Source: Cladocopium goreaui (taxonomy: Eukaryota; Sar; Dinophyceae; Suessiales; Symbiodiniaceae). Taken from it: a stretch of DNA of 64,000 bases. Both the position numbers and the translations under genes were made by a program. Positions 1 through 64,000 of this stretch are shown piece after piece (position 1 is the stretch's first letter; each line of letters begins with the position of its first letter). The notes under the pieces were generated by a model. That model worked only from the letters and a program-made list of their open reading frames with translations, searched no databases and was not told the origin of the DNA. The stretch is from NCBI GenBank assembly GCA_947184155.2, contig CAMXCT020006637.1:136938-200937 (forward strand), read 5' to 3'.

Positions 1-172
1 TAGGCAATTCATTTGGGAATACATAGGTATTTTTTTTTGGAAAGTTCCTTTTATGTAATCGTTTTCAATTAGGCAATTCATTTGGGAATACATACGTGTT
101 TTTTTTTTTGGGGGGGGGGAGTTCCCTTATGTATTCGTTTTCAATGAGGCAGTTCATTTGGGAATACATAGG
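1..172. repeat. Short direct repeat, 3 copies
   Basis: A unit of about 27 nt beginning TAGGCAATTCATTTGGGAAT recurs at about 1-27, 70-96 and 146-172, each followed by a T-rich tract. No coding potential is evident. Confidence 0.7.
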
Positions 173-265
173 TGATTTTTACGATAGTTGAATGTTTGGC
201 CCTAACTTTATTCTGATGCTCTTAATGTTTGGGGGGGAGGGGGGGTTTATTAATACGATGTTGAC

Positions 266-396
266 ATTATCTATCTATCTATCTATCTATCTATCCATCT
301 ATCCATCTATCTATCTATCCATCTATCTATCTATCTATCTATCTATCTTTTTATCAGTCTATCTATCTATCTGTTTGTCTGCCTGTCTAACTGTAA
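266..396. repeat. (CTAT)n microsatellite
   Basis: Nearly uninterrupted CTAT tetranucleotides with a few CCAT and TTAT variants. They make a long Ser/Ile/Tyr/Leu open frame that is not a gene. Confidence 0.9.
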
Positions 397-560
397 GCTG
401 GAAAACGCAGCATTTCTGCGAGACCTGCTCAATTTTTGAACGTGACAACATCAAAAACGAAACAATTCTGCGAGACTTCTTCAATTTTCGGAATTCACAA
501 TACACCAAAAATGAAACAGTTCTGCGAAACTTCCTCAATTTTCGATGTTGACAACGTCAC
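397..560. repeat. Dispersed ~58-bp tandem repeat (CTGCGAGACTTCC family)
   Basis: About three degenerate copies of a unit containing AAACAATTCTGCGAGACTTC followed by a CAATTTTYGA stretch and a GACAAC motif. The same family recurs at 16680-16710, 39905-40110 and, inverted, at 46590-46660. It marks the outer edge of the large inverted repeat. Confidence 0.7.
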
Positions 561-1139
561 CCTATAGGTCAGGCAAGGCTATTTGGAGCTAAATAGTTAA
601 AATTGGTTTCAGAGGCAATTTTTTAACTAATAGTTTATTATTAAGGAAAAAATAGTTTTTTTTTTGTAACCTTCAAAGTGAATTTTTAAGGATTATTTTC
701 AAGGTAATTTTTGGGGATCTCAAAAATGGCCCTCAAAAATTACCTTGAAATTTTGTATTTTTTGAATGGAAAAAAGATCATGAATTTCAAAATTTTCTTA
801 ACATTATACTATAGTAAAGTGACTATTATCAATTGTTTGAAAGGTCTTTTAGCATTTTTTTGTTACACAAGTTTGTGCGCAGTTAGTTCTACATGATTAC
901 TGGAAGTGCAAAAACTATATAGTTTGAACTTTTTGTTGTTTGAACAAATCAAGATTTTTGAATTCAATATATGTAAAATCAAATCTGGTTGAAAGTTTTG
1001 AAGATATGTTATACAACATCAAAGCTTTAATGAAGTAACCTCAAGCATACATTCTGTCTTTGAAAGCTCGGTGAGGACATCCATCAAAGTATAATTGGTT
1101 TTTTGTCTTTCTTGTCAAAGATTTTGACATCCGGTCTTT

Positions 1140-2300
1140 GACAATCTCTGCCCAGTCGCTCCTGGGAGCACTTGCCCTGCTCAGTTTCACAGGAGCATCA
1201 CAAATCGCTTTGGCAATGCTGAGGATGAAGTAACCACAGCTGGTGTAGAGGAAGCACTGATACCACTACCACAACTACCACTGCCACTACCACTACCACC
1301 AAAACTAGCTCCAGTGCCAAACTGGCTCCAGGACCTGCTCGACATGAATTGACTCATCTGCGAACACTCATCCTTGGTAAGCTTGGCTTGCCCACCATGC
1401 AAGACCATGGAACTGCCCTGCTTCTTCTCAATGGCTGTGGCTATTTGTCTTGACATGATAGTAACCATCTTTCTGATAGACATCACCTCGTCTTTCTGCA
1501 TCATTCAAAGTTTGCTGGTTTCCCTGGATTTTGTCCACAACCTAAGCCAACCCAGTAAACTGAAATTTGTTGGTGCAAATCTCAGAGTTGTTCTTGAAAA
1601 CTTCGAACACTGGGTATTTCCAGGAGCAAACACAGACTCACCTCTGGTGTTCTGCTGAAAGACTGAAAGACTTTGTTGATGAACTGACTCTTAAATAACC
1701 TTGGGGGAGGAGAATGCTTGGAACCCTCTTCATAGAGCTGCTGAAGATCTTCTGGCACCTGGCCACTTTTGATCATTCTGGCACATTTCCTTACCTTGGG
1801 GTAGCTTCAATGCTCATCATCAGCAACTGTTGCATCCTCCTTTAGGCTCCTCATCTTCTCCTTCTGCACGGTCATCAGGAACTGGCTCGTCCCTGGTCTT
1901 CTTCCATCTTGCTGCCATCGCCTTTACAGTCTTCGCTTTGGCCTTGGCTTTCGCCTTCAGCTGCATCAGGTCTTTTCAGGATTTTCTTCATTGTGCTCTT
2001 GGCTTTTGCCTTTTGAGCTTTCATTGGTGAAGAAGTAACCCCAGGAGCTTTGCTGGCAGCAGCCTTGGCTTTACCTGCTGCCTTTGCCTTGACTTTAGAT
2101 TTTGCTTTCACCTTGGCTTTGGCCTTTGCCTTTGGTGCTGCAGTGTCTAAGAAACTAAGTCAGCTTATGGGGCAGCTTCTTCTGGAGATGCCTGTTCTAC
2201 AGATTCTGGTGCTGGTTCGGGTGGAGGCAAAATGCAAGCATAGCATCAGGTGAACAGGCCTCTTCATGAGGATACCAACAGGGGCGACAAGTGACAAGTA
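1140..2300 (-). pseudogene. Degenerate Lys/Ala-rich hypothetical protein (left-arm copy)
   Basis: I do not recognise a named family. Read on the minus strand from about 2300 to 1140, broken frames show in order an Ala/Lys tract rich in KAKAK motifs, a short segment with MIKSGQVPEDLQQLYEE, a segment with FKSQFINKVFQ, and then IATAIEKKQGSSMVLHGGQ followed by a Ser/Gly-rich tail. Stops and frame changes separate these pieces. The copy at 15121-16179 on the plus strand has the same order and is slightly more intact. The 'short basic tract plus KSGQ.P segment' layout resembles hypothetical proteins abundant in dinoflagellates, but that comparison is from memory. The frame at 1187-1504 also starts from a position that differs from the other copy. 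Treat as a decayed duplicate. Confidence 0.55.
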
Positions 2301-2769
2301 ACTTCAATCTTGAGCACCACTGTGCTACATAGATTGTACATGCACTTGTACAATTGACATAACTTCCAACCTTTCACCAAAAAAGTAGCCCAAATACCAA
2401 AGACCTCGTGAATGTATCAACCAGCCATTGTGATACTTTTCATTCACAAAAGGTCTTGCATGAGATTTCTTATTTTTGGATGGTAATATGTTTCTGTGAA
2501 ATGAATATGTGTCCTATGCATGCAATAATGGAAAACATGCTGCGACTTTAAGAAGTAGGTCGTGTTCAAAAAACATTAACTAGATAAACAAACACATAGA
2601 AAGATAAAACAAATATACATATATATATATATGTAAACATAAAGAATGAATAACAAACAGCAATAAATGAACAAATAAATAGCATATCTAAACATCTATA
2701 TACAGTATGAATATCTATATATATATATATACTCAATCAAAAACCAGTGATGGTATAAATGGCAAAAAA

Positions 2770-3415
2770 TGATTACAGTGTCAGTATAGTACATGTGGCT
2801 TTTTGTTTTGTTATTTATGTATGTTCACCTAATGTAATGTCCTAGGATTTTTTGAAACTTTGAGACATAATGTACCCAAATACTAATGTAGAGATATATG
2901 TGTATTCATTTGGTGTGGTGTTATTGGTTGGCTTGGGGTTACTGTTTGCAAACAAAACCCATTGCATGCCAACCAGCCCTATTAGGTACTTTGTAAAATA
3001 AAACAGTGCTTTAAGCCCCCTTAAGGTACCTTTTCATTTTTTGGTAAAACGTAAAACAAATAGACATATATATAGATGTCTCAAAATGTCTAAGGCAAAT
3101 GTTTGATTACAGTTTCAGTATTGTACATGTGTTTGTTGATGTGTTGTTTTTGTATGTTCACCTAATGTAGCTGCTCTTGTCCTAAGACTTTTTGATGCAA
3201 CTTCAATACATAATGTACCCAAATACTATTGTGGAAATATGTATGTGTATTCATTTGGTGTGGGGTTATAATTTGGTTTGGGGTTACTGCATTGCAAACC
3301 AAAACCAGTGCATGACAACCAAACCATGCTTTGGGTTACTTTTTAAAAACCATTTAAGCATGGTGAGTGTAACATGTCAAAACAATTTGAACAATAAACA
3401 GCCACTGGTTTTTTT
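2770..3415. repeat. ~340-bp satellite, 2 copies (left arm)
   Basis: Two copies of a unit containing TGTATGTTCACCTAATGTA, TAATGTACCCAAATACTA, GTGTATTCATTTGGTGTGG and a tract with GCATGCCAACC. Inverted copies lie at 6281-7221 and 14306-14560. Short open frames in it recur in both arms because the DNA is duplicated, not because they are genes. Confidence 0.7.
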
Positions 3416-3459
3416 TCCCGAGAGCGTCTGAGCGCAGGGTTCTTCCAATAGTGGGGGCC

Positions 3460-3830
3460 TGTAAAACATTTTCTCATCTTCACATCTTCTCATCTTCACA
3501 TCCTCTCATCTTCACATCTTTTCATCTTCACATCTTCACATCTTCTCATCTTCACATCTTCTCATCTTCACATCTTCTCATCCTCCCATCTTCTCCTCAT
3601 CTTCTCATCTTCACATCTTCTCATCCTCCCATCTTCTCCTCATCTTCTCATCTTCACATCTTCTCACATCTTCTCACATCTTCTCACATCTTCTCACATC
3701 TTCTCACATCTTCTCACATCTTCTCACATCTTCTCACGTCTTCTCACATCTTCTCATCTCACACCTTCTCCTCTTGCCCTCTTGCCCTCTTGCCCTCTTG
3801 CCCTCTTGCCCTCTCCTTCTTTTCTATTTC
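3460..3830. repeat. CATCTTCTCA / CCCTCTTG minisatellites
   Basis: CATCTTCACATCTTCTC-type repeats to about 3655, then about nine 10-bp CATCTTCTCA units, then CCCTCTTG octamers near 3775-3815. Low complexity with strand-asymmetric pyrimidine content. Confidence 0.9.
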
Positions 3831-3888
3831 TTTCTTGAAGGCGGGAGCAGGGGCAGTGGCAACGAGACGGCACGAAACGCAACCTTTT

Positions 3889-4393
3889 CGCACGAAATGA
3901 GGTTCGATCGCCAAAAACTGAGGTAAAATTGCGATTTCAACTTGTCCGGCGCAACCCTTTCGCACGAAATGAGGTTCGATCGTCAAAAACTGAGGTAAAA
4001 TTGCGATTTCAACTTGTCCCGCGCAACCCTTTCGCACGAAATGAGGTTCGATCGTCAAAAACTGAGGTAAAATTGCGATTTCAACTTGTCCCGCGCAACC
4101 CTTTCGCACGAAATGAGGTTCGATCGTCAAAAACTGCTGTAAAATTGCGATTTCGTGTTTCCGGTGGACTGTTTCGCACGAAATGAGGTTCGATCGCCAA
4201 AAACTGAAGTAAAATTGCGATTTCAACTTGTCCCGCGCAACCCTTTCGCACGAAATGAGGTTCGATCGTCAAAAACTGTGGTAAAATTGCGATTTCAAGT
4301 GGTCCGGCGCAACCCTTTCGCACGAAATGAGGTTCGATCGTCAAAAACTGAGGTAAAATTGCGATTTCAAGTCGTCCGGCGCAACCCTTTCGC
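3889..4393. repeat. 72-bp tandem array, 7 copies
   Basis: CGCACGAAATGAGGTTCGAT starts at 3889, 3961, 4033, 4105, 4175, 4247 and 4319, a period of 72 bp with one 70-bp step. Because 72 is divisible by 3, both strands carry open frames of repeated RNPFARNEVRSSKTEVKLRF-like text. There is no start context or non-repetitive flank, so I treat it as a satellite. Confidence 0.9.
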
Positions 4394-5616
4394 ATGTAAA
4401 AGCGCCTGTGTGTAAAAGCGTCTGTGTGTAAAAGCGTCTGTGTGTAAAAGTGTCTGTGTGTAAAAGCATCTGTGTGTAAAAGCTTCTGTGTGTAAAAGCC
4501 CCTGTGTGTAAAAAGCGTCTGTGTGTAAAAGCGTCTGTGTGTAAAAGCGTCTGTGTGTAAAAGTGTCTGTGTGTAAAAGCGTCTGTGTGTAAAAGTGTTT
4601 GTGCGTAGAAGTGTTTGTGCGTAAAAGTGTTTGTGTAAAAGTGTTTGTGTGTAAAAGCCTCTGTGTGTAAATGTGTTTGTGTGTCAAAGCGTCTGTGTGT
4701 AAAAAGCGTCTGTGTAAAAGCGTCTGTGTGTAAAAGCTTCTGTGTGTAAAAGCTTTTGTGTGTAAAAGCGTCTGTGTGTAAAAGCGTCTGTGTGTAAAAG
4801 CGTCTGTGTGTAAAAGCGTCTCTGTGTAAAAGCTTCTGTGTGTAAAAGCGTCTGTGTGTGTAAAAGTCTCTGTGTGTAAAAAGCGTCTGTGTGTAAAAGC
4901 GTCTGTGTGTAAAAGCGTCTGTGTGTAAAAGGGTCTGTGTGTAAATGTGTTTGTGTGTCAAAGCGTCTGTGTAAAAAGCGTCTGTGTGTAAAAGTGTTTG
5001 TGTAAAAGTGTTTGTGTGTAAAAGCGTCTGTGTGTAAAAGCTTCTGTGTGTAAAAGCGTCTGTGTGTGTAAAAGTCTCTGTGTGTAAAAGCGTCTGTGTG
5101 TAAAAGCGTCTGTGTGTAAAAGCGTCTGTGTGTAAAAGTGTCTGTGTGTAAAAGCGTCTGTGTGTAAAAGCTTCTGTGTAAAAGCGTCTGTGTGTGTAAA
5201 AGTCTCTGTGTGTAAAAACGTCTGTGTAAAAGCCTCTGTGTGTAAAAGCGTCTGTGTGTCAAAGCGTCTGTCTGTAACAGTCTCTGCGTGTGAAAGTGTT
5301 TGTGTAAAAGCGTCTGTGTGTAAAAGCGTCTGTGTGTGTGTAAAAGTCTCTGTGTGTAAAAGCGTCTGTGTGTAAAAGTCTCTGCGGGTAAAAGCCTCTG
5401 TGTGTAAAAGTCTCTGTGTGTAAAAGAGCCTGTGTGTAAAAAGCGTCTGTGTGTAAAAGCGTCTGTGTGTAAAAGCGTCTGTGTGTAAAAGCGTCTGTGT
5501 GTAAAAGCGTCTGTGTGTAAAAGCTTCTGTGTGTAAAAGCGCCTGCGTGTAAAAAGCGTCTGTGTGTAAAAGCGTCTGTGTGTAAAAGCGTCTGTGTGTA
5601 AAAGCTTCTGTGTGTA
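4394..5616. repeat. 16-bp tandem array (TGTGTGTAAAAGCGTC), ~1.2 kb
   Basis: About 75 copies of a 16-bp unit, with 14-, 17- and 18-bp variants and GCGTCT/GCTTCT/GTCTCT/GTGTTT alternatives. The variants create FTHRRFYTQTLLHTDA-type frames on the minus strand in several phases. The array sits at the centre of the large inverted repeat. Confidence 0.92.
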
Positions 5617-6280
5617 AAAAGCGTGTCTCCATACTAACAACAGAAGACTCTGCTCCTCTACGCTCTCGGGCCATCCGTCGTCTAGTAAATGAAAAGACTT
5701 ACAAAGAATAGTAATTTGGGGTTACTTCTTTTAAAATGATCCCAGCAATAGATCCCTGTGGTTTCTTTAAACTTGCAATCCAGCCTTGAAAGTTTGCAGT
5801 GAAACTTTCAACCCATCCCTGCAAGTTTGCATTGACAGTTTCAATCAAACTTGCAACCTCCCCTGAAAGTTTGACTGAAAGTTTGCAACAAACTTTCAAT
5901 AAACTTTCCGGGCAGTAACCCAAAAATAAAGAAAAACCTTGTTGTTTTTCTAAAAAAATAGTGTTTATTTTCTTGAAAACCATGTTTTTTGTTTCGAACA
6001 AATGTGTTTTTTATTTCAAAAAATGTTTTTTTTCAAAAAATAAATAGGTTTCATGTATGTTGTTGGTTGAGAAAAATCTTTAAAACAACATACCAAAGGA
6101 CGTAGAAGGTTGTGCAAAGTACACTGTGGGCCATCTGCTTCATCAGGTGAACAGGCCCACCAAGCATAGCATCAGGTGCCTTGGTTTGCTCACAAATAAC
6201 CACAGGGATCTATTGCTGGGATCATTTTGAAAGAAGTAACCCCAAATATAGGTTACTATTCTTTGTAAGTCTTTTCATTA
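5617..6280. repeat. Small inverted repeat around a ~420-bp loop
   Basis: 5687-5767 (GAAAAGACTTACAAAGAATA onward to CCACAGGGATC complement) is the reverse complement of about 6185-6280. The loop contains imperfect CTTGAAAGTTTGCA repeats. No gene is seen. It is nested inside the 561/16675 inverted repeat, so the centre of that structure can fold further. Confidence 0.7.
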
Positions 6281-7221
6281 AAAAACAATGGCTGTTTATT
6301 GTTCAAATTGTTTTGACATGTTACACTCACCATGCTCAAATGGTTTTTAAAAAGTAACCCAAAGCATGGTTTGGTTGTCATGCACTGGTTTTGGTTTGCA
6401 ATGCAATAACCCCAAACCAAATTATAACCCCACACCAAATGAATACACATATATTTTTCCACAATAGTATTTGGGTACATTATGTATTGAAGTTGCATCA
6501 AAAAGTCTTAGGACAAGAGCAGCTACATTAGGTGAACATACATAAACAACACATCAACAAACACATGTACAATACTGAAACTGTAATCAAACATTTGCCT
6601 TAGGCATTTTGAGACATCTATATGTCTATTTGTTTTATGTTTTCCAAAAAAATGGAAAAGGTACCTTAAGGGGGCTTAAAGCACTGTTTTATTTTACAAA
6701 AGTACCTAATAGTGCTGGTTGGCATGCAATGGGTTTTGTTTGCAAACAGCAACCCCAAACCAAATAATAAACCCACACCACATGAATACACATATGCCTC
6801 CACATTAGTATGTGGGTACATTATGTCAAACTATGCCTTAAAATGTCATCAAAAAATCATAGGGCAAGAGCAATTACATTAGGTGAACAGACATAAATAA
6901 CAAAAGAAAAACACATGTAAATACAGAAAACTATATCAAATATTTTCATTACACATTTTTGAGACATTCCCATTTCTATTTGTTTGCTTTATTTTGCTAA
7001 AAAAATAGAAGGTACCTTAAGGGTGGTTTAAAATACCTTTCATATTACAAGGTACCTTATAGGGTTGGTTGGCATGCAATGGGTTTGGTTTGCAAAGCTG
7101 TAACCCCAGGCCAACTAATGACTAATAACACCACACCACCTGAATACATGTGTATTTTTACATACATATAAATAAATAAATAAAAATGAATAAATAAATA
7201 AATAGATATATATATATATAT
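6281..7221. repeat. Right arm of the large inverted repeat, inner part
   Basis: Reverse complement of about 2770-3415, containing two to three copies of the 340-bp satellite. It ends in A/T-rich simple sequence (AAATAAATAAAT and TATATA) exactly where the retroelement at 7222 begins. The interrupted unit resumes at about 14306 with CCACAGTGATATTTGGGCAC. Confidence 0.75.
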
Positions 7222-7379
7222 ATACACTTCCGCATTAATGGCCTTATTAGCCGACCCGCACCGGACAGCGCTCAGTCTTTTTACCATCCTTGGAGCCTGT
7301 CCCGTGCCCTTTGACACAGAGGCAACGCCCTCTCCTCACCCAAATGCAAGTTCCTCACAAGAGGCCTCCTGCTTGATGG
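7222..7379. repeat. Split direct repeat B2 (158 bp)
   Basis: Begins ATACACTTCCGCATTAATGG and ends CTGCTTGATGG. Matches 7455-7612 over 158 bp with one visible mismatch. Confidence 0.93.
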
Positions 7380-7398
7380 CGAGGGGGCGGGAAGGTGG

Positions 7399-7457
7399 GA
7401 GCCGAGCTTTTGCGGCCACCATGCACGTGTATACCCCTCATGAATGAGTACGACATA
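7399..7457. repeat. Split direct repeat A2 (59 bp)
   Basis: Begins GAGCCGAGCTTTTGCGGCC and ends GAGTACGACATA. Matches 14247-14305 with no difference I can see. Confidence 0.93.
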
Positions 7458-7612
7458 CACTTCCGCATTAATGGCCTTATTAGCCGACCCGCACCGGACA
7501 GCGCTCAGTCTTTTTACCATCCTTGGAGCCTGTCCCGTGCCCTTTGACACAGAGGCAACGCCCTCTCCTCACCCAAATGCAGGTTCCTCACAAGAGGCCT
7601 CCTGCTTGATGG
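7455..7612. repeat. Split direct repeat B1 (158 bp)
   Basis: Internal copy of B next to A2. The last codons and stop of the recombinase gene (7588) lie inside it. Confidence 0.93.
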
Positions 7613-8598
7613 GCTCCTGCCCTTCCACGCGTCCCTTCCTGGTTTGCCGCCAAAAAGGCAGCAGTGGCGCGATGGAGAAGGGGTTGGGCAGAGGGAGGGA
7701 TGGTAATATTGGCCAGGGCCTGCATGCCAGTGTCCAAATACAATCTGGCAGTTTGGACATGAGCCCATCGGCCACGGCTGACCAGCTGATCCAAAGAGGA
7801 TCCAGCCTTGTAAGCGCTGGTAGCGCCACCGCGCCTGAGACTGTATGGGTAGTAGGCCATTCCATCCAACTTCAGGCTTTGGATGATGGAATGCCAGAGT
7901 GACATAAACTGTCCTCGGGATTGCCCCCACAAAAAGTCTCCAGGAGCTTTGTTACGAAGCAGCGCGGTGAACGCCTGGATGGTTGCACGTTCCTGGATTT
8001 CCACTCGTTTCAAAGGTAAGAAGTTGCGCTTCCCCGTCTTAGATGGGGGAAGATAAAGCACCCCACTGTTTCGGGTGAGGATCACATCCTTTGCTTGGAT
8101 GCTGAGCAACTCCCCTGTACGAAGAAACAGGGTGAAGCCAATCACCAGGAGCCACCCAAAGGCCTGCTGGTTCCAACGAAACGCTTGCCCGGATAGGGCC
8201 ATTAACGTTTTTGGGCACAACTGAGTTGCCCTCTGTGGCAATTCGAGGGATTGCCAGACTTTCACCAGTTTCCAGCTCCACGGCAAGTGATGCTTCACCT
8301 GAGGCTTGAAAAACTGAATGGCCGCAAGGGTGTAGTTAGCCTGTGATTTGGGTTCACCTTGGTCCCACAGACTTTCAATGAATTCGGCAGTCATCTCGTC
8401 GAAGACCTCTGCCGCAGGAACCGAAAAATTTCTATGCAAACGGTGAAACTTCAAAAATGCTTCATAGCAGGTGTGATAGCGCTCTTCTGTCTTGGCAGCA
8501 ATGACTTGTCCTTTTAGCGATCCAATCTTTCTTCGTTCCCTTTGTCGCTCTTGCTTGCTGGCGGCTGCAGCGATTACCACTCTAGCCTTCGGTGGCAT
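7588..8598 (-). CDS. Tyrosine recombinase of the Ngaro/PAT-like element
   Basis: Tyrosine recombinase that would integrate the circular or linear cDNA of the element. I chose the ATG at 8598 (MPPKARVV) because it follows the RNase H frame, whose stop at 8582-8584 it overlaps by 17 nt, an overlap that suggests reinitiation or coupled translation. The frame upstream to 8688 has another possible start. Visible catalytic signatures are the first Arg in LFLRTGELLSI, the SLRRGGATSAYK motif (the usual preceding His is Tyr here), the RGRWAHVQTA motif with conserved Trp, and the nucleophile Tyr in ARLYLDTG. The N-terminal part has a SAM-like segment beginning EERYHTCYEAFLKFHR. About 336 residues, normal for DIRS/Ngaro recombinases. 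The last residues are encoded by repeat B1. Confidence 0.87.
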   Translation of the reverse strand: MPPKARVVIAAAASKQERQRERRKIGSLKGQVIAAKTEERYHTCYEAFLKFHRLHRNFSVPAAEVFDEMTAEFIESLWDQGEPKSQANYTLAAIQFFKPQVKHHLPWSWKLVKVWQSLELPQRATQLCPKTLMALSGQAFRWNQQAFGWLLVIGFTLFLRTGELLSIQAKDVILTRNSGVLYLPPSKTGKRNFLPLKRVEIQERATIQAFTALLRNKAPGDFLWGQSRGQFMSLWHSIIQSLKLDGMAYYPYSLRRGGATSAYKAGSSLDQLVSRGRWAHVQTARLYLDTGMQALANITIPPSAQPLLHRATAAFLAANQEGTRGRAGAHQAGGLL

Positions 8599-11191
8599 AC
8601 CTCCTGCTTGGTTCGTCGGCTGGGTTGTCCTCAGATTCAACCCAAGCCAACAGAGGATACACCCCACTTCCAATCTGCAAGGCCGCATACCGCTTCAGCA
8701 ACCGATTGAGCGCACGGGAACTGGATCTTCCTTTTACCGCCACCGCTAGGGCAACCTGAGAGTCCGTGAGGTGGAGGGCCCTACAATCTCCAAAACAAGC
8801 CTTCCGGCACCTCCACTCCAGGCCCTGCACCAATGCTCTGAGCTCCAAGCAATTGATGTGCTCAGTGATGCGAAACCGGTAAGCGGTGGCAGTATGCCAC
8901 CTCCAGCGGTTTGCCTGGATCGACCCCCTCGGAAATGAGTCCGGTCGATACAAAGACCCAAGATCGAGCCTGACATCGGAGCCCCGATACTCCTGCCTTC
9001 GAATGTAGGCTGCCACAAGTGCTTGGCTCAGACGCTCATCAGAGCGCACTGTGTCATCCAGCAGCTGCTGGTTCTGGGCCTCGCGCTCCAGTAACTCACA
9101 GTGCTCCGCACCAATCACGCTCTGGGTCTCATGATCTTCCAGGCCCTCTGTCTCTGCTGCCTCTTCCTCATCTATATCCTCTGCTGCTTCATCACCTGCT
9201 ACCTCGATCTCTTCCTTGATTTTCTCCCTCAGCTTTGCGAGGTACTCTTCAACTATCTTGGTTGGCCCCTTTCTGGTCTTCAGGCCCATGCTGCTGAAGC
9301 AATGATCAAACAGCGCTGCTACTGAATTGGTGTGAAACGAATTTCCAATTGCAGCCGAGCGGAGGTCCTCTGAGCTTTGCTTCTCCTCCTCACTGGTCGG
9401 CTTCTTCTTCAAAAGTTTTTCTGTGTGGCCCGGGGGGAACCCCATGAGCACCTCTCTTTCCTTGGCACGCAATGGTCTGAGCGCACCATCTTCCAGGATC
9501 ATGAAGTCCTTGTGGTAGGTGTATGGTGGGTACCTAAACTGGTCTCCCAACCACCTTCTTCGTGTCTCTTCATCAGCCTTTTCCAATCCCACCGGATTCG
9601 GTGGGGGCTTCTTCCTCCGTATTGCCCGAGTCATGGTTGGAAACCGCAACTTGTTGTTCTCAGCCCAGGCTGGCCAGGAGCAACCTTCGTCCAGAAAATC
9701 TGATGGCTCCTCCAGCACCTTGGACCGATAGACCTTTTCGACGAACCCTCTTCTTGGAATGCTGTCAATTTCCTCCTCGTCAGCGAGTGTCACCGACAGC
9801 CAAAACAATCGGGGCCGCCTGGCCAGCGACATGTGCCGGGCATCCACCATCACTGGTTCCATCTTGAGGGCCTCACTCATTTCCTCAATGTCCTCATAGT
9901 CCGCTACCACATTTTCCACAAACCGGACTGCCCAGATTCCTTGCTCAGCTGCTTCTTTCTGAACCATCTCGAGCACCCGAACCGCCTCAAAGAAAAGGGC
10001 GCTGCGCTCATCGGCCAGGTGCTTTCTCTCTGACGATAGCGTTGACAGTCCCTGGCACGGACTACCACCGCCAACCACGATTCCTGTGATATTTGGCACC
10101 TTTCCTATCGCCTTTTTCAGAGCTCCTTTGTCAAACTTCTTAATGTCCACCACAAACTCACAACCTGGATGAGCTCTCCGTAGCAGTCTTCTGCAGTTGG
10201 CGTCTTTCTCAACTGCCACCAGATGTCTCCAAGGAACCCCAGCTTTCTTCAGGGCCTCACCTAGGCCCCCTATGCCAGCAAAAAGGTCAATCACAAGGAC
10301 CCTTTCTTCACCGCTGATCTCTTCTGGCACCTCTCTTTTCTCCTCCTCCAAAGGCCGTCCCTCAAGCAAGGACTCGGCCTCTTGAATGCCAGCCATGGTG
10401 AGACGGCTGGCGAAACACAGACCACCTCCGGTCTCACTGGCATCACTGGCGGTCACCACCGGATCAACTGCTGCTTTCAAGTTGAACATGGCCACGGGCA
10501 GCAGGCCTTCAAGCATCAGCGTTTCATCAACCAGCTCCTTGGTAACCAGGCATTTCCGGGGACCCTGGGCGATTGCTGTGAAGATGACTTCCATGCCTGC
10601 GAACAGACACCGACGGAACTGAAACAGGTGAACCATCTTTCCACTGTAAATCTGCAAGACTTTTCGGTCCACCTCCACATGCTCTCTTATATAAGCCCCC
10701 AAGGACATCACTTCCAAACACCGCTTGGTGCTTCCTCTCAAGATCCCCTGCTTGCCATCCAACACCGCACCTAATCTCTCCGCGCGGCTTTCACGCACCA
10801 ATTGCTTTTTGGAGTTAGTGGGAATGCCCCACCATTCGTAAGCCCTCTTCAACTTCTCTTGTTCAGGTTGGGGCTTGTCCTTCAGTGACTCCACTACATG
10901 GGCTGCCACCTGTTCGACGATGGTTGTGTCATCCAGGTAGATGCTCCATCCTGCGTGCTCATTCAGCTCGGGGAATTCTGACAACCGGGTGATTTCGGCC
11001 AGCTGGTGCAACCCGGCTCCCCCGTTCAGGGGCGAGCTCAAGGCAAGCCTTCGATGAGCCACCTGCATGAGCCCCACTGAGCTATGCCATCCCATGGGCA
11101 ACACAGTGAGCCCCAGGTAACGGTGCCCAGAGCCGCAAGCCCCACTAGGCTTTTGCGTATGGGTTTTTCCAGAAGGAGATAATTGATCCAT
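8582..11191 (-). CDS. RT (C-terminal half)-RNase H with nested C5-DNA methyltransferase
   Basis: An 869-codon uninterrupted frame. In order it shows RT motif B (LTVLPMGWHSS, residues 28-38) and motif C (YLDD, 85-88); the first RNase H strand with Asp250 (TASDASETGGG); a complete DNMT with motif I (DLFAGIGGLGEAL, about 302), the catalytic PCQ (Cys379), ENV (426-428), an RPRLF motif VIII (about 459), GFPPGH and a GNSF motif X; then the rest of RNase H with NCLELRAL (Glu), LTDSQVA (Asp) and EDNPADEPSR (Asp). The DNMT is therefore inserted between the first and later strands of RNase H, not appended. Retrotransposon DNMTs in Symbiodinium are reported to methylate CG de novo, so self-methylation of new copies is plausible. 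The true N terminus lies upstream in another frame, and the first residues here are out of frame. Confidence 0.93.
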   Translation of the reverse strand: MDQLSPSGKTHTQKPSGACGSGHRYLGLTVLPMGWHSSVGLMQVAHRRLALSSPLNGGAGLHQLAEITRLSEFPELNEHAGWSIYLDDTTIVEQVAAHVVESLKDKPQPEQEKLKRAYEWWGIPTNSKKQLVRESRAERLGAVLDGKQGILRGSTKRCLEVMSLGAYIREHVEVDRKVLQIYSGKMVHLFQFRRCLFAGMEVIFTAIAQGPRKCLVTKELVDETLMLEGLLPVAMFNLKAAVDPVVTASDASETGGGLCFASRLTMAGIQEAESLLEGRPLEEEKREVPEEISGEERVLVIDLFAGIGGLGEALKKAGVPWRHLVAVEKDANCRRLLRRAHPGCEFVVDIKKFDKGALKKAIGKVPNITGIVVGGGSPCQGLSTLSSERKHLADERSALFFEAVRVLEMVQKEAAEQGIWAVRFVENVVADYEDIEEMSEALKMEPVMVDARHMSLARRPRLFWLSVTLADEEEIDSIPRRGFVEKVYRSKVLEEPSDFLDEGCSWPAWAENNKLRFPTMTRAIRRKKPPPNPVGLEKADEETRRRWLGDQFRYPPYTYHKDFMILEDGALRPLRAKEREVLMGFPPGHTEKLLKKKPTSEEEKQSSEDLRSAAIGNSFHTNSVAALFDHCFSSMGLKTRKGPTKIVEEYLAKLREKIKEEIEVAGDEAAEDIDEEEAAETEGLEDHETQSVIGAEHCELLEREAQNQQLLDDTVRSDERLSQALVAAYIRRQEYRGSDVRLDLGSLYRPDSFPRGSIQANRWRWHTATAYRFRITEHINCLELRALVQGLEWRCRKACFGDCRALHLTDSQVALAVAVKGRSSSRALNRLLKRYAALQIGSGVYPLLAWVESEDNPADEPSRRYATEG

Positions 11192-12552
11192 ACCTTTGGC
11201 AACCTGAAAAGATAAAAAGCAGACGTCAGATCTTCGCCACTGATTAGCAGCTCCTTCCCTTCTTCCACCACTATCCGTTGGAAGGTCGCTGCTCCTGTGA
11301 GGCTGGCTGTGTCCGCCTCTATCTGCTCCATCATCCAGTTGGTGCAGCGCAGATCAATTATCAGCCTGAGGATCTCCTCACCCGAGGGGAGGAAAGCGTC
11401 TGCCTTGGGCACCCCAAACGCACCGTTTAAAGCTGGCACATCATCCACTGTAGGGATAAACTCACAAGGTGCCACCAGCCCACGGTCCCACAATGCCTTG
11501 GCCACCGCTGGCCATGCTTCATCGCTGCAGCGGACGCGGGGTTTTGGCCGCGGTCCCAAACACAGCTCTTTGACCAGCTTCCCAGGGTGCTCCAACATTT
11601 TCGCCAACTCGGGGCTGAGTAACTCCGTCAGGTTCACCAAGCCCACATGCTCAGCATTGGGCAATCCAGGCAGGATCTGCTCCAAAGTGATTGCACAAGC
11701 TTTTTGGACTATCTCCCCGGTGTAGCTGATGCCAACTTCCTGGACTGAATGTTTCCAATCCGCCAGTGGGGTTCTTGGCACACCCCGAACATCTTTGTCA
11801 TCCAAGAAGACCTTCAGTTGGTCCCAGATGCGACAAAGCGCCTTTTCTTGAGCAGCAGTGGCATGCGAACCCGGAGGGGGACCGTGATCTTTTGCTCTGT
11901 CACCGTAAAGAAAGTTGAGGGACACCACAACCAGTCCATGCCAGGCCTTTAGACCTTCAAGCCTGACCAACCTCTGGCCCTGTCCCTTTGTCAGGGATCC
12001 TCCTCTCCTTTTGTCTTTCTTCTCACCGTGCTCACCCCGGTTGATAACCTCTCTCAGAGCTTGAACATCATCAAACCAAAGGGGAAGCGGGAAGAGATTT
12101 CGAACCTTCTCGTCTGACACCTCCGTGGGTTGCAGGCTCCATCCTAAATACTCTCTGAGGGAAAAGTCAGACTTCCAAATTTGGCCAACAAAGTGGTCAA
12201 TAAGTTGAGCTGCTGAAAGGTTTGCCACGGGATGAGACTCTATCCAAGTCCTCATCTCATCATTCAAATCATCTTCCAAGTTTTCCCAAGGCACCACCGG
12301 ATGCAGCTCACTGACACCACTGCTTATTTGGCCTTCGCCTTCCCCTTTCCTTTTCCTTTTCTTCCTTTTCCTTTGTTGCGCCAATTCTTCAGCGTCCCCT
12401 TTCCTTTTCCTGGGGCTCTCTTGGGCGCTGGCTTCAGATTGACTTCTCTCCTGGGTGGACCTTCGCTTCCGCCGGGGCTTTCGACTTTGGTCTTGTCGGT
12501 GATGGCCTTTTCTTTTTCGACGTCGACCACGAGCACCTCGGGGTTTGCCCAC
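11038..12552 (-). CDS. Reverse transcriptase, N-terminal half
   Basis: The N-terminal 60 or so residues are very basic (runs of Lys/Arg) and are probably the tail of Gag or a linker. A conserved pre-RT region follows, then RT motifs 1-2 (ILRLIIDLRCTNWMM) and motif A with the catalytic Asp in SGEDLTSAFYLFRLP. After KSLVGLAALG the frame runs into unrelated text and the RT continues in the frame of 8582-11191 at GHRYLGLTVLPMGW, so a 1-nt shift occurs at about 11110-11140. This could be inactivation, programmed frameshifting or an assembly error. The overlap of the two frames (11038-11191) is all RT-coding DNA. Confidence 0.85.
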   Translation of the reverse strand: MGKPRGARGRRRKRKGHHRQDQSRKPRRKRRSTQERSQSEASAQESPRKRKGDAEELAQQRKRKKRKRKGEGEGQISSGVSELHPVVPWENLEDDLNDEMRTWIESHPVANLSAAQLIDHFVGQIWKSDFSLREYLGWSLQPTEVSDEKVRNLFPLPLWFDDVQALREVINRGEHGEKKDKRRGGSLTKGQGQRLVRLEGLKAWHGLVVVSLNFLYGDRAKDHGPPPGSHATAAQEKALCRIWDQLKVFLDDKDVRGVPRTPLADWKHSVQEVGISYTGEIVQKACAITLEQILPGLPNAEHVGLVNLTELLSPELAKMLEHPGKLVKELCLGPRPKPRVRCSDEAWPAVAKALWDRGLVAPCEFIPTVDDVPALNGAFGVPKADAFLPSGEEILRLIIDLRCTNWMMEQIEADTASLTGAATFQRIVVEEGKELLISGEDLTSAFYLFRLPKVWINYLLLEKPIRKSLVGLAALGTVTWGSLCCPWDGIAQWGSCRWLIEGLP

Positions 12553-14029
12553 TCTTCCTTGGCCAAGCGTCCTGGCTGTTGATCACCTGGGCCTTCTCGT
12601 TGAACTTCACTCTGGCACCGGACCCTCCGCTCAATTCGGGGACTGGATCCGGGCGAGCTGGGCTCGGACTTCGGGGGGCGTCTTTTGGATGACTCACAGG
12701 CCTCAGACCCCGATCTGGAGACCTGCTGCCCCTGTCCTATTTGCTGCGAGTCATCTTCAGGGCTGCGTCCCTCAGACGGAGGCTGCGCAGCTCGGCCTTG
12801 GTGGCCATCTCCCGCTCGTCCTCTCGGCTGAGTTGCGCCCCGTGAGGAGGGATCAACTCGTAATGCCGAGCTAGACTCCATCCGCCGTCCTGCAACGATG
12901 CTTCGACTGCTTTGAAGCGCTGCATGAGCAGATCTAGGCAGCGGAGAGTGTTGTTCTCGAGCAGCTCGTCCAGCGCCGTCGCCAGTGTGACGAGCTCTCT
13001 GTGGGCTCGGACACCGATCTTGCTGGGAGGATGTGCGGTGAGTACTATCGTACCCCAGAACTTTTTGGTCGAAGGGATCTTCTTTTTGCGTCGTGTCGCT
13101 GCGGCTGGAGAGATGCCCGGGCTTCTTTTGGGCCCAACGCCAGAGGTCGCCTCCCCGAGCCGATGACGCCCGAAAAACTGACATCGAGCTGGAGGAGCTC
13201 CCAGCGGAACTCCCACTGCTGGAGCTCTCCTTCCTTTTCTTCTTTGTCTTTTCTTTTTCTTCGCCTTTGGTTCTCCAGCTTCAGCCACCTCCTTGTCGGC
13301 GCTGCCACGCGGCCCTTCTCGAGCCTGCAGCTTCTCTTTTGCTCTGGCTTCCAACTTGTCAGAAAGCCTCTTGAATTTCCTCGGGGACCGGCTTCGTCCT
13401 CTTTCTGGCCTCTCAGCGCCAGTCCCTCCAGGGCGGGCCACCCGGGCCCTCTGGGCCTCTTCCATGGCCTGATCCAGCCCAGTGCCCGGAGGGGGCCTCT
13501 GGGCTTTCTTCTCTTCGGCAAACTTTTCAATCTCCGTTTTGCCCAACCGGATTCCATGGGCCCGCAAGTAAGGCACTTCGACCATCGCCTGGGGAGTTAA
13601 CATCCTCCACTTGTCCACGTGAATGACTGCCCTTCTGTCGCCCCTTGCCGTCTTCTTTCGGCAGGCTGAGGCCCGGCCATCACACAGGTGGAATACCACT
13701 CCTGCCTGGAGCTGGTTCTCCACGTACCACTGATAGTACTGGCCCTGAGCTGCTCCATGATGTCCAACAAACCAGCCTCCTTGGGCATCTTCCCATTTGT
13801 GCAGCTCCACCTCTGCTCTTCCTTGGGGTTGTCCAGCGTCATCATAGCACTGATACTCAATCCACCGTCCGCTTTCAAAGACCTCAAGGGCCACATCAAG
13901 GCTGCCTCCTTCACCCTCACTGGCCAGAACCCAATTGGTCTCTGTCAGTGGTCGTCCCAGCCTAAGGCAGCTGGTCACCTCATCGGCCTTAAGCCCAGCT
14001 TCTCTCCCCACACGGAGGAGTTCGTCCAT
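12324..14029 (-). CDS. Gag-like protein of the Ngaro/PAT-like element (frame-disrupted)
   Basis: The first frame (14029 to 12737, 430 codons) starts MDELLRVGREAGLKADE just inside repeat A1 and has an N-terminal globular part with WIEYQCYDDAGQPQGRAEV and YYQWYVENQLQAG, then charged Arg/Lys-rich sequence. Overlapping frames (13045-13557 and 12324-13184) continue with Ser/Arg/Lys-rich text, so one or more indels are likely. There is no zinc knuckle I can identify. Position upstream of RT, basic composition and length support a nucleocapsid-like role in packaging RNA, but sequence identity with known Gag proteins was not checked. Part of the C-terminal frame may belong to the linker ahead of RT. 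Confidence 0.65.
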
Positions 14030-14246
14030 TCCTCAGGAACAGACCCCCAGGCACAACCCAGGGTGCTGGATGAGGCTTCCCAGCGGGACAGGTGGAGTGG
14101 CCCTGCAGCCTCCACTTCCTTTTCTTTTTCTTTGCTCTTTCCTTTTCTTTTTCTTTTCTTTCACTTCACTTGATCCTTTCGCTGACCAAGTCAGCGTCGC
14201 TATGGCTTCTGCAAAGTGCAGCAAGCCAAGCCCGACCCCAAAACTT

Positions 14247-14305
14247 GAGCCGAGCTTTTGCGGCCACCATGCACGTGTATACCCCTCATGAATGAGTACG
14301 ACATA
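14247..14305. repeat. Split direct repeat A1 (59 bp), 5' end of the element
   Basis: Same 59 bp as 7399-7457. Followed by TATTTTTTTTTCC and the resumed 340-bp satellite. Confidence 0.92.
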
Positions 14306-14832
14306 TATTTTTTTTTCCACAGTGATATTTGGGCACATTACGTCTTAGAGTTTCATCAAAATAATCATAGGACAAGAGCAGCACATAAATAACAACAGAA
14401 ATAAGATATGTACAAAACTGAAATTGCAATAAAATAATTGCTCTAGACATTTTGAGACATCTCCATTTCTATTTCTTTAATGTTTTATTTCTCCAAAAAA
14501 ATGAAAGGTACCTTAAGATGGCTTAAAGCACCTTTCATTTTCCAAGGTACCAATGTGGAACCAATTTTTGAACATGTTAGGCTTCGGTTTTGGGAGCCAA
14601 TTTTCAGACGTTATGAGACATCTCCAGTTCTATTTTTTTGTTTTGTTCAATGAAAATGAAAAAGCCATGCAACATCCATTGTGAGTTATAGATATCACAT
14701 TGGTTGATTGATACATTCACAAGGTCTTTGGTATTTCTGTTGTAAGTTTTTCTGACATCATCATGGGCAAAACGTGTTCTTCATGGAGTTACTTTTGGTG
14801 AAAGGCTGGAATTTGCGTCAAGTGTACACTTA

Positions 14833-14925
14833 GGGATGTCTCAAAATAGGGGTGCCCCAAAGCTGTGTTTTGCACACTAAAAAACAAGGGCTTGGGGCCC
14901 CCTATTTTGAGACATCCCCAATTGC
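14833..14925. repeat. Stem-loop with 20-bp stem (GAGACATCCC)
   Basis: GGGATGTCTCAAAATAGGGG at about 14834 pairs with its near-perfect complement ending in GAGACATCCCC at about 14924, around a 50-nt loop. The GAGACATCT motif also recurs nearby at 14454, 14615 and in the 6600-6970 satellite. Confidence 0.75.
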
Positions 14926-15120
14926 AAATACCATCTGTGTAGCACACTGGTGCTCAAGATTGAAGTTGCTTGTCACTTGTCGCCCCTGCTGGTAACCTCA
15001 TAAAGAGGCCTGCTTGTCCACCTGATGCTATGCTTGCATTTTGCCTCCACCTGAACCAGCACCATAATCTGTAGAACAGGCTTCTCCAGAAGAAACTGCC
15101 CCATGAGCTGACCTGAATTC

Positions 15121-16179
15121 TTGGATACTGCAGCACCAAAGGCAAAGGCCAAAGCCAAGGTGAAAGCAAAATCTAAAGCCAAGGAAAAGGCAGCAGGTAA
15201 AGCCAAGGCTGCTGCCAGCAAAGCTCCTGGGGTTACTTCTTCGCCAATGAAAGCTCAAAAGGCAAAAGCCAAGAGCACAATGAAGAAAAATCCTGAAAAG
15301 ACCTGATGCAGCTGAAGGCGAAAGCCAAGGCCAAAGCGAAGACTGTCAAGGAGATGGCAGCAGGATGGAAGAAGACCAGGGATGAGCCAGTTCCTGATGA
15401 CCATGCAGAAGGAGAAGATGAGGAGCCTAAAGAGGAGGATGCAACAGTTGCTGATGATGAGCATTGAAGCTACCCCAAGTTAAGGAAATGTGCCAGAATG
15501 ATCAAAAGTGGCCAGGTGCCAGAAGATCTTCAGCAGCTCTATGAAGAGGGTTGAAGAATTCTCCTCCCCCAAGGCCATTTAAGAGTCAATTCATCAACAA
15601 AGTCTTTCAGCAGAACACCAGAGGCGAGTCTGTGTTTGCTCCTGGAAATACCCAGTGTTCGAAGTTTTCAAGAACAACTCTGAGATTTGCACCAACAAAT
15701 TTCAGTTTACTGGGTTGGCTTAGGTTGTGGACAAAATCCAGGGAAACCAGCAAGCTTTGAATGATGCAGAAAGACGAGGTGATGTCTATCAGAAAGATGG
15801 TTACTATCATGTCAAGACAATAGCCACAGCCATTGAGAAGAAGCAGGGCAGTTCCATGGTCTTGCATGGCGGGCAAGCCAAGCTTACCAAGGATGAGTGT
15901 TCGCAGATGAGTCAATTCATGTCGAGCAGGTCCTGGAGCCAGTTTGGCACTGGAGCTAGTTGTGGTGGTAGTGGTAGTGGCAGTGGTAGTTGTGGTAGTG
16001 GTATCAGTGCTTCCTCTACACCAGCTGTGGTTACTTCATCCTCAGCATTGCCAAAAGCGATTTCTGATGCTCCTGTTCAACTGAGCTGGGCAAGTGCGCA
16101 GCATGACATCAAAGAAACCAAAGTGGTTCAGGAGCGACTTGGTAGAGACAAGAAAGACCAAAAATCAATGATATTTTGA
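15121..16179 (+). pseudogene. Degenerate Lys/Ala-rich hypothetical protein (right-arm copy)
   Basis: Inverted duplicate of 1140-2300. Frames in order are 15121-15306 (MDTAAPKAKAKAKVKAKSK), a basic and acidic stretch to 15466, KSGQVPEDLQQLYEE near 15505, SQFINKVFQQNTRGESVFA near 15585, and an open 150-codon frame 15727-16179 (MDKIQGNQQALNDAERRGDV onward) ending after a Ser/Gly tract. Several frame changes remain, so it does not encode one protein as it stands. Function unknown. The Lys/Ala repeats resemble histone-H1-like basic tails, but similar tails occur in many dinoflagellate proteins, so I do not assign that function. Confidence 0.55.
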
Positions 16180-16675
16180 GGGATGCCCTCACTGAGCTTT
16201 CAAAGACAGAATGGATGCTTGGACAATTTTTCATTGCCAAGTATGACTGGCTCATTATTGCCATAATCTTGTTTCATGCTTCATTTCATGCCTTTTCTGA
16301 CTTTTCCTCATTTCTGCCATGCTCTTGTTTTGATCAAATCATTTGATCCAATCCAAGTGCCAAGGAAAAAACATGATACCTTGTCAAAATACATGAAGTA
16401 ACCCCATGCACATATGTCAGCAGCACATATATAGTCACCCCAAGAGAACATCAGACACATACCATATAACAAAAGAAAATAAATAAATATATGTATAAAT
16501 GAAGTGAAAAAACACTAACACTTAAAAATTACCTTGAAAAAGGACCTCAATAATTAACTTCAAAGGTATTTTTAAACCTATTAGGTAAAAAGAATCGACC
16601 AAAATTACCTTCATAAAGGTTATTTTTTTAGAGTTGCCTAGTTTGCTCCAAATAGCCCTGCCTGACCTATAGGGC

Positions 16676-17520
16676 AAAAATGAAACAATTCTGCGAGACT
16701 TCCTTCAAAAATGGAAAGGGAGCTGACGGCCTAGTACCAATGAGTTTTGCGATTTTTCCACTCCACCTGTCTAAAGTACTGCGCCTGCCACGAAAAAGTG
16801 ATGCCAGATCATACGAAGTGCTGCACCTGTCCCGCAAAATCATCTTCCCAGAACTGAAGATCTGATGCTCCAAAATGCAACCCCTCTCAGAAAAGCAGCA
16901 CCCACACCTCCTAACATCTCTGATGAACATGTCTCTTGTACTGCGCCTGCCACGGAAAATGGATCTTTGCAGATCCTCTTCAAATGCCCCACGCCTGCCA
17001 TTGTCTTTAAGAAATGCTACAAAACCCTCATGTTTTGCTCACTTTTGACAAGGTGCACAATCCCTTGCGCCTGCCGCGCAAAACGACACTTCAACGTCCA
17101 AGAGTGGCGCGAACATGTGGTGTTTTGTACATTTTGACTTGGAAATGTGCTTCGCGCCACAAGGGCGTGCACTTTTTCGACATGTCAACTTCCAAAAGTG
17201 GTCTGAACCCGTCAGTTTTTTACACTATTGACTTCGAAATGTGCTTCGCGCCACAACGGCGTGCACTGCACTTTTTCGACATCGCACCATCGGAAAGTGA
17301 TCCAAAGTGCGATTTTTTTTAAAACTTTTGCACCTGCAAATGTGCTTCGCGCCACAACGGTGTTCACTTTTTCGACATCGCAACTTCGAAACGTGCTCCG
17401 AACGTGAGGTGCTTTTAGCTTTTTCACTTGCAAATGTGCTTCGCGCCACAACGGCGTGCACTTTTTCGACATCGCAACTTCAAAAAGAGCCCCGAACGTG
17501 AAATGTTTTTAATGTTTTTA
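16676..17520. repeat. Dispersed repeat family (TTCGCGCCACAACGGCGTGC), copy 1
   Basis: Contains GCGCCTGCCACG-type units (about 16790-17080), then five copies of a 60-100 bp unit with TGCTTCGCGCCACAACGGC and TTTTTCGACATCGCAACTTC. Related blocks lie at 20881-21185, 40080-40965 and, inverted, 45640-46690. No gene is seen. Confidence 0.75.
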
Positions 17521-17960
17521 GCTTTTTATCTCCCATGTACAGCTCGCTAGATGCTTTGCGGCCACTTTATAGAGAATAGCCTGGTATAAACTGGAATGGC
17601 CACATGTTTGGAGTCTATAAAGTGGAAAGCCAACATGTTTTGCCTATAAAGTCAAAATCCAACGTTTGTATAAAGTCGCCTGGCCGCGTAAAAACATAAA
17701 ACTCGATGTAGGTTTTTGAGGGTACTTGTGAACATGTCCCATGACTATAAAGTGAGATGCCGAACATCCAGATAGTAATACTTGTGTCGAACAGTGGCAC
17801 TATAATGTGGATTTCCTACTAAACAACGATCGTTGTAGTAGCGATGATTTTCTTAATCGCGACGATGGAAGCATCGACATGATTGTCTATAAAGTTGAGG
17901 GGCCACGTTCAAACTTTGGGGGAATATCATCGATCTCATCGATGGGGAACCCAAAAGATT
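17521..17960. repeat. Scattered CTATAAAGTGG motifs in unrelated spacers
   Basis: CCACTTTATAG, GTATAAACTGG, CTATAAAGTGG, CTATAAAGTC, GTATAAAGTC, CTATAAAGTGAG and CTATAATGTGG recur every 30-70 bp while the spacers between them share nothing I can see. The same motif ends the hairpin monomers of the 93-bp arrays and recurs at 20400-20865. Confidence 0.7.
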
Positions 17961-18029
17961 TCGAATGACTTCGAAACCGAACGAAACCGACAGCCAGACA
18001 AATATCTATATCGAAGTCGTTAGCAGAAT

Positions 18030-18830
18030 CTATGGTAAAACAAAATCTATGTTGGACTGGCCACTTTATACCCCCTCCCCCAACAGAGAATGCCTCTATA
18101 AAGTGGCCAGTCCAGGTAAAACCCCTGAAAAAACAGAATCTATGTTGGACTGGCCACTTTATACCCCCTCCCCCAACAGAGAATGCCTCTATAAAGTGGC
18201 CAGTCCAGGTAAAACCCCTGAAAAAACAGAATCTATGTTGGACTGGCCACTTTATACCCCCTCCCCCAACAGAGAATGCCTCTATAAAGTGGCCAGTCCA
18301 GGTAAAACCCCTGAAAAAACAGAATCTATGTTGGACTGGCCACTTTATACCCCCTCCCCCAACAGAGAATGCCTCTATAAAGTGGCCAGTCCAGGTAAAA
18401 CCCTGAAAAAACAGAATCTATGTTGGACTGGCCACTTTATACCCCCTCCCCCAACAGAGAATGCCTCTATAAAGTGGCCAGTCCAGGTAAAACCCCTGAA
18501 AAAACAGAATCTATGTTGGACTGGCCACTTTATATCCCCTCCCCCAACAGAGAATGCCTCTATAAAGTGGCCAGTCCAGGTAAAACCCCTGAAAAAACAG
18601 AATTTTTGGACTGGCCACTTTATACCCCCTCCCCCAACAGAGAATGCCTCTATAAAGTGGCCAGTCCAGGTAAAACCCCTGAAAAAACAGAATCTATGTT
18701 GGACTGGCCACTTTATACCCCCTCCCCCAACAGAGAATGCCTCTATAAAGTGGCCAGTCCAGGTAAAACCCCTGAAAAAACACATTTTTACCTGGAATGG
18801 CCACTTTATACCCCAGCCAGTCGGCTCCAG
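18030..18830. repeat. 93-bp tandem array of hairpin monomers, orientation 1
   Basis: About 8.5 copies at 93-bp spacing (18054, 18147, 18240 and so on). Inside each monomer TGGACTGGCCACTTTATA is followed 26 nt later by its perfect complement, so every unit is a hairpin with an 18-bp stem. Since 93 is divisible by 3, long open frames run through both strands; they are not genes. Confidence 0.9.
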
Positions 18831-19804
18831 GACTTTGACCCGGAAACGGAAGGACTGACAACAAGGTAAAGGGGGAAAACTACAACGGAGAGGTACAACG
18901 GGAAGGCTACCACAAGAAAATGAGACATGTCACGTTTATATACGTTTATTGTTTTCAATGTGTCATATAGATTGGCGATGATTGGTATATTGAATATGTT
19001 GTAGATGTATTTTGGAACATATGTATACCTATGATTCACACATCAATATAAATATATATAAATCATAAACACATGCCAAACCAAAAACTTTTAGCTGAGT
19101 ATTGTATTCCCAATCTGTTGGCAAATGTCCAGCCGATTCACCATGCGTGACCCAACAAGATTCAAACTATGGATTGTTTACTTTCGAAAATATGTTTTTA
19201 CTGGTTCTTGCAAACAATTTTATAGAGGATGGGCATGGACCGGCCAGTTTATACAGAGGGTGGGGCTGCCAGAAATGACGTGATCAAGCCACTTTATAGA
19301 GCTGAACTTTCTTGCAAACCATTTTATAGAGGATGGGCATGTGGCCGTGGTTTTGGTCCATAGATGTCCATAGATTTTTAGGATGATTTTGGGAGATTGT
19401 CGTCATAGATATACGTAGATTCACCCAGTATTTTTTTTCGAAAGTAAACAATCCATAGTTTGAATCTTGTTGGGTCACGCATGGTGAATCGGCTGGACAT
19501 TTGCCAACAGATTGGGAATACAATACTCAGCTAAAAGTTTTTGGTTTGGCATGTGTTTATGATTTATATATATTTATATTGATGTGTGAATCATAGGTAT
19601 ACATATGTTCCAAAATACATCTACAACATATTCAATATACCAATCATCGCCAATCTATATGACACATTGAAAACAATAAACGTATATAAACGTGACATGT
19701 CTCATTTTCTTGTGGTAGCCTTCCCGTTGTACCTCTCCGTTGTAGTTTTCCCCCTTTACCTTGTTGTCAGTCCTTCCGTTTCCGGGTCAAAGTCCTGGAG
19801 CCAC
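18831..19804. repeat. Central palindrome between the two 93-bp arrays
   Basis: 18831-19190 and 19436-19804 are almost perfect reverse complements (for example GACATGTCACGTTTATATAC near 18925 and its complement near 19680). The spacer of about 245 bp (19191-19435) contains two GAGGATGGGCATG segments. Together with the arrays the palindrome has arms of more than 1 kb. Confidence 0.85.
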
Positions 19805-20346
19805 TGGCTGGGGTATAAAGTGGCCATTCCAGGTAAAAATGTGTTTTTTCAGGGGTTTTACCTGGACTGGCCACTTTATAGAGGCATTCTCTGTTGGGGG
19901 AGGGGGTATAAAGTGGCCAGTCCAGGTAAAAATGTGTTTTTTCAGGGGTTTTACCTGGACTGGCCACTTTATAGAGGCATTCTCTGTTGGGGGAGGGGGT
20001 ATAAAGTGGCCATTCCAGGTAAAAATGTGTTTTTTCAGGGGTTTTACCTGGACTGGCCACTTTATAGAGGCATTCTCTGTTGGGGGAGGGGGTATAAAGT
20101 GGCCAGTCCAGGTAAAAATGTGTTTTTTCAGGGGTTTTACCTGGACTGGCCACTTTATAGAGGCATTCTCTGTTGGGGGAGGGGGTATAAAGTGGCCAGT
20201 CCAGGTAAAAATGTGTTTTTTCAGGGGTTTTACCTGGACTGGCCACTTTATAGAGGCATTCTCTGTTTGGGGATGGGGTATAAAGTGGCCAGTCCAGGTA
20301 AAAATGTGTTTTTTCAGGGGTTTTACCTGGACTGGCCACTTTATAG
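19805..20346. repeat. 93-bp tandem array of hairpin monomers, orientation 2
   Basis: About 5.5 copies of the same monomer inverted relative to 18030-18830, with GTATAAAGTGGCC at 19813, 19906 and onward. The linker has GTGTTTTTTCAGGGG instead of the AACAGAATCTATG linker of the first array. Confidence 0.9.
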
Positions 20347-20880
20347 AGAAGAAGATTTCCCTTGAAAGGGGTCCTCAGGGTGAATGGGGTCCTGGGCAGC
20401 TCGATAAAGTGACTTGGATGATGTATCTCATGACTCTATAAAATGGTCTGCCGCAATTTTCTTTCTATAAAGTGCCCTGGATGCAGCACAAATTATTCTT
20501 CTTAAAGGGCAAGTTTCACTCTATAAAGTGCTTTGCCATGTATACAGCCCCAACAGAAAAAAAAATAGGCCCGAAATAATTGGGGAGACATGTTTCTATA
20601 AAGTGGATGGTGTGACATATTATGGCCATTCTTTGAAGGGAACCAACGGTCTATAAAATGCATTGCCGCATATATTGAGTCGTTTCCTTGTGGGAAACCA
20701 GCCGGGTATAAACTGGAAAGCCAACGTTCTAATAAAGTCATCTTCCAGGTCCAAGGGCATGTTTCTCGCGCAAAACACGGCTTTATCCCCCATTGTCGGT
20801 ATATAAAGTGGCGACCGGAAACCCACTTTATAAGCGCAAAGGATGTCCACTTTATAGTGAGCTATACATGGGGGACAGCT
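20347..20880. repeat. Scattered CTATAAAGTG motifs, right side
   Basis: CGATAAAGTGAC, CTATAAAATGG, CTATAAAGTGCC, CTATAAAGTGC, CTATAAAGTGG, CTATAAAATGC, ATATAAAGTGG, CCACTTTATAAG and CCACTTTATAG recur at 40-70 bp with unrelated spacers. No gene is seen. Confidence 0.7.
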
Positions 20881-21185
20881 TTTTCACTTGCAAATTTGCT
20901 TCGCGCCACAACGGCATGCAATTTTTCATCTCTCATCTCCCCCAAATGGCTCCGCACCCGCCGCTTTAGCGAGCCTACTTTTCGAGCCTCCGGAGCCACA
21001 AATCATTGGAACAACAATGAACAACACAGTGAATCGTGACTTTTCTACTTTTCGCGCATCTGGATCTTCTTCCTTCTGAGACTTTCTCTTTTTGAGCTTC
21101 TTTCTTCTTCTCTTCTCTTCTCTTCTCTGGCTCTTCCCATCGCTGCTTTTCATCTGTCCATATTGTCGGAAGTTTGACTTCTAAA
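20881..21185. repeat. Dispersed repeat family, partial copy 2
   Basis: Matches 40640-40965: TTCGCGCCACAACGGCATGC, TTTAGCGAGCCTACTTTTCG, a TCTTCTCTTCTCTTC tract and GGAAGTTTGACTTCTAAAC. The inverted copy is at 45640-45945. Confidence 0.8.
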
Positions 21186-21189
21186 CTTC

Positions 21190-21615
21190 CTTCCATAAAA
21201 TAAATTTGAATAAATGCTAAATAGCTACTCAATAGCTGCTGAATAGCTGCTAAAGAGTTGTTGTAAATAATTGCTGAATAGCTTCTAAATAGCTGCTAGA
21301 TAGTTTCTAAATAGCTGCTCAATAGTTACTAAATAGTTGCCAAATGGCTCCTAAAAAGGCTGCTAAATAGTTGCAAAATAGCTTTTAAATAGCTTTTAAA
21401 TAGTTGCTAAATAGTTACCAAATAGCTGCTAAATTGATGCTAAATAGATGCTAAATAGCTTCTAAATAGTTGCATGAATAACTGCTAAATAGCTTCTAAA
21501 TAGCTGCTAAATAGCTTCTAAATAGCTGCTAAATAGCTTCTAAATAGCTGCTAAATAGCTGATGAATAGCTGCTAAATAGCTCCTAAAAAGTTGTAAATA
21601 ACTGCTACTTAAGTG
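21190..21615. repeat. TAAATAGCTGC minisatellite, left of the DIRS-like element
   Basis: About 30 degenerate 11-14 bp units of GCTGCTAAATAG / GCTTCTAAATAG type. The same repeat resumes at 38926-38985, so the 17.3 kb between was inserted into this array. Confidence 0.9.
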
Positions 21616-21777
21616 CTTTAGCTGCTTCCTGCCACTGGTTGAGCAATTGCACCTCAAAGTTTTTGCGGCTTCCCTGCACAGAGTTGGATCTGACCACACT
21701 GGCTAATTCTGTGCTGCCAGCATGGTTTTCCTTCCACCCCTCCATTTTCCAACCAACTGTCTCTGGGCTCTTTCTCC

Positions 21778-22972
21778 TCAGGTATAGTGAACAAACTGGT
21801 CAACCTGAGCCATCTTCTGTGCTAAGCCCTTCAACACGTCTCCTGAATCATGGAGATATCGGTGGACTGACCCACTTGTCCAACGCCCGCTCCTCTTCAC
21901 AACTTCGACCTCCCCTGTCGCTTGGTAAAGCGCTGACGCTCCTCCAATCCTCAAAGAGTGATTTGAAACCTCTCTGCCAGGAGCCCCACCTCTTTGGCTG
22001 CTCTTTGGAATACATTCTGCACCTCCAAGCGTTTCAACACCTGGCCAGATGCCCACCTGAAAAGGGGTAAATGTCCTTTTCTACCCCAAACCTCCTTGAA
22101 ACAGTCTTCCGAAGCTCCTGAAGCGCCTCCACCACGCACACATGCTCCACTCCTGTCCTCAACAAAGTTCTGCACGTTCCAAAACCTTGCTGGTCCGACT
22201 TCGTCTTGTCCCCTCACGATCATCTACTCATCAACGCCACTGCTATCGCAAAACTCTCTGGCCCGCAGCATGAAGAACCACGCTGTGAGCAACGCTGCCA
22301 CGATCATCTGGCTGTTGATCTTCAGCTCGCCCTGCGCTCTGGCGCCTTCTGCAAACTGGTTTCCGATCCATTTCAACATAGGGACAGTCACTCCCAAGCG
22401 TCTGGGCCTCCTTGCTGCATTTCGCTCGACGAGGGAGTTGAGCACTATCCAAAGGCGGTGCATCTTTCCGGTTGCATCTCCATGTCCCGCTCTTTTGTGC
22501 GCATCCTTGATCGCAAAGACTGCCCGCTTCAACGTAGCCACCGAAGTTCCAAGCCATCCCAGGTACCCCAAATACCCAAGCAACTTGTTCTCGTTCTCCA
22601 CAGGGTCGCTCATTGTGCTGAGATAGATAGCCACCGCTGACGACGGCTCCAATCGCACCAACGCTGCCATGCCGCATTGTATGCCTTCTGTGTACTCTCT
22701 GCCTTGTCCCCTGTCATGTGCTCATCCAGCCACTCCTCAACCTGCGCCTGGATGTTGAGATCGCCAACCAATCCCGGCCTCAGCTCCACGACGCTTTGTT
22801 GGATTTCTTTCTGCCTCCTGCTCTGCAGTCCTCCTCGACGTCCACGTTGTCGAAGAAGGCGTCCAACCACAAACCTTCTCCCCAAAGCCATACATGTCGC
22901 ATGCCTTCTCCTCCTGCTTTGCGGTCTGCTGCTGCACGTCTGAAGTCTCCTCGGCGCCACTGTCGGAGCCAT
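21778..22972 (-). pseudogene. Tyrosine recombinase of the DIRS-like element
   Basis: Frames in order are 22972-22610 (with a SAM-like N-terminal piece AESTQKAYNAAWQRWCDW), 22670-22224 (KLLGYLGYLGWLGTSVATLK through TAWFFMLRAREF, which holds the first catalytic Arg), 22223-21951 (linking region) and 22056-21778 (NHSLRIGGASALYQ with His and Arg, GRWTSGSVHRYLHDSG with Trp and the nucleophile Tyr). All catalytic positions remain recognisable, but at least two frame changes interrupt the protein. It differs clearly from the recombinase at 7588-8598, so the two retroelements are separate lineages. Presumed role: cDNA integration, now probably inactive. Confidence 0.8.
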
Positions 22973-23400
22973 ACCAACAGCGAACCCAAAGATCGTCCAT
23001 CCTCAGAGTCCAAGCACATACCAGCCTTCTGGTCGCTATCCTCCCATTTCCACAGCTCTGCAGCTACACCCAATAGCCCCAAAGCAGTCTTGCGCCCTGT
23101 GCCCAAACATCCTTGTCGGAGGGCTTCCTCTCTCCGCAAAGGTGAACCATGGCCTTCCACCCCTGCCTCGTCCTCCCTTGCGCTCTCCAAATCTCCTCAG
23201 CTTTCAGCCTCCGGACATACCCTGCAGGGGCCGCTCTGTCGACCACATAGAGCTCCTCAACGCCTCCAGCCTCCTTTGTATATAAGCGGCCACCTGCAAG
23301 GTCCGTTCAATTTGTACGCCATCCTGCGTTCTTCGTCTCCATGCATCCAGACGTGGCCTCCCACTGCCGGTAGCATCTGATGGCTGCCCTTCCCATAAGC
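22780..23400 (-). other. Linker region between methyltransferase-like and recombinase domains
   Basis: Minus-strand frames here (22780-23190, 23064-23246, 23204-23410) are charged, without recognised motifs, and change phase often. They probably correspond to the variable region ahead of the recombinase. Confidence 0.4.
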
Positions 23401-23901
23401 TGTCTCCCATCGTTCATACTCCTGCCAACAGCCTGGGTCTGCCTTCTCAAGAACGGTTCCCAACGACGGCGGGGTGACCTCCTTCAGCATCCACTCCTCC
23501 AGTTGATGCGAGTTGACATTCTTGCGACTGATGAACAGAGCCCTTCGTCTCCTCACCAATGCTTCTCCCAGCTCAGACGTCAAAAACTCCACCACCGTGG
23601 TGTTGAAGCCGTTCTTTTCTGCTGCCTGTTCTCCAAGGTCCCAAGCAACCTCGCGGGGTCCCTCCAAAATGGCGATGTCGAACTCTTCGGCAATGAGATA
23701 GTCCCAAAACCGTCGCACCAGCTTTCCCCTGGGATCCGGTCCAACTGTAGCCGCCACGATGACGCCTGCTTGTTGCCCTCCTCGATGTCGAAGTACTCGA
23801 AGTCCTTCACCCTTCTCGGTCTGCTCGTCCACTCGACAATCTTCAATTGGTGTAGATCTTGAGGTTGACGTTGCACAGCCCTGAAGCGTCTGAGCTCCCA
23901 A
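23257..23901 (-). pseudogene. DNA methyltransferase-like remnant in the DIRS-like element
   Basis: A segment containing GPDPRGKLVRRFWDYLIAEE, then FDIAILEGPREVAWDLG and EALVRRRRALFISRK resembles the C5-methyltransferase region that follows the PCQ motif (a DPR..L......L helix), motif VI and the RxRxxF..... strand of motif VIII. I see neither motif I nor the catalytic PCQ, and ENV is replaced by LEGPREV. The upstream overlapping frame (23580-23876, KIVEWTSRPRRVKDFEYFDI) may hold part of the N-terminal half. It lies after RNase H rather than inside it. A diverged, probably dead methyltransferase is my best reading; an unrelated domain is possible. Confidence 0.5.
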
Positions 23902-24120
23902 AAAAAATCATCTGCTCATACCTGTCCCCTTCTTCGTGCCATGACAAAAAACACGGCCCAAATCTTTCCGTGTCCTCCAATGCCTGCCGCACCGCTTGGC
24001 GCAAGTCCACCATGCTCCAACCTCTCTCCTTGATCTTTCCTTCCACGTCCTCGGCTGAAAGTCGCGTGATAGCATCTGCATCCTCATTGTGGTATGTTCG
24101 CCACCATCCTCCAATAACCA
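23859..24120 (-). pseudogene. RNase H C-terminal end of the DIRS-like element (downstream of insertion)
   Basis: Reads VIGGWWRTYHNEDADAITR at the transposon edge, with the last catalytic Asp of RNase H in the NEDADAITR motif. It continues the RNase H that stops at 36579 on the other side of the inserted transposon. Excising 24121-36578 plus one copy of the CA dinucleotide joins MRYRCL to VIGGWW in one frame. Confidence 0.85.
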
Positions 24121-24240
24121 CTTTGGCGCTTTTTGGTTTTAGCTAGGTTACAAGTCAACTTATAACCACTTAGGTTACGTTAATTTCTTGCCCACTTACG
24201 GGCAGTTATAACTGACTTATAATCACTTAGCCACGAGAAA
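24121..24240 (+). repeat. Left terminal and subterminal repeats of the DNA transposon
   Basis: Terminal CTTTGGCGCTTTTTG followed by TTAGCT, GGTTACAAGTC, ACTTATAACCACTTAG, CCCACTTACGGG, AGTTATAACTGACTTATAA and TCACTTAG. The tandemly arranged ACTTATAA motifs in both orientations resemble the subterminal transposase-binding repeats of CACTA elements. Confidence 0.85.
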
Positions 24241-24385
24241 CTTCAGCAGCCACGTTAACACACGAGGATTGACCATGGTGGAGCACGAGGGTTGACCAAA
24301 AACAGAGCACGAGGGTTGGCCAAACACAAGTAAACAATTGAAGCCACACACGCGCTTTTTCCCGCAACGGCGCTATGGAGCTTCT

Positions 24386-24432
24386 TTGCCGGGCGAGCCT
24401 CGGCAACCGTGCGTGAGGCGAGCCTTCACGCA
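24386..24432 (-). promoter_or_regulatory. Border hairpins H1 and H2 (3' of the 443-residue gene)
   Basis: H1 24386-24406 has stem TTGCCG/CGGCAA and loop GGCGAGCCT. H2 24410-24432 has stem TGCGTGA/TCACGCA and the same loop. They lie 82-128 nt beyond the stop of the gene ending at 24514, between it and the left terminus. Stem sequences differ completely, loop is identical. Confidence 0.85.
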
Positions 24433-24513
24433 ACAGCCAACAGGTGTGTTTTCACACGGTTCCAGGCTCCTTTGGCACCATCCATTTTCCAACTGAAGCT
24501 TTTGTCTTTCTTC

Positions 24514-25845
24514 TCACCGTTCACCTTCACCCTGTATGAGGACGAGTTTGGGCAGACATAAATGGTCACATTCGAGTAGCGGACTGGCCCGCCTTCTTCT
24601 CCTGGAAACTGAAGAACTCTTTTTTTTGGGCGGAGGCTCTTTGGCTTCTGTCTGTGCAGCGCTTGCTGCTTTTGTCTTTGGAGTAGCCTTCTTCTTTGCT
24701 TTTGGCACCTTTGGCACCTTTGGCACCTTTGGTGGCGGGTTTTCGATCGCTTTCAATACTTCATTTGCCATGTCTTCAACATCCTTCTTGGGTACTTTGC
24801 TCTGCGCTTGCACTTTGGGCAGCGCTTCTTCTGAAACTTCTGCAGCCTGTGGGCTTTCAGCTTTATGATCTTCCTGGGGCGCTGGGTCAGGGGCAGCAAG
24901 AGCTGCAGGGGCAGCAGGAGCTACAGGCCTTTTTGCAGGGACCATTGCAGCACTCCCTGCAGAAGGGGCTTCCAAAGCAAGAAGCGGTCGCTTCTTTCTC
25001 GGGGGGAGCATGGTTAACTCCAGCTCCTCCCCTTCTCCACCACCAAGTCCCGCAAGCAACTGTTTCAGTTGTGAAAGCATGCCGCCGCTTTGACATTGCT
25101 GCAGCCCAGGCTTTCCACACATAGACCGTATGGAAGAATGGGTATCCCTTGCAGGCAAAACTTGGCACAAAAACTTCACCGCCATCTCATCCACCGGGCA
25201 CTTGACAGGCATTTGCTCACCATAGGCTCTGCGAAGCAAATCTTCTGGAAGCTCAGCAGGGTCTGCGGGGAAGAGAGAAATTTGCGCCTTCTTGAAACCT
25301 TTCAAACTGCGGATATGGCTCTTGAAGTCACGGACAGTGCTCAAGGCGTTCATCGGGTTGACCCGAAGCTCGTCCATGGGGCCTTTGTGGGCAGTCACGT
25401 ATGCGATGGCCACAACAGCGACCGAAGTTGGCTCGTCTGGGTTCAGCAGACCAAGCAAGGCCATTCTGTTGCTCATAGTCATGCATTTCTTCAAAATGCC
25501 TGGGTTCTTGGCCATTTCATCCCAGTCACTCTGCAAGAAATAGTTTGGAAGGTTCTCGCAGTGCTGGTTCTGTGGCTTCTTTTTCAAGGATTGCTCGCCA
25601 ATCCCTGCTTGAACCTTTTTCTGCACCAGGTTCGCTAAGTCGTCGTGCCACTTCTCTGGGAGATCTGCGCTTCCCAGCGTCTTCAACAGTGACGTCCCAA
25701 CTTCCATGGAAATGGGCGGAGCATTTTCTATGTCCAGAACGCAGGCCTGGAACAAGGCATCCATCTTTGCTTGGTCTGCGGTCAGCTTGCTTCGCTTCAA
25801 AGCCGCCAAGTAATCCAACATACCCACAAAGCGAGCTTCCGCCAT
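24514..25845 (-). CDS. Unknown 443-residue transposon protein
   Basis: I do not recognise the family. Starts MAEARFVGMLDYLAALKRSK at 25845. Residues 1-250 look like a folded, mostly helical domain with PNYFLQSDWDEMAKNPGIL and NRMALLGLLNPDEPTSVAVV. Residues 260-330 hold GG-rich and Pro/Ala-rich sequence with a KKRPLLAL patch, and the tail has three VPK repeats, KAKKKATPKTKAA and an SRRRRRASP basic run, plausible nuclear localisation and nucleic-acid binding. The end may be shifted by a run of T at 24611-24618. Upstream lie hairpins H3 and H20, downstream H1 and H2, the same bordering as its neighbours. A 16-nt box (25914-25929) shared with the gene at 31758-32852 precedes H3. Could be an accessory DNA-binding subunit of the transposase. 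Confidence 0.7.
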   Translation of the reverse strand: MAEARFVGMLDYLAALKRSKLTADQAKMDALFQACVLDIENAPPISMEVGTSLLKTLGSADLPEKWHDDLANLVQKKVQAGIGEQSLKKKPQNQHCENLPNYFLQSDWDEMAKNPGILKKCMTMSNRMALLGLLNPDEPTSVAVVAIAYVTAHKGPMDELRVNPMNALSTVRDFKSHIRSLKGFKKAQISLFPADPAELPEDLLRRAYGEQMPVKCPVDEMAVKFLCQVLPARDTHSSIRSMCGKPGLQQCQSGGMLSQLKQLLAGLGGGEGEELELTMLPPRKKRPLLALEAPSAGSAAMVPAKRPVAPAAPAALAAPDPAPQEDHKAESPQAAEVSEEALPKVQAQSKVPKKDVEDMANEVLKAIENPPPKVPKVPKVPKAKKKATPKTKAASAAQTEAKEPPPKKKSSSVSRRRRRASPLLECDHLCLPKLVLIQGEGER

Positions 25846-25869
25846 GGCTTGAAAAAACCCCTATCAAAC

Positions 25870-25929
25870 CACGGGGAATCCTCGTGAGCAGATTGTGCGG
25901 GACTAGCCTCGCACTTGGGCTTTGAAAAG
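25870..25929 (-). promoter_or_regulatory. Border hairpins H20 and H3 plus shared 5' box
   Basis: H20 25870-25886: stem CACG/CGTG, variant loop GGGAATCCT. H3 25895-25914: stem GTGCG/CGCAC, 10-nt loop GGACTAGCCT. Both lie in the 5' leader, 25-70 nt before the ATG at 25845. Next to H3, 25914-25929 reads CTTGGGCTTTGAAAAG on the plus strand; 32891-32906 has the same box with one mismatch, also next to a hairpin upstream of a gene. Confidence 0.75.
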
Positions 25930-25979
25930 AAAAGCAGGAGAGACGAACTTGTAAATGTCCTGTGAAAGGGAGGAGAAAC

Positions 25980-26100
25980 TACTATCTGGGGGTGGGCGTT
26001 TATATATATATAGTTATATATATATATATATATCTGTGTGTGTGGGTATATGCAGAACAACTTTGGGGTATATATATATATATATATATATATACAAAAG
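25980..26100. repeat. TA/TG microsatellites in an intergenic spacer
   Basis: TATATA runs at about 26003-26035 and 26069-26092 with a TGTGTGTGGG segment between. Lies between the hairpins of two gene borders. Confidence 0.85.
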
Positions 26101-26255
26101 AATCTTTGCAAATGCTATACAAAGACGGGCCTGAAACCTGGTATGTGCCCATGGGTTTTCAGAATTTTGCAGATTATATGCTGCACAATGTCTTTTTCAG
26201 GGCATCCTCCCATCCTCGCTGGATTTCAATGCCATCATATATATAAATATTTCAT

Positions 26256-26289
26256 GCATGGGCGAGCCTCATGCGCAGGCGAGCCTTGC
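26256..26289 (-). promoter_or_regulatory. Border hairpins H4 and H5, immediately 3' of the DNMT stop
   Basis: H4 26256-26274: stem GCATG/CATGC. H5 26275-26289: stem GCA/TGC. Both have loop GGCGAGCCT and are directly adjacent. The TGA at 26293-26295 that ends the basic DNMT tail is 3 nt from H5, which supports that frame as the real C terminus. Confidence 0.85.
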
Positions 26290-26292
26290 TTG

Positions 26293-27897
26293 TCAGCTGG
26301 AGCTGGACGAAGAGGACAGGAAACCATTCAAGCGCCAGGCGTCCTTGAAGCGAGGCTTCTCCAGATTTTTGACCACCGTGGTCGAAGATGCAGATGCAGG
26401 CCTCTTCAAGGGTCGCTGATGGCCGGTCACGGTCTGATCCACAGTCTTTTCTGCATCATCTTTTTTTGGCGCATGCTTTGCTGTCTTTCGCTTTCGGACA
26501 CTGCTCGCGGGCTTGGTTTTTTTTTGCTTGGGGGCGTTTTTTTTTCTGACTTTTTGCAAACATGGCTTCTTCCAAGCGAAGGCGAAGAGCTGGCTGATCC
26601 TCCAGCGCCTTGTCAACGCGGGGCAAATCATCAGGTCCAATCTTTTCAAGCAGGCCAGCCACTGCAGCAGCAATCAACGGGACAGGGTAGGCGTTGCCAG
26701 CAGCCTTGATCTGCAAGGCCTGGCTGTTGAAACTTGAGGATATGAACGCGGGAAATCCTTGCAGTGTGAACCGCTCCTGCGGCAACAGGAAACGGAAAAA
26801 ATCTCTTTCATGGTCTGGCTTTGAAAAATTCATGTCGCTCACAAAAAGGTAGCTGTTTGACGTTGTCAGCGTCGGGACCTTGTTTTTGCAAATCTGTCTT
26901 TTGTAGCACTTTCCATCTGCTCGGTCCAGAGGAAAGCAAACAATATCGCTTTCCTCAAGGTCACCATTCGCGAATAACTCCTTCAGTTGTCCTTGGGCAT
27001 CTTTGAGGTTCTTCTGCATGCATGAAGTCAAGCTTCCCCGATTCACGGAGGGAATACCGGGGACAAAAATTCTTTCAAACTTTTGGACCCAAAAGCGGGC
27101 AGCACCTCTGGGATCACATTGTCTGGACAGAGGCCTGAGCGGATCCCACGTAAGAAAACCCGGGTCCGGTCCTGTGGCAAGAGGTAATCCTTCGCTTTCA
27201 GCAGGGAGACGTCCCACAAAAACTCCGGGATTTCAGCTTTCAGGCATGAGACCAATTTATCCATGAAGGATTCTGTCTGGCCTTTCTGCTTGTGCAGAAT
27301 GCCTTTCACATTCTCTAACACCACTGCTTGCAGCTCCCCGCATTTTGCTAAAGACCCTACCACATTCACAATGCGGAGAAAGACTTCTGCGCGTTGGTCT
27401 TCTGCACCTTTGTGATTGCCATTCCCTGCCCAAGGCGGGCATGGAGGCCCTGCAAGAAGCAGGTGCACAGGTCGTTCCCATTCAGACAGTTTGACTTTCA
27501 GAACATCTCCATTGTCGGAGCCCAGGCGCGGTGGCTCCGCACTCTCCATGTAGGTTTCAAGGTACTTTTGGTAGCGGCGTTCCAAGTCATAGACATTGTT
27601 GCAATGGAAGTTGGCTCCCAAAAGTTTTAAGGCCCAGCCGGAGCCGTCGATTCCAACGCACGGCAAAGCTACATGGACTTGCCGGGCGAGCCTCGGCACT
27701 GACGGGAAATGATTGAACCAGTCGTTTGGCTCTGGGATAAAAGGCTTCATTGCTTGAACCACAAAATGAAGCTGCAAGAACAGGTCTTGTTGTGAAGAAT
27801 TTGCAGTTCCAGATTGCGCACATGTGCATGGCGCATGTTTCCAGAGCAGCAGAGCTTTGGGATTTTTCAGCCAGTGTGCATGGCATGAGCTGCTCAT
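26293..27897 (-). CDS. Cytosine-C5 DNA methyltransferase of the DNA transposon (frame-disrupted)
   Basis: Transfers methyl groups to cytosine in DNA. Frame 27897-27043 holds motif I (PCVGIDGSGWALKLLGA, about 79-95), the catalytic loop GPPCPPWAGNG (Cys153), ENVKGIL (195-201) and LLPQDRTRVFLRG (motif VIII, 239-251). Near 27045-27070 the text shifts by one base into frame 27217-26456, which holds FTLQGFPAF and AAGNAYPVPLIAAAVAG (motifs IX-X). A second shift in T runs near 26518-26548 leads to frame 26673-26293, a Lys-rich tail ending in polyserine whose stop is 3 nt from hairpin H5. All catalytic motifs are intact; the loop has PPCPPW rather than PPCQ. The two shifts lie in or near homopolymers, so an intact gene misread by assembly is possible. 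It is a different lineage from the DNMT at 8582-11191. Hairpin H19 lies 12 nt before the ATG and H6 lies within the N-terminal coding region. Confidence 0.85.
27680..27698 (-). promoter_or_regulatory. Hairpin H6 inside the DNMT N-terminal region
   Basis: Stem TGCCG/CGGCA, loop GGCGAGCCT. It encodes the VPRLARQ segment directly before motif I, so the residues upstream may be a later addition joined at this hairpin. Confidence 0.8.
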
Positions 27898-27908
27898 TGC
27901 CTTGCCAG

Positions 27909-27927
27909 GTGTGGGGATTCCTCACAC
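27909..27927 (-). promoter_or_regulatory. Variant border hairpin H19 before the DNMT start
   Basis: Stem GTGTG/CACAC around the 9-nt loop GGGATTCCT. Loop length, the GG at its start and the CCT at its end match the family although the centre differs. It ends 12 nt upstream of the ATG at 27897. Confidence 0.65.
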
Positions 27928-27959
27928 ACTTAATTGATTGCCAAAAAGCCGCTCAGGAA

Positions 27960-28358
27960 TCATTTCTTCTCTTGCCAGCGGTGGTAGTTGCAAGTCCAAT
28001 GCTCCCACTTTCCGCAACATTGCACCCACTGGCAGTGGCATTCTCCATCCTTTTGCCCCAGCATCCAGTCCGTATACGCTAAGGTCAGATCTCTAGGAGG
28101 GTTGTGCTTCATGGTGTTGTACCAATCATCATCCTCCACCTCCATGTCGGTTGGCTGGTCCCAGAAGTCCAAGGGCAACGTTTCAGCGCTCAAGACAGAA
28201 GCTGCTGGTGAGCAATCCTTGTTTTTGGATGAAGTTTCGGTGCTGACAGCTGCCGCAGGAAGAGAGCAAGTTTCACGCGCTGGTCCACCATCCCATCGAA
28301 CTACTTTGCTGGGGCGAGCCTCCAGCTTGTGTGGCAGTCCGCCAGCTGCAGACGTCAT
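27960..28358 (-). CDS. Small Cys/Trp-rich protein of the DNA transposon
   Basis: A 132-codon frame. I chose the ATG at 28358 (MTSAAGGLPHKLEARPSK) because hairpin H8 ends 6 nt upstream of it, the layout seen at other genes; the frame stays open to 28622. The middle is acidic (PTDMEVEDDDWYNTMK). The C terminus ECHCQWVQCCGKWEHWTCNY followed by H has a CxC...CC...C...H pattern and aromatic residues reminiscent of a CW-type zinc finger, though too short to assign. Hairpin H7 lies inside the coding region and encodes LEARPS. It precedes the DNMT by about 60 nt, so the two may be expressed together. Function unknown; a chromatin-reader-like accessory factor for the methyltransferase is a guess. Confidence 0.6.
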   Translation of the reverse strand: MTSAAGGLPHKLEARPSKVVRWDGGPARETCSLPAAAVSTETSSKNKDCSPAASVLSAETLPLDFWDQPTDMEVEDDDWYNTMKHNPPRDLTLAYTDWMLGQKDGECHCQWVQCCGKWEHWTCNYHRWQEKK

Positions 28359-28379
28359 GACTTTGCAGGCGAGCCTTGC
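28308..28379 (-). promoter_or_regulatory. Border hairpins H7 and H8 at the start of the small Cys-rich gene
   Basis: H7 28308-28326: stem GCTGG/CCAGC. H8 28365-28379: stem GCA/TGC. Both have loop GGCGAGCCT. H8 sits 6 nt 5' of the ATG at 28358, H7 lies within codons 11-17. Confidence 0.8.
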
Positions 28380-28809
28380 GGATATTATATGCCAGATTTC
28401 CTGAGCCTGGCAGCGTGGTTTCACGATGTATATAGTTGGACTCCTGCCAATGGCACGCTCAATAGCTAAGCAACTTGCACCTTTGTGTACTGTCTTGCTT
28501 GCAAGAAGTGGAAAACAGTAGCTGGTTGATTGGGGCTGGTGTGCTCTTTGAAAAACTGGTAAGAGAGCCAACGCGGGCTGGGAAAAAAGATTGCGTATGA
28601 ATATGTATGCAACAATACACAATACATATATATATATATTTATATATATATGGTATTATATCAACTAAATAAAAACAAAACTCACGTGGGGACATTCTAT
28701 TTGTCACTACAGAACTGTAATGTAAATAGATAGATAGATAGATAGATAGATATTTAGACACATGTAACAAAATATGTACAACATGTTTGCGTATGGATGT
28801 ATGTATGTC

Positions 28810-29335
28810 TATGGGCTTCCATTTTGGCACCACTGTGCGCATCCAATTTGGGAGCACTATGGGCTTCCATTTTGGTACCACTATACGCTTCCATTTTGGG
28901 GGCACTATGGGCTTCCATTTTGGTACCACTGTGCGCTTCCATTTTGGGAGCGCTATGGGCTTCCATTTTGGCACCGCTGTGCGCTTCCATTTTGGGGGCA
29001 CTATCGGCTTCCATTTTGGTACCACTGTGCGCTTCCATTTTGGGAGCACTATGGGCTTCCATTTTGGCACCACTGTGCGCTTCCATTTTGGGAGCACTAT
29101 GGGCTTCCATTTTGGCACCGCTGTGCGCTTCCATCTTGGGAGCACTATGGGCTTCCATTTTGGCACCGCTGTGCGCTTCCACCTTGGGAGCACTATGGGC
29201 TTCCATTTTTAGGTCCCATTGTGCGTTTCCATTTTGGGAGCACTATGGGCTTCCATGTTGGTACCAGCGTGCGCTTCCATCTTGGGAGCACTATGGACTT
29301 CCAGTTTGGTACCACTGTGCGCTTCCATTTTGGGA
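28810..29335. repeat. 48-bp tandem array, about 11 copies
   Basis: Each unit is two related 24-mers, GGGCTTCCATTTTGGCACCA-type and GCGCTTCCATTTTGGGAGCA-type. Period divisible by 3, so all frames stay open (for example KMEAHSAP/KMEAHSGA on the minus strand). No start context or hairpin border, so I treat it as a minisatellite. Confidence 0.88.
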
Positions 29336-30519
29336 GAAAGAACATAATATAATACTAAAAATAGGTTGGATCAATTGGACCATAGACAATGGATTATAAA
29401 TTTAAGACTTGGGATGAGATGAAAGTAGAGGTGATTAGATGACACCAGACTATAGATTAAATTAGGTTAGATTGGGTTAGACTGGACTAGACTAGATTAG
29501 AATAGATTAGAATAGATTTGATTGGACTGGACTAGGTTAGATTGGATTAGACAAATAGATTGGGTGAAGTAGATATTCAACCATATAGTGAATCACATTT
29601 AAAAACAATACAAATATAAACCGGGTGTCATGCAGTACAAAATCCGTTTGCTGTTCCACGGCCTTTGTTGGCAATGTGTCAAAACAAAATCATTTACTTT
29701 TGGCTGCCGATTTCAGAACAAATGTGGTTTGTTTATTCCATGTTCATGCTGGTGGACAAACGCAATTTTATCTTGACTTTTTGTTTGCAGCAACGCTTAC
29801 CCTTTTTGCCAAACACTGCAAACGCCAAGAAAACTGGATAACCGTTGTTTCACCATGGGCAGCTTTGGAAAACAACAGTGCACAGTGAACATTTTTTTAA
29901 ACACACGTTTTGGACAACACCCTTTTTTTGAACACATGTGGCATTAAAAAATATGCACTTATTATTTGTTTTTTTTTGCCCCGCAGGGCTGCATGAGCCG
30001 CTGGGTTGCAACAATCCAGGACAAAATATTGATGAACATTCACCTGCATTGTGCAAGAACAATTGAACAAAGTATTGGTCAAACCACTGTTTTTTTGCTA
30101 ACAAAGAACATGTGTTTGAACAAACTCCATTATACTTGGACATTTTTGGAGTGCTCAAATTTGTTTAGTGTTTGGCAGTGGCATGTTTTTCCTTTTTTTG
30201 TTACCCTCACAGCACGTAAGTAAAAATGAGGTGAAGGAAAACAACAACGAGAACAACTGGAAACACAAAAAAAACCACCCCAGGAAAAAAAGGAACATTT
30301 TCAGTTTTTGCCCCTGATACGGCTCTGATACGGCTCTGATACGCCCCTGATACGGCCCTGATACGGCCCAAATTTTCCAAAAAAAACTGCAAAAAAAATG
30401 TCAAACTGTTTTGACAAAATATATCGCAAAAAAAATCAGGAATCAAAAGTATAACTGATAGATTTACAAATTGGTTTTAAAAATATTGTTTTGGTGGATT
30501 TGTGAAACAAAAAATTCAG

Positions 30520-30920
30520 TACAGGATTTGATGTAAACCTCTGCCGTGATTTTTTTATCGGTGAAAAAAAGGAGTCAACAAAAAAAAGGACATTGTTGAC
30601 TTGCTGTTTGAAAGAAAAAGGCGCAGATCCAAACAGGGAGGACTTGATGATAACCTCTGCTGTGAAATTTCCATGGATGAAAATATGGAGTCAATAAACA
30701 TCTCTGAAATGAAATTTCCATATGAAAAATGCAGTCAGTACAAAATTGTTGACATGTTTTTTGGAAGAAAACCAGGCATGTGAACATCTGCCTTCAAATT
30801 TCTATCGGTGAGAAAATGGAGCCAATAAGCAAAGGAAATTGTTGATTTGGTTTTTGGAAAAAACAAACAGGCAAGGCTTGATGTGAACCTCTGCTCTGAA
30901 ATTTTGATGGATGAAACATG
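30520..30920. repeat. ~120-bp degenerate tandem repeat
   Basis: About three to four copies of a unit with GATGTRAACCTCTGC, GAAATTT, ATGGATGAAA and TTGTTGAYTTGBTTTTTGGA. Separated by A-rich insertions. Confidence 0.65.
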
Positions 30921-31076
30921 CAATCCAAACATCTGCAGTTCACAGGTTGAAGTGTGTTGCAGAAAACCTTGATGAAATATGAACGTCAGTGTACCACATG
31001 TATGTATATAGTCTAATTCGTTCAAGGTAAAGTGGAGTTCAGATGTTTGCGGGACATGTTCTGGCACAAATACATA

Positions 31077-31365
31077 TGTATGTATGTGTATGTGTGTATG
31101 TGTGTATGTGTGTATGTGTGTATGTGTGTATGCATGTATGCATGTATGCATGTATGCATGTATGCATGTATGCATGTATGCATGTATGCATGTATGCATG
31201 TATGCATGTATGCATGTATGCATGTATGTATGTATGTATACACTATATATATATAGTGATATATAATGATATATATATTATATCAGGTTATATTTTATTA
31301 TATTATATTATATTACATTATATTATATTATATTAAATTAAATTAAATTATATTATATTTATATA
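31077..31365. repeat. ATGTGTGT / ATGTATGC and ATTATATT microsatellites
   Basis: ATGTGTGT octamers, then about 14 ATGCATGT octamers, then TATATA and ATTATATT repeats. Confidence 0.9.
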
Positions 31366-31682
31366 CGGATAGGCCCCGGGGCTGTAACAGTGACCACAAC
31401 TGGACAGCACAAACGGAGCATTACAAAAATGCTCCAAATTGGGCTTATCTCTAATAAGAAGTCCCAACATATATAGCCATGTTCAAATCAGTTTTTTCCC
31501 ATTACCCCTGCGGGGTGGCATGAAAGCGGGCTGGATGGCATGAAAGCTGCTACTGCCTGGATTTTTTGCATCATGACTGTCCTGCAACTGCATGGCAACT
31601 GTTGTGACAAACAAGTGTTCAAAACATTTTGCGATCCCCCACGCAAATTTCTTTGGTATTGTCAGATCGAGCTCAAAAATGT

Positions 31683-31759
31683 TCAGGGCTAGCCTCTGAC
31701 ATGTCATATGGTACTGGGCTATGCCTCGATCCGTTGTTATCAAGGGGGCGAGCCTCCCT
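31683..31759 (-). promoter_or_regulatory. Border hairpins H9 and H10 at the 3' end of the zinc-binding gene
   Basis: H10 31743-31759: stem AGGG/CCCT, loop GGCGAGCCT; the TAG stop (31758-31760) overlaps the stem. H9 31683-31699: stem TCAG/CTGA, variant loop GGCTAGCCT, 60 nt further 3'. Confidence 0.8.
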
Positions 31760-32852
31760 ACGCGCTGCCCTGCTCAGCAACGAAGGCCATCGCCTGCTCC
31801 ACCTGACACTTCACACGGCTGGCACCGTCAGTCAGGACTTCACAATGCTTGTCCGCAGTCTCCAAGATCTCCTTCACATTGCCATGCTCCTTGCCAAGGG
31901 CGTCTTCAACTTTGGTCGAAAAAAGCAAGGCCTCATCGATCAGCTTCTCCGCAGCTTCCAGCACGTAGGCAGGCACCAAAGTCTTCACCTTCTCCGCTTT
32001 GGCCTTGGCGCACAAATCCATGACGTGCAGCCGCTTAGTTGTGAGCAACTCTATCTTCTTGATGATCTTTTTTTTCTCGCCAGCCTTGAGCTTGGGCAGC
32101 TCCTCATCCCCAGTGCCCGACTTGTTCTTCTTGGACTTCTTATTGGCCAAGCTGCCATCGTTGCCATCATCTCCGCCACCTTGGTTCTTGGGAATCTTTT
32201 GCACCTTCCTTTTATCCACACGGCTGACTTCTTCAGTATCGGTGGCCGTGCGCTTGTAATTCACATCTTCGTAAAGCCAGACTTGCCTCACCGCGCAAAA
32301 GAAGCGGCGAGTGTTGGCAAAAAGGTTCTGCAGCTGCTCTGGCTTGTTCTTGTAGCGTTCGTTCATGTCAGCCTCGTCAAAGTATTCCCCACTGCCTTCA
32401 AATTCCACCTTGGTGGACAGTCGCTTGGACTCAACGATTGTTTCCTGCATGCGGGCAAGAAGGTCCTCACCAGCAGCATTCTGGAAGTTCTTGTAAAACT
32501 CTTTCTTTTGCTCTTCTGTCACATTGGTCCAATCTTGCGCCAGGGACCCATGCTTCGAAATCACGCGGTTGACCCGGGATTTCAAAGAGTGGCACGACTT
32601 GCAGCGCCGAGCCAAGGGTTGTTTTTGAGTAGAACGCATCAGCACAACGCTGTTCTCATCATTGACTGGCTTCTTGCAAGTACTGCAAGTCGACGGCTCG
32701 GGCTTTCCATCCACCTTAGTCTCCGGCGTGTTGAGAGGAGCCACTCCGCTGGCTTCGCTGGAAGCTTGAGCGTTCTGGCTTTCCCACTGCTGTGTGGTCA
32801 CAGCAGTCTCAGCACCATCTGAAGAGGCGGCAATGGAAACCTGATCAGACAT
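31758..32852 (-). CDS. Zinc-binding, Lys-rich protein of the DNA transposon
   Basis: A 364-codon frame. I chose the ATG at 32852 (MSDQVSIAASSDGAE) because hairpin H11 ends 3 nt upstream; the frame continues open to 32891. Residues about 55-100 hold CSTCKKPVNDENSVVL followed by RRCKSCHSLKSRVNRV, a CxxC...CxxC zinc site followed by a basic helix. An aromatic-rich central domain follows (RRFFCAVRQVWLYEDVNYK), then a Lys-rich linker (KKSKKNKSGTG) and a helical C-terminal domain (KKIIKKIELLTTKRLHVMD to VEQAMAFVAEQ). Function unknown. Zn-binding plus basic segments suggest nucleic-acid binding, for example end recognition, but nothing proves it. Bordered on both sides by hairpins: H11 before the start, H10 overlapping the TAG stop. 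Shares a 16-nt upstream box (32891-32906) with the gene ending at 24514. Confidence 0.75.
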   Translation of the reverse strand: MSDQVSIAASSDGAETAVTTQQWESQNAQASSEASGVAPLNTPETKVDGKPEPSTCSTCKKPVNDENSVVLMRSTQKQPLARRCKSCHSLKSRVNRVISKHGSLAQDWTNVTEEQKKEFYKNFQNAAGEDLLARMQETIVESKRLSTKVEFEGSGEYFDEADMNERYKNKPEQLQNLFANTRRFFCAVRQVWLYEDVNYKRTATDTEEVSRVDKRKVQKIPKNQGGGDDGNDGSLANKKSKKNKSGTGDEELPKLKAGEKKKIIKKIELLTTKRLHVMDLCAKAKAEKVKTLVPAYVLEAAEKLIDEALLFSTKVEDALGKEHGNVKEILETADKHCEVLTDGASRVKCQVEQAMAFVAEQGSA

Positions 32853-32855
32853 GAT

Positions 32856-32906
32856 CCGAAGGCGAGCCTTTCGGTTTCTCACTTTTGGCACTTGGGCTTG
32901 GAAAAG
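32856..32906 (-). promoter_or_regulatory. Border hairpin H11 and shared 5' box
   Basis: H11 32856-32874: stem CCGAA/TTCGG, loop GGCGAGCCT, 3 nt before the ATG at 32852. The box CTTGGGCTTGGAAAAG at 32891-32906 matches 25914-25929 with one mismatch. Confidence 0.85.
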
Positions 32907-33048
32907 TCTACGGGAAAAAGTGCTTGTTCAAAAAGAGATGAAACATGCGAATGAAAAAACACGCGAAACCAGGATTCAGGTACTGCAGCAGGGCTAACGC
33001 AGCTGTTTTCTATCTTTTCTTTACAGTGAAGAGAAGCGGTTGCGCGCA

Positions 33049-35010
33049 TCAAGCACAGGCGAGCCTTGTGCAAGGAAAGATGCCTTCCTGACGCGTGACA
33101 TAAGAAACTGCTTTCATGTCCGCAGTACAAAAATAAATCCGTTTCTCCCTTGTCGATTGGAAAATGTTGTTTCCCGCAGCCTGTTCTTCATACAAAGTGC
33201 CCCAAACCAGGAACTCTGAAGATGAGAGCAGTCGCACCTGCAAAAAAAGATCTGCTTGCACCAAAACCTTTTCTTCCGGAAGCCAAATTAAATCCGTTTG
33301 CCGCAAATAGCCACCTTCAAAGCGAAGAGTCTTGGAGCCATAGGCTGCTTGCATTCCGGGAAAGAATGGCTGGAGCCATGCTTCTTCTGCAATCGATTTG
33401 GGGTGCTCCAAAAAAACTGGGAGCAAAGAATGCTCGTCTTGAAAAGAGGCAAGGTCTTCAGCAACGGCGCGGTAGAAAACACCTTTTTCCACATTGGAAA
33501 AAACCTTGCTGGCCAGTGTTTTTACCCCTTTGTGTTTCCTCTCCGGGCTGAAGCAGCTCAAGTTGCACTTGAACTTCAGAAGCTGCGGTGGAACATGACG
33601 CAGCCAATGCGTCTTGGGTTTATTGCATTCCGGGTACAAATCTAGAAACAACTGGTGGTGCTTTGCAATATCATGTTCCAGCTGTGGCATGTGAGCCAAA
33701 ACATTTTCCTGCATGGACAGCAAAGAAATGATATTCATCATGCTTTCCAAACATGCAGTTTCCTCCTGCAAAAGATTTCCAGGCCGCACCATGACATGCA
33801 CCAGCATGTTCAGAATGTCCATGTATTGAAACATTTCACTAGCAAAAGCTTTGACGTGAGCGTCGTCCTCATTCACAACGCGTTTTTGAAAGTAGTTTTT
33901 TGGCCATGAAGCTGCTTTCTTGGGCCATTGCACTTGCGCTGCGAAATCATCCAGGGCTGCAAGAGTCATGCCCGTTGTTTTGCAAAGCCGCCGGGTGTAC
34001 TGGTTGAATTCATATTGCGCCACACCCCCACTTGCCATGAGGATATGCATCCAATCCCAGCAGTTGTTTGTAATGGGGTTGCATATGTTTTGAATTTCCT
34101 GGCACCATGGCAAACCAAGCGGATGAAATACCAGGCCGTAAGCTTTCTCAAGCTTGTCGAACCTTTTGGGGTGTTCCTCGGATGCTGCAATCTTGAGCAT
34201 GCAAGCCATGTTTTGGAAGCTTTCTGCAGAATGCAAATCAAACAGAGCAGCATCCGCACAAGTGTAAGGCACCAAGTAACTATGCCCAGGGGGTGCCGCA
34301 TTCCGTCCCATCACATTCTTACACAAGTGGCAAGGCTTGTAGGAGGATGCCCCTTTTGTACACCAGAGCTGAACCAGCGCTTTCTCATCTGCCAGCAAGC
34401 AAGACAAGGTTGCAAAAAGCAAGAAGTTTTCAGTCGTAGTCTTACAACAGATACCACTGGTATCAAAACTCCAATTGCAAGTTGCTTTGCCAAAAAATGT
34501 TTTTACCATGAAGGTGAACAAAAAGGAATGCCCACCATCCACCCGCTCGACCAATGCCAAAGGGAACATGGCAAAATGAAACCACCCGTTTTGCCTTGCA
34601 CGGAACCAAGATGGCAGCTGTGCTATGGTCCAATAAAAGCACACCAAACTCCGGCCAGCATCAGGACGAAGTATATTTCCAGGCTTTATCTCATCCTGGT
34701 AAAAAACCAAGCTTAGCTTTCCGTGGTGACGCCTTGCGTCCCGCAACATGTCTCCAAACCCGGGCTTCCAATTGCACATGTGATGAAGCAGTGCAAATGG
34801 ATTTACATATTCCATCGTGTGTGTCTCCCCATTGGTCAAGACAACGGTGGTGGATTGCAAAATTTTCCCATATACGCTGTCAATCTCCAGCGGTGCACGG
34901 ATAGCTTCGCGCAAATGGTCTCTCTTCTGGCCATCTTGTCGTAGCTGTGCTGCAGCACTCAAAGAAACACTCGGGGGCACAAAATGCTGAAAGATTTTGG
35001 GGCGTGGCAT
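33049..35010 (-). CDS. Candidate DDE transposase (CACTA/Plavaka/KDZ-like)
   Basis: A 653-codon intact frame starting MPRPKIFQHFVPPSVS. Candidate catalytic residues, by analogy with Tnp2/Plavaka-type transposases, are Asp106 in LVFYQDEIKPGN (followed by LVCFYWTIAQLP), Asp208 in CLLADEKALVQLWC, and Glu490 in CFSPERKHKGVK, preceded by KPKTHWLRHVPPQLLKF. Between the first two Asp residues is an FNW-type core strand (NWSFDTSG), and a KPCHLC zinc site follows the second Asp. NNCWDWMHILMASGG (about 315-329) matches the conserved D/N-x-M-H insert. Same strand and bordering as the other genes. The last seven residues are encoded by hairpin H12 and the TGA (33049) follows it. Family assignment is from motif memory, and a database search could move it between CACTA, Plavaka and KDZ. 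It is the only transposase-like gene in the element. Confidence 0.68.
   Translation of the reverse strand: MPRPKIFQHFVPPSVSLSAAAQLRQDGQKRDHLREAIRAPLEIDSVYGKILQSTTVVLTNGETHTMEYVNPFALLHHMCNWKPGFGDMLRDARRHHGKLSLVFYQDEIKPGNILRPDAGRSLVCFYWTIAQLPSWFRARQNGWFHFAMFPLALVERVDGGHSFLFTFMVKTFFGKATCNWSFDTSGICCKTTTENFLLFATLSCLLADEKALVQLWCTKGASSYKPCHLCKNVMGRNAAPPGHSYLVPYTCADAALFDLHSAESFQNMACMLKIAASEEHPKRFDKLEKAYGLVFHPLGLPWCQEIQNICNPITNNCWDWMHILMASGGVAQYEFNQYTRRLCKTTGMTLAALDDFAAQVQWPKKAASWPKNYFQKRVVNEDDAHVKAFASEMFQYMDILNMLVHVMVRPGNLLQEETACLESMMNIISLLSMQENVLAHMPQLEHDIAKHHQLFLDLYPECNKPKTHWLRHVPPQLLKFKCNLSCFSPERKHKGVKTLASKVFSNVEKGVFYRAVAEDLASFQDEHSLLPVFLEHPKSIAEEAWLQPFFPGMQAAYGSKTLRFEGGYLRQTDLIWLPEEKVLVQADLFLQVRLLSSSEFLVWGTLYEEQAAGNNIFQSTREKRIYFCTADMKAVSYVTRQEGIFPCTRLACA
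33053..33071 (-). promoter_or_regulatory. Border hairpin H12 at the 3' end of the transposase
   Basis: Stem GCACA/TGTGC, loop GGCGAGCCT. It encodes the final CTRLACA residues, and the TGA stop starts 1 nt after it. Confidence 0.85.
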
Positions 35011-35054
35011 CCACCAAAAACAAGACGATGAGAATCAATGGCTATACATAAATA

Positions 35055-35124
35055 CAAGAGGACGAGCCTTCTTGAATCATGAGACCTATATGCGTTCTCA
35101 AAATGAGAGGACGAGCCTTCTCAT
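35055..35124 (-). promoter_or_regulatory. Border hairpins H13 and H14 between transposase and mini-ORF
   Basis: H13 35055-35074: stem CAAGA/TCTTG. H14 35103-35124: stem ATGAGA/TCTCAT. Both have the 10-nt loop variant GGACGAGCCT. H13 lies in the transposase leader. H14 contains the TGA of the 64-codon ORF. Confidence 0.85.
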
Positions 35125-35315
35125 GCATCTAAAAAAAGTTTGAAGATATGAGTTGAAAATGGCTGCCAGACTACGCATGTGAAACTGATGCGTTTTTGCC
35201 AAGATTGCTTGACGTTTGAATCATGTTGACATGCAGCGATTTTTTCCAAACGCGTGTCATGTGGCATGCGCATGTCACCGCATGCATGCTGTCCATGGCG
35301 GGCGAGCCTCACCAT
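35121..35315 (-). CDS. 64-codon mini-ORF bounded by hairpins
   Basis: The ATG (35313-35315) lies in the stem of H15 and the TGA (35121-35123) in the stem of H14, so this frame exactly spans the space between two border hairpins. It reads MVRLARHGQHACGDMRMPHD and onward, with two or three Cys and no recognised motif. No homologue is known to me. It could be a real small cistron of the same class as its neighbours, or chance, since a 190-nt open frame is not rare. The placement of both codons inside hairpins is the only positive evidence. Confidence 0.4.
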   Translation of the reverse strand: MVRLARHGQHACGDMRMPHDTRLEKIAACQHDSNVKQSWQKRISFTCVVWQPFSTHIFKLFLDA

Positions 35316-35348
35316 GCTGCTTGCATTTGAGCGGGCGAGCCTCGCTCA
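35294..35348 (-). promoter_or_regulatory. Border hairpins H15 and H16 at the 3' end of the KH-like gene
   Basis: H15 35294-35316: stem CATGG-C-G with CCATG and one C/A mismatch. H16 35328-35348: stem TGAGCG/CGCTCA, whose last three plus-strand bases (35346-35348) are the stop codon of the KH-like gene. Both have loop GGCGAGCCT. Confidence 0.87.
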
Positions 35349-36146
35349 TTTCTCCTCAGATCGACTGCCAGGACCTCCATGATGCTTGGGCCTCCACGCT
35401 GTCCTTTTGCGATCTCTGCCGCGTCCGTCCGAAGTCTCCTCCTCAGGCTTTTTTTTTCGCCTGCGCTTTTTTTTCCCGGTGCCATGCTCAGGAATGGGCT
35501 CACAAGCGCTCAGCGCGCCATCCCCATGCACAGCGTCCGCCGGCACCAGAGTCGGTGCTTCAGACACTTCAGAGAACTCACCCGGGCTTTTTGTCACATC
35601 TGACGGGGGGCTTGCCTCGCGTGCTTTCTTGCTTTCATTCTTGCGGGGCGCCTTGCCCTTGGAGTTGGCCGGGTTGGCCACTGAGGACTGAGCAGCGTAT
35701 GGTTGGCCATTCTCGTTCGCATTGCACCACCAGTACCAGCCTTCCAGGACCTGAATCCTCCAGGCATTGTTGGCACACTGTTGCTCTGCGGCCTGCAGCC
35801 TCCGCTGCAAGTCTTGGACTTCTTCTTTTGTAGGCCATTCCTTATACTTCCATGAGTCATCCCATGCACCCCTCTTCCATGAACGCTGAGGCTCAGGAGG
35901 GGGGCCTCGAGGTTCTGGGGCTCTTCCTCCATCATCCCCATTCAGCTCAACTTTTTCCAAGGCCATCTTGTGTGCAGCCTGCAGCTTGTCACACGGCCCG
36001 CACAGCGTCAGCATTCTCTGGTTCCATTGCCCTCGCTCTCGTATGGCCGCGCTGCAGCCGGTCGCATCTCGAATTTCCAGCCTCTGTTCTGCTGTCAGGG
36101 TTCCCTTAATGGGAAATGGGCCTAGATGCCCGTCCAGGCTCGCCAT
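35346..36146 (-). CDS. KH-like RNA/ssDNA-binding protein of the DNA transposon
   Basis: A 266-codon frame from the ATG at 36146 (MASLDGHLGPFPIKGTLTAE); the frame is open a few codons further without an ATG. Residues about 20-68 (LEIRDATGCSAAIRERGQWN, then RMLTLCGPCDKLQAAHKMAL) fit the KH fold pattern: helix, GxxG-like loop (TGCS/ERGQ), strand, helix with AH..A. A short coiled region (EVQDLQRRLQAAEQQCANNA) and a Trp-rich WYWWCN patch follow, and the tail is Lys/Arg-rich (GKKKRRRKKKPEEE). KH-like modules bind single-stranded RNA or DNA, which would suit a protein reading hairpins in transcripts or transposon ends, but that is inference. H16 contains its stop, and H17 and H18 precede its start by 14-65 nt. 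Confidence 0.68.
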   Translation of the reverse strand: MASLDGHLGPFPIKGTLTAEQRLEIRDATGCSAAIRERGQWNQRMLTLCGPCDKLQAAHKMALEKVELNGDDGGRAPEPRGPPPEPQRSWKRGAWDDSWKYKEWPTKEEVQDLQRRLQAAEQQCANNAWRIQVLEGWYWWCNANENGQPYAAQSSVANPANSKGKAPRKNESKKAREASPPSDVTKSPGEFSEVSEAPTLVPADAVHGDGALSACEPIPEHGTGKKKRRRKKKPEEETSDGRGRDRKRTAWRPKHHGGPGSRSEEK

Positions 36147-36159
36147 GGCGGTGGCCAAT

Positions 36160-36211
36160 TGATCGGGCGAGCCTCGACCAGTCAGCGTTTGCCGGGCGAG
36201 CCGCGGGCAAA
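36160..36211 (-). promoter_or_regulatory. Border hairpins H17 and H18 upstream of the KH-like gene
   Basis: H17 36160-36180: stem TG-A-TCG with CGA-C-CA (one mismatch), loop GGCGAGCCT. H18 36188-36211: stem TTTGCC/GGCAAA around a loop containing GGCGAGCCG. These are the weakest of the set but still complementary. Confidence 0.75.
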
Positions 36212-36339
36212 AAAACCTTTCAACTTGAGATTTCTCAGCCAGGATTCGGGAGCCGAGAAAAAAAACATTTTCTCCCGCGCAAAGAATGAGAGATGCGCCA
36301 AAAAATCACCTGCTTTGAAAAAAAACCCGAGAAACCTGG

Positions 36340-36578
36340 GGACTTAGGTGACTTAGCTAAGTCCACTTATAACCACTTAGTCACGTTCGATTCTCGTGGC
36401 ACCTAAGTGCACTTATAACCCAGCTAACCAGTTACAAGTCACTTATAAACTGTGCTGCACTTATAAGTCACTTAGGTTTGACATAGCATGGTTATAAGTC
36501 TACTTGACACGGTTATAAATCCAGATAGCCATGTTATAAGTCCAGTTACAAGTCAGCTAAGTTCAAAAAGCACCAAAG
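36340..36578 (-). repeat. Right terminal and subterminal repeats of the DNA transposon
   Basis: Ten or so copies of ACTTATAA / TTATAAGT with CACTTAG and GTTACAAGTC, then AGCTAAGTTCAAAAAGCACC and AAAG to 36578, followed by CA. Mirrors 24121-24240 in inverted order. Confidence 0.85.
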
Positions 36579-37344
36579 CAGGCATCTGTAGCGCATCTCT
36601 ACGAGGTTGAGCACTCGAATCAGATCTGATTCCACTCCTCCGACTTGTCACCCAGTGGTACACCGTCTTGTTGTCTCCACCGTAGAGCACCACCTTACCC
36701 GTCCACCTGGCTCCCACAGCGCATGCAAATGCCACGAAAGACAGCATCTCTCCGAGGTGAATGGCTAGGGGCCCTTCTCCATTGATTTCCTCCTCAGCCA
36801 GCACCTGCACGATCCACGGCTTGAGCTCCTCAACCTCCTGTCTGCATACCAAACCATGCGTCCAATCGATTGAGCCCAAGACCGTAGGCGTTGCATCTGA
36901 CGAAACAAACACCGCTGTTCGGAACTGTCCTCCAGGAAGTGCCAAGCGTTCCAAAGGTGCGAGCGCTTCTCGAATGTCTCCTCCAAACTTCTCTGCCCAT
37001 GTCTCGGACCTCGAGCATGACCACCTGCAGTCCTCAAAGAGCATCCAGAGGTCCTCCCACGCTTGCTCCTCTTCGTGCACCGTCATGCACTTGGAAGGGT
37101 TCGCTCTGGCTCCTCCTTCTGATCCTCCAAGGAAGCGCTCTGCTGCCTTCAGCTCATTCTTGAGGCCCTTCACCACCACCGACCATCCTGTAGCGATGCC
37201 CCGAAACCTCTGCATTTCCTTGAAGGTGACCGTTTTCTCGCCAAAATTGAACTGCGGTTCCGCCAGCAAGTAGGCTCCTTTCAAAACTCGCGCCTCAGGC
37301 AATGACATCTTCTCCGACACTGTGTCGATGTTGACCCCCCACAC
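36579..37344 (-). pseudogene. RT connection and RNase H N-terminal part of the DIRS-like element
   Basis: The frame from 37344 starts in WGVNIDTVSEKMSLPEARVL, which corresponds to the region after RT motif C, then LKNELKAAERFLGG, and RNase H with VSSDATPTVLGS (Asp), HLGEMLSFVAFA (Glu) and YGGDNKTVYHW (Asp). Near 36610-36650 a 1-nt shift moves coding to a frame reading IRVLNLVEMRYRCL, which is cut by the transposon at the next codon and resumes at 24120. RT motifs A, B and C are absent, so this copy cannot reverse-transcribe itself. Unlike the element at 7222-14305, RNase H contains no inserted methyltransferase. Confidence 0.82.
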
Positions 37345-38844
37345 TGTTTAGGAGTATGCAAATACGCCCTCCTCCGCGTCCTTCGCCGCGTTGATGGCGT
37401 TCTTGCCCAACAGCTGCTCCCAGAACTGGCCCATCTGCAAGCCGCTGCGCCTCTCTGAGTAACTCTTGTGCTGTGGATGGTGCCGTCTCTCCGTCACGTC
37501 CTCCATGCTCCGGACTCGGAATTCGGATGTTCTCGAAGATCTGCTGCGTGGGGCCTTGCACAATCTCCGCAAATTCCCTTTCTTGTCTGGTGTAGTCAAC
37601 CTGTTCCATCTCCTTGGGAACGTCCCAAGTGACTCCTCCGGCTCTCTTCTCACCTTTCTCCTGGTCTTCTCCTTCCCCTGAAGGCTCTCCAGCTCTCCTC
37701 TTGCTCTGTCCATCTCTGATCTTGTCCTTCTTGCCATTGGCGACTTGATTCCTCAGGTCCTTAATCTTCTCCGCCGCTGACTCCTTGCTGTATTGCTTCA
37801 TCCTCTTCAAACCTCCTCGACGAAGCAACTGCATCTGGACCGATGGATCGAGCGCTTCAAAGGCTCCTCGTAGTCCTTCATGAGCTCGTTGGCAAGAAGC
37901 CTGCGTGCATCCCATGTGTGAAAGGTAGCCTCAACAGTAGTTTGCCATCCTTGTTGGTGGGCGCACGGTCCCTTGCCCGGTTGGCCTCCTCTGCCGTCAA
38001 CTTGGGCCCGATCAAAGTCTTGGCCGTGATCTTGTCGTCGGCCTTTCCTTCTGCAGCCTGCTGCCCGGGTCCTCGACCTTTCGACGCCCCCTCCCATGTC
38101 AGCTTCCAGAGCATCCGCTCTTGCCTCCTCTCAATGCGGGGCAAGACCTCCGAAGAAGACCATCCATCTGGATGATGCAAGTCAAAAGTTCGTGGAAGTT
38201 GTAGTGGAGGTTGACCGTGCTCATCTGGCATCAGGGCGTAAAAGCGCAAGTCACTCAACGTCATGGTTTCTCTGCCACTCATGCTCTTGATCTTTCTCAA
38301 CTCGCCCTTGAGCTCCTCGACAAACCTCCAATGTAGCTCCTCCCAAACTTCACACAATATCTGTAAAGGCCACTTGTGAGGAGCTCCAAGATGCCACTCT
38401 CCCAAAACCTGAGCTGCATGCTCCCTCACAGACCTCCACTCCTTTCCATAGACCAAGCACCAGATGTCATTTTGCCGCTTGACTCGGTTGCACCAATCCT
38501 CATATCTGGTCGGGGCAGGTGGTCGTTGCTCCTCCTTCTGGACTCCACTGCGTACTGATCCAGCTCCGCATCGGTGCAGGGGACAAAGTCTGATGCTGAC
38601 AGGGCATAGCGTTCCTGGGTTCCCCAGTGTGGGCCAGCAAGGCCAACCGTGCTGTGACCTTCTGGCGGAAGCCTGCATTCCTCAACTTTGTTGATGCCCC
38701 CGCCTGTGCGCTAAGCAGCGCGTTGGCCAAGTTGGCTCCATACTCATTGGCCGCCACCTCCACAGTGTACTGCCCGCAAGCTCTGAGCAAAAAGACCAAC
38801 TCCTCGGACGTCTTTCCCAAAGCCTTCAGTGTCCCGTGATTCAC
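37295..38844 (-). pseudogene. Gag-like region of the DIRS-like element
   Basis: Frame 38678-37878 holds YEDWCNRVKRQNDIWCLVYG, LRFYALMPDEHGQPPLQLPR and GRGPGQQAAEGKADDK, then changes phase near 37890-37915 to frame 37915-37295, which begins MGCTQASCQRAHEGLRGAFE, a possible zinc-knuckle-like Cys/His cluster, followed by coiled charged sequence with TRQEREFAEIVQGPTQQIFE. Frame 38844-38500 may hold the N terminus (MNHGTLKALGKTSEELVFLL). Position ahead of RT/RNase H and composition suit Gag. Multiple frame changes and the missing RT core show decay. Confidence 0.6.
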
Positions 38845-38925
38845 ATTGTTGGCACTCTCGTTCTGGTTCTTGACAAGGTTGGCCAGCTCCGCGGTCTGAT
38901 ACTGAATGGCTTTGGCAATCTCCGG

Positions 38926-38985
38926 CTAAATAAGTGGCTAAATAGCCGCGAAATAGCTGCTAAATGGTTGCTAAATAGAACAAGG
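38926..38985. repeat. TAAATAGCTGC minisatellite, right of the DIRS-like element
   Basis: Five degenerate units of GGCTAAATAGCCGC / GCTGCTAAATGG type, continuing the array at 21190-21615. Confidence 0.85.
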
Positions 38986-39310
38986 AGGTGAACGGATTCA
39001 TGTGACTTTGGAATATTCTAACTGCTAATGTTTTCCGAATATTCTACGTCGAGCGGTGTATCATTTTGGAATATTCTAACTGCTGATGTATTTTTTTGGG
39101 TTATTCTAACTGCTAGGAGGTTCTTATATATAATTCATGTTTGGAATTTATTTCAACCATTTGGTCGAAACGCAAGAAGCTCACAAATGGGATTTAGGGG
39201 GCAACAACTAGCATATTCACACGAAGACAGGGGATTATATAATAATATGTATGTATATATCAATATATATATATATATACCATAAGAATTTTATGTCTAT
39301 ATCACTAATA
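38986..39310. other. Spacer with GGAATATTCTAACTGCT repeats
   Basis: Three to four copies of ATATTCTAACTGCT within 39008-39115, then AT-rich sequence with a TATATA run near 39258-39278. No gene is seen. Confidence 0.7.
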
Positions 39311-39555
39311 GCGACGGACTGAAACTTAAAATGCCTTGGGCCAATGAAATACTGAAAGGGTCTCCAAATATGGCGATAATCATGCGCACTTAGAATGCCC
39401 CATAGTGCCCCAAAAAAAGTCAAGCTCGCAGGTTTGATTTTTTGGTGATGGAGGCATTCTAAGTGACCCCCATTTTTTTTTTCGGAGGCATGCTAAGTGC
39501 GCAGGTAAATAATTTTACAAACACGGAGGCGTTCTACTAAGTTTCAGTCCGTCGC
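39311..39555. mobile_element. 245-bp MITE with 18-bp perfect TIRs and TA target duplication
   Basis: GCGACGGACTGAAACTTA at 39311-39328 is the perfect reverse complement of 39538-39555. TA lies directly outside on both sides (39309-39310 and 39556-39557). Inside are repeats GAGGCATTCTAAGTG, GAGGCATGCTAAGTGCGC and their complement. Size, TIR and TA duplication fit a Tc1/mariner-type (Stowaway-like) MITE. There is no coding capacity. Confidence 0.88.
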
Positions 39556-39557
39556 TA

Positions 39558-39900
39558 TAGTCTAGTGTAATGTAGTGGTGGTTGTAGTTGTAGTTGTAGT
39601 AGCAGTTGCAGTTGTAGTTGTAATGTAATTAGTGTAGTGTAGTGCTGTGTAATGTAGTGTAGTTGTATTTGTATTTGTAGTTGTAGTTGTAGCGTACTGC
39701 AGTGCAATTGTGTAGTGTAGTGTGAAGTAGTGTAGTTGCAAGTAGTTGTAGCTGTGGTGGTGGTGGTAGTAGTAGTAGTAGTAGTGGTGGTAGTAGTAGT
39801 AGTAGTAGTGGTGGTAGTAGTAGTTGTTGTTGTTGCTGTTGCTGTTGCAGTGTAATAATTGTAGTGTAATTAGATGTAATTAGGTGTAATCTATCTACCT
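39558..39900. repeat. GTAGTTGTAGT / GTAGTAGTGG simple repeats
   Basis: Degenerate TAGTGTAGTTGTAG and GTAGTAGTAGTGGTGG runs, ending in a short CTAT tract. Complementary CTACAACTAC repeats occur beside the inverted partner at 46690-46800. Confidence 0.85.
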
Positions 39901-40965
39901 ATCTATCTATCTGCAAGCTTCAAAACGAAGCTATTCTGCGAGACTTCCTCAGTTTTTGAACTTGACAACATCAAAAACGAAGCTATTCTCTAAGGGTTCC
40001 TCAATTTTTGACCTTGGCAACATAAAACGCGGTAATTTTGCGAGACCTCCGACTTCCTCAATTTTCCAAGTTGACAACGTCAAAAACGAAGAAATTCTGG
40101 GAGACTTCCTTTAAAAATGGAAAAGTTGGGCGCAGAGCTGACGGGCCTGGTACCAATGCATTTTGCGATTTTTCCCATTCCATCTGTTTAAAGTACTGCG
40201 CCTGCCACGAATTTGATGCCAGGTCATATACGAAGTGCTGCACCTGTCACGCAAAATCATCTTCCCAGAACTGATCTGATGCTCCAAAATGCAACCCCTC
40301 TCAGGAAATCAGGCCTACACTTCCTAACATCTCTGATGAATATGTCTCTTGCACTGCGCCTGCCATGCGACAAGCATCTTTACGGATCCGCTTCAACTGG
40401 CCCACGCCTGCCATTGTTTTTGGAAATGCGACAGAACCCTCACGTTTTGCTCACTTTTGGCAAGGGATCCCTTGCGCCTGCCACGCAAAAAGACACCTGA
40501 AAACCGGACGTCCAAAAGTGCTCCGTACCAATCAGTTTCTTACACTTTTGACTTCGAAATGTGCTTCGCGCCACGACGGCGTGCATTTTTTCATTATCTC
40601 AACTTCCAAAAGTGCTCCGAGAATGGTGTGCTTTGTACGTTTTGACTTCGAAATGTGCTTCGCGCCACAACGGCATGCAATGTGTCATCTCTCATCTCCC
40701 CCAAATGGCTCCGTACCCGCCACTTTAGCGAGCCTACTTTTCGAGCCTCCGGAGCCACAAATCATTGGAACAACAATGAACAACACAGTGAATCGTGACT
40801 TTTCTACTTTTCGCGCACCTGCATCTTCTTTCCTCTGACTCATTCTCGTCTCTGATCTTCATTCTTCTTCTCTTCTCTTCTCTTCTCTGACTCTTCCCAC
40901 CTCTGCTTTTCCATCTGTCCATATTGTCGGAAGTTTGACTTCTAAACTTCCTTAGGTTAATATAT
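39900..40965. repeat. Left arm of ~1.05-kb inverted repeat (dispersed family, copy 3)
   Basis: Runs from the GCTATTCTGCGAGACTTCC units, through GCGCCTGCCACG and TTCGCGCCACRACGGCRTGC units, to GGAAGTTTGACTTCTAAACT. Reverse complement of 45640-46690, with substitutions. Confidence 0.85.
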
Positions 40966-41339
40966 TGGGACTCCTATTGGGTTTCAAATCCAGGAAGTCT
41001 ATGGCCTATGCACGATGCAATGTGACATGACATCTTCATGGCGTGATGACGAAATACACATCTCACATGATTATACATGATTCAGGTATTAGAACTTTGG
41101 CATTCCCCTGCCAATTAGGGGGTGGGGTTGGAGCCACCGATTTAGCAGTGGCCCCGGTATTTTTCCCTACTACAAGATGCCGGACCTGAGTTTACAAAAT
41201 GGGTTGCCTGCAAACTCCCTCTACTAAATCTGGGCCCTGGATAGGCTTCTTCACTACAAAATGCGTACCGAAAAGAGGTTAAAACAGGATTTGAATTATT
41301 CCCCAACAGCGTAAGCTAATGGGGTCTTCAGCCCAGAAT

Positions 41340-43320
41340 AGCTCCGGTGTGCACTGGTGCAGGTGCCGGGTCAAGTTCAACGAGGTTCCGGAGAAGGTTC
41401 CGAAGGTTCCCAAGGTCTGGGAGGCTTTGGTGGAGAAACAGGTCAAGTTCAACAGGGTTCCGGAGAAGGTTCCGAACATGGTTCCGGAGAAGGTCTGGGA
41501 GGCTTTGGTGGTCCGGAGAATGTTCCGGAGAAGGTCTGGGGGGCTTTGGTGCAGAGCGAGGTCAAGTTTAATATATGGTTCCGGAGAAGGTTCCGGAGAA
41601 GGCTCCAGAGAAGGTCTGGGAGGCTTTGGTGCAGAGCCAGGCCAGGTTCAACAGGGTTCTGGAGAAGGTTCCGGAGAAGGTTCCGGATAAGGTTTGGGAG
41701 GCTTTGGTGCTGATCCAGGTCAAGTTCAACAAGGTTCCGGAGAAGGTTCCGAAGAAGGTTCCAGATAAGGTTTGGGAAGCTTTGGTGCAGAGCCCAGTCA
41801 GGTTCAACAGGGTTCCGAAGAAGGTTCCGAAGAAGGTTCCGGGAGGCTTTGGTGCAGAGCTCGGTCAGGTTCAACAGGGTTCTGAAGAAGGTTCCGGAGA
41901 AGGTTCCGGGAGGCTTTGGTGCAGAGCCCGGTCAAGTTCAACAGGATTCCGAACAAGGTTCTGGAGAAGGTCTGGGAGGCTTTGGTGCAGAGCCAGGCCA
42001 GGTTCAACAGGGTTCCGGAGAAGGTTCCGGAGAAGGTTCCGGAGAAGGTTCCGGATAAGGTTTGGGAAGCTTTGGTGCAGATCCAGGTCAGGTTCAACAA
42101 GGTTCCGGAGAAGGTTCCGAAGAAGGTTCCGGATAAGGTTTGGGAAGCTTTGGTGCAGAGCCAGGTCAGGTTCAACAGGGTTCCGAAGAAGGTTCCGAAG
42201 AAGGTTCCGGGAGGCCTTGGTGCAGAGCCCGGTCAGGTTCAACAGGGTTCCGAAGAAGGTTCCGGAGAAGGTTCCGCGAGGCTTTGGTGCAGAGCCCAGT
42301 CAGTTTCAACAGGATTCCGAACATGGTTCCGGAGAAGTTCTGTGAGGCTTTGGTGCAGAGCCAGGCCAGGTTCAACAGGGTTCCGGAGAAAGTTCCGGAG
42401 AAGGTTCCGGATAAGGTTTGGGAAGCTTCGGTGCAAATCCAGGTCAGGTTCAACAGGGTTCCGGAGAAGGTTCCGAAGAAGGTTCCGGATAAGGTTTGGG
42501 AAGCTTTGGTGCAGAGCCAGGTCAGGTTCAACAGGGTTCCGAAGAAGGTTCCGAAGAAGGTTCCGGGAGGCTTTGGTGCAGAGCCCGGTCAGGTTCAACA
42601 GGGTTCCGAAGAAGGTTCCGGAGAAGGTTCCGGGAGGCTTTGGTGCAGAGCCCGTCAGGTTCAACAGGATTCCGAACAAGGTTCTGGAGAAGGTCTGGGA
42701 GGCTTTGGTGCAGAGCCAGGCCAAGTTCAACAGGGTTCCGGAGAAGGTTCCGAAGAAGGTTCCGAATAAGGTTCCGAATAAGGTTCCGGATAAGGTTTGG
42801 GAGGCTTTGGTGGAGAAACAGGTCAAGTTCAACAGGGTTCCGAAGAAGGTTCCGGAGAAGGTTCCGGTGCGGGAGGCTTTGGTGCAAAGCCCGGTCAGGT
42901 TCAACAGGGTTCCGAGGAGGGTTCCGGAGAAGGTTCCGGGAGGCTTTGGTGCAGAGCCCAGTCAGTTTCAACAGGATTCCGAACATGGTTCCGGAGAAGT
43001 TCTGGGATGCTTTGGTGCAGAGCCAGGCCAGGTTCAACAGGGTTCCGGAGAAGGTTCCGAAGAAGGTTCCGGATAAGGTTTGGGAAGCTTTAGGGCAGAG
43101 CCAAGTCAAGTTCAACAGGGTTCCGGAGAAGGTCTGGGAGGCTTTGGTGCAGAGCCAGGTCAGGTTCCGGAGAAGGTTCCGGAAAAGGTTCCGGGAGGCT
43201 TTGGTGCAGCGCCAGGTCAGGGTCAACAGGGTTCCGGAGAAGGTGCCGGAGAATGTGTGGGAGGCTTTGGTGCAGAGCGAGGTCAGGTTCAACAGGATTT
43301 GCGGCCATGTGATTGACGGA
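41340..43320 (+). repeat. Protein-like 12-bp/69-bp compound tandem array
   Basis: A 12-bp core GAAGGTTCCGGA repeated 1-4 times alternates with a longer segment GAGGCTTTGGTGCAGAGCCA then GGTCAGGTTCAACAGG. All lengths are near multiples of 3, so both strands are open in several frames. The plus-strand version reads VPEKVPEKVWEALVQSQARF and so on for up to 386 codons. No start with non-repetitive context and no conserved flanking domain is seen. Compositional drift between third positions was not tested. A repetitive structural protein is conceivable, but a minisatellite is simpler. Confidence 0.75.
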
Positions 43321-43459
43321 AACCCAGCTGAGGTGTTTCCAGCGCTTGGCTTCGCAGCACGCTTCGGAAAGATTTGTAGAAATAGAACATTGCGGCTGTT
43401 GGGGATACCACTGAAGCTTATGTTATTTTCATCAAGATTGTTTTCAAAGGCTGTTTTTA

Positions 43460-44815
43460 CATGTTTTTAGCCATTATCTAGTATAGGACCCAATTTGTAG
43501 ACAAAAAAATTGCTCTGAGGGGCCCTGAGCAGTCTGAAAAATCAAAAACCGATTTGCGTGATCAATTTCAAGATACCCATTTTGTAGTAAACCCAAAATG
43601 CACCAAGAACCCAGATTGAAGGGACCGAGTAAAACCACAGAAGGGTTCGCTGCATTTTTCCGTCTCAAGACTCAAAACCATGAGGAAACAAATTAGCAAG
43701 TAATCATGTTGTTCTCTGTGTGTGTGTCGATGCTTTTTGGAAGGCACCACAAGAACCCAAACAGTTTTGAAGAGTCTAAAGTCTTAAGTTGCATGTTTGA
43801 GAGAAAAAAAGAGAACCACAACGCCAACCCATACTGTAGGTGCTTGGAAGGAAACCTGTCATTTGTAGGGGCATGATATGGCATGATGGGGGACGTGGGA
43901 ATAGAAACACCACACAAATACCAAGTATGAGTTTGAACTCAAATTTTATTTTAAATACTTCTCTTGGGGTGTCTTCGGCTATATGACTATATGCACAGGA
44001 AATAACAAAACACCAAACCGTATTATAGCTGTTTCCTCACTTTGTAGGGGCATGACGGGGGAACAGACAATGTATAAATGCTGCCTCGCAAATATATCCT
44101 GCGCAGTCTGGAGGCCAAACCTTCTGAAGCATGTGAAGCAAGAAAATAAGAACAGCAACCCATTTTGTAGGGTTTCGACAGGGACCTCTCATTTTGTAGG
44201 GGCATGACATGGAAGATAATAATTTCACTAGAATTTGTTGCGATCTTTCTTAAGAAGGTAAACAACAACACACAAGTCCATATTGCAGACGTTCTGGCAA
44301 AAGACTTGTCATTTTGTAGGGGCGTGTTGGGGGGTGGCTATACAGCAAATAATCAAACATACGCGTTTAAAACAGATACTCGCCACACACAAAAGAGAGA
44401 GAGAGAGATAGAGAGAGAGAGACACAAAAAAACCTGACAAATCAGGTGATACTTGGGTCTGTCGGTATTTCAAAAAGAAATATATATATATATATTATAT
44501 ATATATACAAGTGGAATACTTTAGAAAAATCACAACATGTTACATGTTTTCCAGAAACCCAATGGATTCACTACAAAACGCAAGGGTTCCAATTTTAAAG
44601 AGTCCTCCATGGGACCCGGTAATTTCACTACAAACAGCCTGGCCTTGGAAATTCCCTTTTTTAAACTAAGTTCTATCTTCATCCATGGGCCCTGGTATTT
44701 TTTCTACAAAATGCCCTGGTCTGCCAAAGTTGAAGTGGGCCCTGGACCTTTTTACAAGGTGGCCACACTACAAAATGACCTATAAAAACCCATTTTGTAG
44801 TGGTCTTAAGGCCAC
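43460..44815. repeat. Scattered CATTTTGTAG motifs with an orientation switch
   Basis: CATTTTGTAGTA, CATTTGTAGGGGCATGA, CACTTTGTAGGGGCATGAC, CATTTTGTAGGGT, CATTTTGTAGGGGCATGAC and CATTTTGTAGGGGCGTG recur to about 44325. From about 44570 they appear as the complement (CACTACAAAACG, CTACAAAATGCCC, CACTACAAAATG). Two CTACAAAATGC sites also lie near 41160-41270. Spacers are unrelated. Includes a GA tract (44396-44422) and a TA tract (44483-44509). No gene is seen. Confidence 0.65.
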
Positions 44816-45639
44816 TCATTCTGCATGGGAAATTGCAAGGGGGATACTTTGGCATGCACAGCGACAAAATGCATAGCGCACGTGAGAAGGCAGCCCGCGA
44901 GCGCCGCAGCCCAAAAGAAACAGCACTCACAAGCACTACACAACCTGCCCAAGTTGAAAGACCTCAGTGGGCACCTGAGTGAGTCGAGACACCTGAAGAC
45001 CGAGGTCAAAAAGACCGAACGCTACCATATTAGAAAATCCAAAGGGCTTCCTGCAGTCCTAGCCACTTAAGGCTGCTAGCTCGTCCCCAACCGTACATCC
45101 AAAGCATGATTCAGATTTTGGGCAGGTGTTTCTGTGTTTCTTTGCTTTTCAATCGATTTAACCACCCCCGAAAAAACAATCCGTTTCGGCACTACTTTGG
45201 GCTGGTCCTTTAAGGTTGGCTTGCCCTGTGAGCTGAGAGGTGGTTTTGCTTCCTTGCCACTACAAAGCATGTACATGAAAATGCAGCAGATGAAAGCTTT
45301 CAGAAGATGCAACATTGATCAGCATTGCAGGGTATTGCAAGCGTGTTCTATACGCACATGCTGGCGCGCCCACACATCGAACTAGGTCGTAACAAGGTGA
45401 GATGGTGATTCTTTGGAATCAGCATTTTTTTTTGTCCCAAGAAACTTTTGCTGGAGAACTTTTCAACTGACCTAATCACCCTTGCCCCCATTTTGCATCC
45501 TTCTGGTTGAAGAGTTGAAGTGTGGAAGGGGCTGGATTTGAACCCGTGAAATTGACACAGTCAACAAACGAAAGGAAAGACGCAACGATAGAAGGACGTG
45601 CCTGTAGGAAATTCGAAATACACATGGAATACTGATTGA
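44816..45639. other. Unannotated spacer
   Basis: No recognisable gene, RNA or repeat beyond short open frames on both strands. The GGATTTGAACCC segment near 45534 looks like a tRNA T-arm but does not extend into a tRNA. Confidence 0.6.
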
Positions 45640-46690
45640 CCGAAGGAAGTTTAGAAGTCAAACTTCCGACAATATGGACAGATGGAAAAGCAGAGGTGGG
45701 AAGAGTCAGAAAAGAGAAGAGAAGAGAAGAAGAGAGAAGATCAGAGAAGAGAAAGAGTCAGAAGAAAGAAGATGCAGGTGCGCGAAAAGGTAGAAAAGTC
45801 TGAATTCACAGTGTTTTTCCAATGATTTGTGGCTCCGGAGGGTCGAAAAGTAGGCTCGCTAAAGCGGCGGGTGCGGGGCCATGTGGCCAGATGAGGGATG
45901 AAAAATTGCACGCCATTGCGGCGCGAAGCAAATTTGCAAGTGAAAAAGCTAAAAACATTAAACGTATTAAAATCATTTCACGCTCGGGGCTCTTTTGGAA
46001 GTTGTAATGTCGAAAAAGCGCACGCCGTTGTGGCGCGAAGCACATTTCCAAGTCAAAATGTGCCAAGCACGCCAGGTTCGGAGCACTTTTTTAAGTTGAG
46101 ACGTCGAAAAAGTGCACGCCGTTTTGGCGCGAAGCACATGTTCAAAGTCCAAAGTTAAAAACACTACATGCTCGGACCGCTTTTGAAGGTTCAGATGTGA
46201 TTTTGCGTGGCAGGTGCAAGGGATTCTGCACCTTGCCAAAAGTGAGCAAAACGTGAGGGTTTTGTAGCATTTCCAAAAAACGATGACAGACGTGGGGCAT
46301 TTGCAGAGTATCTGGAAAGATGCATTTCGCGTGGCAGGCGTGGTAAAAGAGACATGTTCATCAGAGATGTCAGGAGGTCAGGGCGCTGATTTCCTGAGAG
46401 CAGTTGCATTTTTGAGCATCAGATCTTCAGTTTTGGGAAGATGATTTGGTGTGACAGTTGCAGCGCTTTGAGGGACCTGGCATCACTTTTTCGTGGCAGG
46501 CGCAATACTTCAGAGAAATGGACTGGAAAATCGCAAAACGTATTGGTACGAGGCCGTCAGCTTTGCACTCAACTTTCCATTTTTGAAGGAGGTCTCGCAG
46601 AATTGCTTCGTTTTTGCTGTTGTCAACTTCGAGAGTCGAGGAAGTGTCGCAGAAAGATAGATAGACAACTACAACTACATCCACCACTAC
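45640..46690. repeat. Right arm of ~1.05-kb inverted repeat (dispersed family, copy 4)
   Basis: Reverse complement of 39900-40965, starting AAGTTTAGAAGTCAAACTTC and ending GTCGCAGAAAGATAGATAG. The spacer of 4.7 kb holds the protein-like array and the CATTTTGTAG block. Confidence 0.85.
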
Positions 46691-46800
46691 ACTACACTAT
46701 TACTACAGCTACAAATCGAAACAAACTACGCTACATTGCACTACACTAGTTACATTACACTAATTACATCTAATTACGCTACACTACACTAATTACACAT
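46690..46800. repeat. CTACAACTAC / ACTACACTA simple repeat
   Basis: Degenerate ACTAC repeats, complementary to 39558-39890. Confidence 0.85.
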
Positions 46801-48740
46801 AATTATCCCCATCTGGTGCACCCCGGAGAGTCCTGTCCTGGGAAAATAACTGGGTTATTTTTTGGGTCCTGACCTTTTTGAGATTAAAATCCTGGTGCCT
46901 GACCTTTCTTGCCGGAATTTACAGTCTCAGACGAATGAAGTTTGCAGGCACTAATTTCCTGATGCCTCAGGTTTCCAGAAAGGCATTTCTTCCCCTCTAA
47001 TATTAATTAAATTCCTGGGTGCCAACCCTCAACAATGCTCAACAAACAACCCCTCAACATACACTGTTAATAGACTGATTTCCTGGGATCCAAGGTTGAC
47101 ATGCGTTTCGAGCACATGACAGATTCGAATGGGGGTTATCTGAAGACGAACACAAGACGAACCCAACACTCGAACATATATGTACGTCAAACACCAGGAA
47201 TAAAATGTCCCATGATTGTTTGAGGGGGTATGGTTCTTGACGTGACTTTAACAGAACCAGGATTTTAATCTTTGGAAATGGAGATATAATAATTATAATG
47301 CTGAATTTGCAAAAGTCAGACATCAGGAACAAATTCAAAAAAAGTTGTGTCAACGCGCACCCAAATTGCAAAACATGTGTTTTTTGCTGAAAATATATTT
47401 GTCCCAAAAAAGGACACATAGATATGTTCAGCTTCACCAACAATGAAACAGTGACTTGAAGAGGCCGAGGCGCAGGTGTCAAAAATAAAATCCAAGGGGC
47501 TGGACCTCGTTTTGGCTGAATACTTGCGGATGACCTTCAAAGGTTGGCATGCTGATGCGACTTTTCCCCGTGGGGCCAACCTTTGAAGATCATCCGCAAA
47601 TATTCAGCCAAAACAAGGTCCAGCCCCTTGGATTTTATTTTTGACACCTGCGCCTCGACCTCTTCAAGTCACTGTTTAAATGTTTGTGAAACTGAACATA
47701 TCTGTGTGTACTCTTTTGCATGGACAAATGTATCTTCAGTAAAAAAACACGTGTTTTGCACTTAGGGCGCGCGTTGACACAAAATTCTTGAATTTGTCCC
47801 ATCATGTCCTATCTATGGATGATTGGCCTGGTGATGCGAATCTTTTTCCCTGCGGGGCCAACCTTTGAAGATCATCCGCAAATATTCAGCCAAAACAAGG
47901 TCCAGCCCCTTGGATTTTATTTTTGACACCTGCGCCTCGGCCTCTTCAAGTCACTGTTTAAATGTTTGTGAAACTGAACATATCTGTGTGTACTCTTTTA
48001 CATGGACAAATGTATCTTCAGTTAAAAAAACACGTGTTTTGCACTTAGGGCGCGTGTTGACACAAAATTCTTGAATTTGCCCCATCATGTCCTATCTATG
48101 GATGATTGGCCTGGTGATGCGAATCTTTTTCCCTGTGGGGCCAACCTTTGAAGATCATCCGCAAATATTCAGCCAAAACAAGGTCCAGCCCCTTGGATTT
48201 TATTTTTGACACCTGCGCCTCGGCCTCTTCAAGTCACTGCTTCAATATTTGTGAAAGTGAACATATCTATGTGTCCTTTTTTTTTGGGACAAATATATTT
48301 TCAGCAAAAAACACATGTTTTGCAATTTGGGTGCGCGTTGACACAACTTTTTTTGAATTTGTTCCTGATGTCTGACTTTTGCAAATTCAGCATTATAATT
48401 ATTATTTCTCCATTTCCAAAGATTAAAATCCTGGTTCTGTTAAAGTCATGTCAAGAACCATACCCCCTCAAACAATCATGGGACATTTTATTCCTGGCGT
48501 TTGACGTACATATATGTTCTAGTGAACTTCCCCCCCATGAAAATTATTTTCCTGTTGCCGGACATTTGTACACAACAGGAAAAGAATTTTGAAATATTTT
48601 GAACCAAAATTATTTTCCTGGGTTCGAACGGACGCATGGATGTAGCTTGTGCAATCAGTGATTTCAAAATAATTTTTAAATTTGGTAGTGGGCCCCCAGG
48701 ACGATAATCTGCATCACCAGATGGGGATCATAATTACACT
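46800..48740. repeat. Palindrome with a 283-bp tandem array at its core
   Basis: 46800-47579 is inverted relative to about 48140-48740 (shared ends ATTATCCCCATCTGGTG and its complement, and a block with GATTAAAATCCTGGTTCTGT). Between them a 283-bp unit starting GGGGCCAACCTTTGAAGATC repeats at about 47572, 47855 and 48138. Frames such as KIIRKYSAKTRSSPLDFIFD recur in each copy because the DNA repeats. Confidence 0.82.
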
Positions 48741-49190
48741 ACAACTACAACAACTACTGCTACCACAACTGCAACAACAATATCAACTACACCACATTAC
48801 GCTACACTGCGCTAATTACACTGCAGCACACTACAACTACAACTACAACTACACTACGTTACACAACATTACACTACACTACGCTACTTACGTTACATTA
48901 CGCTACAAATTACATCTCCAATTGCAACTGCAACTACAATGTGACTACCACTAAATTGCACTACACGACACTACACGACACTACACTAATTACACTACAC
49001 CACACTACCACTACAACTACCTTACACTACACAACGCTACAGTGCACTACAATACACTACACTAATGACACCAAACTACAACAACTACTGCTACTGCAAC
49101 TACACTACATTACACTTATTACGCATTACAACTACAACTCCGCTACACACTACAACTACAACTACAACTGCACTACACCACACTACATTC
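48741..49190. repeat. ACTACAACTAC simple repeat, right side
   Basis: Long degenerate run of CTACAACTACACTAC and CACTACACTAATTACAC units. The open frames in it are Thr/Leu/Tyr repeats, not genes. Confidence 0.88.
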
Positions 49191-51060
49191 AGCAGTTGTG
49201 GGCGAGGTGGCCACTGCAACCATTGCAACCAATCCAAAAAACACAACTTCAACCACCTTTCGGTCCATCAGTGGATTCGCTCTGCTATCCATGATTCACA
49301 ACAACCAGCCGGTAACCAGCCTCTCCTATAGGTTTCCTATTTTTGAAACTTCCGCCACCGCCTTGCGCGGTACTATAGTGGTACAAGAACGAATGCAACT
49401 TCTAGATTTTAGGTTTCGAAGTCTTGTCTCCAGAACATAGCATGCAAGGCCAGACTCTGTGTTGAACGCTGTGTTGTCATCCACTCACTCCAGAATGAAC
49501 GATTTTATCCATGGCAGTGCTGGGGTATGTGTGGATAATCTTCAGATCATGGAGGCAAGCGAGGAAACCAACCTCCATAGTGCTTGCCAAAGGCTTTTGC
49601 AGCCCTGCCAGCTGCATCTTCATCTCTGTCACGGAGGGCTTGCCAGCCCGGGCTTTCCTGAAACATATGAGTCATATGAGGCAACATGGCTGACGGTGGT
49701 GTTCAAAAATGAAGGGAAAATAACATGTGCAGAGTATGTATGCTCAAAAAAGATACATTGCAATACGTGTGGACTGGCTAGACTCAACGGCAGCACAACG
49801 AAACAAAAAGCACTGCAGACTACTTTATCAAGTCACAATGAGCTGGGCATCGTGTCCCGGCTCCTTTATGCCCACTTGGGCCGTTCACAGCTGCGGAGCC
49901 GGGACAGTTGGACTCATGGCCAAACTCTGCACATATACATATATAATATACTATAGTCGTCTAGTTGCACCATGTTGCATCCACTTGCCAACCCAAGGCA
50001 GAACACGTCATCCTCATTCTACAAAGGCATCTTTAGCACCATGTCACATGGCCCCATGCAGCCGTCCAGAGTGCAAAACATTTCCAAAGAGTCCATATCT
50101 GTATGAAGCCCAAACAAACCTCTGGGGCACAGCTGTCCAAGACAAAGCTGAGTAATTCCTGTGAAAGCCAGCAGATACAAGGCGTCATCGTAATTAAATG
50201 CAATTAATTCCTGTTTGTCGCACTCGTGTATGTACTGAGTCTCTGCGTCTCTGTTTGACTCTCTCTTTTTGTTTGTGCCATGGTTGTGTTCATGCGTGTG
50301 CGTTTTTGCAAAGGAGGCATGTATTTTTGCTCATGCTCAGTCAAACAAAGCAAACAAAGTGAACAGAATCCCCACAGTCACCAATCTTCAAAATCTTCAA
50401 AGGGCACCTAACCTGAAGGCATCGTTCAGACTCCGCAAAGATTGATCAATTCTGAGACTCTGGTCCTTCCCGATCGCTTGGTCGCGCGGTATCACAGTGA
50501 TTTCGGCCACACGATTGCTCCACCTCTGGCCAGCAGAATTTAAGTCTTTTGGCAGTTTGGAATGGATGACCGGATGTCACTTGTTCATACTTTTCCCTCA
50601 AATTCTGGAACTTATACAGTACAAGCACCGTACTTAAGTCACATCGGGCGGGAAAAGCCACATCATCCCCATGTCACAGAGGCGATACAGAAAAGTCACA
50701 TCAGGTAGTGGGAAGTCACATCAGGGAAGAAGAATCACCATGGCACAGCCTGTTTTATCTATAATACTTCGCCAACCCCCCTGTAGCTAAACTTAGGTAA
50801 CGGCCACAACTCACTTAGAGCAGATATAACTAGGTATAAAAAGTTAACTTGAGTTAACTTGAGTTAACTTGAGTTATGTTTGTGACCCGAACTTGAGCAT
50901 CTAGAGGCAAGCAATTTCTACATGCCGCAGGTAATTGACAGAGCAATCAAACAGTGTGCCCTGACATGTTTTGCTTTGATTTATTGGAATTGTATTGTTT
51001 CTTGTTTGTTCCTATTAGTCAATACTTGTTTGCCTCAAGAATGAACATGTTATTTTCAGT
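49191..51060. other. Unannotated region
   Basis: The longest plus-strand frame (49459-49956, 165 codons) has no motif I recognise and no clear coding bias. A GTTAACTTGAGTTAACTTGA triplet repeat lies at 50841-50876. I cannot support a gene here. Confidence 0.5.
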
Positions 51061-51179
51061 TAAAAAACATGTTACAATTGACAATTATGCTATTTTTCAA
51101 AGGGTGTAGAATAGTTTTTGGATTTTTTTTGCCTCAGGTTTTGGTTTTTTTTTGGTTTTCTTTCCCGGTACCATTGGCC

Positions 51180-51370
51180 TTGTATTTGCAACCGTTTGGA
51201 ACAAGAACCTGTCATTTTGCATGGTATTTGCCACATTTTGGCATGGCCACTTTGCATTTTGCATGGCGTTTGCTACATTTGGCCATGTTTGCTTTCCATT
51301 CTGCATGGTATGTGTGATATTTTGGCATTTCAACCTCTGATTTGCATGGTATTTGCTACATTTTGGTCCT
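51180..51370. repeat. CATGGTATTTGCCACATTTTGG repeat, ~4 degenerate copies
   Basis: Units built from TGCATGGTATTTG and CTACATTTTGG recur from about 51215 to 51365 with changing spacing. Confidence 0.65.
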
Positions 51371-52395
51371 TCAACCGTTCATGTGGGTCTCTTGAGGGTT
51401 CTTTAGGCTTTCAAGTAGGGTTTCATTTAAGGCTTCCTTTAAGGGTTTCAGGCTTCATGTGGGGTTTCATTTAGGTTTCTTTAGGGCTTCATTTAAGGCT
51501 TCACTTAGGGTTTCATGTAGGATTTTATTGAGGGCTTCATTTGGGGTTTCATTTAGGGTTTCATTTAGGGTTTCATTTAGGGTCTCTCTAGGGTTTCATA
51601 AAGGGTTTCTTTACGGTTTCATTTAAAGTTTCTTTAGGGTTCGGGTTTCTTCAGAATTCTATTTACAGAATGTTTTATTCCGGTTTCATGTAGTGTCCCT
51701 TATCAGGATTTCTTTTCAGAAGTTCAAAACGTTCAAATGGGTTTCTTTAGGGCTTCTTTAGGGTTTCATTTAGGGTTTCTTTAGGGTTTTCGTTAGGGTT
51801 TCGTTTAGGGTTTCTTTAGGGTTTTCGTTAGGGTTTCCTTTAGGGTTTCATTTAGGGTTCCATTTAGGCTCTCATTTAGGGTTCCATTTAGGGTTCCATT
51901 TAGGGTCTCATTTAAAGTTAACTTAGGGTTTCATTTGGAGTTTCTTTAGGGCTTCTCATCTAGGGTTTCATTTAGGGTTTCTTTAGGGTTTCAATTTAGG
52001 GTTTCATTCAGGAGTTCATTTGAGATTTCTTTAGGGTTTCATTCCAGGGTTTCTTATCAGGACTTCTTTTCACGATTTCTAAACGCTCAAGTGGGTTCCT
52101 TTAGGGTTTCATTTAGGGAGTCATTTAGGGTTTCTTCAGGGTTTCATTTAGGGCTTCTTTTAGAGTCTCATATAAGGTTTCTTTCGGGTTTTATTTAGAG
52201 TTTCTTTAGGGTTTCATTTAAAGTTTCTTTAGGGTTTCAATTTAGGGTTTCATTTAGCATCTGATTTCTATAAGCTTTCTTTAGGGTTTCATTCCAGGGT
52301 TTTTTTATCAGGATCTCTTTTCACGATTTCTAAACGTTCAAGTGGGTTTCAGTTAGGGTTTCTTTGGGGTTTCATTTAGGGTTTCAATTTTTTTT
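51371..52395. repeat. Degenerate TTTAGGG-containing array (TTTAGGGTTTCA), ~1 kb
   Basis: A 10-13 bp unit TTTAGGGTTTCA / TTTAGGGTTTCT repeats about 80 times with variants. The heptamer TTTAGGG, the Arabidopsis-type telomere repeat also reported for dinoflagellates, occurs throughout, but units are spaced by TTTCA/TTTCT so it is not a perfect telomere tract. Ends at a T-rich run before 52400. Confidence 0.8.
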
Positions 52396-52589
52396 AAGGA
52401 GACACGTATCAAAAAACATATATGCATCAAAAAATATCCAGCACGTATCAAAAAAAATATGCATGAACAAATTCCAGCACACATCAAAAAATATATATGC
52501 ATCAAAAAAACAAGGTGCCACTGTGTGAGACCTGATGCGTTTCGTGCTCCAAACCTAGATCAAAAAAAATCCGCATCAAAAAAATATCA

Positions 52590-52615
52590 CAGTAGTAGTT
52601 GTAGTTGTAGTAGGG

Positions 52616-52651
<36 letters not shown>

Positions 52652-52800
52652 CTAATAATAGTAATAGTAATAGTATTAGTAATCATAGTTGTAGTAGGAG
52701 TAGTGGTAGTAGTAATAGTAATAGTAATCATAGTAGTAGTAGAAGTAGTACCAGTAAAAGTAGTAGTAGTAGTAGTAGTAGTAATGTTAGCACCTGATTA
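52590..52800. repeat. (AGT)n trinucleotide repeat
   Basis: GTAGTAGTAGT runs with AATAGTAATAG and AATCATAGT interruptions. A polyserine frame crosses it. Preceded by TCAAAAAATATAT-type repeats at 52405-52585. Confidence 0.9.
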
Positions 52801-53059
52801 GTAGCATGGTACTCTATTGTGGCAAAAAAATCATCCTTATTCAGTTCCATGCTGTTTGGGGGGGGCCTCTATTGTGGCAAGTTTTTTTCCATTTTTATTA
52901 TTTTTTGTTGATTCATGTTTTTAATTGTGCCTAATTATTTTTTTGAATTTATTTTCAAATGAATTAATTTAAAATTGTTTTTATGTTTTTCATTTTTTTG
53001 AAATTAAAGCTTTCAAATGCAAGGTTTGCAAATAATTAGATGCCTTATTAAACCCTGAT

Positions 53060-53690
53060 TAAAAAAAACAGCATCCAAACAAATTTTCAAGGGTGTACCT
53101 CATGAGTGGCTCAGTTACTCAATAATATGAATGTTTGGATGGTACTCTTTTGTGCCCAACAACTTTTTTGGGGTTGAAAAAAATCAAAAACCTTCTCCAC
53201 CTTTCTTTGAGTAAAGCTGGCCCATTCACTTTAGAAAACCATATTTGTGATAAAGCTTTAAAATGCAAGGTTTTCTAAATAATTAGATGCCTTATTAAGC
53301 CCTTTTCAAAAAAAACAGCATCCAGACAATTTTTCAAGGTGGTACCTCATGAGTGGCTCAGTTACTCAATAATATGAATGTTTGGGTGGTACTCTATTGT
53401 GCCAACAACTTTTTTGGGGGAAAAAAAACAAAATCCTTTCCCCAATTTTCTTTGAGTAAAGCTGATCCATTTACTTTAGAAACCCATATTTGTGTTAAAG
53501 CTTTAAAATGGAATGTTTTTTAAATAATTAGATGCCTTATTACGCCCTTTTCAAAAAAAACAGCATCCAGACAATTTTTCAAGGTGGTACCTCATGAGTG
53601 GCTCAGTTACTCAATAATAGGAATGTTTGGGTGGTACTCTATTGTGCCCAACAATTTTTGGGGTTGAAAAAATCAAAATCCTTTCCCCAA
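53060..53690. repeat. ~246-bp satellite, left block (about 2.5 copies)
   Basis: CATGAGTGGCTCAGTTACTC occurs at 53101, 53348 and 53592. Each unit also holds ATGAATGTTTGG, GTACTCTWTTGTGCC, CTTTGAGTAAAGCTG and ATAATTAGATGCCTTATTA. The block stops at about 53690, where the transposase locus begins. Confidence 0.88.
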
Positions 53691-53847
53691 TTTTCAAATT
53701 CCACCACATGCAGCACATGCAAGCTGATGCACTTTTTTTGGCACTGAAATTAAAAAAAATCCGGAAATTAATTATCTGAGAACAAAGGTGAAAAGCACTG
53801 AGCCTTGCCCAGTGCAAAGCTGCAAATCACTGTCTCTCAGTAGAGCT

Positions 53848-54920
53848 TCAGGCAGGTGCAGCTGATGTTGATGAGGTAGGTGCAGCTGAGCTCGAAGAAA
53901 TAGGTGCTGAAGATGAGCTTGCTGAGATTGTCAGGGTAGCTGACTTGAGCAGCTGCTCCAGATCCTCAGGGCCTGTGCTGAGATAAGGCAGCTTGTGAGT
54001 CTTAGCAGCCTCTGAGTGCAGGTGGTACCTGAGGCATTTGTAGGCATCACAGCTCAGGCAGCCTGACTGCCACCTGCACTTAGAACATTTGCCCAAGGAA
54101 TCCTTCAGGAGCTTGACCTTGTGAACTGAGTCCTGAGAAAGGTTTTTCCAGGTGAATCTCACTGAGTTCTTGTCCAGCTGGTCCTTGGCAGTCTGGTAGG
54201 CAACTGAGGTGATGTCAGTCAGCTTGCTCAGCCTTTTCTCACCCTTGCTTTTTTGCTGAGCAATGCCTGCCATTTGAGACTCAAGCTTAGCATGTCTGAC
54301 TTTGGCATCTTCAATGAGTGCATTTGCCTGAGCCACCAGCTTAGGCACAATAGTGGCCAACCTGAGTTTCCAATCTTTCCAGCCATCCTCAGGCCAGACT
54401 GAAGGCCCCTCACCTCTGAAAAGCCTCAGCTCTTGCTCCATGTAATGGAGCACATAGCAGCCACAAGCATTGCTGCCCACAGGCTGAGTGGCAATGTTGC
54501 TGAGGGGTGGGAGATTCAAATCAGGGTCAAGCAGGGTTCCCATGAGGATCTGCTGAGGATGAGATTCTTCATGCTCTTTGCTGAGGGAGTCATACCTCCT
54601 CCAAGTGATGGGTTGCCCAGGCCCTGCCCTCTGAGCTGCCAGCAACGTCCAGTGAAACTGGGAATACACTGGAACCAAAAGAAGCTTGCAGTGCTTAAAC
54701 CAGCTTTTCTTCAGGCCTTCCTTCAAGCCATTCAGCTGCTCAGGATTGGCATCATTCTCAAGGAGCAACTCGCTGAAGATTGGGTCCACACAGTGAACTC
54801 CTAAGAACATTAGCCTTGTCAAAGCACCATCTGAGAAGGGCCCAGCCAAGCCAAAGGTGCTGATCCACCACCTCAGGGATTTCATGGGAGCACTGCGTGG
54901 ATACTCCACTCCTTTGGGCC
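53848..54920 (-). CDS. C48 (Ulp1-like) cysteine protease domain of the pogo-like locus
   Basis: Deconjugating/processing cysteine protease fold. The frame from 54909 holds His86 in PVYSQFHWTLLAA, Asp107 in RRYDSLSKEH, Gln142 in TQPVGSNACGCYVLHYMEQE and the nucleophile Cys149 in the same motif, in the right order and spacing for a C48 peptidase. A Cys-rich stretch follows (CSKCRWQSGCLSCDAYKC, about 270-290), then a Ser/Ala/Pro tail. The upstream frame (54882-55382) runs into this one with a 1-nt shift near 54920, so the protease is probably the C-terminal part of one large polyprotein with the transposase. Proteases of this family occur in several DNA transposon groups; a link to a pogo-type transposase is not something I know of. 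Confidence 0.85.
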
Positions 54921-56008
54921 CAAGCCAACCTCATCTTCAGGATTGCAGCGCAGATGGCTCAGCATGAGGCTGAGATCTCTCTTGCTGAGCTGGGTCCACT
55001 TGGGCCACTTCACCCTCAGAACTTCAGCCTTAGAGCTCTTGAGCTCCACCCATTCAGGCTCAACATGATATGCACCTGAGTCAGTGACACAGATGTACAT
55101 ACCTGATGTGCTGCCATAAGTTAGCTTGCCATGCTTGCCAAAGCTGAGCTTGCCTGCTGCTTCTGAAACAATCACAGCTTCCTGCTTGAGAAGGGGGTCC
55201 TCAGGTGGTGCTTCCTCAGCAGGTGGTGCTTCCTCAGCAGGTGGTGTTTCCTCAGGTGGAGGCAATGGTGGTGCCTCAGAAAGGTGCTGCTTGGAGCCAG
55301 CCTTGACTAAGGCTTTAGCTTCTGATTTTTTCTTAGTACCTTTCTTCAAGTTCTTGAGCTTAGCTGATGGCTTATTCTTCATGGAAGCTTTGTTCTTGAT
55401 GGAAGCTTTGAAGGCTAGGGAGAGTTTTTTTTCTTAGGCTTGCCTTTCTGCCTGGCCTCAGGCTGGAGCCCAGCCAAAGCTTCATGCCTGCTCATGTCTG
55501 AGAGTTTCTGAGCCACTTTTTGCACAAGTTTGCTCTTATGCTTCCCCAGCAGCTTTCTGAGCTTCCTCTGCCTTTCCCTCTTAGCAACCCCTCTCTCTTT
55601 CTTGCTTTGGTACTCAGCAGTCCCCATTCTTCTGATTTGGGCTCTCCTGAGGGAAGGATGAATCCTCAGGGGCAAGGAGTTTTGAAGCTCTAGCTCCAAG
55701 TCCTCAGCAATGCCATCACAGATCCCTGGCTGGAGCTCTTCCTCACTGAAGTCCTTCTCATCCTCAGGGTGGAAATAGTCCCAGACTTGGAGGTCTGAGA
55801 TGTGCTTTGCCGTGCTGCTCAGATTCCATTCTGCCTTTGCAGGCACTCCCTCAGCATCTCTCCACTTGAGCCTGTCTCTGAGCCACTCAGGACCGTACCT
55901 CTTGGTGCCAACCTCTAAGCCCATCTCCTTAGCCCACCTCTGAGACAGGAGTTCTACAAGCCTCCCTGAGGCTGGATCAGGTCTGTAGACCAGGATCCCG
56001 TTCCTCAC
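54882..56008 (-). CDS. Linker and basic region of the pogo-like polyprotein
   Basis: Frame 56008-55415 begins with VRNGILVYRPDPASGRLVEL after the transposase end, then AEWNLSSTAKHISDLQVWDY, an acidic stretch, and a basic coiled region (KRERQRKLRKLLGKHKSKLV). Frame 55382-54882 continues with KKGTKKKSEAKALVKAGSK, a PAEEAPPAEEAPPE repeat, and a folded region with GKLTYGSTSGMYICVTDSGA. A 1-nt shift in an A/T run near 55400-55430 connects the two. No enzymatic motif is recognised. It bridges transposase and protease. Confidence 0.6.
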
Positions 56009-57470
56009 TGCAGCTCTGATGACCCATCTTTGAGATTCTTCTCAGCCATGGCTTCTTGAGCTGCCACAACTGCAGTGACAATTTCTAAGGGGCCAACTTT
56101 CCAAACTGAGTGCTCAGCTTTTCTTTGGGCCTGCCACTCAGCTCTGAGGTCAATGAGCTTGTGTCTCACTAAGGCCTTGAACCTTGAACTGCTTAGCAAA
56201 ATCAGTGTCAGTGATTTGCAACTTAGAGGTGCACTTCTCAGCCACAAGGCAGCTTAACTGATTTGCTAAGGCCATGGACTCAGTGGCTGAGTCACTGAAC
56301 ACTGAGGAGAAGCAATCCCTCATCCAAATGGATGCAGGGTACTGGGCAGCTTGAGCCTGGATGCTCCAGCTGAGGATAAATGAGTCCACATTGGCTGCAG
56401 GCTGCTGCATGATCTCAATCTTAGACATGAGCTCAGGGTGGCTCTGCCTCAGCCTCCTGTAGGGCAGCATGATTCTCCCAGCTGAGTTTCCCTGAGACCT
56501 GGTGATGACCTTCTCACCCACTTTGAAGGTTTCACCACTGAGCCATGTGCCACTCTCTGAGATGTTGCTCAGTCTGGCCCATTCACCTGGCACAGCTAAC
56601 AGCCCTTTGCAAACTGAGCCAATGATCTCCTGAGACTCATCAGCATAAACTGAGTGCAGGAACTGCCTGGCTTCATAAGTGATCCTGTACCTATCCCGAG
56701 ATTCCAATGAGAGTTGTGGATCCTGGCTGAGGCAAAGCTGGCTTGGCTGCTGCTGCATCTTTCTGAGTGCTGGCTTCTGCATCTTGCTGAGGGCTGGCTG
56801 GGACCATTTGCTCAGCATCTCCTGGAGCAGGGCTGGCTGAGCCAAAGAGACATTGCTCAGATTGGCTGGGTGGAGCTGAATCAAAGCTGGCCTGCTTCAC
56901 CAGAGAATCTTGCTCAGGTTGGCTGGCTGGAGGGCTGCTGGCTGCTGATGCAAAGCTGAGCTGCCTCACTACTGACCCCTTTGGGTGATGACTCAAAGCT
57001 CAGCTTTCTTTGTGGCTGAGGTGTGGCTGGTACAAGGGGCCCTACCATCATGTCAGGCCCATGCTCTGAGTGCATGGCTTCACTGATGGCTAGCCTGACT
57101 GAAGAGTAGTCCTTGACACCAGCTGAGGCATGCAGTTCCTCCTCAGCAAAGACAGCTCTTCTACCTGTAGCCTTAGCCCACAAAGGCACCTGATCAGAGA
57201 ATCCAATGGCCAACTGAGACCTTGCTGAAATGAACTGGGCTGGGCTGCTGAGCCTGTTGCTGTCAGCTAATGTCTGCTGAGATGCACATGCTGCTAGCCA
57301 CAGTGTGTGGTCAAACTCTTGCCAGGTCAGCTTGGTCCTGGTTTGGGATTCTACCTGAGAGATGTTTGTAAGTACCTCAGTGGACATGTACTTAGCATCA
57401 AGCCATTTGACCAGCTGAGTCTTATTTTTTTCTTGTAACCATCACTCTTCAAGACAGTGTCTTTCCTGAG
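56005..57470 (-). pseudogene. Pogo-like transposase catalytic domain (DDD), frame-disrupted
   Basis: Frame 57387-56914 holds IGFSDQVPLWAKATGRRAVF, matching the first catalytic Asp motif of the DDE_1/pogo group (N.D.TP-type). Frame 56884-56150 holds SIWMRDCFSSVFSDSATESM (second Asp) and, 35 residues later, SKLQITDTDFAKQFK, the third-Asp motif (compare LQPLDV..NKPFK), giving a DD35D arrangement. The text then continues in frame 56247-56005 as WKVGPLEIVTAVVAAQEAMA. Between 56884 and 57000 the frame changes inside a Gln/Ser-rich insertion, where alternative frames have QPEQDSLVKQASFD. Catalytic residues are all present, but the shifts need correction or recoding for an active enzyme. Confidence 0.75.
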
Positions 57471-58345
57471 TTCTCTTTCCTTAGCATCTGCCAGAAGCTC
57501 AGCTCTATCTAGAGCAGAAATATCACTCACCTGAGCTTGGTTACAAAGCTCATTGGCTGTGAGCTGCAGCCTGGCCTACCAAGAAACTCAGCAAGCTAGA
57601 TATGGTGTGACCACATGCTCTTTCAATGCTGAGCCACTGCTTCATTTTTGAGATGATGTCTGAGAATGGAACCTTTCTGCGACCTCCTGGAGCTCTTTTT
57701 ATCTTGGAGGTCTGATGCACAGGCGTGCATTTGAGGTCCTTCTCAGCTACAAGAACTTTCCAATGCTCTTCCTTCGCCAAGATGTTCTGAAGAGATCTCT
57801 TTGCAATGCCAAACTTCTCCACCTGAGCTTTCCAGAACTCTTGTAAACTGCTGAAAGAGTCTTTGGCTGCCTTCATCTCCTCACAGTATTTCAACTTAGT
57901 AGCAGCTGAGACTTCAACTCTTGTCATTTGTGAGCCTGGCACTTTTCTGTTCGAAGACTGAGGGCTGGCTTTTGGAGATCTCTGAGGCTCTCTTCTCATC
58001 AGCTTCCTCTTTTTTTGTGCTACCTCAACAAGCTCATTTTCAGTTGTGGCTACCTCAGCTTCTAACTCAGCATGCTTTCTGAGTGCATCATTCCTTTCCT
58101 GGAGAGCATCTTGCTGGAATCTGCTGAGCCTCTCTGCCTCTTGAAAGGCTGAGCTTGCAGATGTAATGGCACTGGCTGAGCTTCTTTCTTCTGGCTTACT
58201 GAGCCAAAGAACTTGTTCATGCCATACTGGACCTTTCCTGAGCTGGGTGGTGAAGACTCAGGGCTGCCAGTGGCATCCTTCTTAGGTGTAGCTTCAGCTC
58301 CTCCACCTCTAGCTCTGACTTGCTGAGTCACCTTAGTCAGCAAGA
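57470..58345 (-). CDS. PIP-box, coiled coil and CENP-B-like HTH region of the pogo-like locus
   Basis: From 58345 the minus strand reads VTQQVRARGGGAEATPKKDA, then GKVQYGMNKFFGSVSQKK: QYGMNKFF is a canonical PCNA-interacting (PIP) box, Qxx(M)xxFF. A 1-nt shift near 58130-58150 leads to a coiled coil (DALQERNDALRKHAELEAEV), basic KKRKLMRREPQRSP, and then frame 57999-57550 with SAATKLKYCEEMKAAKDSFS, FGIAKRSLQNILAKEEHW and RRKVPFSDIISKMKQWLSIE, which fit the paired psq/CENP-B-type HTH DNA-binding domains of pogo transposases. The region ends in a coiled charged segment (ALDRAELLADAKERELRKDT) before the catalytic domain. PCNA binding through a PIP motif is established for Drosophila pogo. Confidence 0.75.
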
Positions 58346-58349
58346 AGCC

Positions 58350-59700
58350 AACATGAAGGTAGCCCATGAGTGGCTGAGTTACTCAATAATATGAATGTTT
58401 GGATGGTACTCTTTTGTGCCCAACAACTTTTTTGGGGTTGAAAAAAATCAAAAACCTTCTCCACCTTTCTTTGAGTAAAGCTGGCCCATTTACTTTAGAA
58501 AGCCATATTTGCGTTAAAGCTTTAAAATGCAAGGTTTTCTAAATAATTAGATGCCTTATTAAGCCCTTTTCAAAAAAAAACAGCACCCAAACAATTTTTC
58601 AAGGTGGTACCCCATGAGTGGCTCAGTTACTCAATAATATGAATGTTTGGATGGTACTCTTTTGTGCCCAACAACTTTTTTGGGGTTGAAAAAAATCAAA
58701 AACCTTCTCCACCTTTCTTTGAGTAAAGCTGGCCCATTCACTTTAGAAACAGATATTTGTGTTAAAGCTTTAAAATGCAAGGTTTTCCAAATAATTAGAT
58801 GCCTTATTAAATCCTTATTAAAAAACAGCTTCCAGACATTTTTTTCAAGGTGATACCTCATGAGTGGCTGAGTTACTCAATAATATGAATGTTTGGATGG
58901 TACTCTATTGTGCCCAGCAACTTTTGGGGTTGAAAAAAACAAAAACCCTTTCTCCACCTTTCCTTTAGTAAAGCTGGTCCATTTGTTTTAGAAAGCCATA
59001 CTTGTGTTAAATCTAAATGCAAGGTTTCCCAAATAATCAGATGCCTTATTAATCCCTTATTAAAAAACAGCATCCAAACAATTTTTCAAGGTGATACCTC
59101 ATGAGTGGCTCAGTTACTCAATAATATGAATGTTTGGATGGTACTCTATTGTGCCCAGCAACTTTTGGGGTTGAAAAAAACAAAAACCCTTTCTCAACAT
59201 TTTCTTTTAGTAAAGCTGGCCCATTTACTTTAGAAAGCCATATTTGCGTTAAAGCTTTAAAATGCAACGTTTTCCAAATAATTAGATGCCTGATTAAACC
59301 CTTATTTTAAAAAAAAAAACAGCACCCAAACAATTTTTCAAGGTGGTACCCCATGAGTGGCTGAGTTACTCAATAATAATGTTTGGATGATACTCTATTG
59401 TGCACAACAACTTTTGGGGTTGAAAAAACAAAAACCCTTTCTCCACCTTTCTTTGGGTAAAGCTGGCCCATTTACTTTAGAAAGCCATATTCGCGTTAAA
59501 GCTTTAAAATGCAAGGTTTTCCAAATAATTAGATGCCTTATTAAACCCTTATTTTTTTTAAAAAAAAACAGCACCCAAACAATTTTTCAAGGTGGTACCC
59601 CATGAGTGGCTCAGTTACTCAATAATATGCATGTTTGGATGGTACTCTTTTGTGCCCAACAACTTTTTTGGTGTTGAAAAAATATTTCTCCACCTTTCTT
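58350..59700. repeat. ~246-bp satellite, right block (about 5.5 copies)
   Basis: GAGTGGCTSAGTTACTCAAT occurs at about 58367, 58615, 58861, 59102, 59354 and 59603. On the minus strand each unit can be read as LLKERWRRFLIFF, then a stop after PSKHSYY. The text resembles the end of the exon-like frame at 59700-59881 (PLPKERWRN). Confidence 0.88.
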
Positions 59701-59881
59701 TGGGCAAAGGCTCCACGATGTCTGAGAGGTCCAAGCTCTGAAGGACATTGAGTTCCTCAGCCTTGTGGTGGAGAGCTTTCTGCCTGCTGAGAGCTCCTTT
59801 GAAGTAGTGAACTGCTGAGCTGAAGTAATTCTGAGCCATTGCACCAAGCTTGTCCTCAAAGGATTTGCTGAGCTTCTTCAT
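59680..59881 (-). CDS. Exon-like fragment beside the satellite
   Basis: A frame from the ATG at 59881 reads MKKLSKSFEDKLGAMAQNYF and on to SLDLSDIVEPLPKERW, then enters the satellite at CCCAAAGAAAGGTGGAG, where AAAG/GTGGAG could be a 5' splice site. It points towards the PIP-box region on the same strand, so it may be the N-terminal exon of the polyprotein, with the satellite block as an intron. It could equally be an unrelated fragment. No domain recognised. Confidence 0.45.
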
Positions 59882-59984
59882 CTCCGAGCTGGTTCAATGA
59901 AAGATCCCAAAAGATACAAATTAGGGATAGGCTCCATCATCAATTTGGCCCATCTCTTTAGGTGCTTTATACAGGTTATTTATC

Positions 59985-60175
59985 AGTTAACTGGGGCATT
60001 ATTTATCACTTAACTGGGCATTATTTATCACTTAACTGGGCATTATTTATCACTTAAATTGGCATTATTTATCAATTAACTTGGCATTATTTATCACTTA
60101 ACTTGGGATTATTTATCACTTAATTTGGGCATTATTTATCACTTAACAGGGCATTATTTATCACTTATTTTTGGT
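59985..60175. repeat. 22-bp tandem repeat (GGCATTATTTATCACTTAACT)
   Basis: About eight copies of TTATTTATCACTTAACTGGG-type units with small variations. Confidence 0.9.
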
Positions 60176-60418
60176 GATATTTTGGGGTCTACAACATCGT
60201 GATTTTCACACGTTTTACAGTTTTGAGCTATCAAGGATTTTCAAGATGTTATTGGTTCTTATGCGGTTTTCCAGATTATGGACGTAGCTAGTGCTCAAAT
60301 TTGGAAATAATTGGTGGGAACGAGTTTTGATATGGGATTCTGTAAACAACACATCAAGGGTTAATGATGACTGACGAACACAACATGCCTTAAAATCTTG
60401 GATGTGTAACTTGTCCTT

Positions 60419-61375
60419 TTGTTTCACCGAAGGGCCATTAAGGGGGTATGTGCAGGGCAAACCTCTAGAAATCATCTTTGGAACCTACAAGCAATTTGGC
60501 TTCGAAACCTTTCATCACTGGGGATGCGAGCGCTTCTAGCCATGGATCTTTTGTCTTTGCTGGAGGATGATACAGATCCACCAAATGTTGACAATTCATT
60601 GGTTGTTTCTCATTTAGATGAGGCAGTGGCGGCTGATCAGCCTTTGCCATTGCAGCCTGTGCAGCAAATTGATGAGAGTTTACAGTTGGAGTCATTAGAA
60701 GAGAGAAACTGTCGCATCCCGTCGATGGCTGGCAAAGTCGGTCAGGGGAGACATGGTGGGGAGCACGAGAAGGGTTTATTGGCTTTGCATATGCGCCATG
60801 CAAAAATGCTGCGAAAGAATCACAACTTTAGACACATCATGGCGGATTTATTGCAAGATTCTTGCTTCATGAAAAATGGCGCGCCAATCCAAACGCTCGC
60901 AAGGGTTACAGCTACTGGGGTTGTTCTTTGCATGCAAAAGGCTTCTACAAAGGGTAACCAATACAAGCGTGTGATTCCCTGGATTACATTCTTGCAGGTA
61001 GCCTACGGGAAATTGAACCGTTCTTCACATATAGCAATGTCGCTGAATGTTTCTCAGAGATCTGTCGAATTTATGACAACGTTGGTGGGCCAGATTTTCA
61101 TGAACCAGCAAATGGTTGTCTTGGCCAAACTGATTGCACTAGCTTCCAAAGGTGGTGTGCACGCTTTCATCAAACAAATCAAGTGGGACGAAAGTCAGTT
61201 GTTGTGTTCAGTGAACGCAGACAAGAGCGACAGCAGAGTTCTTTCAACATGGCAGACCATGGCAGTTCGGCAAAAACTCGTGCTGGTGCTGCCTAATGGT
61301 ACAAGCTTGGTGTTACGCTTAGTCACCCCTCCCATTGCTCTTCTTGCAAGCGGGGCACATCATATTTATACTTAG
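60419..61375 (+). CDS. Unknown plus-strand protein, possible decayed transposase
   Basis: A 318-codon open frame, the only credible plus-strand gene. Likely start is the ATG at 60521 (MRALLAMDLLSLLEDD) or 60542, since upstream residues look non-coding. It has an acidic N terminus, a conserved-looking EKGLLALHMRHAKMLRKNHN segment, RVIPWITFLQVAYGKLNRSS followed by HIAMSLNVSQRSVEFM, which resembles a helix-turn-helix, and IKQIKWDESQLLCSVNADKS, which could be a first-Asp motif of an RNase H-like transposase. The frame stops after PPIALLASGAHHIYT without the rest of a catalytic domain. I cannot name the family. It may be the first exon of a longer gene. Confidence 0.55.
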   Translation: MFHRRAIKGVCAGQTSRNHLWNLQAIWLRNLSSLGMRALLAMDLLSLLEDDTDPPNVDNSLVVSHLDEAVAADQPLPLQPVQQIDESLQLESLEERNCRIPSMAGKVGQGRHGGEHEKGLLALHMRHAKMLRKNHNFRHIMADLLQDSCFMKNGAPIQTLARVTATGVVLCMQKASTKGNQYKRVIPWITFLQVAYGKLNRSSHIAMSLNVSQRSVEFMTTLVGQIFMNQQMVVLAKLIALASKGGVHAFIKQIKWDESQLLCSVNADKSDSRVLSTWQTMAVRQKLVLVLPNGTSLVLRLVTPPIALLASGAHHIYT

Positions 61376-62121
61376 AGGTTAAACAGCCTCAATCAACCAG
61401 GAACGCAGCACACTTGTTTTCTTGAGCCATGAAGGTAGCGGTAATTTATACATGCTTACAATAGGCCTAAGTTACATGGAGGTAAAGGACTGTAGTTATT
61501 ACAATCCAGTAACAATACCCCCCGTTCACCGAAGTTGCTTGGCAACTCCGGTGGAAAAGTCGCCTGTCGTAAGCCGCCGCTGCGTGACCTAAGTTCAAGA
61601 AAATGTACAGTGATTGAACCTGTGTCGAATGCAATGGTCAAGGTGATTCGGATGTCAAGGCTTGGAACGGATGCAGTCAAATGCAAGGTCGTATGCTCTT
61701 TTGCCAGAATCAGGCACGATGTTGCGCGCAGCATGGCCGTGGCTCCCGCCATGCTCCCGCCAGGCACCTTCAAATGAGAATAGGAACTTTACCATTCCTT
61801 TGATGTCACCTGAAAGGTACCATGGCAGGAAAAACTGTACAGCCATGAAAAATGGTGCGAATTAATCTGAGCTCTTGCCTTGAACATCCAATCAATATTG
61901 GCTTGAGAAGAGATTGAAGTAAATTTTAATTCGTTCAAACTGTGCGGAAACTTATGCATTGAAGTTCACCTGATTGGCATGATGCATAATATGCGTCAAA
62001 GCTTTGGTTTGTTCAATGGGTGCGATGCCTGCCAAGTTTGTCATAGACAGGCATGCCTCCCGGCAAGCAAACTTGAAAAAGAAAGATATGACCTAAGCGT
62101 CAATGCGAGTCATCCCATAGT
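61376..62121. other. Intergenic region between the plus-strand ORF and the KptA-like gene
   Basis: Holds short frames on both strands without motifs. No repeat or RNA recognised. The two flanking genes converge on it. Confidence 0.6.
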
Positions 62122-64000
62122 TCAGGTCCAGCGCCAGTACCAGCCTCGCTGTTGATTCCAGTACCACGTGTAGCGGTAGCCCTGAACCCAGTAGGAATCT
62201 CCTTCAAAGTCAGTATAGGCCACACCTCCCGGTGGGCTTCTGCCTTGCTTGCCCTTTCCCTTCTGCTGTCCCTTGCCCTTGGTCTGTCCTCCACCTTTGT
62301 AATGACCTTTTCCACCATGGCTTTGACCGTAAGGACCTCTGCGAGCAGGCTTGCCAAGATTTGGCTCGAATTGCTCGTGATGGGGTCGTTCATGTTCAGG
62401 TCGGCTAATGGGCCCACTTGCATGAGGTAGACTGACCTCCCGGTCGTCGCCGGTGGTTTCAGACTCCTTGTGCGTCTGTTGGGAGGCATAGTTCGACCAC
62501 TGCAGCTTGCTGAACTCCACCAACTCCTTTGCAATCTCTTTGGCATCCGAAGCATCAGGCACAAAGTCACGGTTGCCCCAGCCATAAACAATGGGTAGGG
62601 GTCTTTGCTTTGGCTTGATGCACTTTGCCACATAGACTGCGAACTGGCCAATGTCGAGAAAGACGCCCCGATGCGACACAAACACCTCGGTATGAAGATC
62701 CAAGGGTTGGTCGGGCTCCCGCTCCGACGATGGCACAAAGATCAATTTGGTGGCCATCTCAAGCTTTTCACCCAGAACCTGAGCCTTGGTGCGCTCAATG
62801 GTCGGACTCACGCAGCCAGCCAGACGCTCGATGAAGAGCAAGGCTTCCGGCACCAAGTTTTGATTCGCCGCATTGAACTGAAAGAATGGGTCGCGGACGA
62901 GTCTGTCAACGAGGTCCTTGAAGCCCCTTTTCTTGAAAGATCTGACGTAGTTGCGGGCCATGTCTCTCAAGTTGCCATAGGTGCTTCTGGTCCGGACGGC
63001 CGTCGAAGAAGATGATGATCCCTTCTCTGGCTGTCGTGCCACTCTGCCTCTCCGAGGGTGGTTGAAGATCACCTTGTCCATGGAGAAGGGCACACCTCTG
63101 GAACGGGCCATCGCCTCCCGGCGGGCAACCTCTGTGGCGATGTTGGCATCCGTCACGGGTTCCATTTGCCGAAAACACCGTGGACATTTCAAATGCCCGT
63201 CCATCATGAGGTAACCGCAGATCGGGTGGCTGCAGCGCACCTGAGGTGAGTCTTGGATCTGGTTGTAGGAAATGTCCTTGAATTGCAACTCAAATCCAAC
63301 TCGACCTTGCCCTCGATTCCAATTCCCACCACCGGGTCCGTTCCGTCCACGACGCTGAAATCCACATGCATCAGTGCTCGTCATGGCGGCCATCTTTGCA
63401 ACGGTGTAGCCAGGCACCAGCTGAGAACCTGATGCCGGCTCACCCTCCCGGGTGGCGGTGCTTTTCTCCACTTCAATGTCTTCACGTCTGGAGAAGGGGA
63501 GGAGCTTGCCAAACTCAATGCGCTCTTTGATGCTGTCAAAGTTCAACTGGGCGTTTTCCATCAACATTTCCATGCGGCTCATGAGGATGTCACTCGGATC
63601 AAACTCGGCCTTGGCCTGCTTGAGGACTTCCTGGTAAGTCTTCCGATGGTTGACATAAGCCCTGTTGATATAGAAAAACTCGCCAGAACGCATATCAAAG
63701 GCGTTGATCATCGGGAGGTTCGAGATCCAGTCTGGCGACAGGATGGCCTCGTCAGTCGCGAAAAGTTTGTAGCCCATTTGCATCATGAGCTCCATGTCGA
63801 ACGCGATGGCGATTGGCCTCCCGGCCCGCGTACCTTGCAACTTTTTCATTTCCGCTTTCCAGGGCGGAGTAGAGTTGAAAAAGTTGTGGGCTCTGCCCGT
63901 TTTGTACGGGAATCCGCCGGGGATGAGGCCGAACTTGATGATGGAGTTGAAGGCGGCTTGGTCACAGGTGTGATACACCACCCTGGGGAACTTGTTCCAC
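62122..64000 (-). CDS. KptA/Tpt1-like phosphotransferase-fold protein with zinc ribbon, 5' partial
   Basis: The frame is open to the window edge, so the N terminus is missing. The first visible part has FPRVVYHTCDQAAFNSIIKF, then GLIPGGFPYKTGRAHNFF, GRPIAIAFDMELMMQMG and MRSGEFFYINRAYV, which follow the order of the KptA/Tpt1 family (VYHGT, GL..M.R.HVHL, a D/hydrophobic strand, and a final strand). That family uses NAD+ to remove an RNA 2'-phosphate; several key residues are changed (VYHT for VYHGT, RAHNFF for the HVHLS-like site), so activity is uncertain. About residue 250 a CSHPICGYL then LKCPRCFRQME zinc ribbon follows, then a globular domain (FVPSSEREPDQPLDLHTEVF) and a Gly/Lys-rich tail with KGKGQQKGKGKQGRS and a Trp/Tyr-rich end (YWVQGYRYTWYWNQQRGWYW). 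Confidence 0.72.
   Translation of the reverse strand, partial: WNKFPRVVYHTCDQAAFNSIIKFGLIPGGFPYKTGRAHNFFNSTPPWKAEMKKLQGTRAGRPIAIAFDMELMMQMGYKLFATDEAILSPDWISNLPMINAFDMRSGEFFYINRAYVNHRKTYQEVLKQAKAEFDPSDILMSRMEMLMENAQLNFDSIKERIEFGKLLPFSRREDIEVEKSTATREGEPASGSQLVPGYTVAKMAAMTSTDACGFQRRGRNGPGGGNWNRGQGRVGFELQFKDISYNQIQDSPQVRCSHPICGYLMMDGHLKCPRCFRQMEPVTDANIATEVARREAMARSRGVPFSMDKVIFNHPRRGRVARQPEKGSSSSSTAVRTRSTYGNLRDMARNYVRSFKKRGFKDLVDRLVRDPFFQFNAANQNLVPEALLFIERLAGCVSPTIERTKAQVLGEKLEMATKLIFVPSSEREPDQPLDLHTEVFVSHRGVFLDIGQFAVYVAKCIKPKQRPLPIVYGWGNRDFVPDASDAKEIAKELVEFSKLQWSNYASQQTHKESETTGDDREVSLPHASGPISRPEHERPHHEQFEPNLGKPARRGPYGQSHGGKGHYKGGGQTKGKGQQKGKGKQGRSPPGGVAYTDFEGDSYWVQGYRYTWYWNQQRGWYWRWT

Follow-up and report, generated by a model that had tools for sequence, protein, structure and literature searches.

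The window, that is, the whole 64-kb stretch of DNA analyzed, carries at 24121-36578 a 12.46-kb element with inverted-repeat ends and six minus-strand genes, A to F (Table 1). The host is a coral-symbiont alga of the Symbiodiniaceae, close to Cladocopium goreaui. The 46-nt inverted ends are present at both termini and are 74% complementary. A 2-bp CA forms a candidate target-site duplication, a weak one because the junction listing took in only those with a duplication. The CACTA-type terminal motif of CACTA/CMC transposons is absent, the inverted ends starting CTTTGG.

A Pfam scan of the ORFs of the six genes (cut-off 0.01) returned DNA methylase as the sole match and recognized no integrase and no nuclease. 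The match (PF00145, 1.6e-19) lies in ORF 27043-27897 of gene E, whose window copy changes frame. Neither gene B nor 20 members of its alignment matched a Pfam transposase family; 20 of its 42 listed homologues share invariant D, CxxC, WDWMH and E residues, and the D/E residues suggest a catalytic role. Gene A is predicted to comprise a KH-like domain (residues 1-70) followed by a helix and a basic tail. Its structure model has a single helix between strands 1 and 2 and misses the alpha1/GXXG part, including the GXXG loop between alpha1 and alpha2, and Pfam finds no KH domain in the gene A protein encoded in the window itself. According to the part of PMC12787238 used here, RNA is not bound by KH folds whose GXXG is modified. 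With its KH-like fold and basic tail, the gene A protein is the best candidate reader of the hairpins described below, and a candidate only. The longer gene D ORF (27960-28622) has no Pfam match. Separately, public gene model P0011 contains a gene C relative fused to gene B.

Table 1. Coordinates of the element, its genes and its hairpins in the window.
Feature	Position	Strand	Remarks
Whole element, terminal-inverted-repeat DNA transposon	24121..36578	-	inverted 46-nt ends
Left terminal inverted repeat	24121..24166	+
Right terminal inverted repeat	36533..36578	-
Gene A, 266 aa	35346..36146	-	candidate hairpin reader
Gene B, 653-aa transposase-like protein	33049..35010	-	42 proteins listed by homologue search
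Gene C, CxxC..CxxC protein	31758..32852	-	no Pfam match
Gene D, putative, ~132 aa	27960..28358	-	longer ORF 27960-28622
Gene E, C5 cytosine DNA methyltransferase	26293..27750	-	ends set by intact relatives P0055-P0058
Gene F, putative, 443 aa	24514..25845	-	no Pfam match
Hairpin, gene F stop, 2nd	24386..24406	-	6 bp arms
Hairpin, gene F stop, 1st	24410..24432	-	7 bp arms
Hairpin, gene F start	25869..25887	-	4 bp + G.U, loop AUUC
Hairpin, gene F start	25895..25914	-	5-nt loop; held-out covariance-model match, E 0.0087
Hairpin, gene E stop, 2nd	26256..26274	-
Hairpin, gene E stop, 1st	26275..26289	-	3 bp arms, weakest; partial covariance-model match only
Hairpin within gene E, ~codons 18-24	27680..27698	-	directly ahead of methyltransferase motif I
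Hairpin, gene D stop / upstream of gene E	27909..27927	-	loop AAUC
Hairpin within gene D start region	28308..28326	-
Hairpin directly upstream of gene D ATG	28365..28379	-
Hairpin after gene C stop, 2nd	31683..31699	-
Hairpin, gene C stop	31743..31759	-	part of stop codon within stem
Hairpin upstream of gene C ATG	32856..32874	-	3 nt from ATG
Hairpin encoding gene B C-terminus	33053..33071	-	adjoining stop
Hairpin, gene B start	35055..35074	-	5-nt loop; held-out match, E 0.07
Hairpin, gene B start	35103..35124	-	5-nt loop; held-out match, E 0.35, below two non-element matches
Hairpin after gene A stop, 2nd	35294..35316	-	7 bp with one G.U
Hairpin, gene A stop	35328..35348	-	stop codon within stem
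Hairpin, gene A start	36160..36180	-	6 bp with one G.U
Hairpin, gene A start, outer	36192..36206	-	C replaces bulged A

Hairpin motif and base pairing

An earlier, sequence-only reading of this DNA had described about 20 hairpins with a constant loop and site-specific stems confined to one transposon, and all 20 were found within 24121-36578. On the coding strand they take the form stem-A-GG-N4/5-CC-stem', mostly AGGCTCGCC. The bulged A and the two G-C pairs beneath a 4-nt loop noted there are likewise supported, with the A in 19/20 hairpins, GG/CC in 20/20 and a 4-nt loop in 17/20; in addition, all 20 have a purine as the stem base 5' of the bulged A. The last base of the 4-nt loops is G or C. 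The proposed YNMG loop class holds for 18 of the 20 loops, with 5-nt loops scored by their first four bases, and fails for AUUC and AAUC. A core search of the window recovered 20/20 sites, every core on the plus strand, and all 20 hairpins share the orientation of the minus-strand genes, in agreement with the single orientation reported before. Three extra core matches (57088 and 63908 on +, and 36136 on - within the element) have arms of 0.

Watson-Crick arms of at least 3 pairs are formed at their own site by 19/20 hairpins (90 pairs in total), and the exception, at 35301, gains a 7-bp arm once one G.U is allowed. Arms combined across different sites reach 3 pairs in only 15/380 cases, and 20,000 re-deals of the arms gave a mean of 1.69 paired sites and a maximum of 7. 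Of the 60 pairs at stem positions 1-3, 59 are Watson-Crick and one is G.U, and pairing extends to position 4 in 17/20, position 5 in 15/20 and position 6 in 8/20 hairpins. G.U pairs on the coding strand occur in three stems; the strand argument drawn from them is weak, because 3 A.C stand beside 2 G.U at positions 4-5. Pairing is kept while the arms differ, and the earlier proposal that structure and not sequence is under selection is supported.

Covariation was scored on 17/20 hairpins, the three with 5-nt loops being omitted since the aligner put them out of register. The score was 0.650 versus 0.188 +/- 0.037 for shuffled sets (0/500 shuffles reach 0.650), and slid structures gave 0.06-0.19; two of five covariation measures, both-side changes (reached by 310/500 shuffles) and further pair types (99/500), did not exceed the shuffles. 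A covariance model trained on the same 17 hairpins and run unfiltered over the window, the search that the earlier reading had called for on a wider scale, ranked 18 element sites on top, followed by two non-element matches (14.8 and 14.6 bits, E 0.12 and 0.14) and then the 19th element site. The three held-out hairpins rank 17, 18 and 21, and site 26278, itself a training member, was only partly recovered (10.3 bits, E 2.5). A looser scan of both strands (A-GG-N4/5-CC, arms of at least 3) yielded four extra places, all with 3-bp arms (38140, 35919 and 21667 on -, 63087 on +); it listed only 8/20 known sites, the pattern having taken the longer loop first.

Hairpin position and conservation in relatives

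When hairpins within 65 nt of each other are joined, the 20 sites condense into 12 clusters, and every one of the six genes has one at its start and one at its stop; the claimed placement at gene borders is supported. A CDS end lies at most 100 nt away for 18/20 hairpins, compared with a mean of 3.8 and a maximum of 12 in 20,000 random draws, and some hairpins lie 50-120 nt from the start or stop codon. Start-side clusters make up 6/12, and 10/20 hairpins are nearest a start; upstream of gene A the element has no further gene to which the cluster at its start could be assigned. In genes A, B, C and E, a hairpin contains the stop codon or lies no more than 3 nt from it. Two hairpins, in the last codons of gene B and the early codons of gene E, lie within coding sequence and therefore remain in the message.

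The relatives are known as proteins, and their hairpin arms were inferred from protein sequence, not DNA. Hairpin-coded residues at gene ends are kept in relatives of 51-94% identity and in two cases of about 35%. RLA, the codons of the loop, occurs in the last 12 residues of 13/42 listed gene B homologues versus 0/118 methyltransferase homologues; it is missing at the end of P0005 (82% identity) and of 28 others of the 42. Among distinct terminal RLA contexts, 7/9 allow at least 4 Watson-Crick pairs (8/9 with G.U), compared with 1/14 distinct internal contexts (3/14 with G.U); in P0004 (TRLAY) pairing is impossible. The swapped-partner control of the terminal contexts fails to separate, because 33/72 swaps also reach 4 pairs (46/72 with G.U). 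In gene E homologues, RLAR stands in frame ahead of motif I in 10/118, and 9/10 of these sites allow at least 4 Watson-Crick pairs versus 2/29 RLA places elsewhere. For gene A, in the 8/11 homologues with a recognizable domain start, the leaders contain 8 core-compatible motifs in the 171 residues ahead of the first domain and 3 in the 1,973 after it. In the two other reading frames, unrelated places often score on the stem measure as well (11/20), and the gene A leaders therefore count by place and density rather than by stem score.

Function of the hairpins

The pattern might reflect RNase III- or Cas6-like cutting of a long transcript into single messages, or marks of transcript ends as in the giant-virus hairpin rule. 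Uniform orientation and one cluster per border are consistent with this, and giant viruses end transcripts at palindromes, as the consulted parts of PMC4402537 and PMC5413956 describe. However, the hairpins within genes B and E encode residues kept in relatives, so cutting would damage the messages. RNA processing, one of the RNA-level roles raised by the sequence-only reading, is awkward for this reason, while an RNA-level role as such is supported by the hairpins in coding sequence, with the three coding-strand G.U as a weak hint. Hairpins also stand at starts, that of gene A among them, and their short stems and constant loop are unlike viral palindromes; that Pfam recognized no nuclease in the ORFs counts for little when only one of the six genes has any Pfam match. 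We consider processing unlikely, with an appreciable residual chance. Signals read by ribosomes, such as start-site pausing or stop read-through, would suit the proximity of stop codons in genes A, B, C and E and the gene C ATG 3 nt past a hairpin, but simple pausing needs neither a constant loop nor a bulged A, and the sites 50-120 nt off the codon fit poorly, making this very unlikely.

Location in a transposon, with genes flanked as by cassette borders, would suit folded or double-stranded DNA bound by a transposase or recombinase, for example in cassette assembly or exchange. Against this stand the shared orientation of all 20 sites, their fixed places in homologous genes, the coding-strand G.U of three stems and a distribution across 12 kb instead of a concentration at the termini; A, B or E homologues on source records of equal size suggest a stable gene set. 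A DNA-level role is thus quite unlikely. Its integron-like form, put forward previously, is not supported, as the sites keep their place in homologous genes while the flanks vary and the loop is constant. Integron attC has conserved outer core sites and a variable middle, whereas the element's hairpins have a constant loop and varying outer arms. A copying or insertion mechanism that makes each hairpin anew, as a functionless core with an inverted flank copy, would explain arms that are short and rarely shared between sites (19 distinct 5-nt sequences among 20). Yet the gene B end keeps the hairpin residues in place (51-94% identity) while both flanks change, G.U intermediates are present, and the sites keep their place in homologous genes; this earlier suggestion is therefore highly improbable.

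On balance, we favor a reading in which sense transcripts of one transposon family carry the hairpins as recognition sites at the RNA level; it is probable by a modest measure and built on sequence comparison. Observed are the motif, its pairing, orientation and positions, and the retention in relatives of residues that the hairpins encode. In the cell, the RNA would fold and a protein would read the constant part, namely the bulged A, the two G-C pairs, the 4-5-nt loop and the purine below the bulge. This reader would require the lower stem merely to be paired, and stem letters could therefore drift with compensation. With one or two sites at every start and stop codon, both ends of each mature message would be tagged, or, in a joint transcript, both ends of each coding segment, and binding may label the element's own messages or control their translation. 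More tentatively, and on the doubtful side, an element-encoded RNA-binding protein may read the hairpins that bracket every coding sequence, a message-labeling code of a eukaryotic DNA transposon family. If so, element messages could be distinguished from the host's and could be controlled, protected or brought together as one group, which would be transposon gene regulation of a new kind. Hairpins at each start and stop, kept over deep divergence, would represent new transposon message management. The finding offers an RNA-protein pair for testing and a search handle for similar elements.

Comparison with known systems

Hairpins read through their loops are, to our knowledge, known from phages and host mRNAs, where they occur one at a time or a few together. 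The MS2 coat-protein operator, which sits at a start codon and represses translation, resembles the element's hairpins in its lower stem of about 5 bp, bulged A, two G-C pairs and 4-nt loop, but has other loop letters and is one site rather than 20 in a eukaryotic transposon. MS2 coat protein needs A at loop position 4, where the element's 4-nt loops have G or C, and the Pfam scan of the ORFs (0.01), with DNA methylase only, gave no match to the levivirus coat family. The likeness, an analogy, would be one of shape and not of descent. The operator letters compared are those in the portion of PMC10602879 used.

Smaug/Vts1 recognition elements are similarly protein-read through fixed loop letters (CNGG) on a non-specific mRNA stem, but they have another loop, lack the bulged A and lie in host mRNAs; tagging of both gene ends is not described for them in the sections of PMC4053848 drawn on. 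Mimivirus and Marseilleviridae share sequence-variable hairpins at gene borders; theirs, unlike the element's, are palindromes without sequence conservation at transcript 3' ends, recognized by RNase III before cleavage and polyadenylation (available parts of PMC4402537 and PMC5413956). That placement, 3' ends and not 5', does not apply to the element, given 6/12 clusters on the start side and 10/20 hairpins nearest a start. Gene control in dinoflagellates is described as largely post-transcriptional (PMC12787238, in part), and a narrow literature search by titles and abstract openings found no comparable element. Within the group, Amoebophrya introner elements are likewise repeats with inverted, foldable ends, but are introns with 8-20-nt terminal repeats (excerpts of PMC7789003), compared with 15-23-nt hairpins at gene ends here. 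Symbiodinium DNMT elements, also mobile, from the same algal group and with a cytosine methyltransferase aboard, are retrotransposons according to the passages of PMC5890265 used, whereas the present one belongs to the DNA elements, with terminal inverted repeats and a transposase-like gene.

Constant loop on divergent, paired stems

The hairpin set is a real, strongly non-random feature that is common to relatives. Searching the 64-kb window with the cores recovered all 20 hairpins of the sequence-only reading, every core on the plus strand, with the genes on the minus strand; three further core matches, of which one lies within the element but on the other strand, all lacked arms. The core AGGCTCGCC is present in 13 of the hairpins, and their 5-nt arms comprise 19 different ones. 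The claim that the stems differ and still pair also held: the arms of a hairpin's own site formed at least 3 bp of Watson–Crick pairing in 19/20 cases, as against 15/380 combinations with foreign arms and a mean of 1.69 (maximum 7) over 20,000 re-deals. Chance complementarity of the arms, under which random flanks would pair equally well, is rejected by these two controls.

On the coding strand, stem positions 1–3 are paired in 60/60 cells of the 20 hairpins (59 Watson–Crick, one G·U), position 4 in 17/20, position 5 in 15/20 and position 6 in 8/20, which delineates a unit of about 5 bp, a bulged A, two G–C pairs and a 4-nt loop. The loop measures 5 nt at three sites, and a purine lies directly below the bulge in all 20 hairpins. 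Shuffled and slid controls fell far short of the observed covariation score and of the number of cells changed on both sides; two further measures from the same analysis showed no excess over shuffles. A covariance model (R1, with its alignment A6, from 17/20 hairpins) ranked 18 element sites first in the window and reached all 20 by E 5, one in part only, with two chance-level matches outside the element outranking the last two element sites. With E values up to 1 allowed, Rfam returned 18 matches, all of them on simple repeats and below their gathering scores. The other repeated loops inspected in the window (GGCT[CG]AGTT, TCCAGCC and GCTGGCCCA) mostly belong to copies of repeats, whose stems are identical or almost so.

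Hairpins mark gene starts and stops

Placement at gene borders, likewise claimed from the sequence, was confirmed: the 20 hairpins fall into 12 clusters, exactly one at each of the six starts and six stops, at a median of 41 nt from a CDS end versus about 339 nt for random points. Four genes (A, B, C, E) have their stop codon inside a hairpin or at most 3 nt away from one. Start codons were placed at each ORF's first ATG. Gene E is the exception: intact relatives supplied its ends, and its ORF in the window contains an earlier ATG near 27897, even nearer to hairpin 27914. The gene D ATG was sought near the hairpin, though it coincides with the first one in that ORF. Start-proximal palindromes in Marseilleviridae are attributed to the upstream gene in PMC5413956; such an attribution cannot explain the gene A start cluster, because no gene precedes gene A within the element.

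Doublets are found at the outermost gene ends and in the gaps A/B, C/D and E/F, and single hairpins in the B/C and D/E gaps, a pattern that suggests four units (A, B+C, D+E and F). The public gene model P0011, a fusion of gene B and gene C relatives, fits the B+C unit. Both hairpins 3' of gene A sit in an imperfect 33-bp tandem duplication, hinting at how doublets could arise before stem divergence.

Hairpin-compatible residues in homologous proteins

Hairpins in relatives were deduced through protein rather than DNA sequence, and searches of viral and prokaryote contigs with the gene B and gene A alignments returned no relatives' loci. One reading frame of the core encodes R-L-A, and gene B in the window terminates in ..PCTRLACA. 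Homologues at 51–94% identity end in TRLAC, ARLAR or VRLAH, for which the codon pairs ACA/TGT, GCG/CGC and GTG/CAC are possible; P0004 (81%) ends in TRLAY, where pairing is impossible, P0005 (82%) is without RLA, and P0016 and P0018 (34–35% identity) end in LRLAQT and LRLARGRQP. With identical contexts counted once, synonymous choice permits at least four Watson–Crick pairs in 7/9 distinct terminal contexts (8/9 with G·U), compared with 1/14 distinct internal RLA contexts (3/14 with G·U). For the seven pairing terminal contexts, random right-hand residues matched the observed Watson–Crick value in 2–13% of draws. Swapping partners among terminal contexts reached four pairs in 33/72 (46/72 with G·U), a control that does not separate because these contexts are alike.

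In gene E, RLAR directly precedes motif I in 10/118 homologues (P0054–P0062 and P0067), with at least four pairs possible in 9/10 versus 2/29 at other RLA places; most of the ten have one common context and therefore contribute little to the case for compensated stems. Gene A leaders carry core-compatible motifs before the domain (two in P0044, three in P0045, one in P0048, two in P0051), amounting to 8 in 171 residues versus 3 in 1,973 after it across 8/11 homologues, P0046, P0049 and P0053 being omitted as no domain start was found. These leaders count as evidence of place and density, since the background of the stem measure is high in other frames (11/20 unrelated places). Homologues of A and B lie on equal-sized contigs (45857, 5431, 5581), as do those of B and E (43221), and are thus probably linked.

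Proposed RNA-level sites and a candidate reader

A cassette-joining site resembling attC, one of the roles proposed from the sequence, is rejected because the hairpins share one orientation, their sites are fixed, and the loop rather than the ends is constant. Creation of the hairpins by a copying mechanism fails in turn, as their residues hold position in relatives. Those hairpins that fall within coding sequence and persist as protein residues favor sites that remain in the message; we infer, at slightly better than even confidence, that the hairpins are RNA-level sites. Coding-strand G·U pairs lengthen three stems (25874, 35301 and 36166), a hint for RNA rather than proof, given three A·C mismatches at stem positions 4–5, which come from two sites whose stems reach just 3 bp.

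The MS2 operator folds as a hairpin of the same topology as those of the element. Its letters are given in PMC10602879. In Smaug elements the loop is fixed and the stem non-specific (PMC4053848). Hairpins recognized by proteins typically look like those of the element, where a protein would read the constant loop and bulge, leaving the stem letters free provided that they pair.

The obvious candidate for this reader is the gene A product, with a probability well below even. Its residues 1–70 are modeled as β-α-β-β-α (pLDDT about 80–95), and KH domains, including Nova KH3, top the structural matches of the predicted fold at modest significance. By sequence, the PDB yielded only weak KH matches (best E 0.092). 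Alignment A3 comprised the window protein and 7/11 gene A homologues. The domain is without a GXXG loop, which counts against a reader role, this loop being described as crucial to RNA binding in PMC12787238.

The element and its surroundings

Features of the element and the window
Feature	Coordinates	Description
Inverted ends	24121–24166; 36533–36578	46 nt, 74%
Six minus-strand ORFs		A (KH-like), B (653 aa), C, D, E (cytosine methyltransferase, Pfam 1.6e-19), F
Subterminal repeats	24121–24330; 36340–36578	Short, e.g. ACTTATAACCA, in both ends
Simple repeats	25999–26096; 31066–31264	Rfam matches
Methyltransferase gene	26293–27750	Shifts frame; relatives P0054–P0059 intact
48-bp tandem array	28809–29336	Between genes D and C; 11 copies, 90% matches, TTCCATTTTGG units
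Gene B C-terminal part	33049–33500	Weakly BAH-like (Foldseek prob 0.97, E 0.16); odd in a transposase
33-bp tandem duplication	35281–35343	
Flanks	23257–24120; 36579–37344	Taken, by the look of the peptides, to be a retroelement RNase H-like region
Second methyltransferase ORF	7588–11191	PF00145, 4.1e-14; adjoins integrase-like ORF (3.6e-5, below Pfam cut-off)
Ulp1-like C48 peptidase ORF	53848–54909	2e-4

A candidate 2-bp duplication, CA, at the element ends is weak alone. When the flanks were joined at five alternative junctions, none closed every frame: open stretches ran to as much as 258 aa, and to 114 or 178 aa by frame at the wanted junction, so this test does not settle the ends.

Gene B has 42 homologues among the matches listed; alignment A4 comprised 20/42, one being the window's own protein, and A1 11/42. 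Residues invariant in the 20 sequences include D112, D123, D212, C231, C234, D323, H326 of WDWMH and E493 (numbering of the homologue P0014), a set that suggests a transposase of the DDE type carrying a zinc pair. Pfam searches of the homologues matched no transposase family, and the superfamily is therefore left unnamed; a PDB search by sequence gave nothing convincing (best E 0.33), and the predicted model was poor (mean pLDDT 50.7). The subterminal repeats are possible transposase sites. Among gene E relatives, P0057 (Cladocopium goreaui, Symbiodiniaceae) is 100% identical across 73% of the methyltransferase query.

Beyond its ends, the transposon seems to interrupt the presumed RNase H-like region. 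The second methyltransferase ORF may represent a DNMT retrotransposon of DIRS type, like those already published, and the C48 peptidase ORF is perhaps part of another mobile element.
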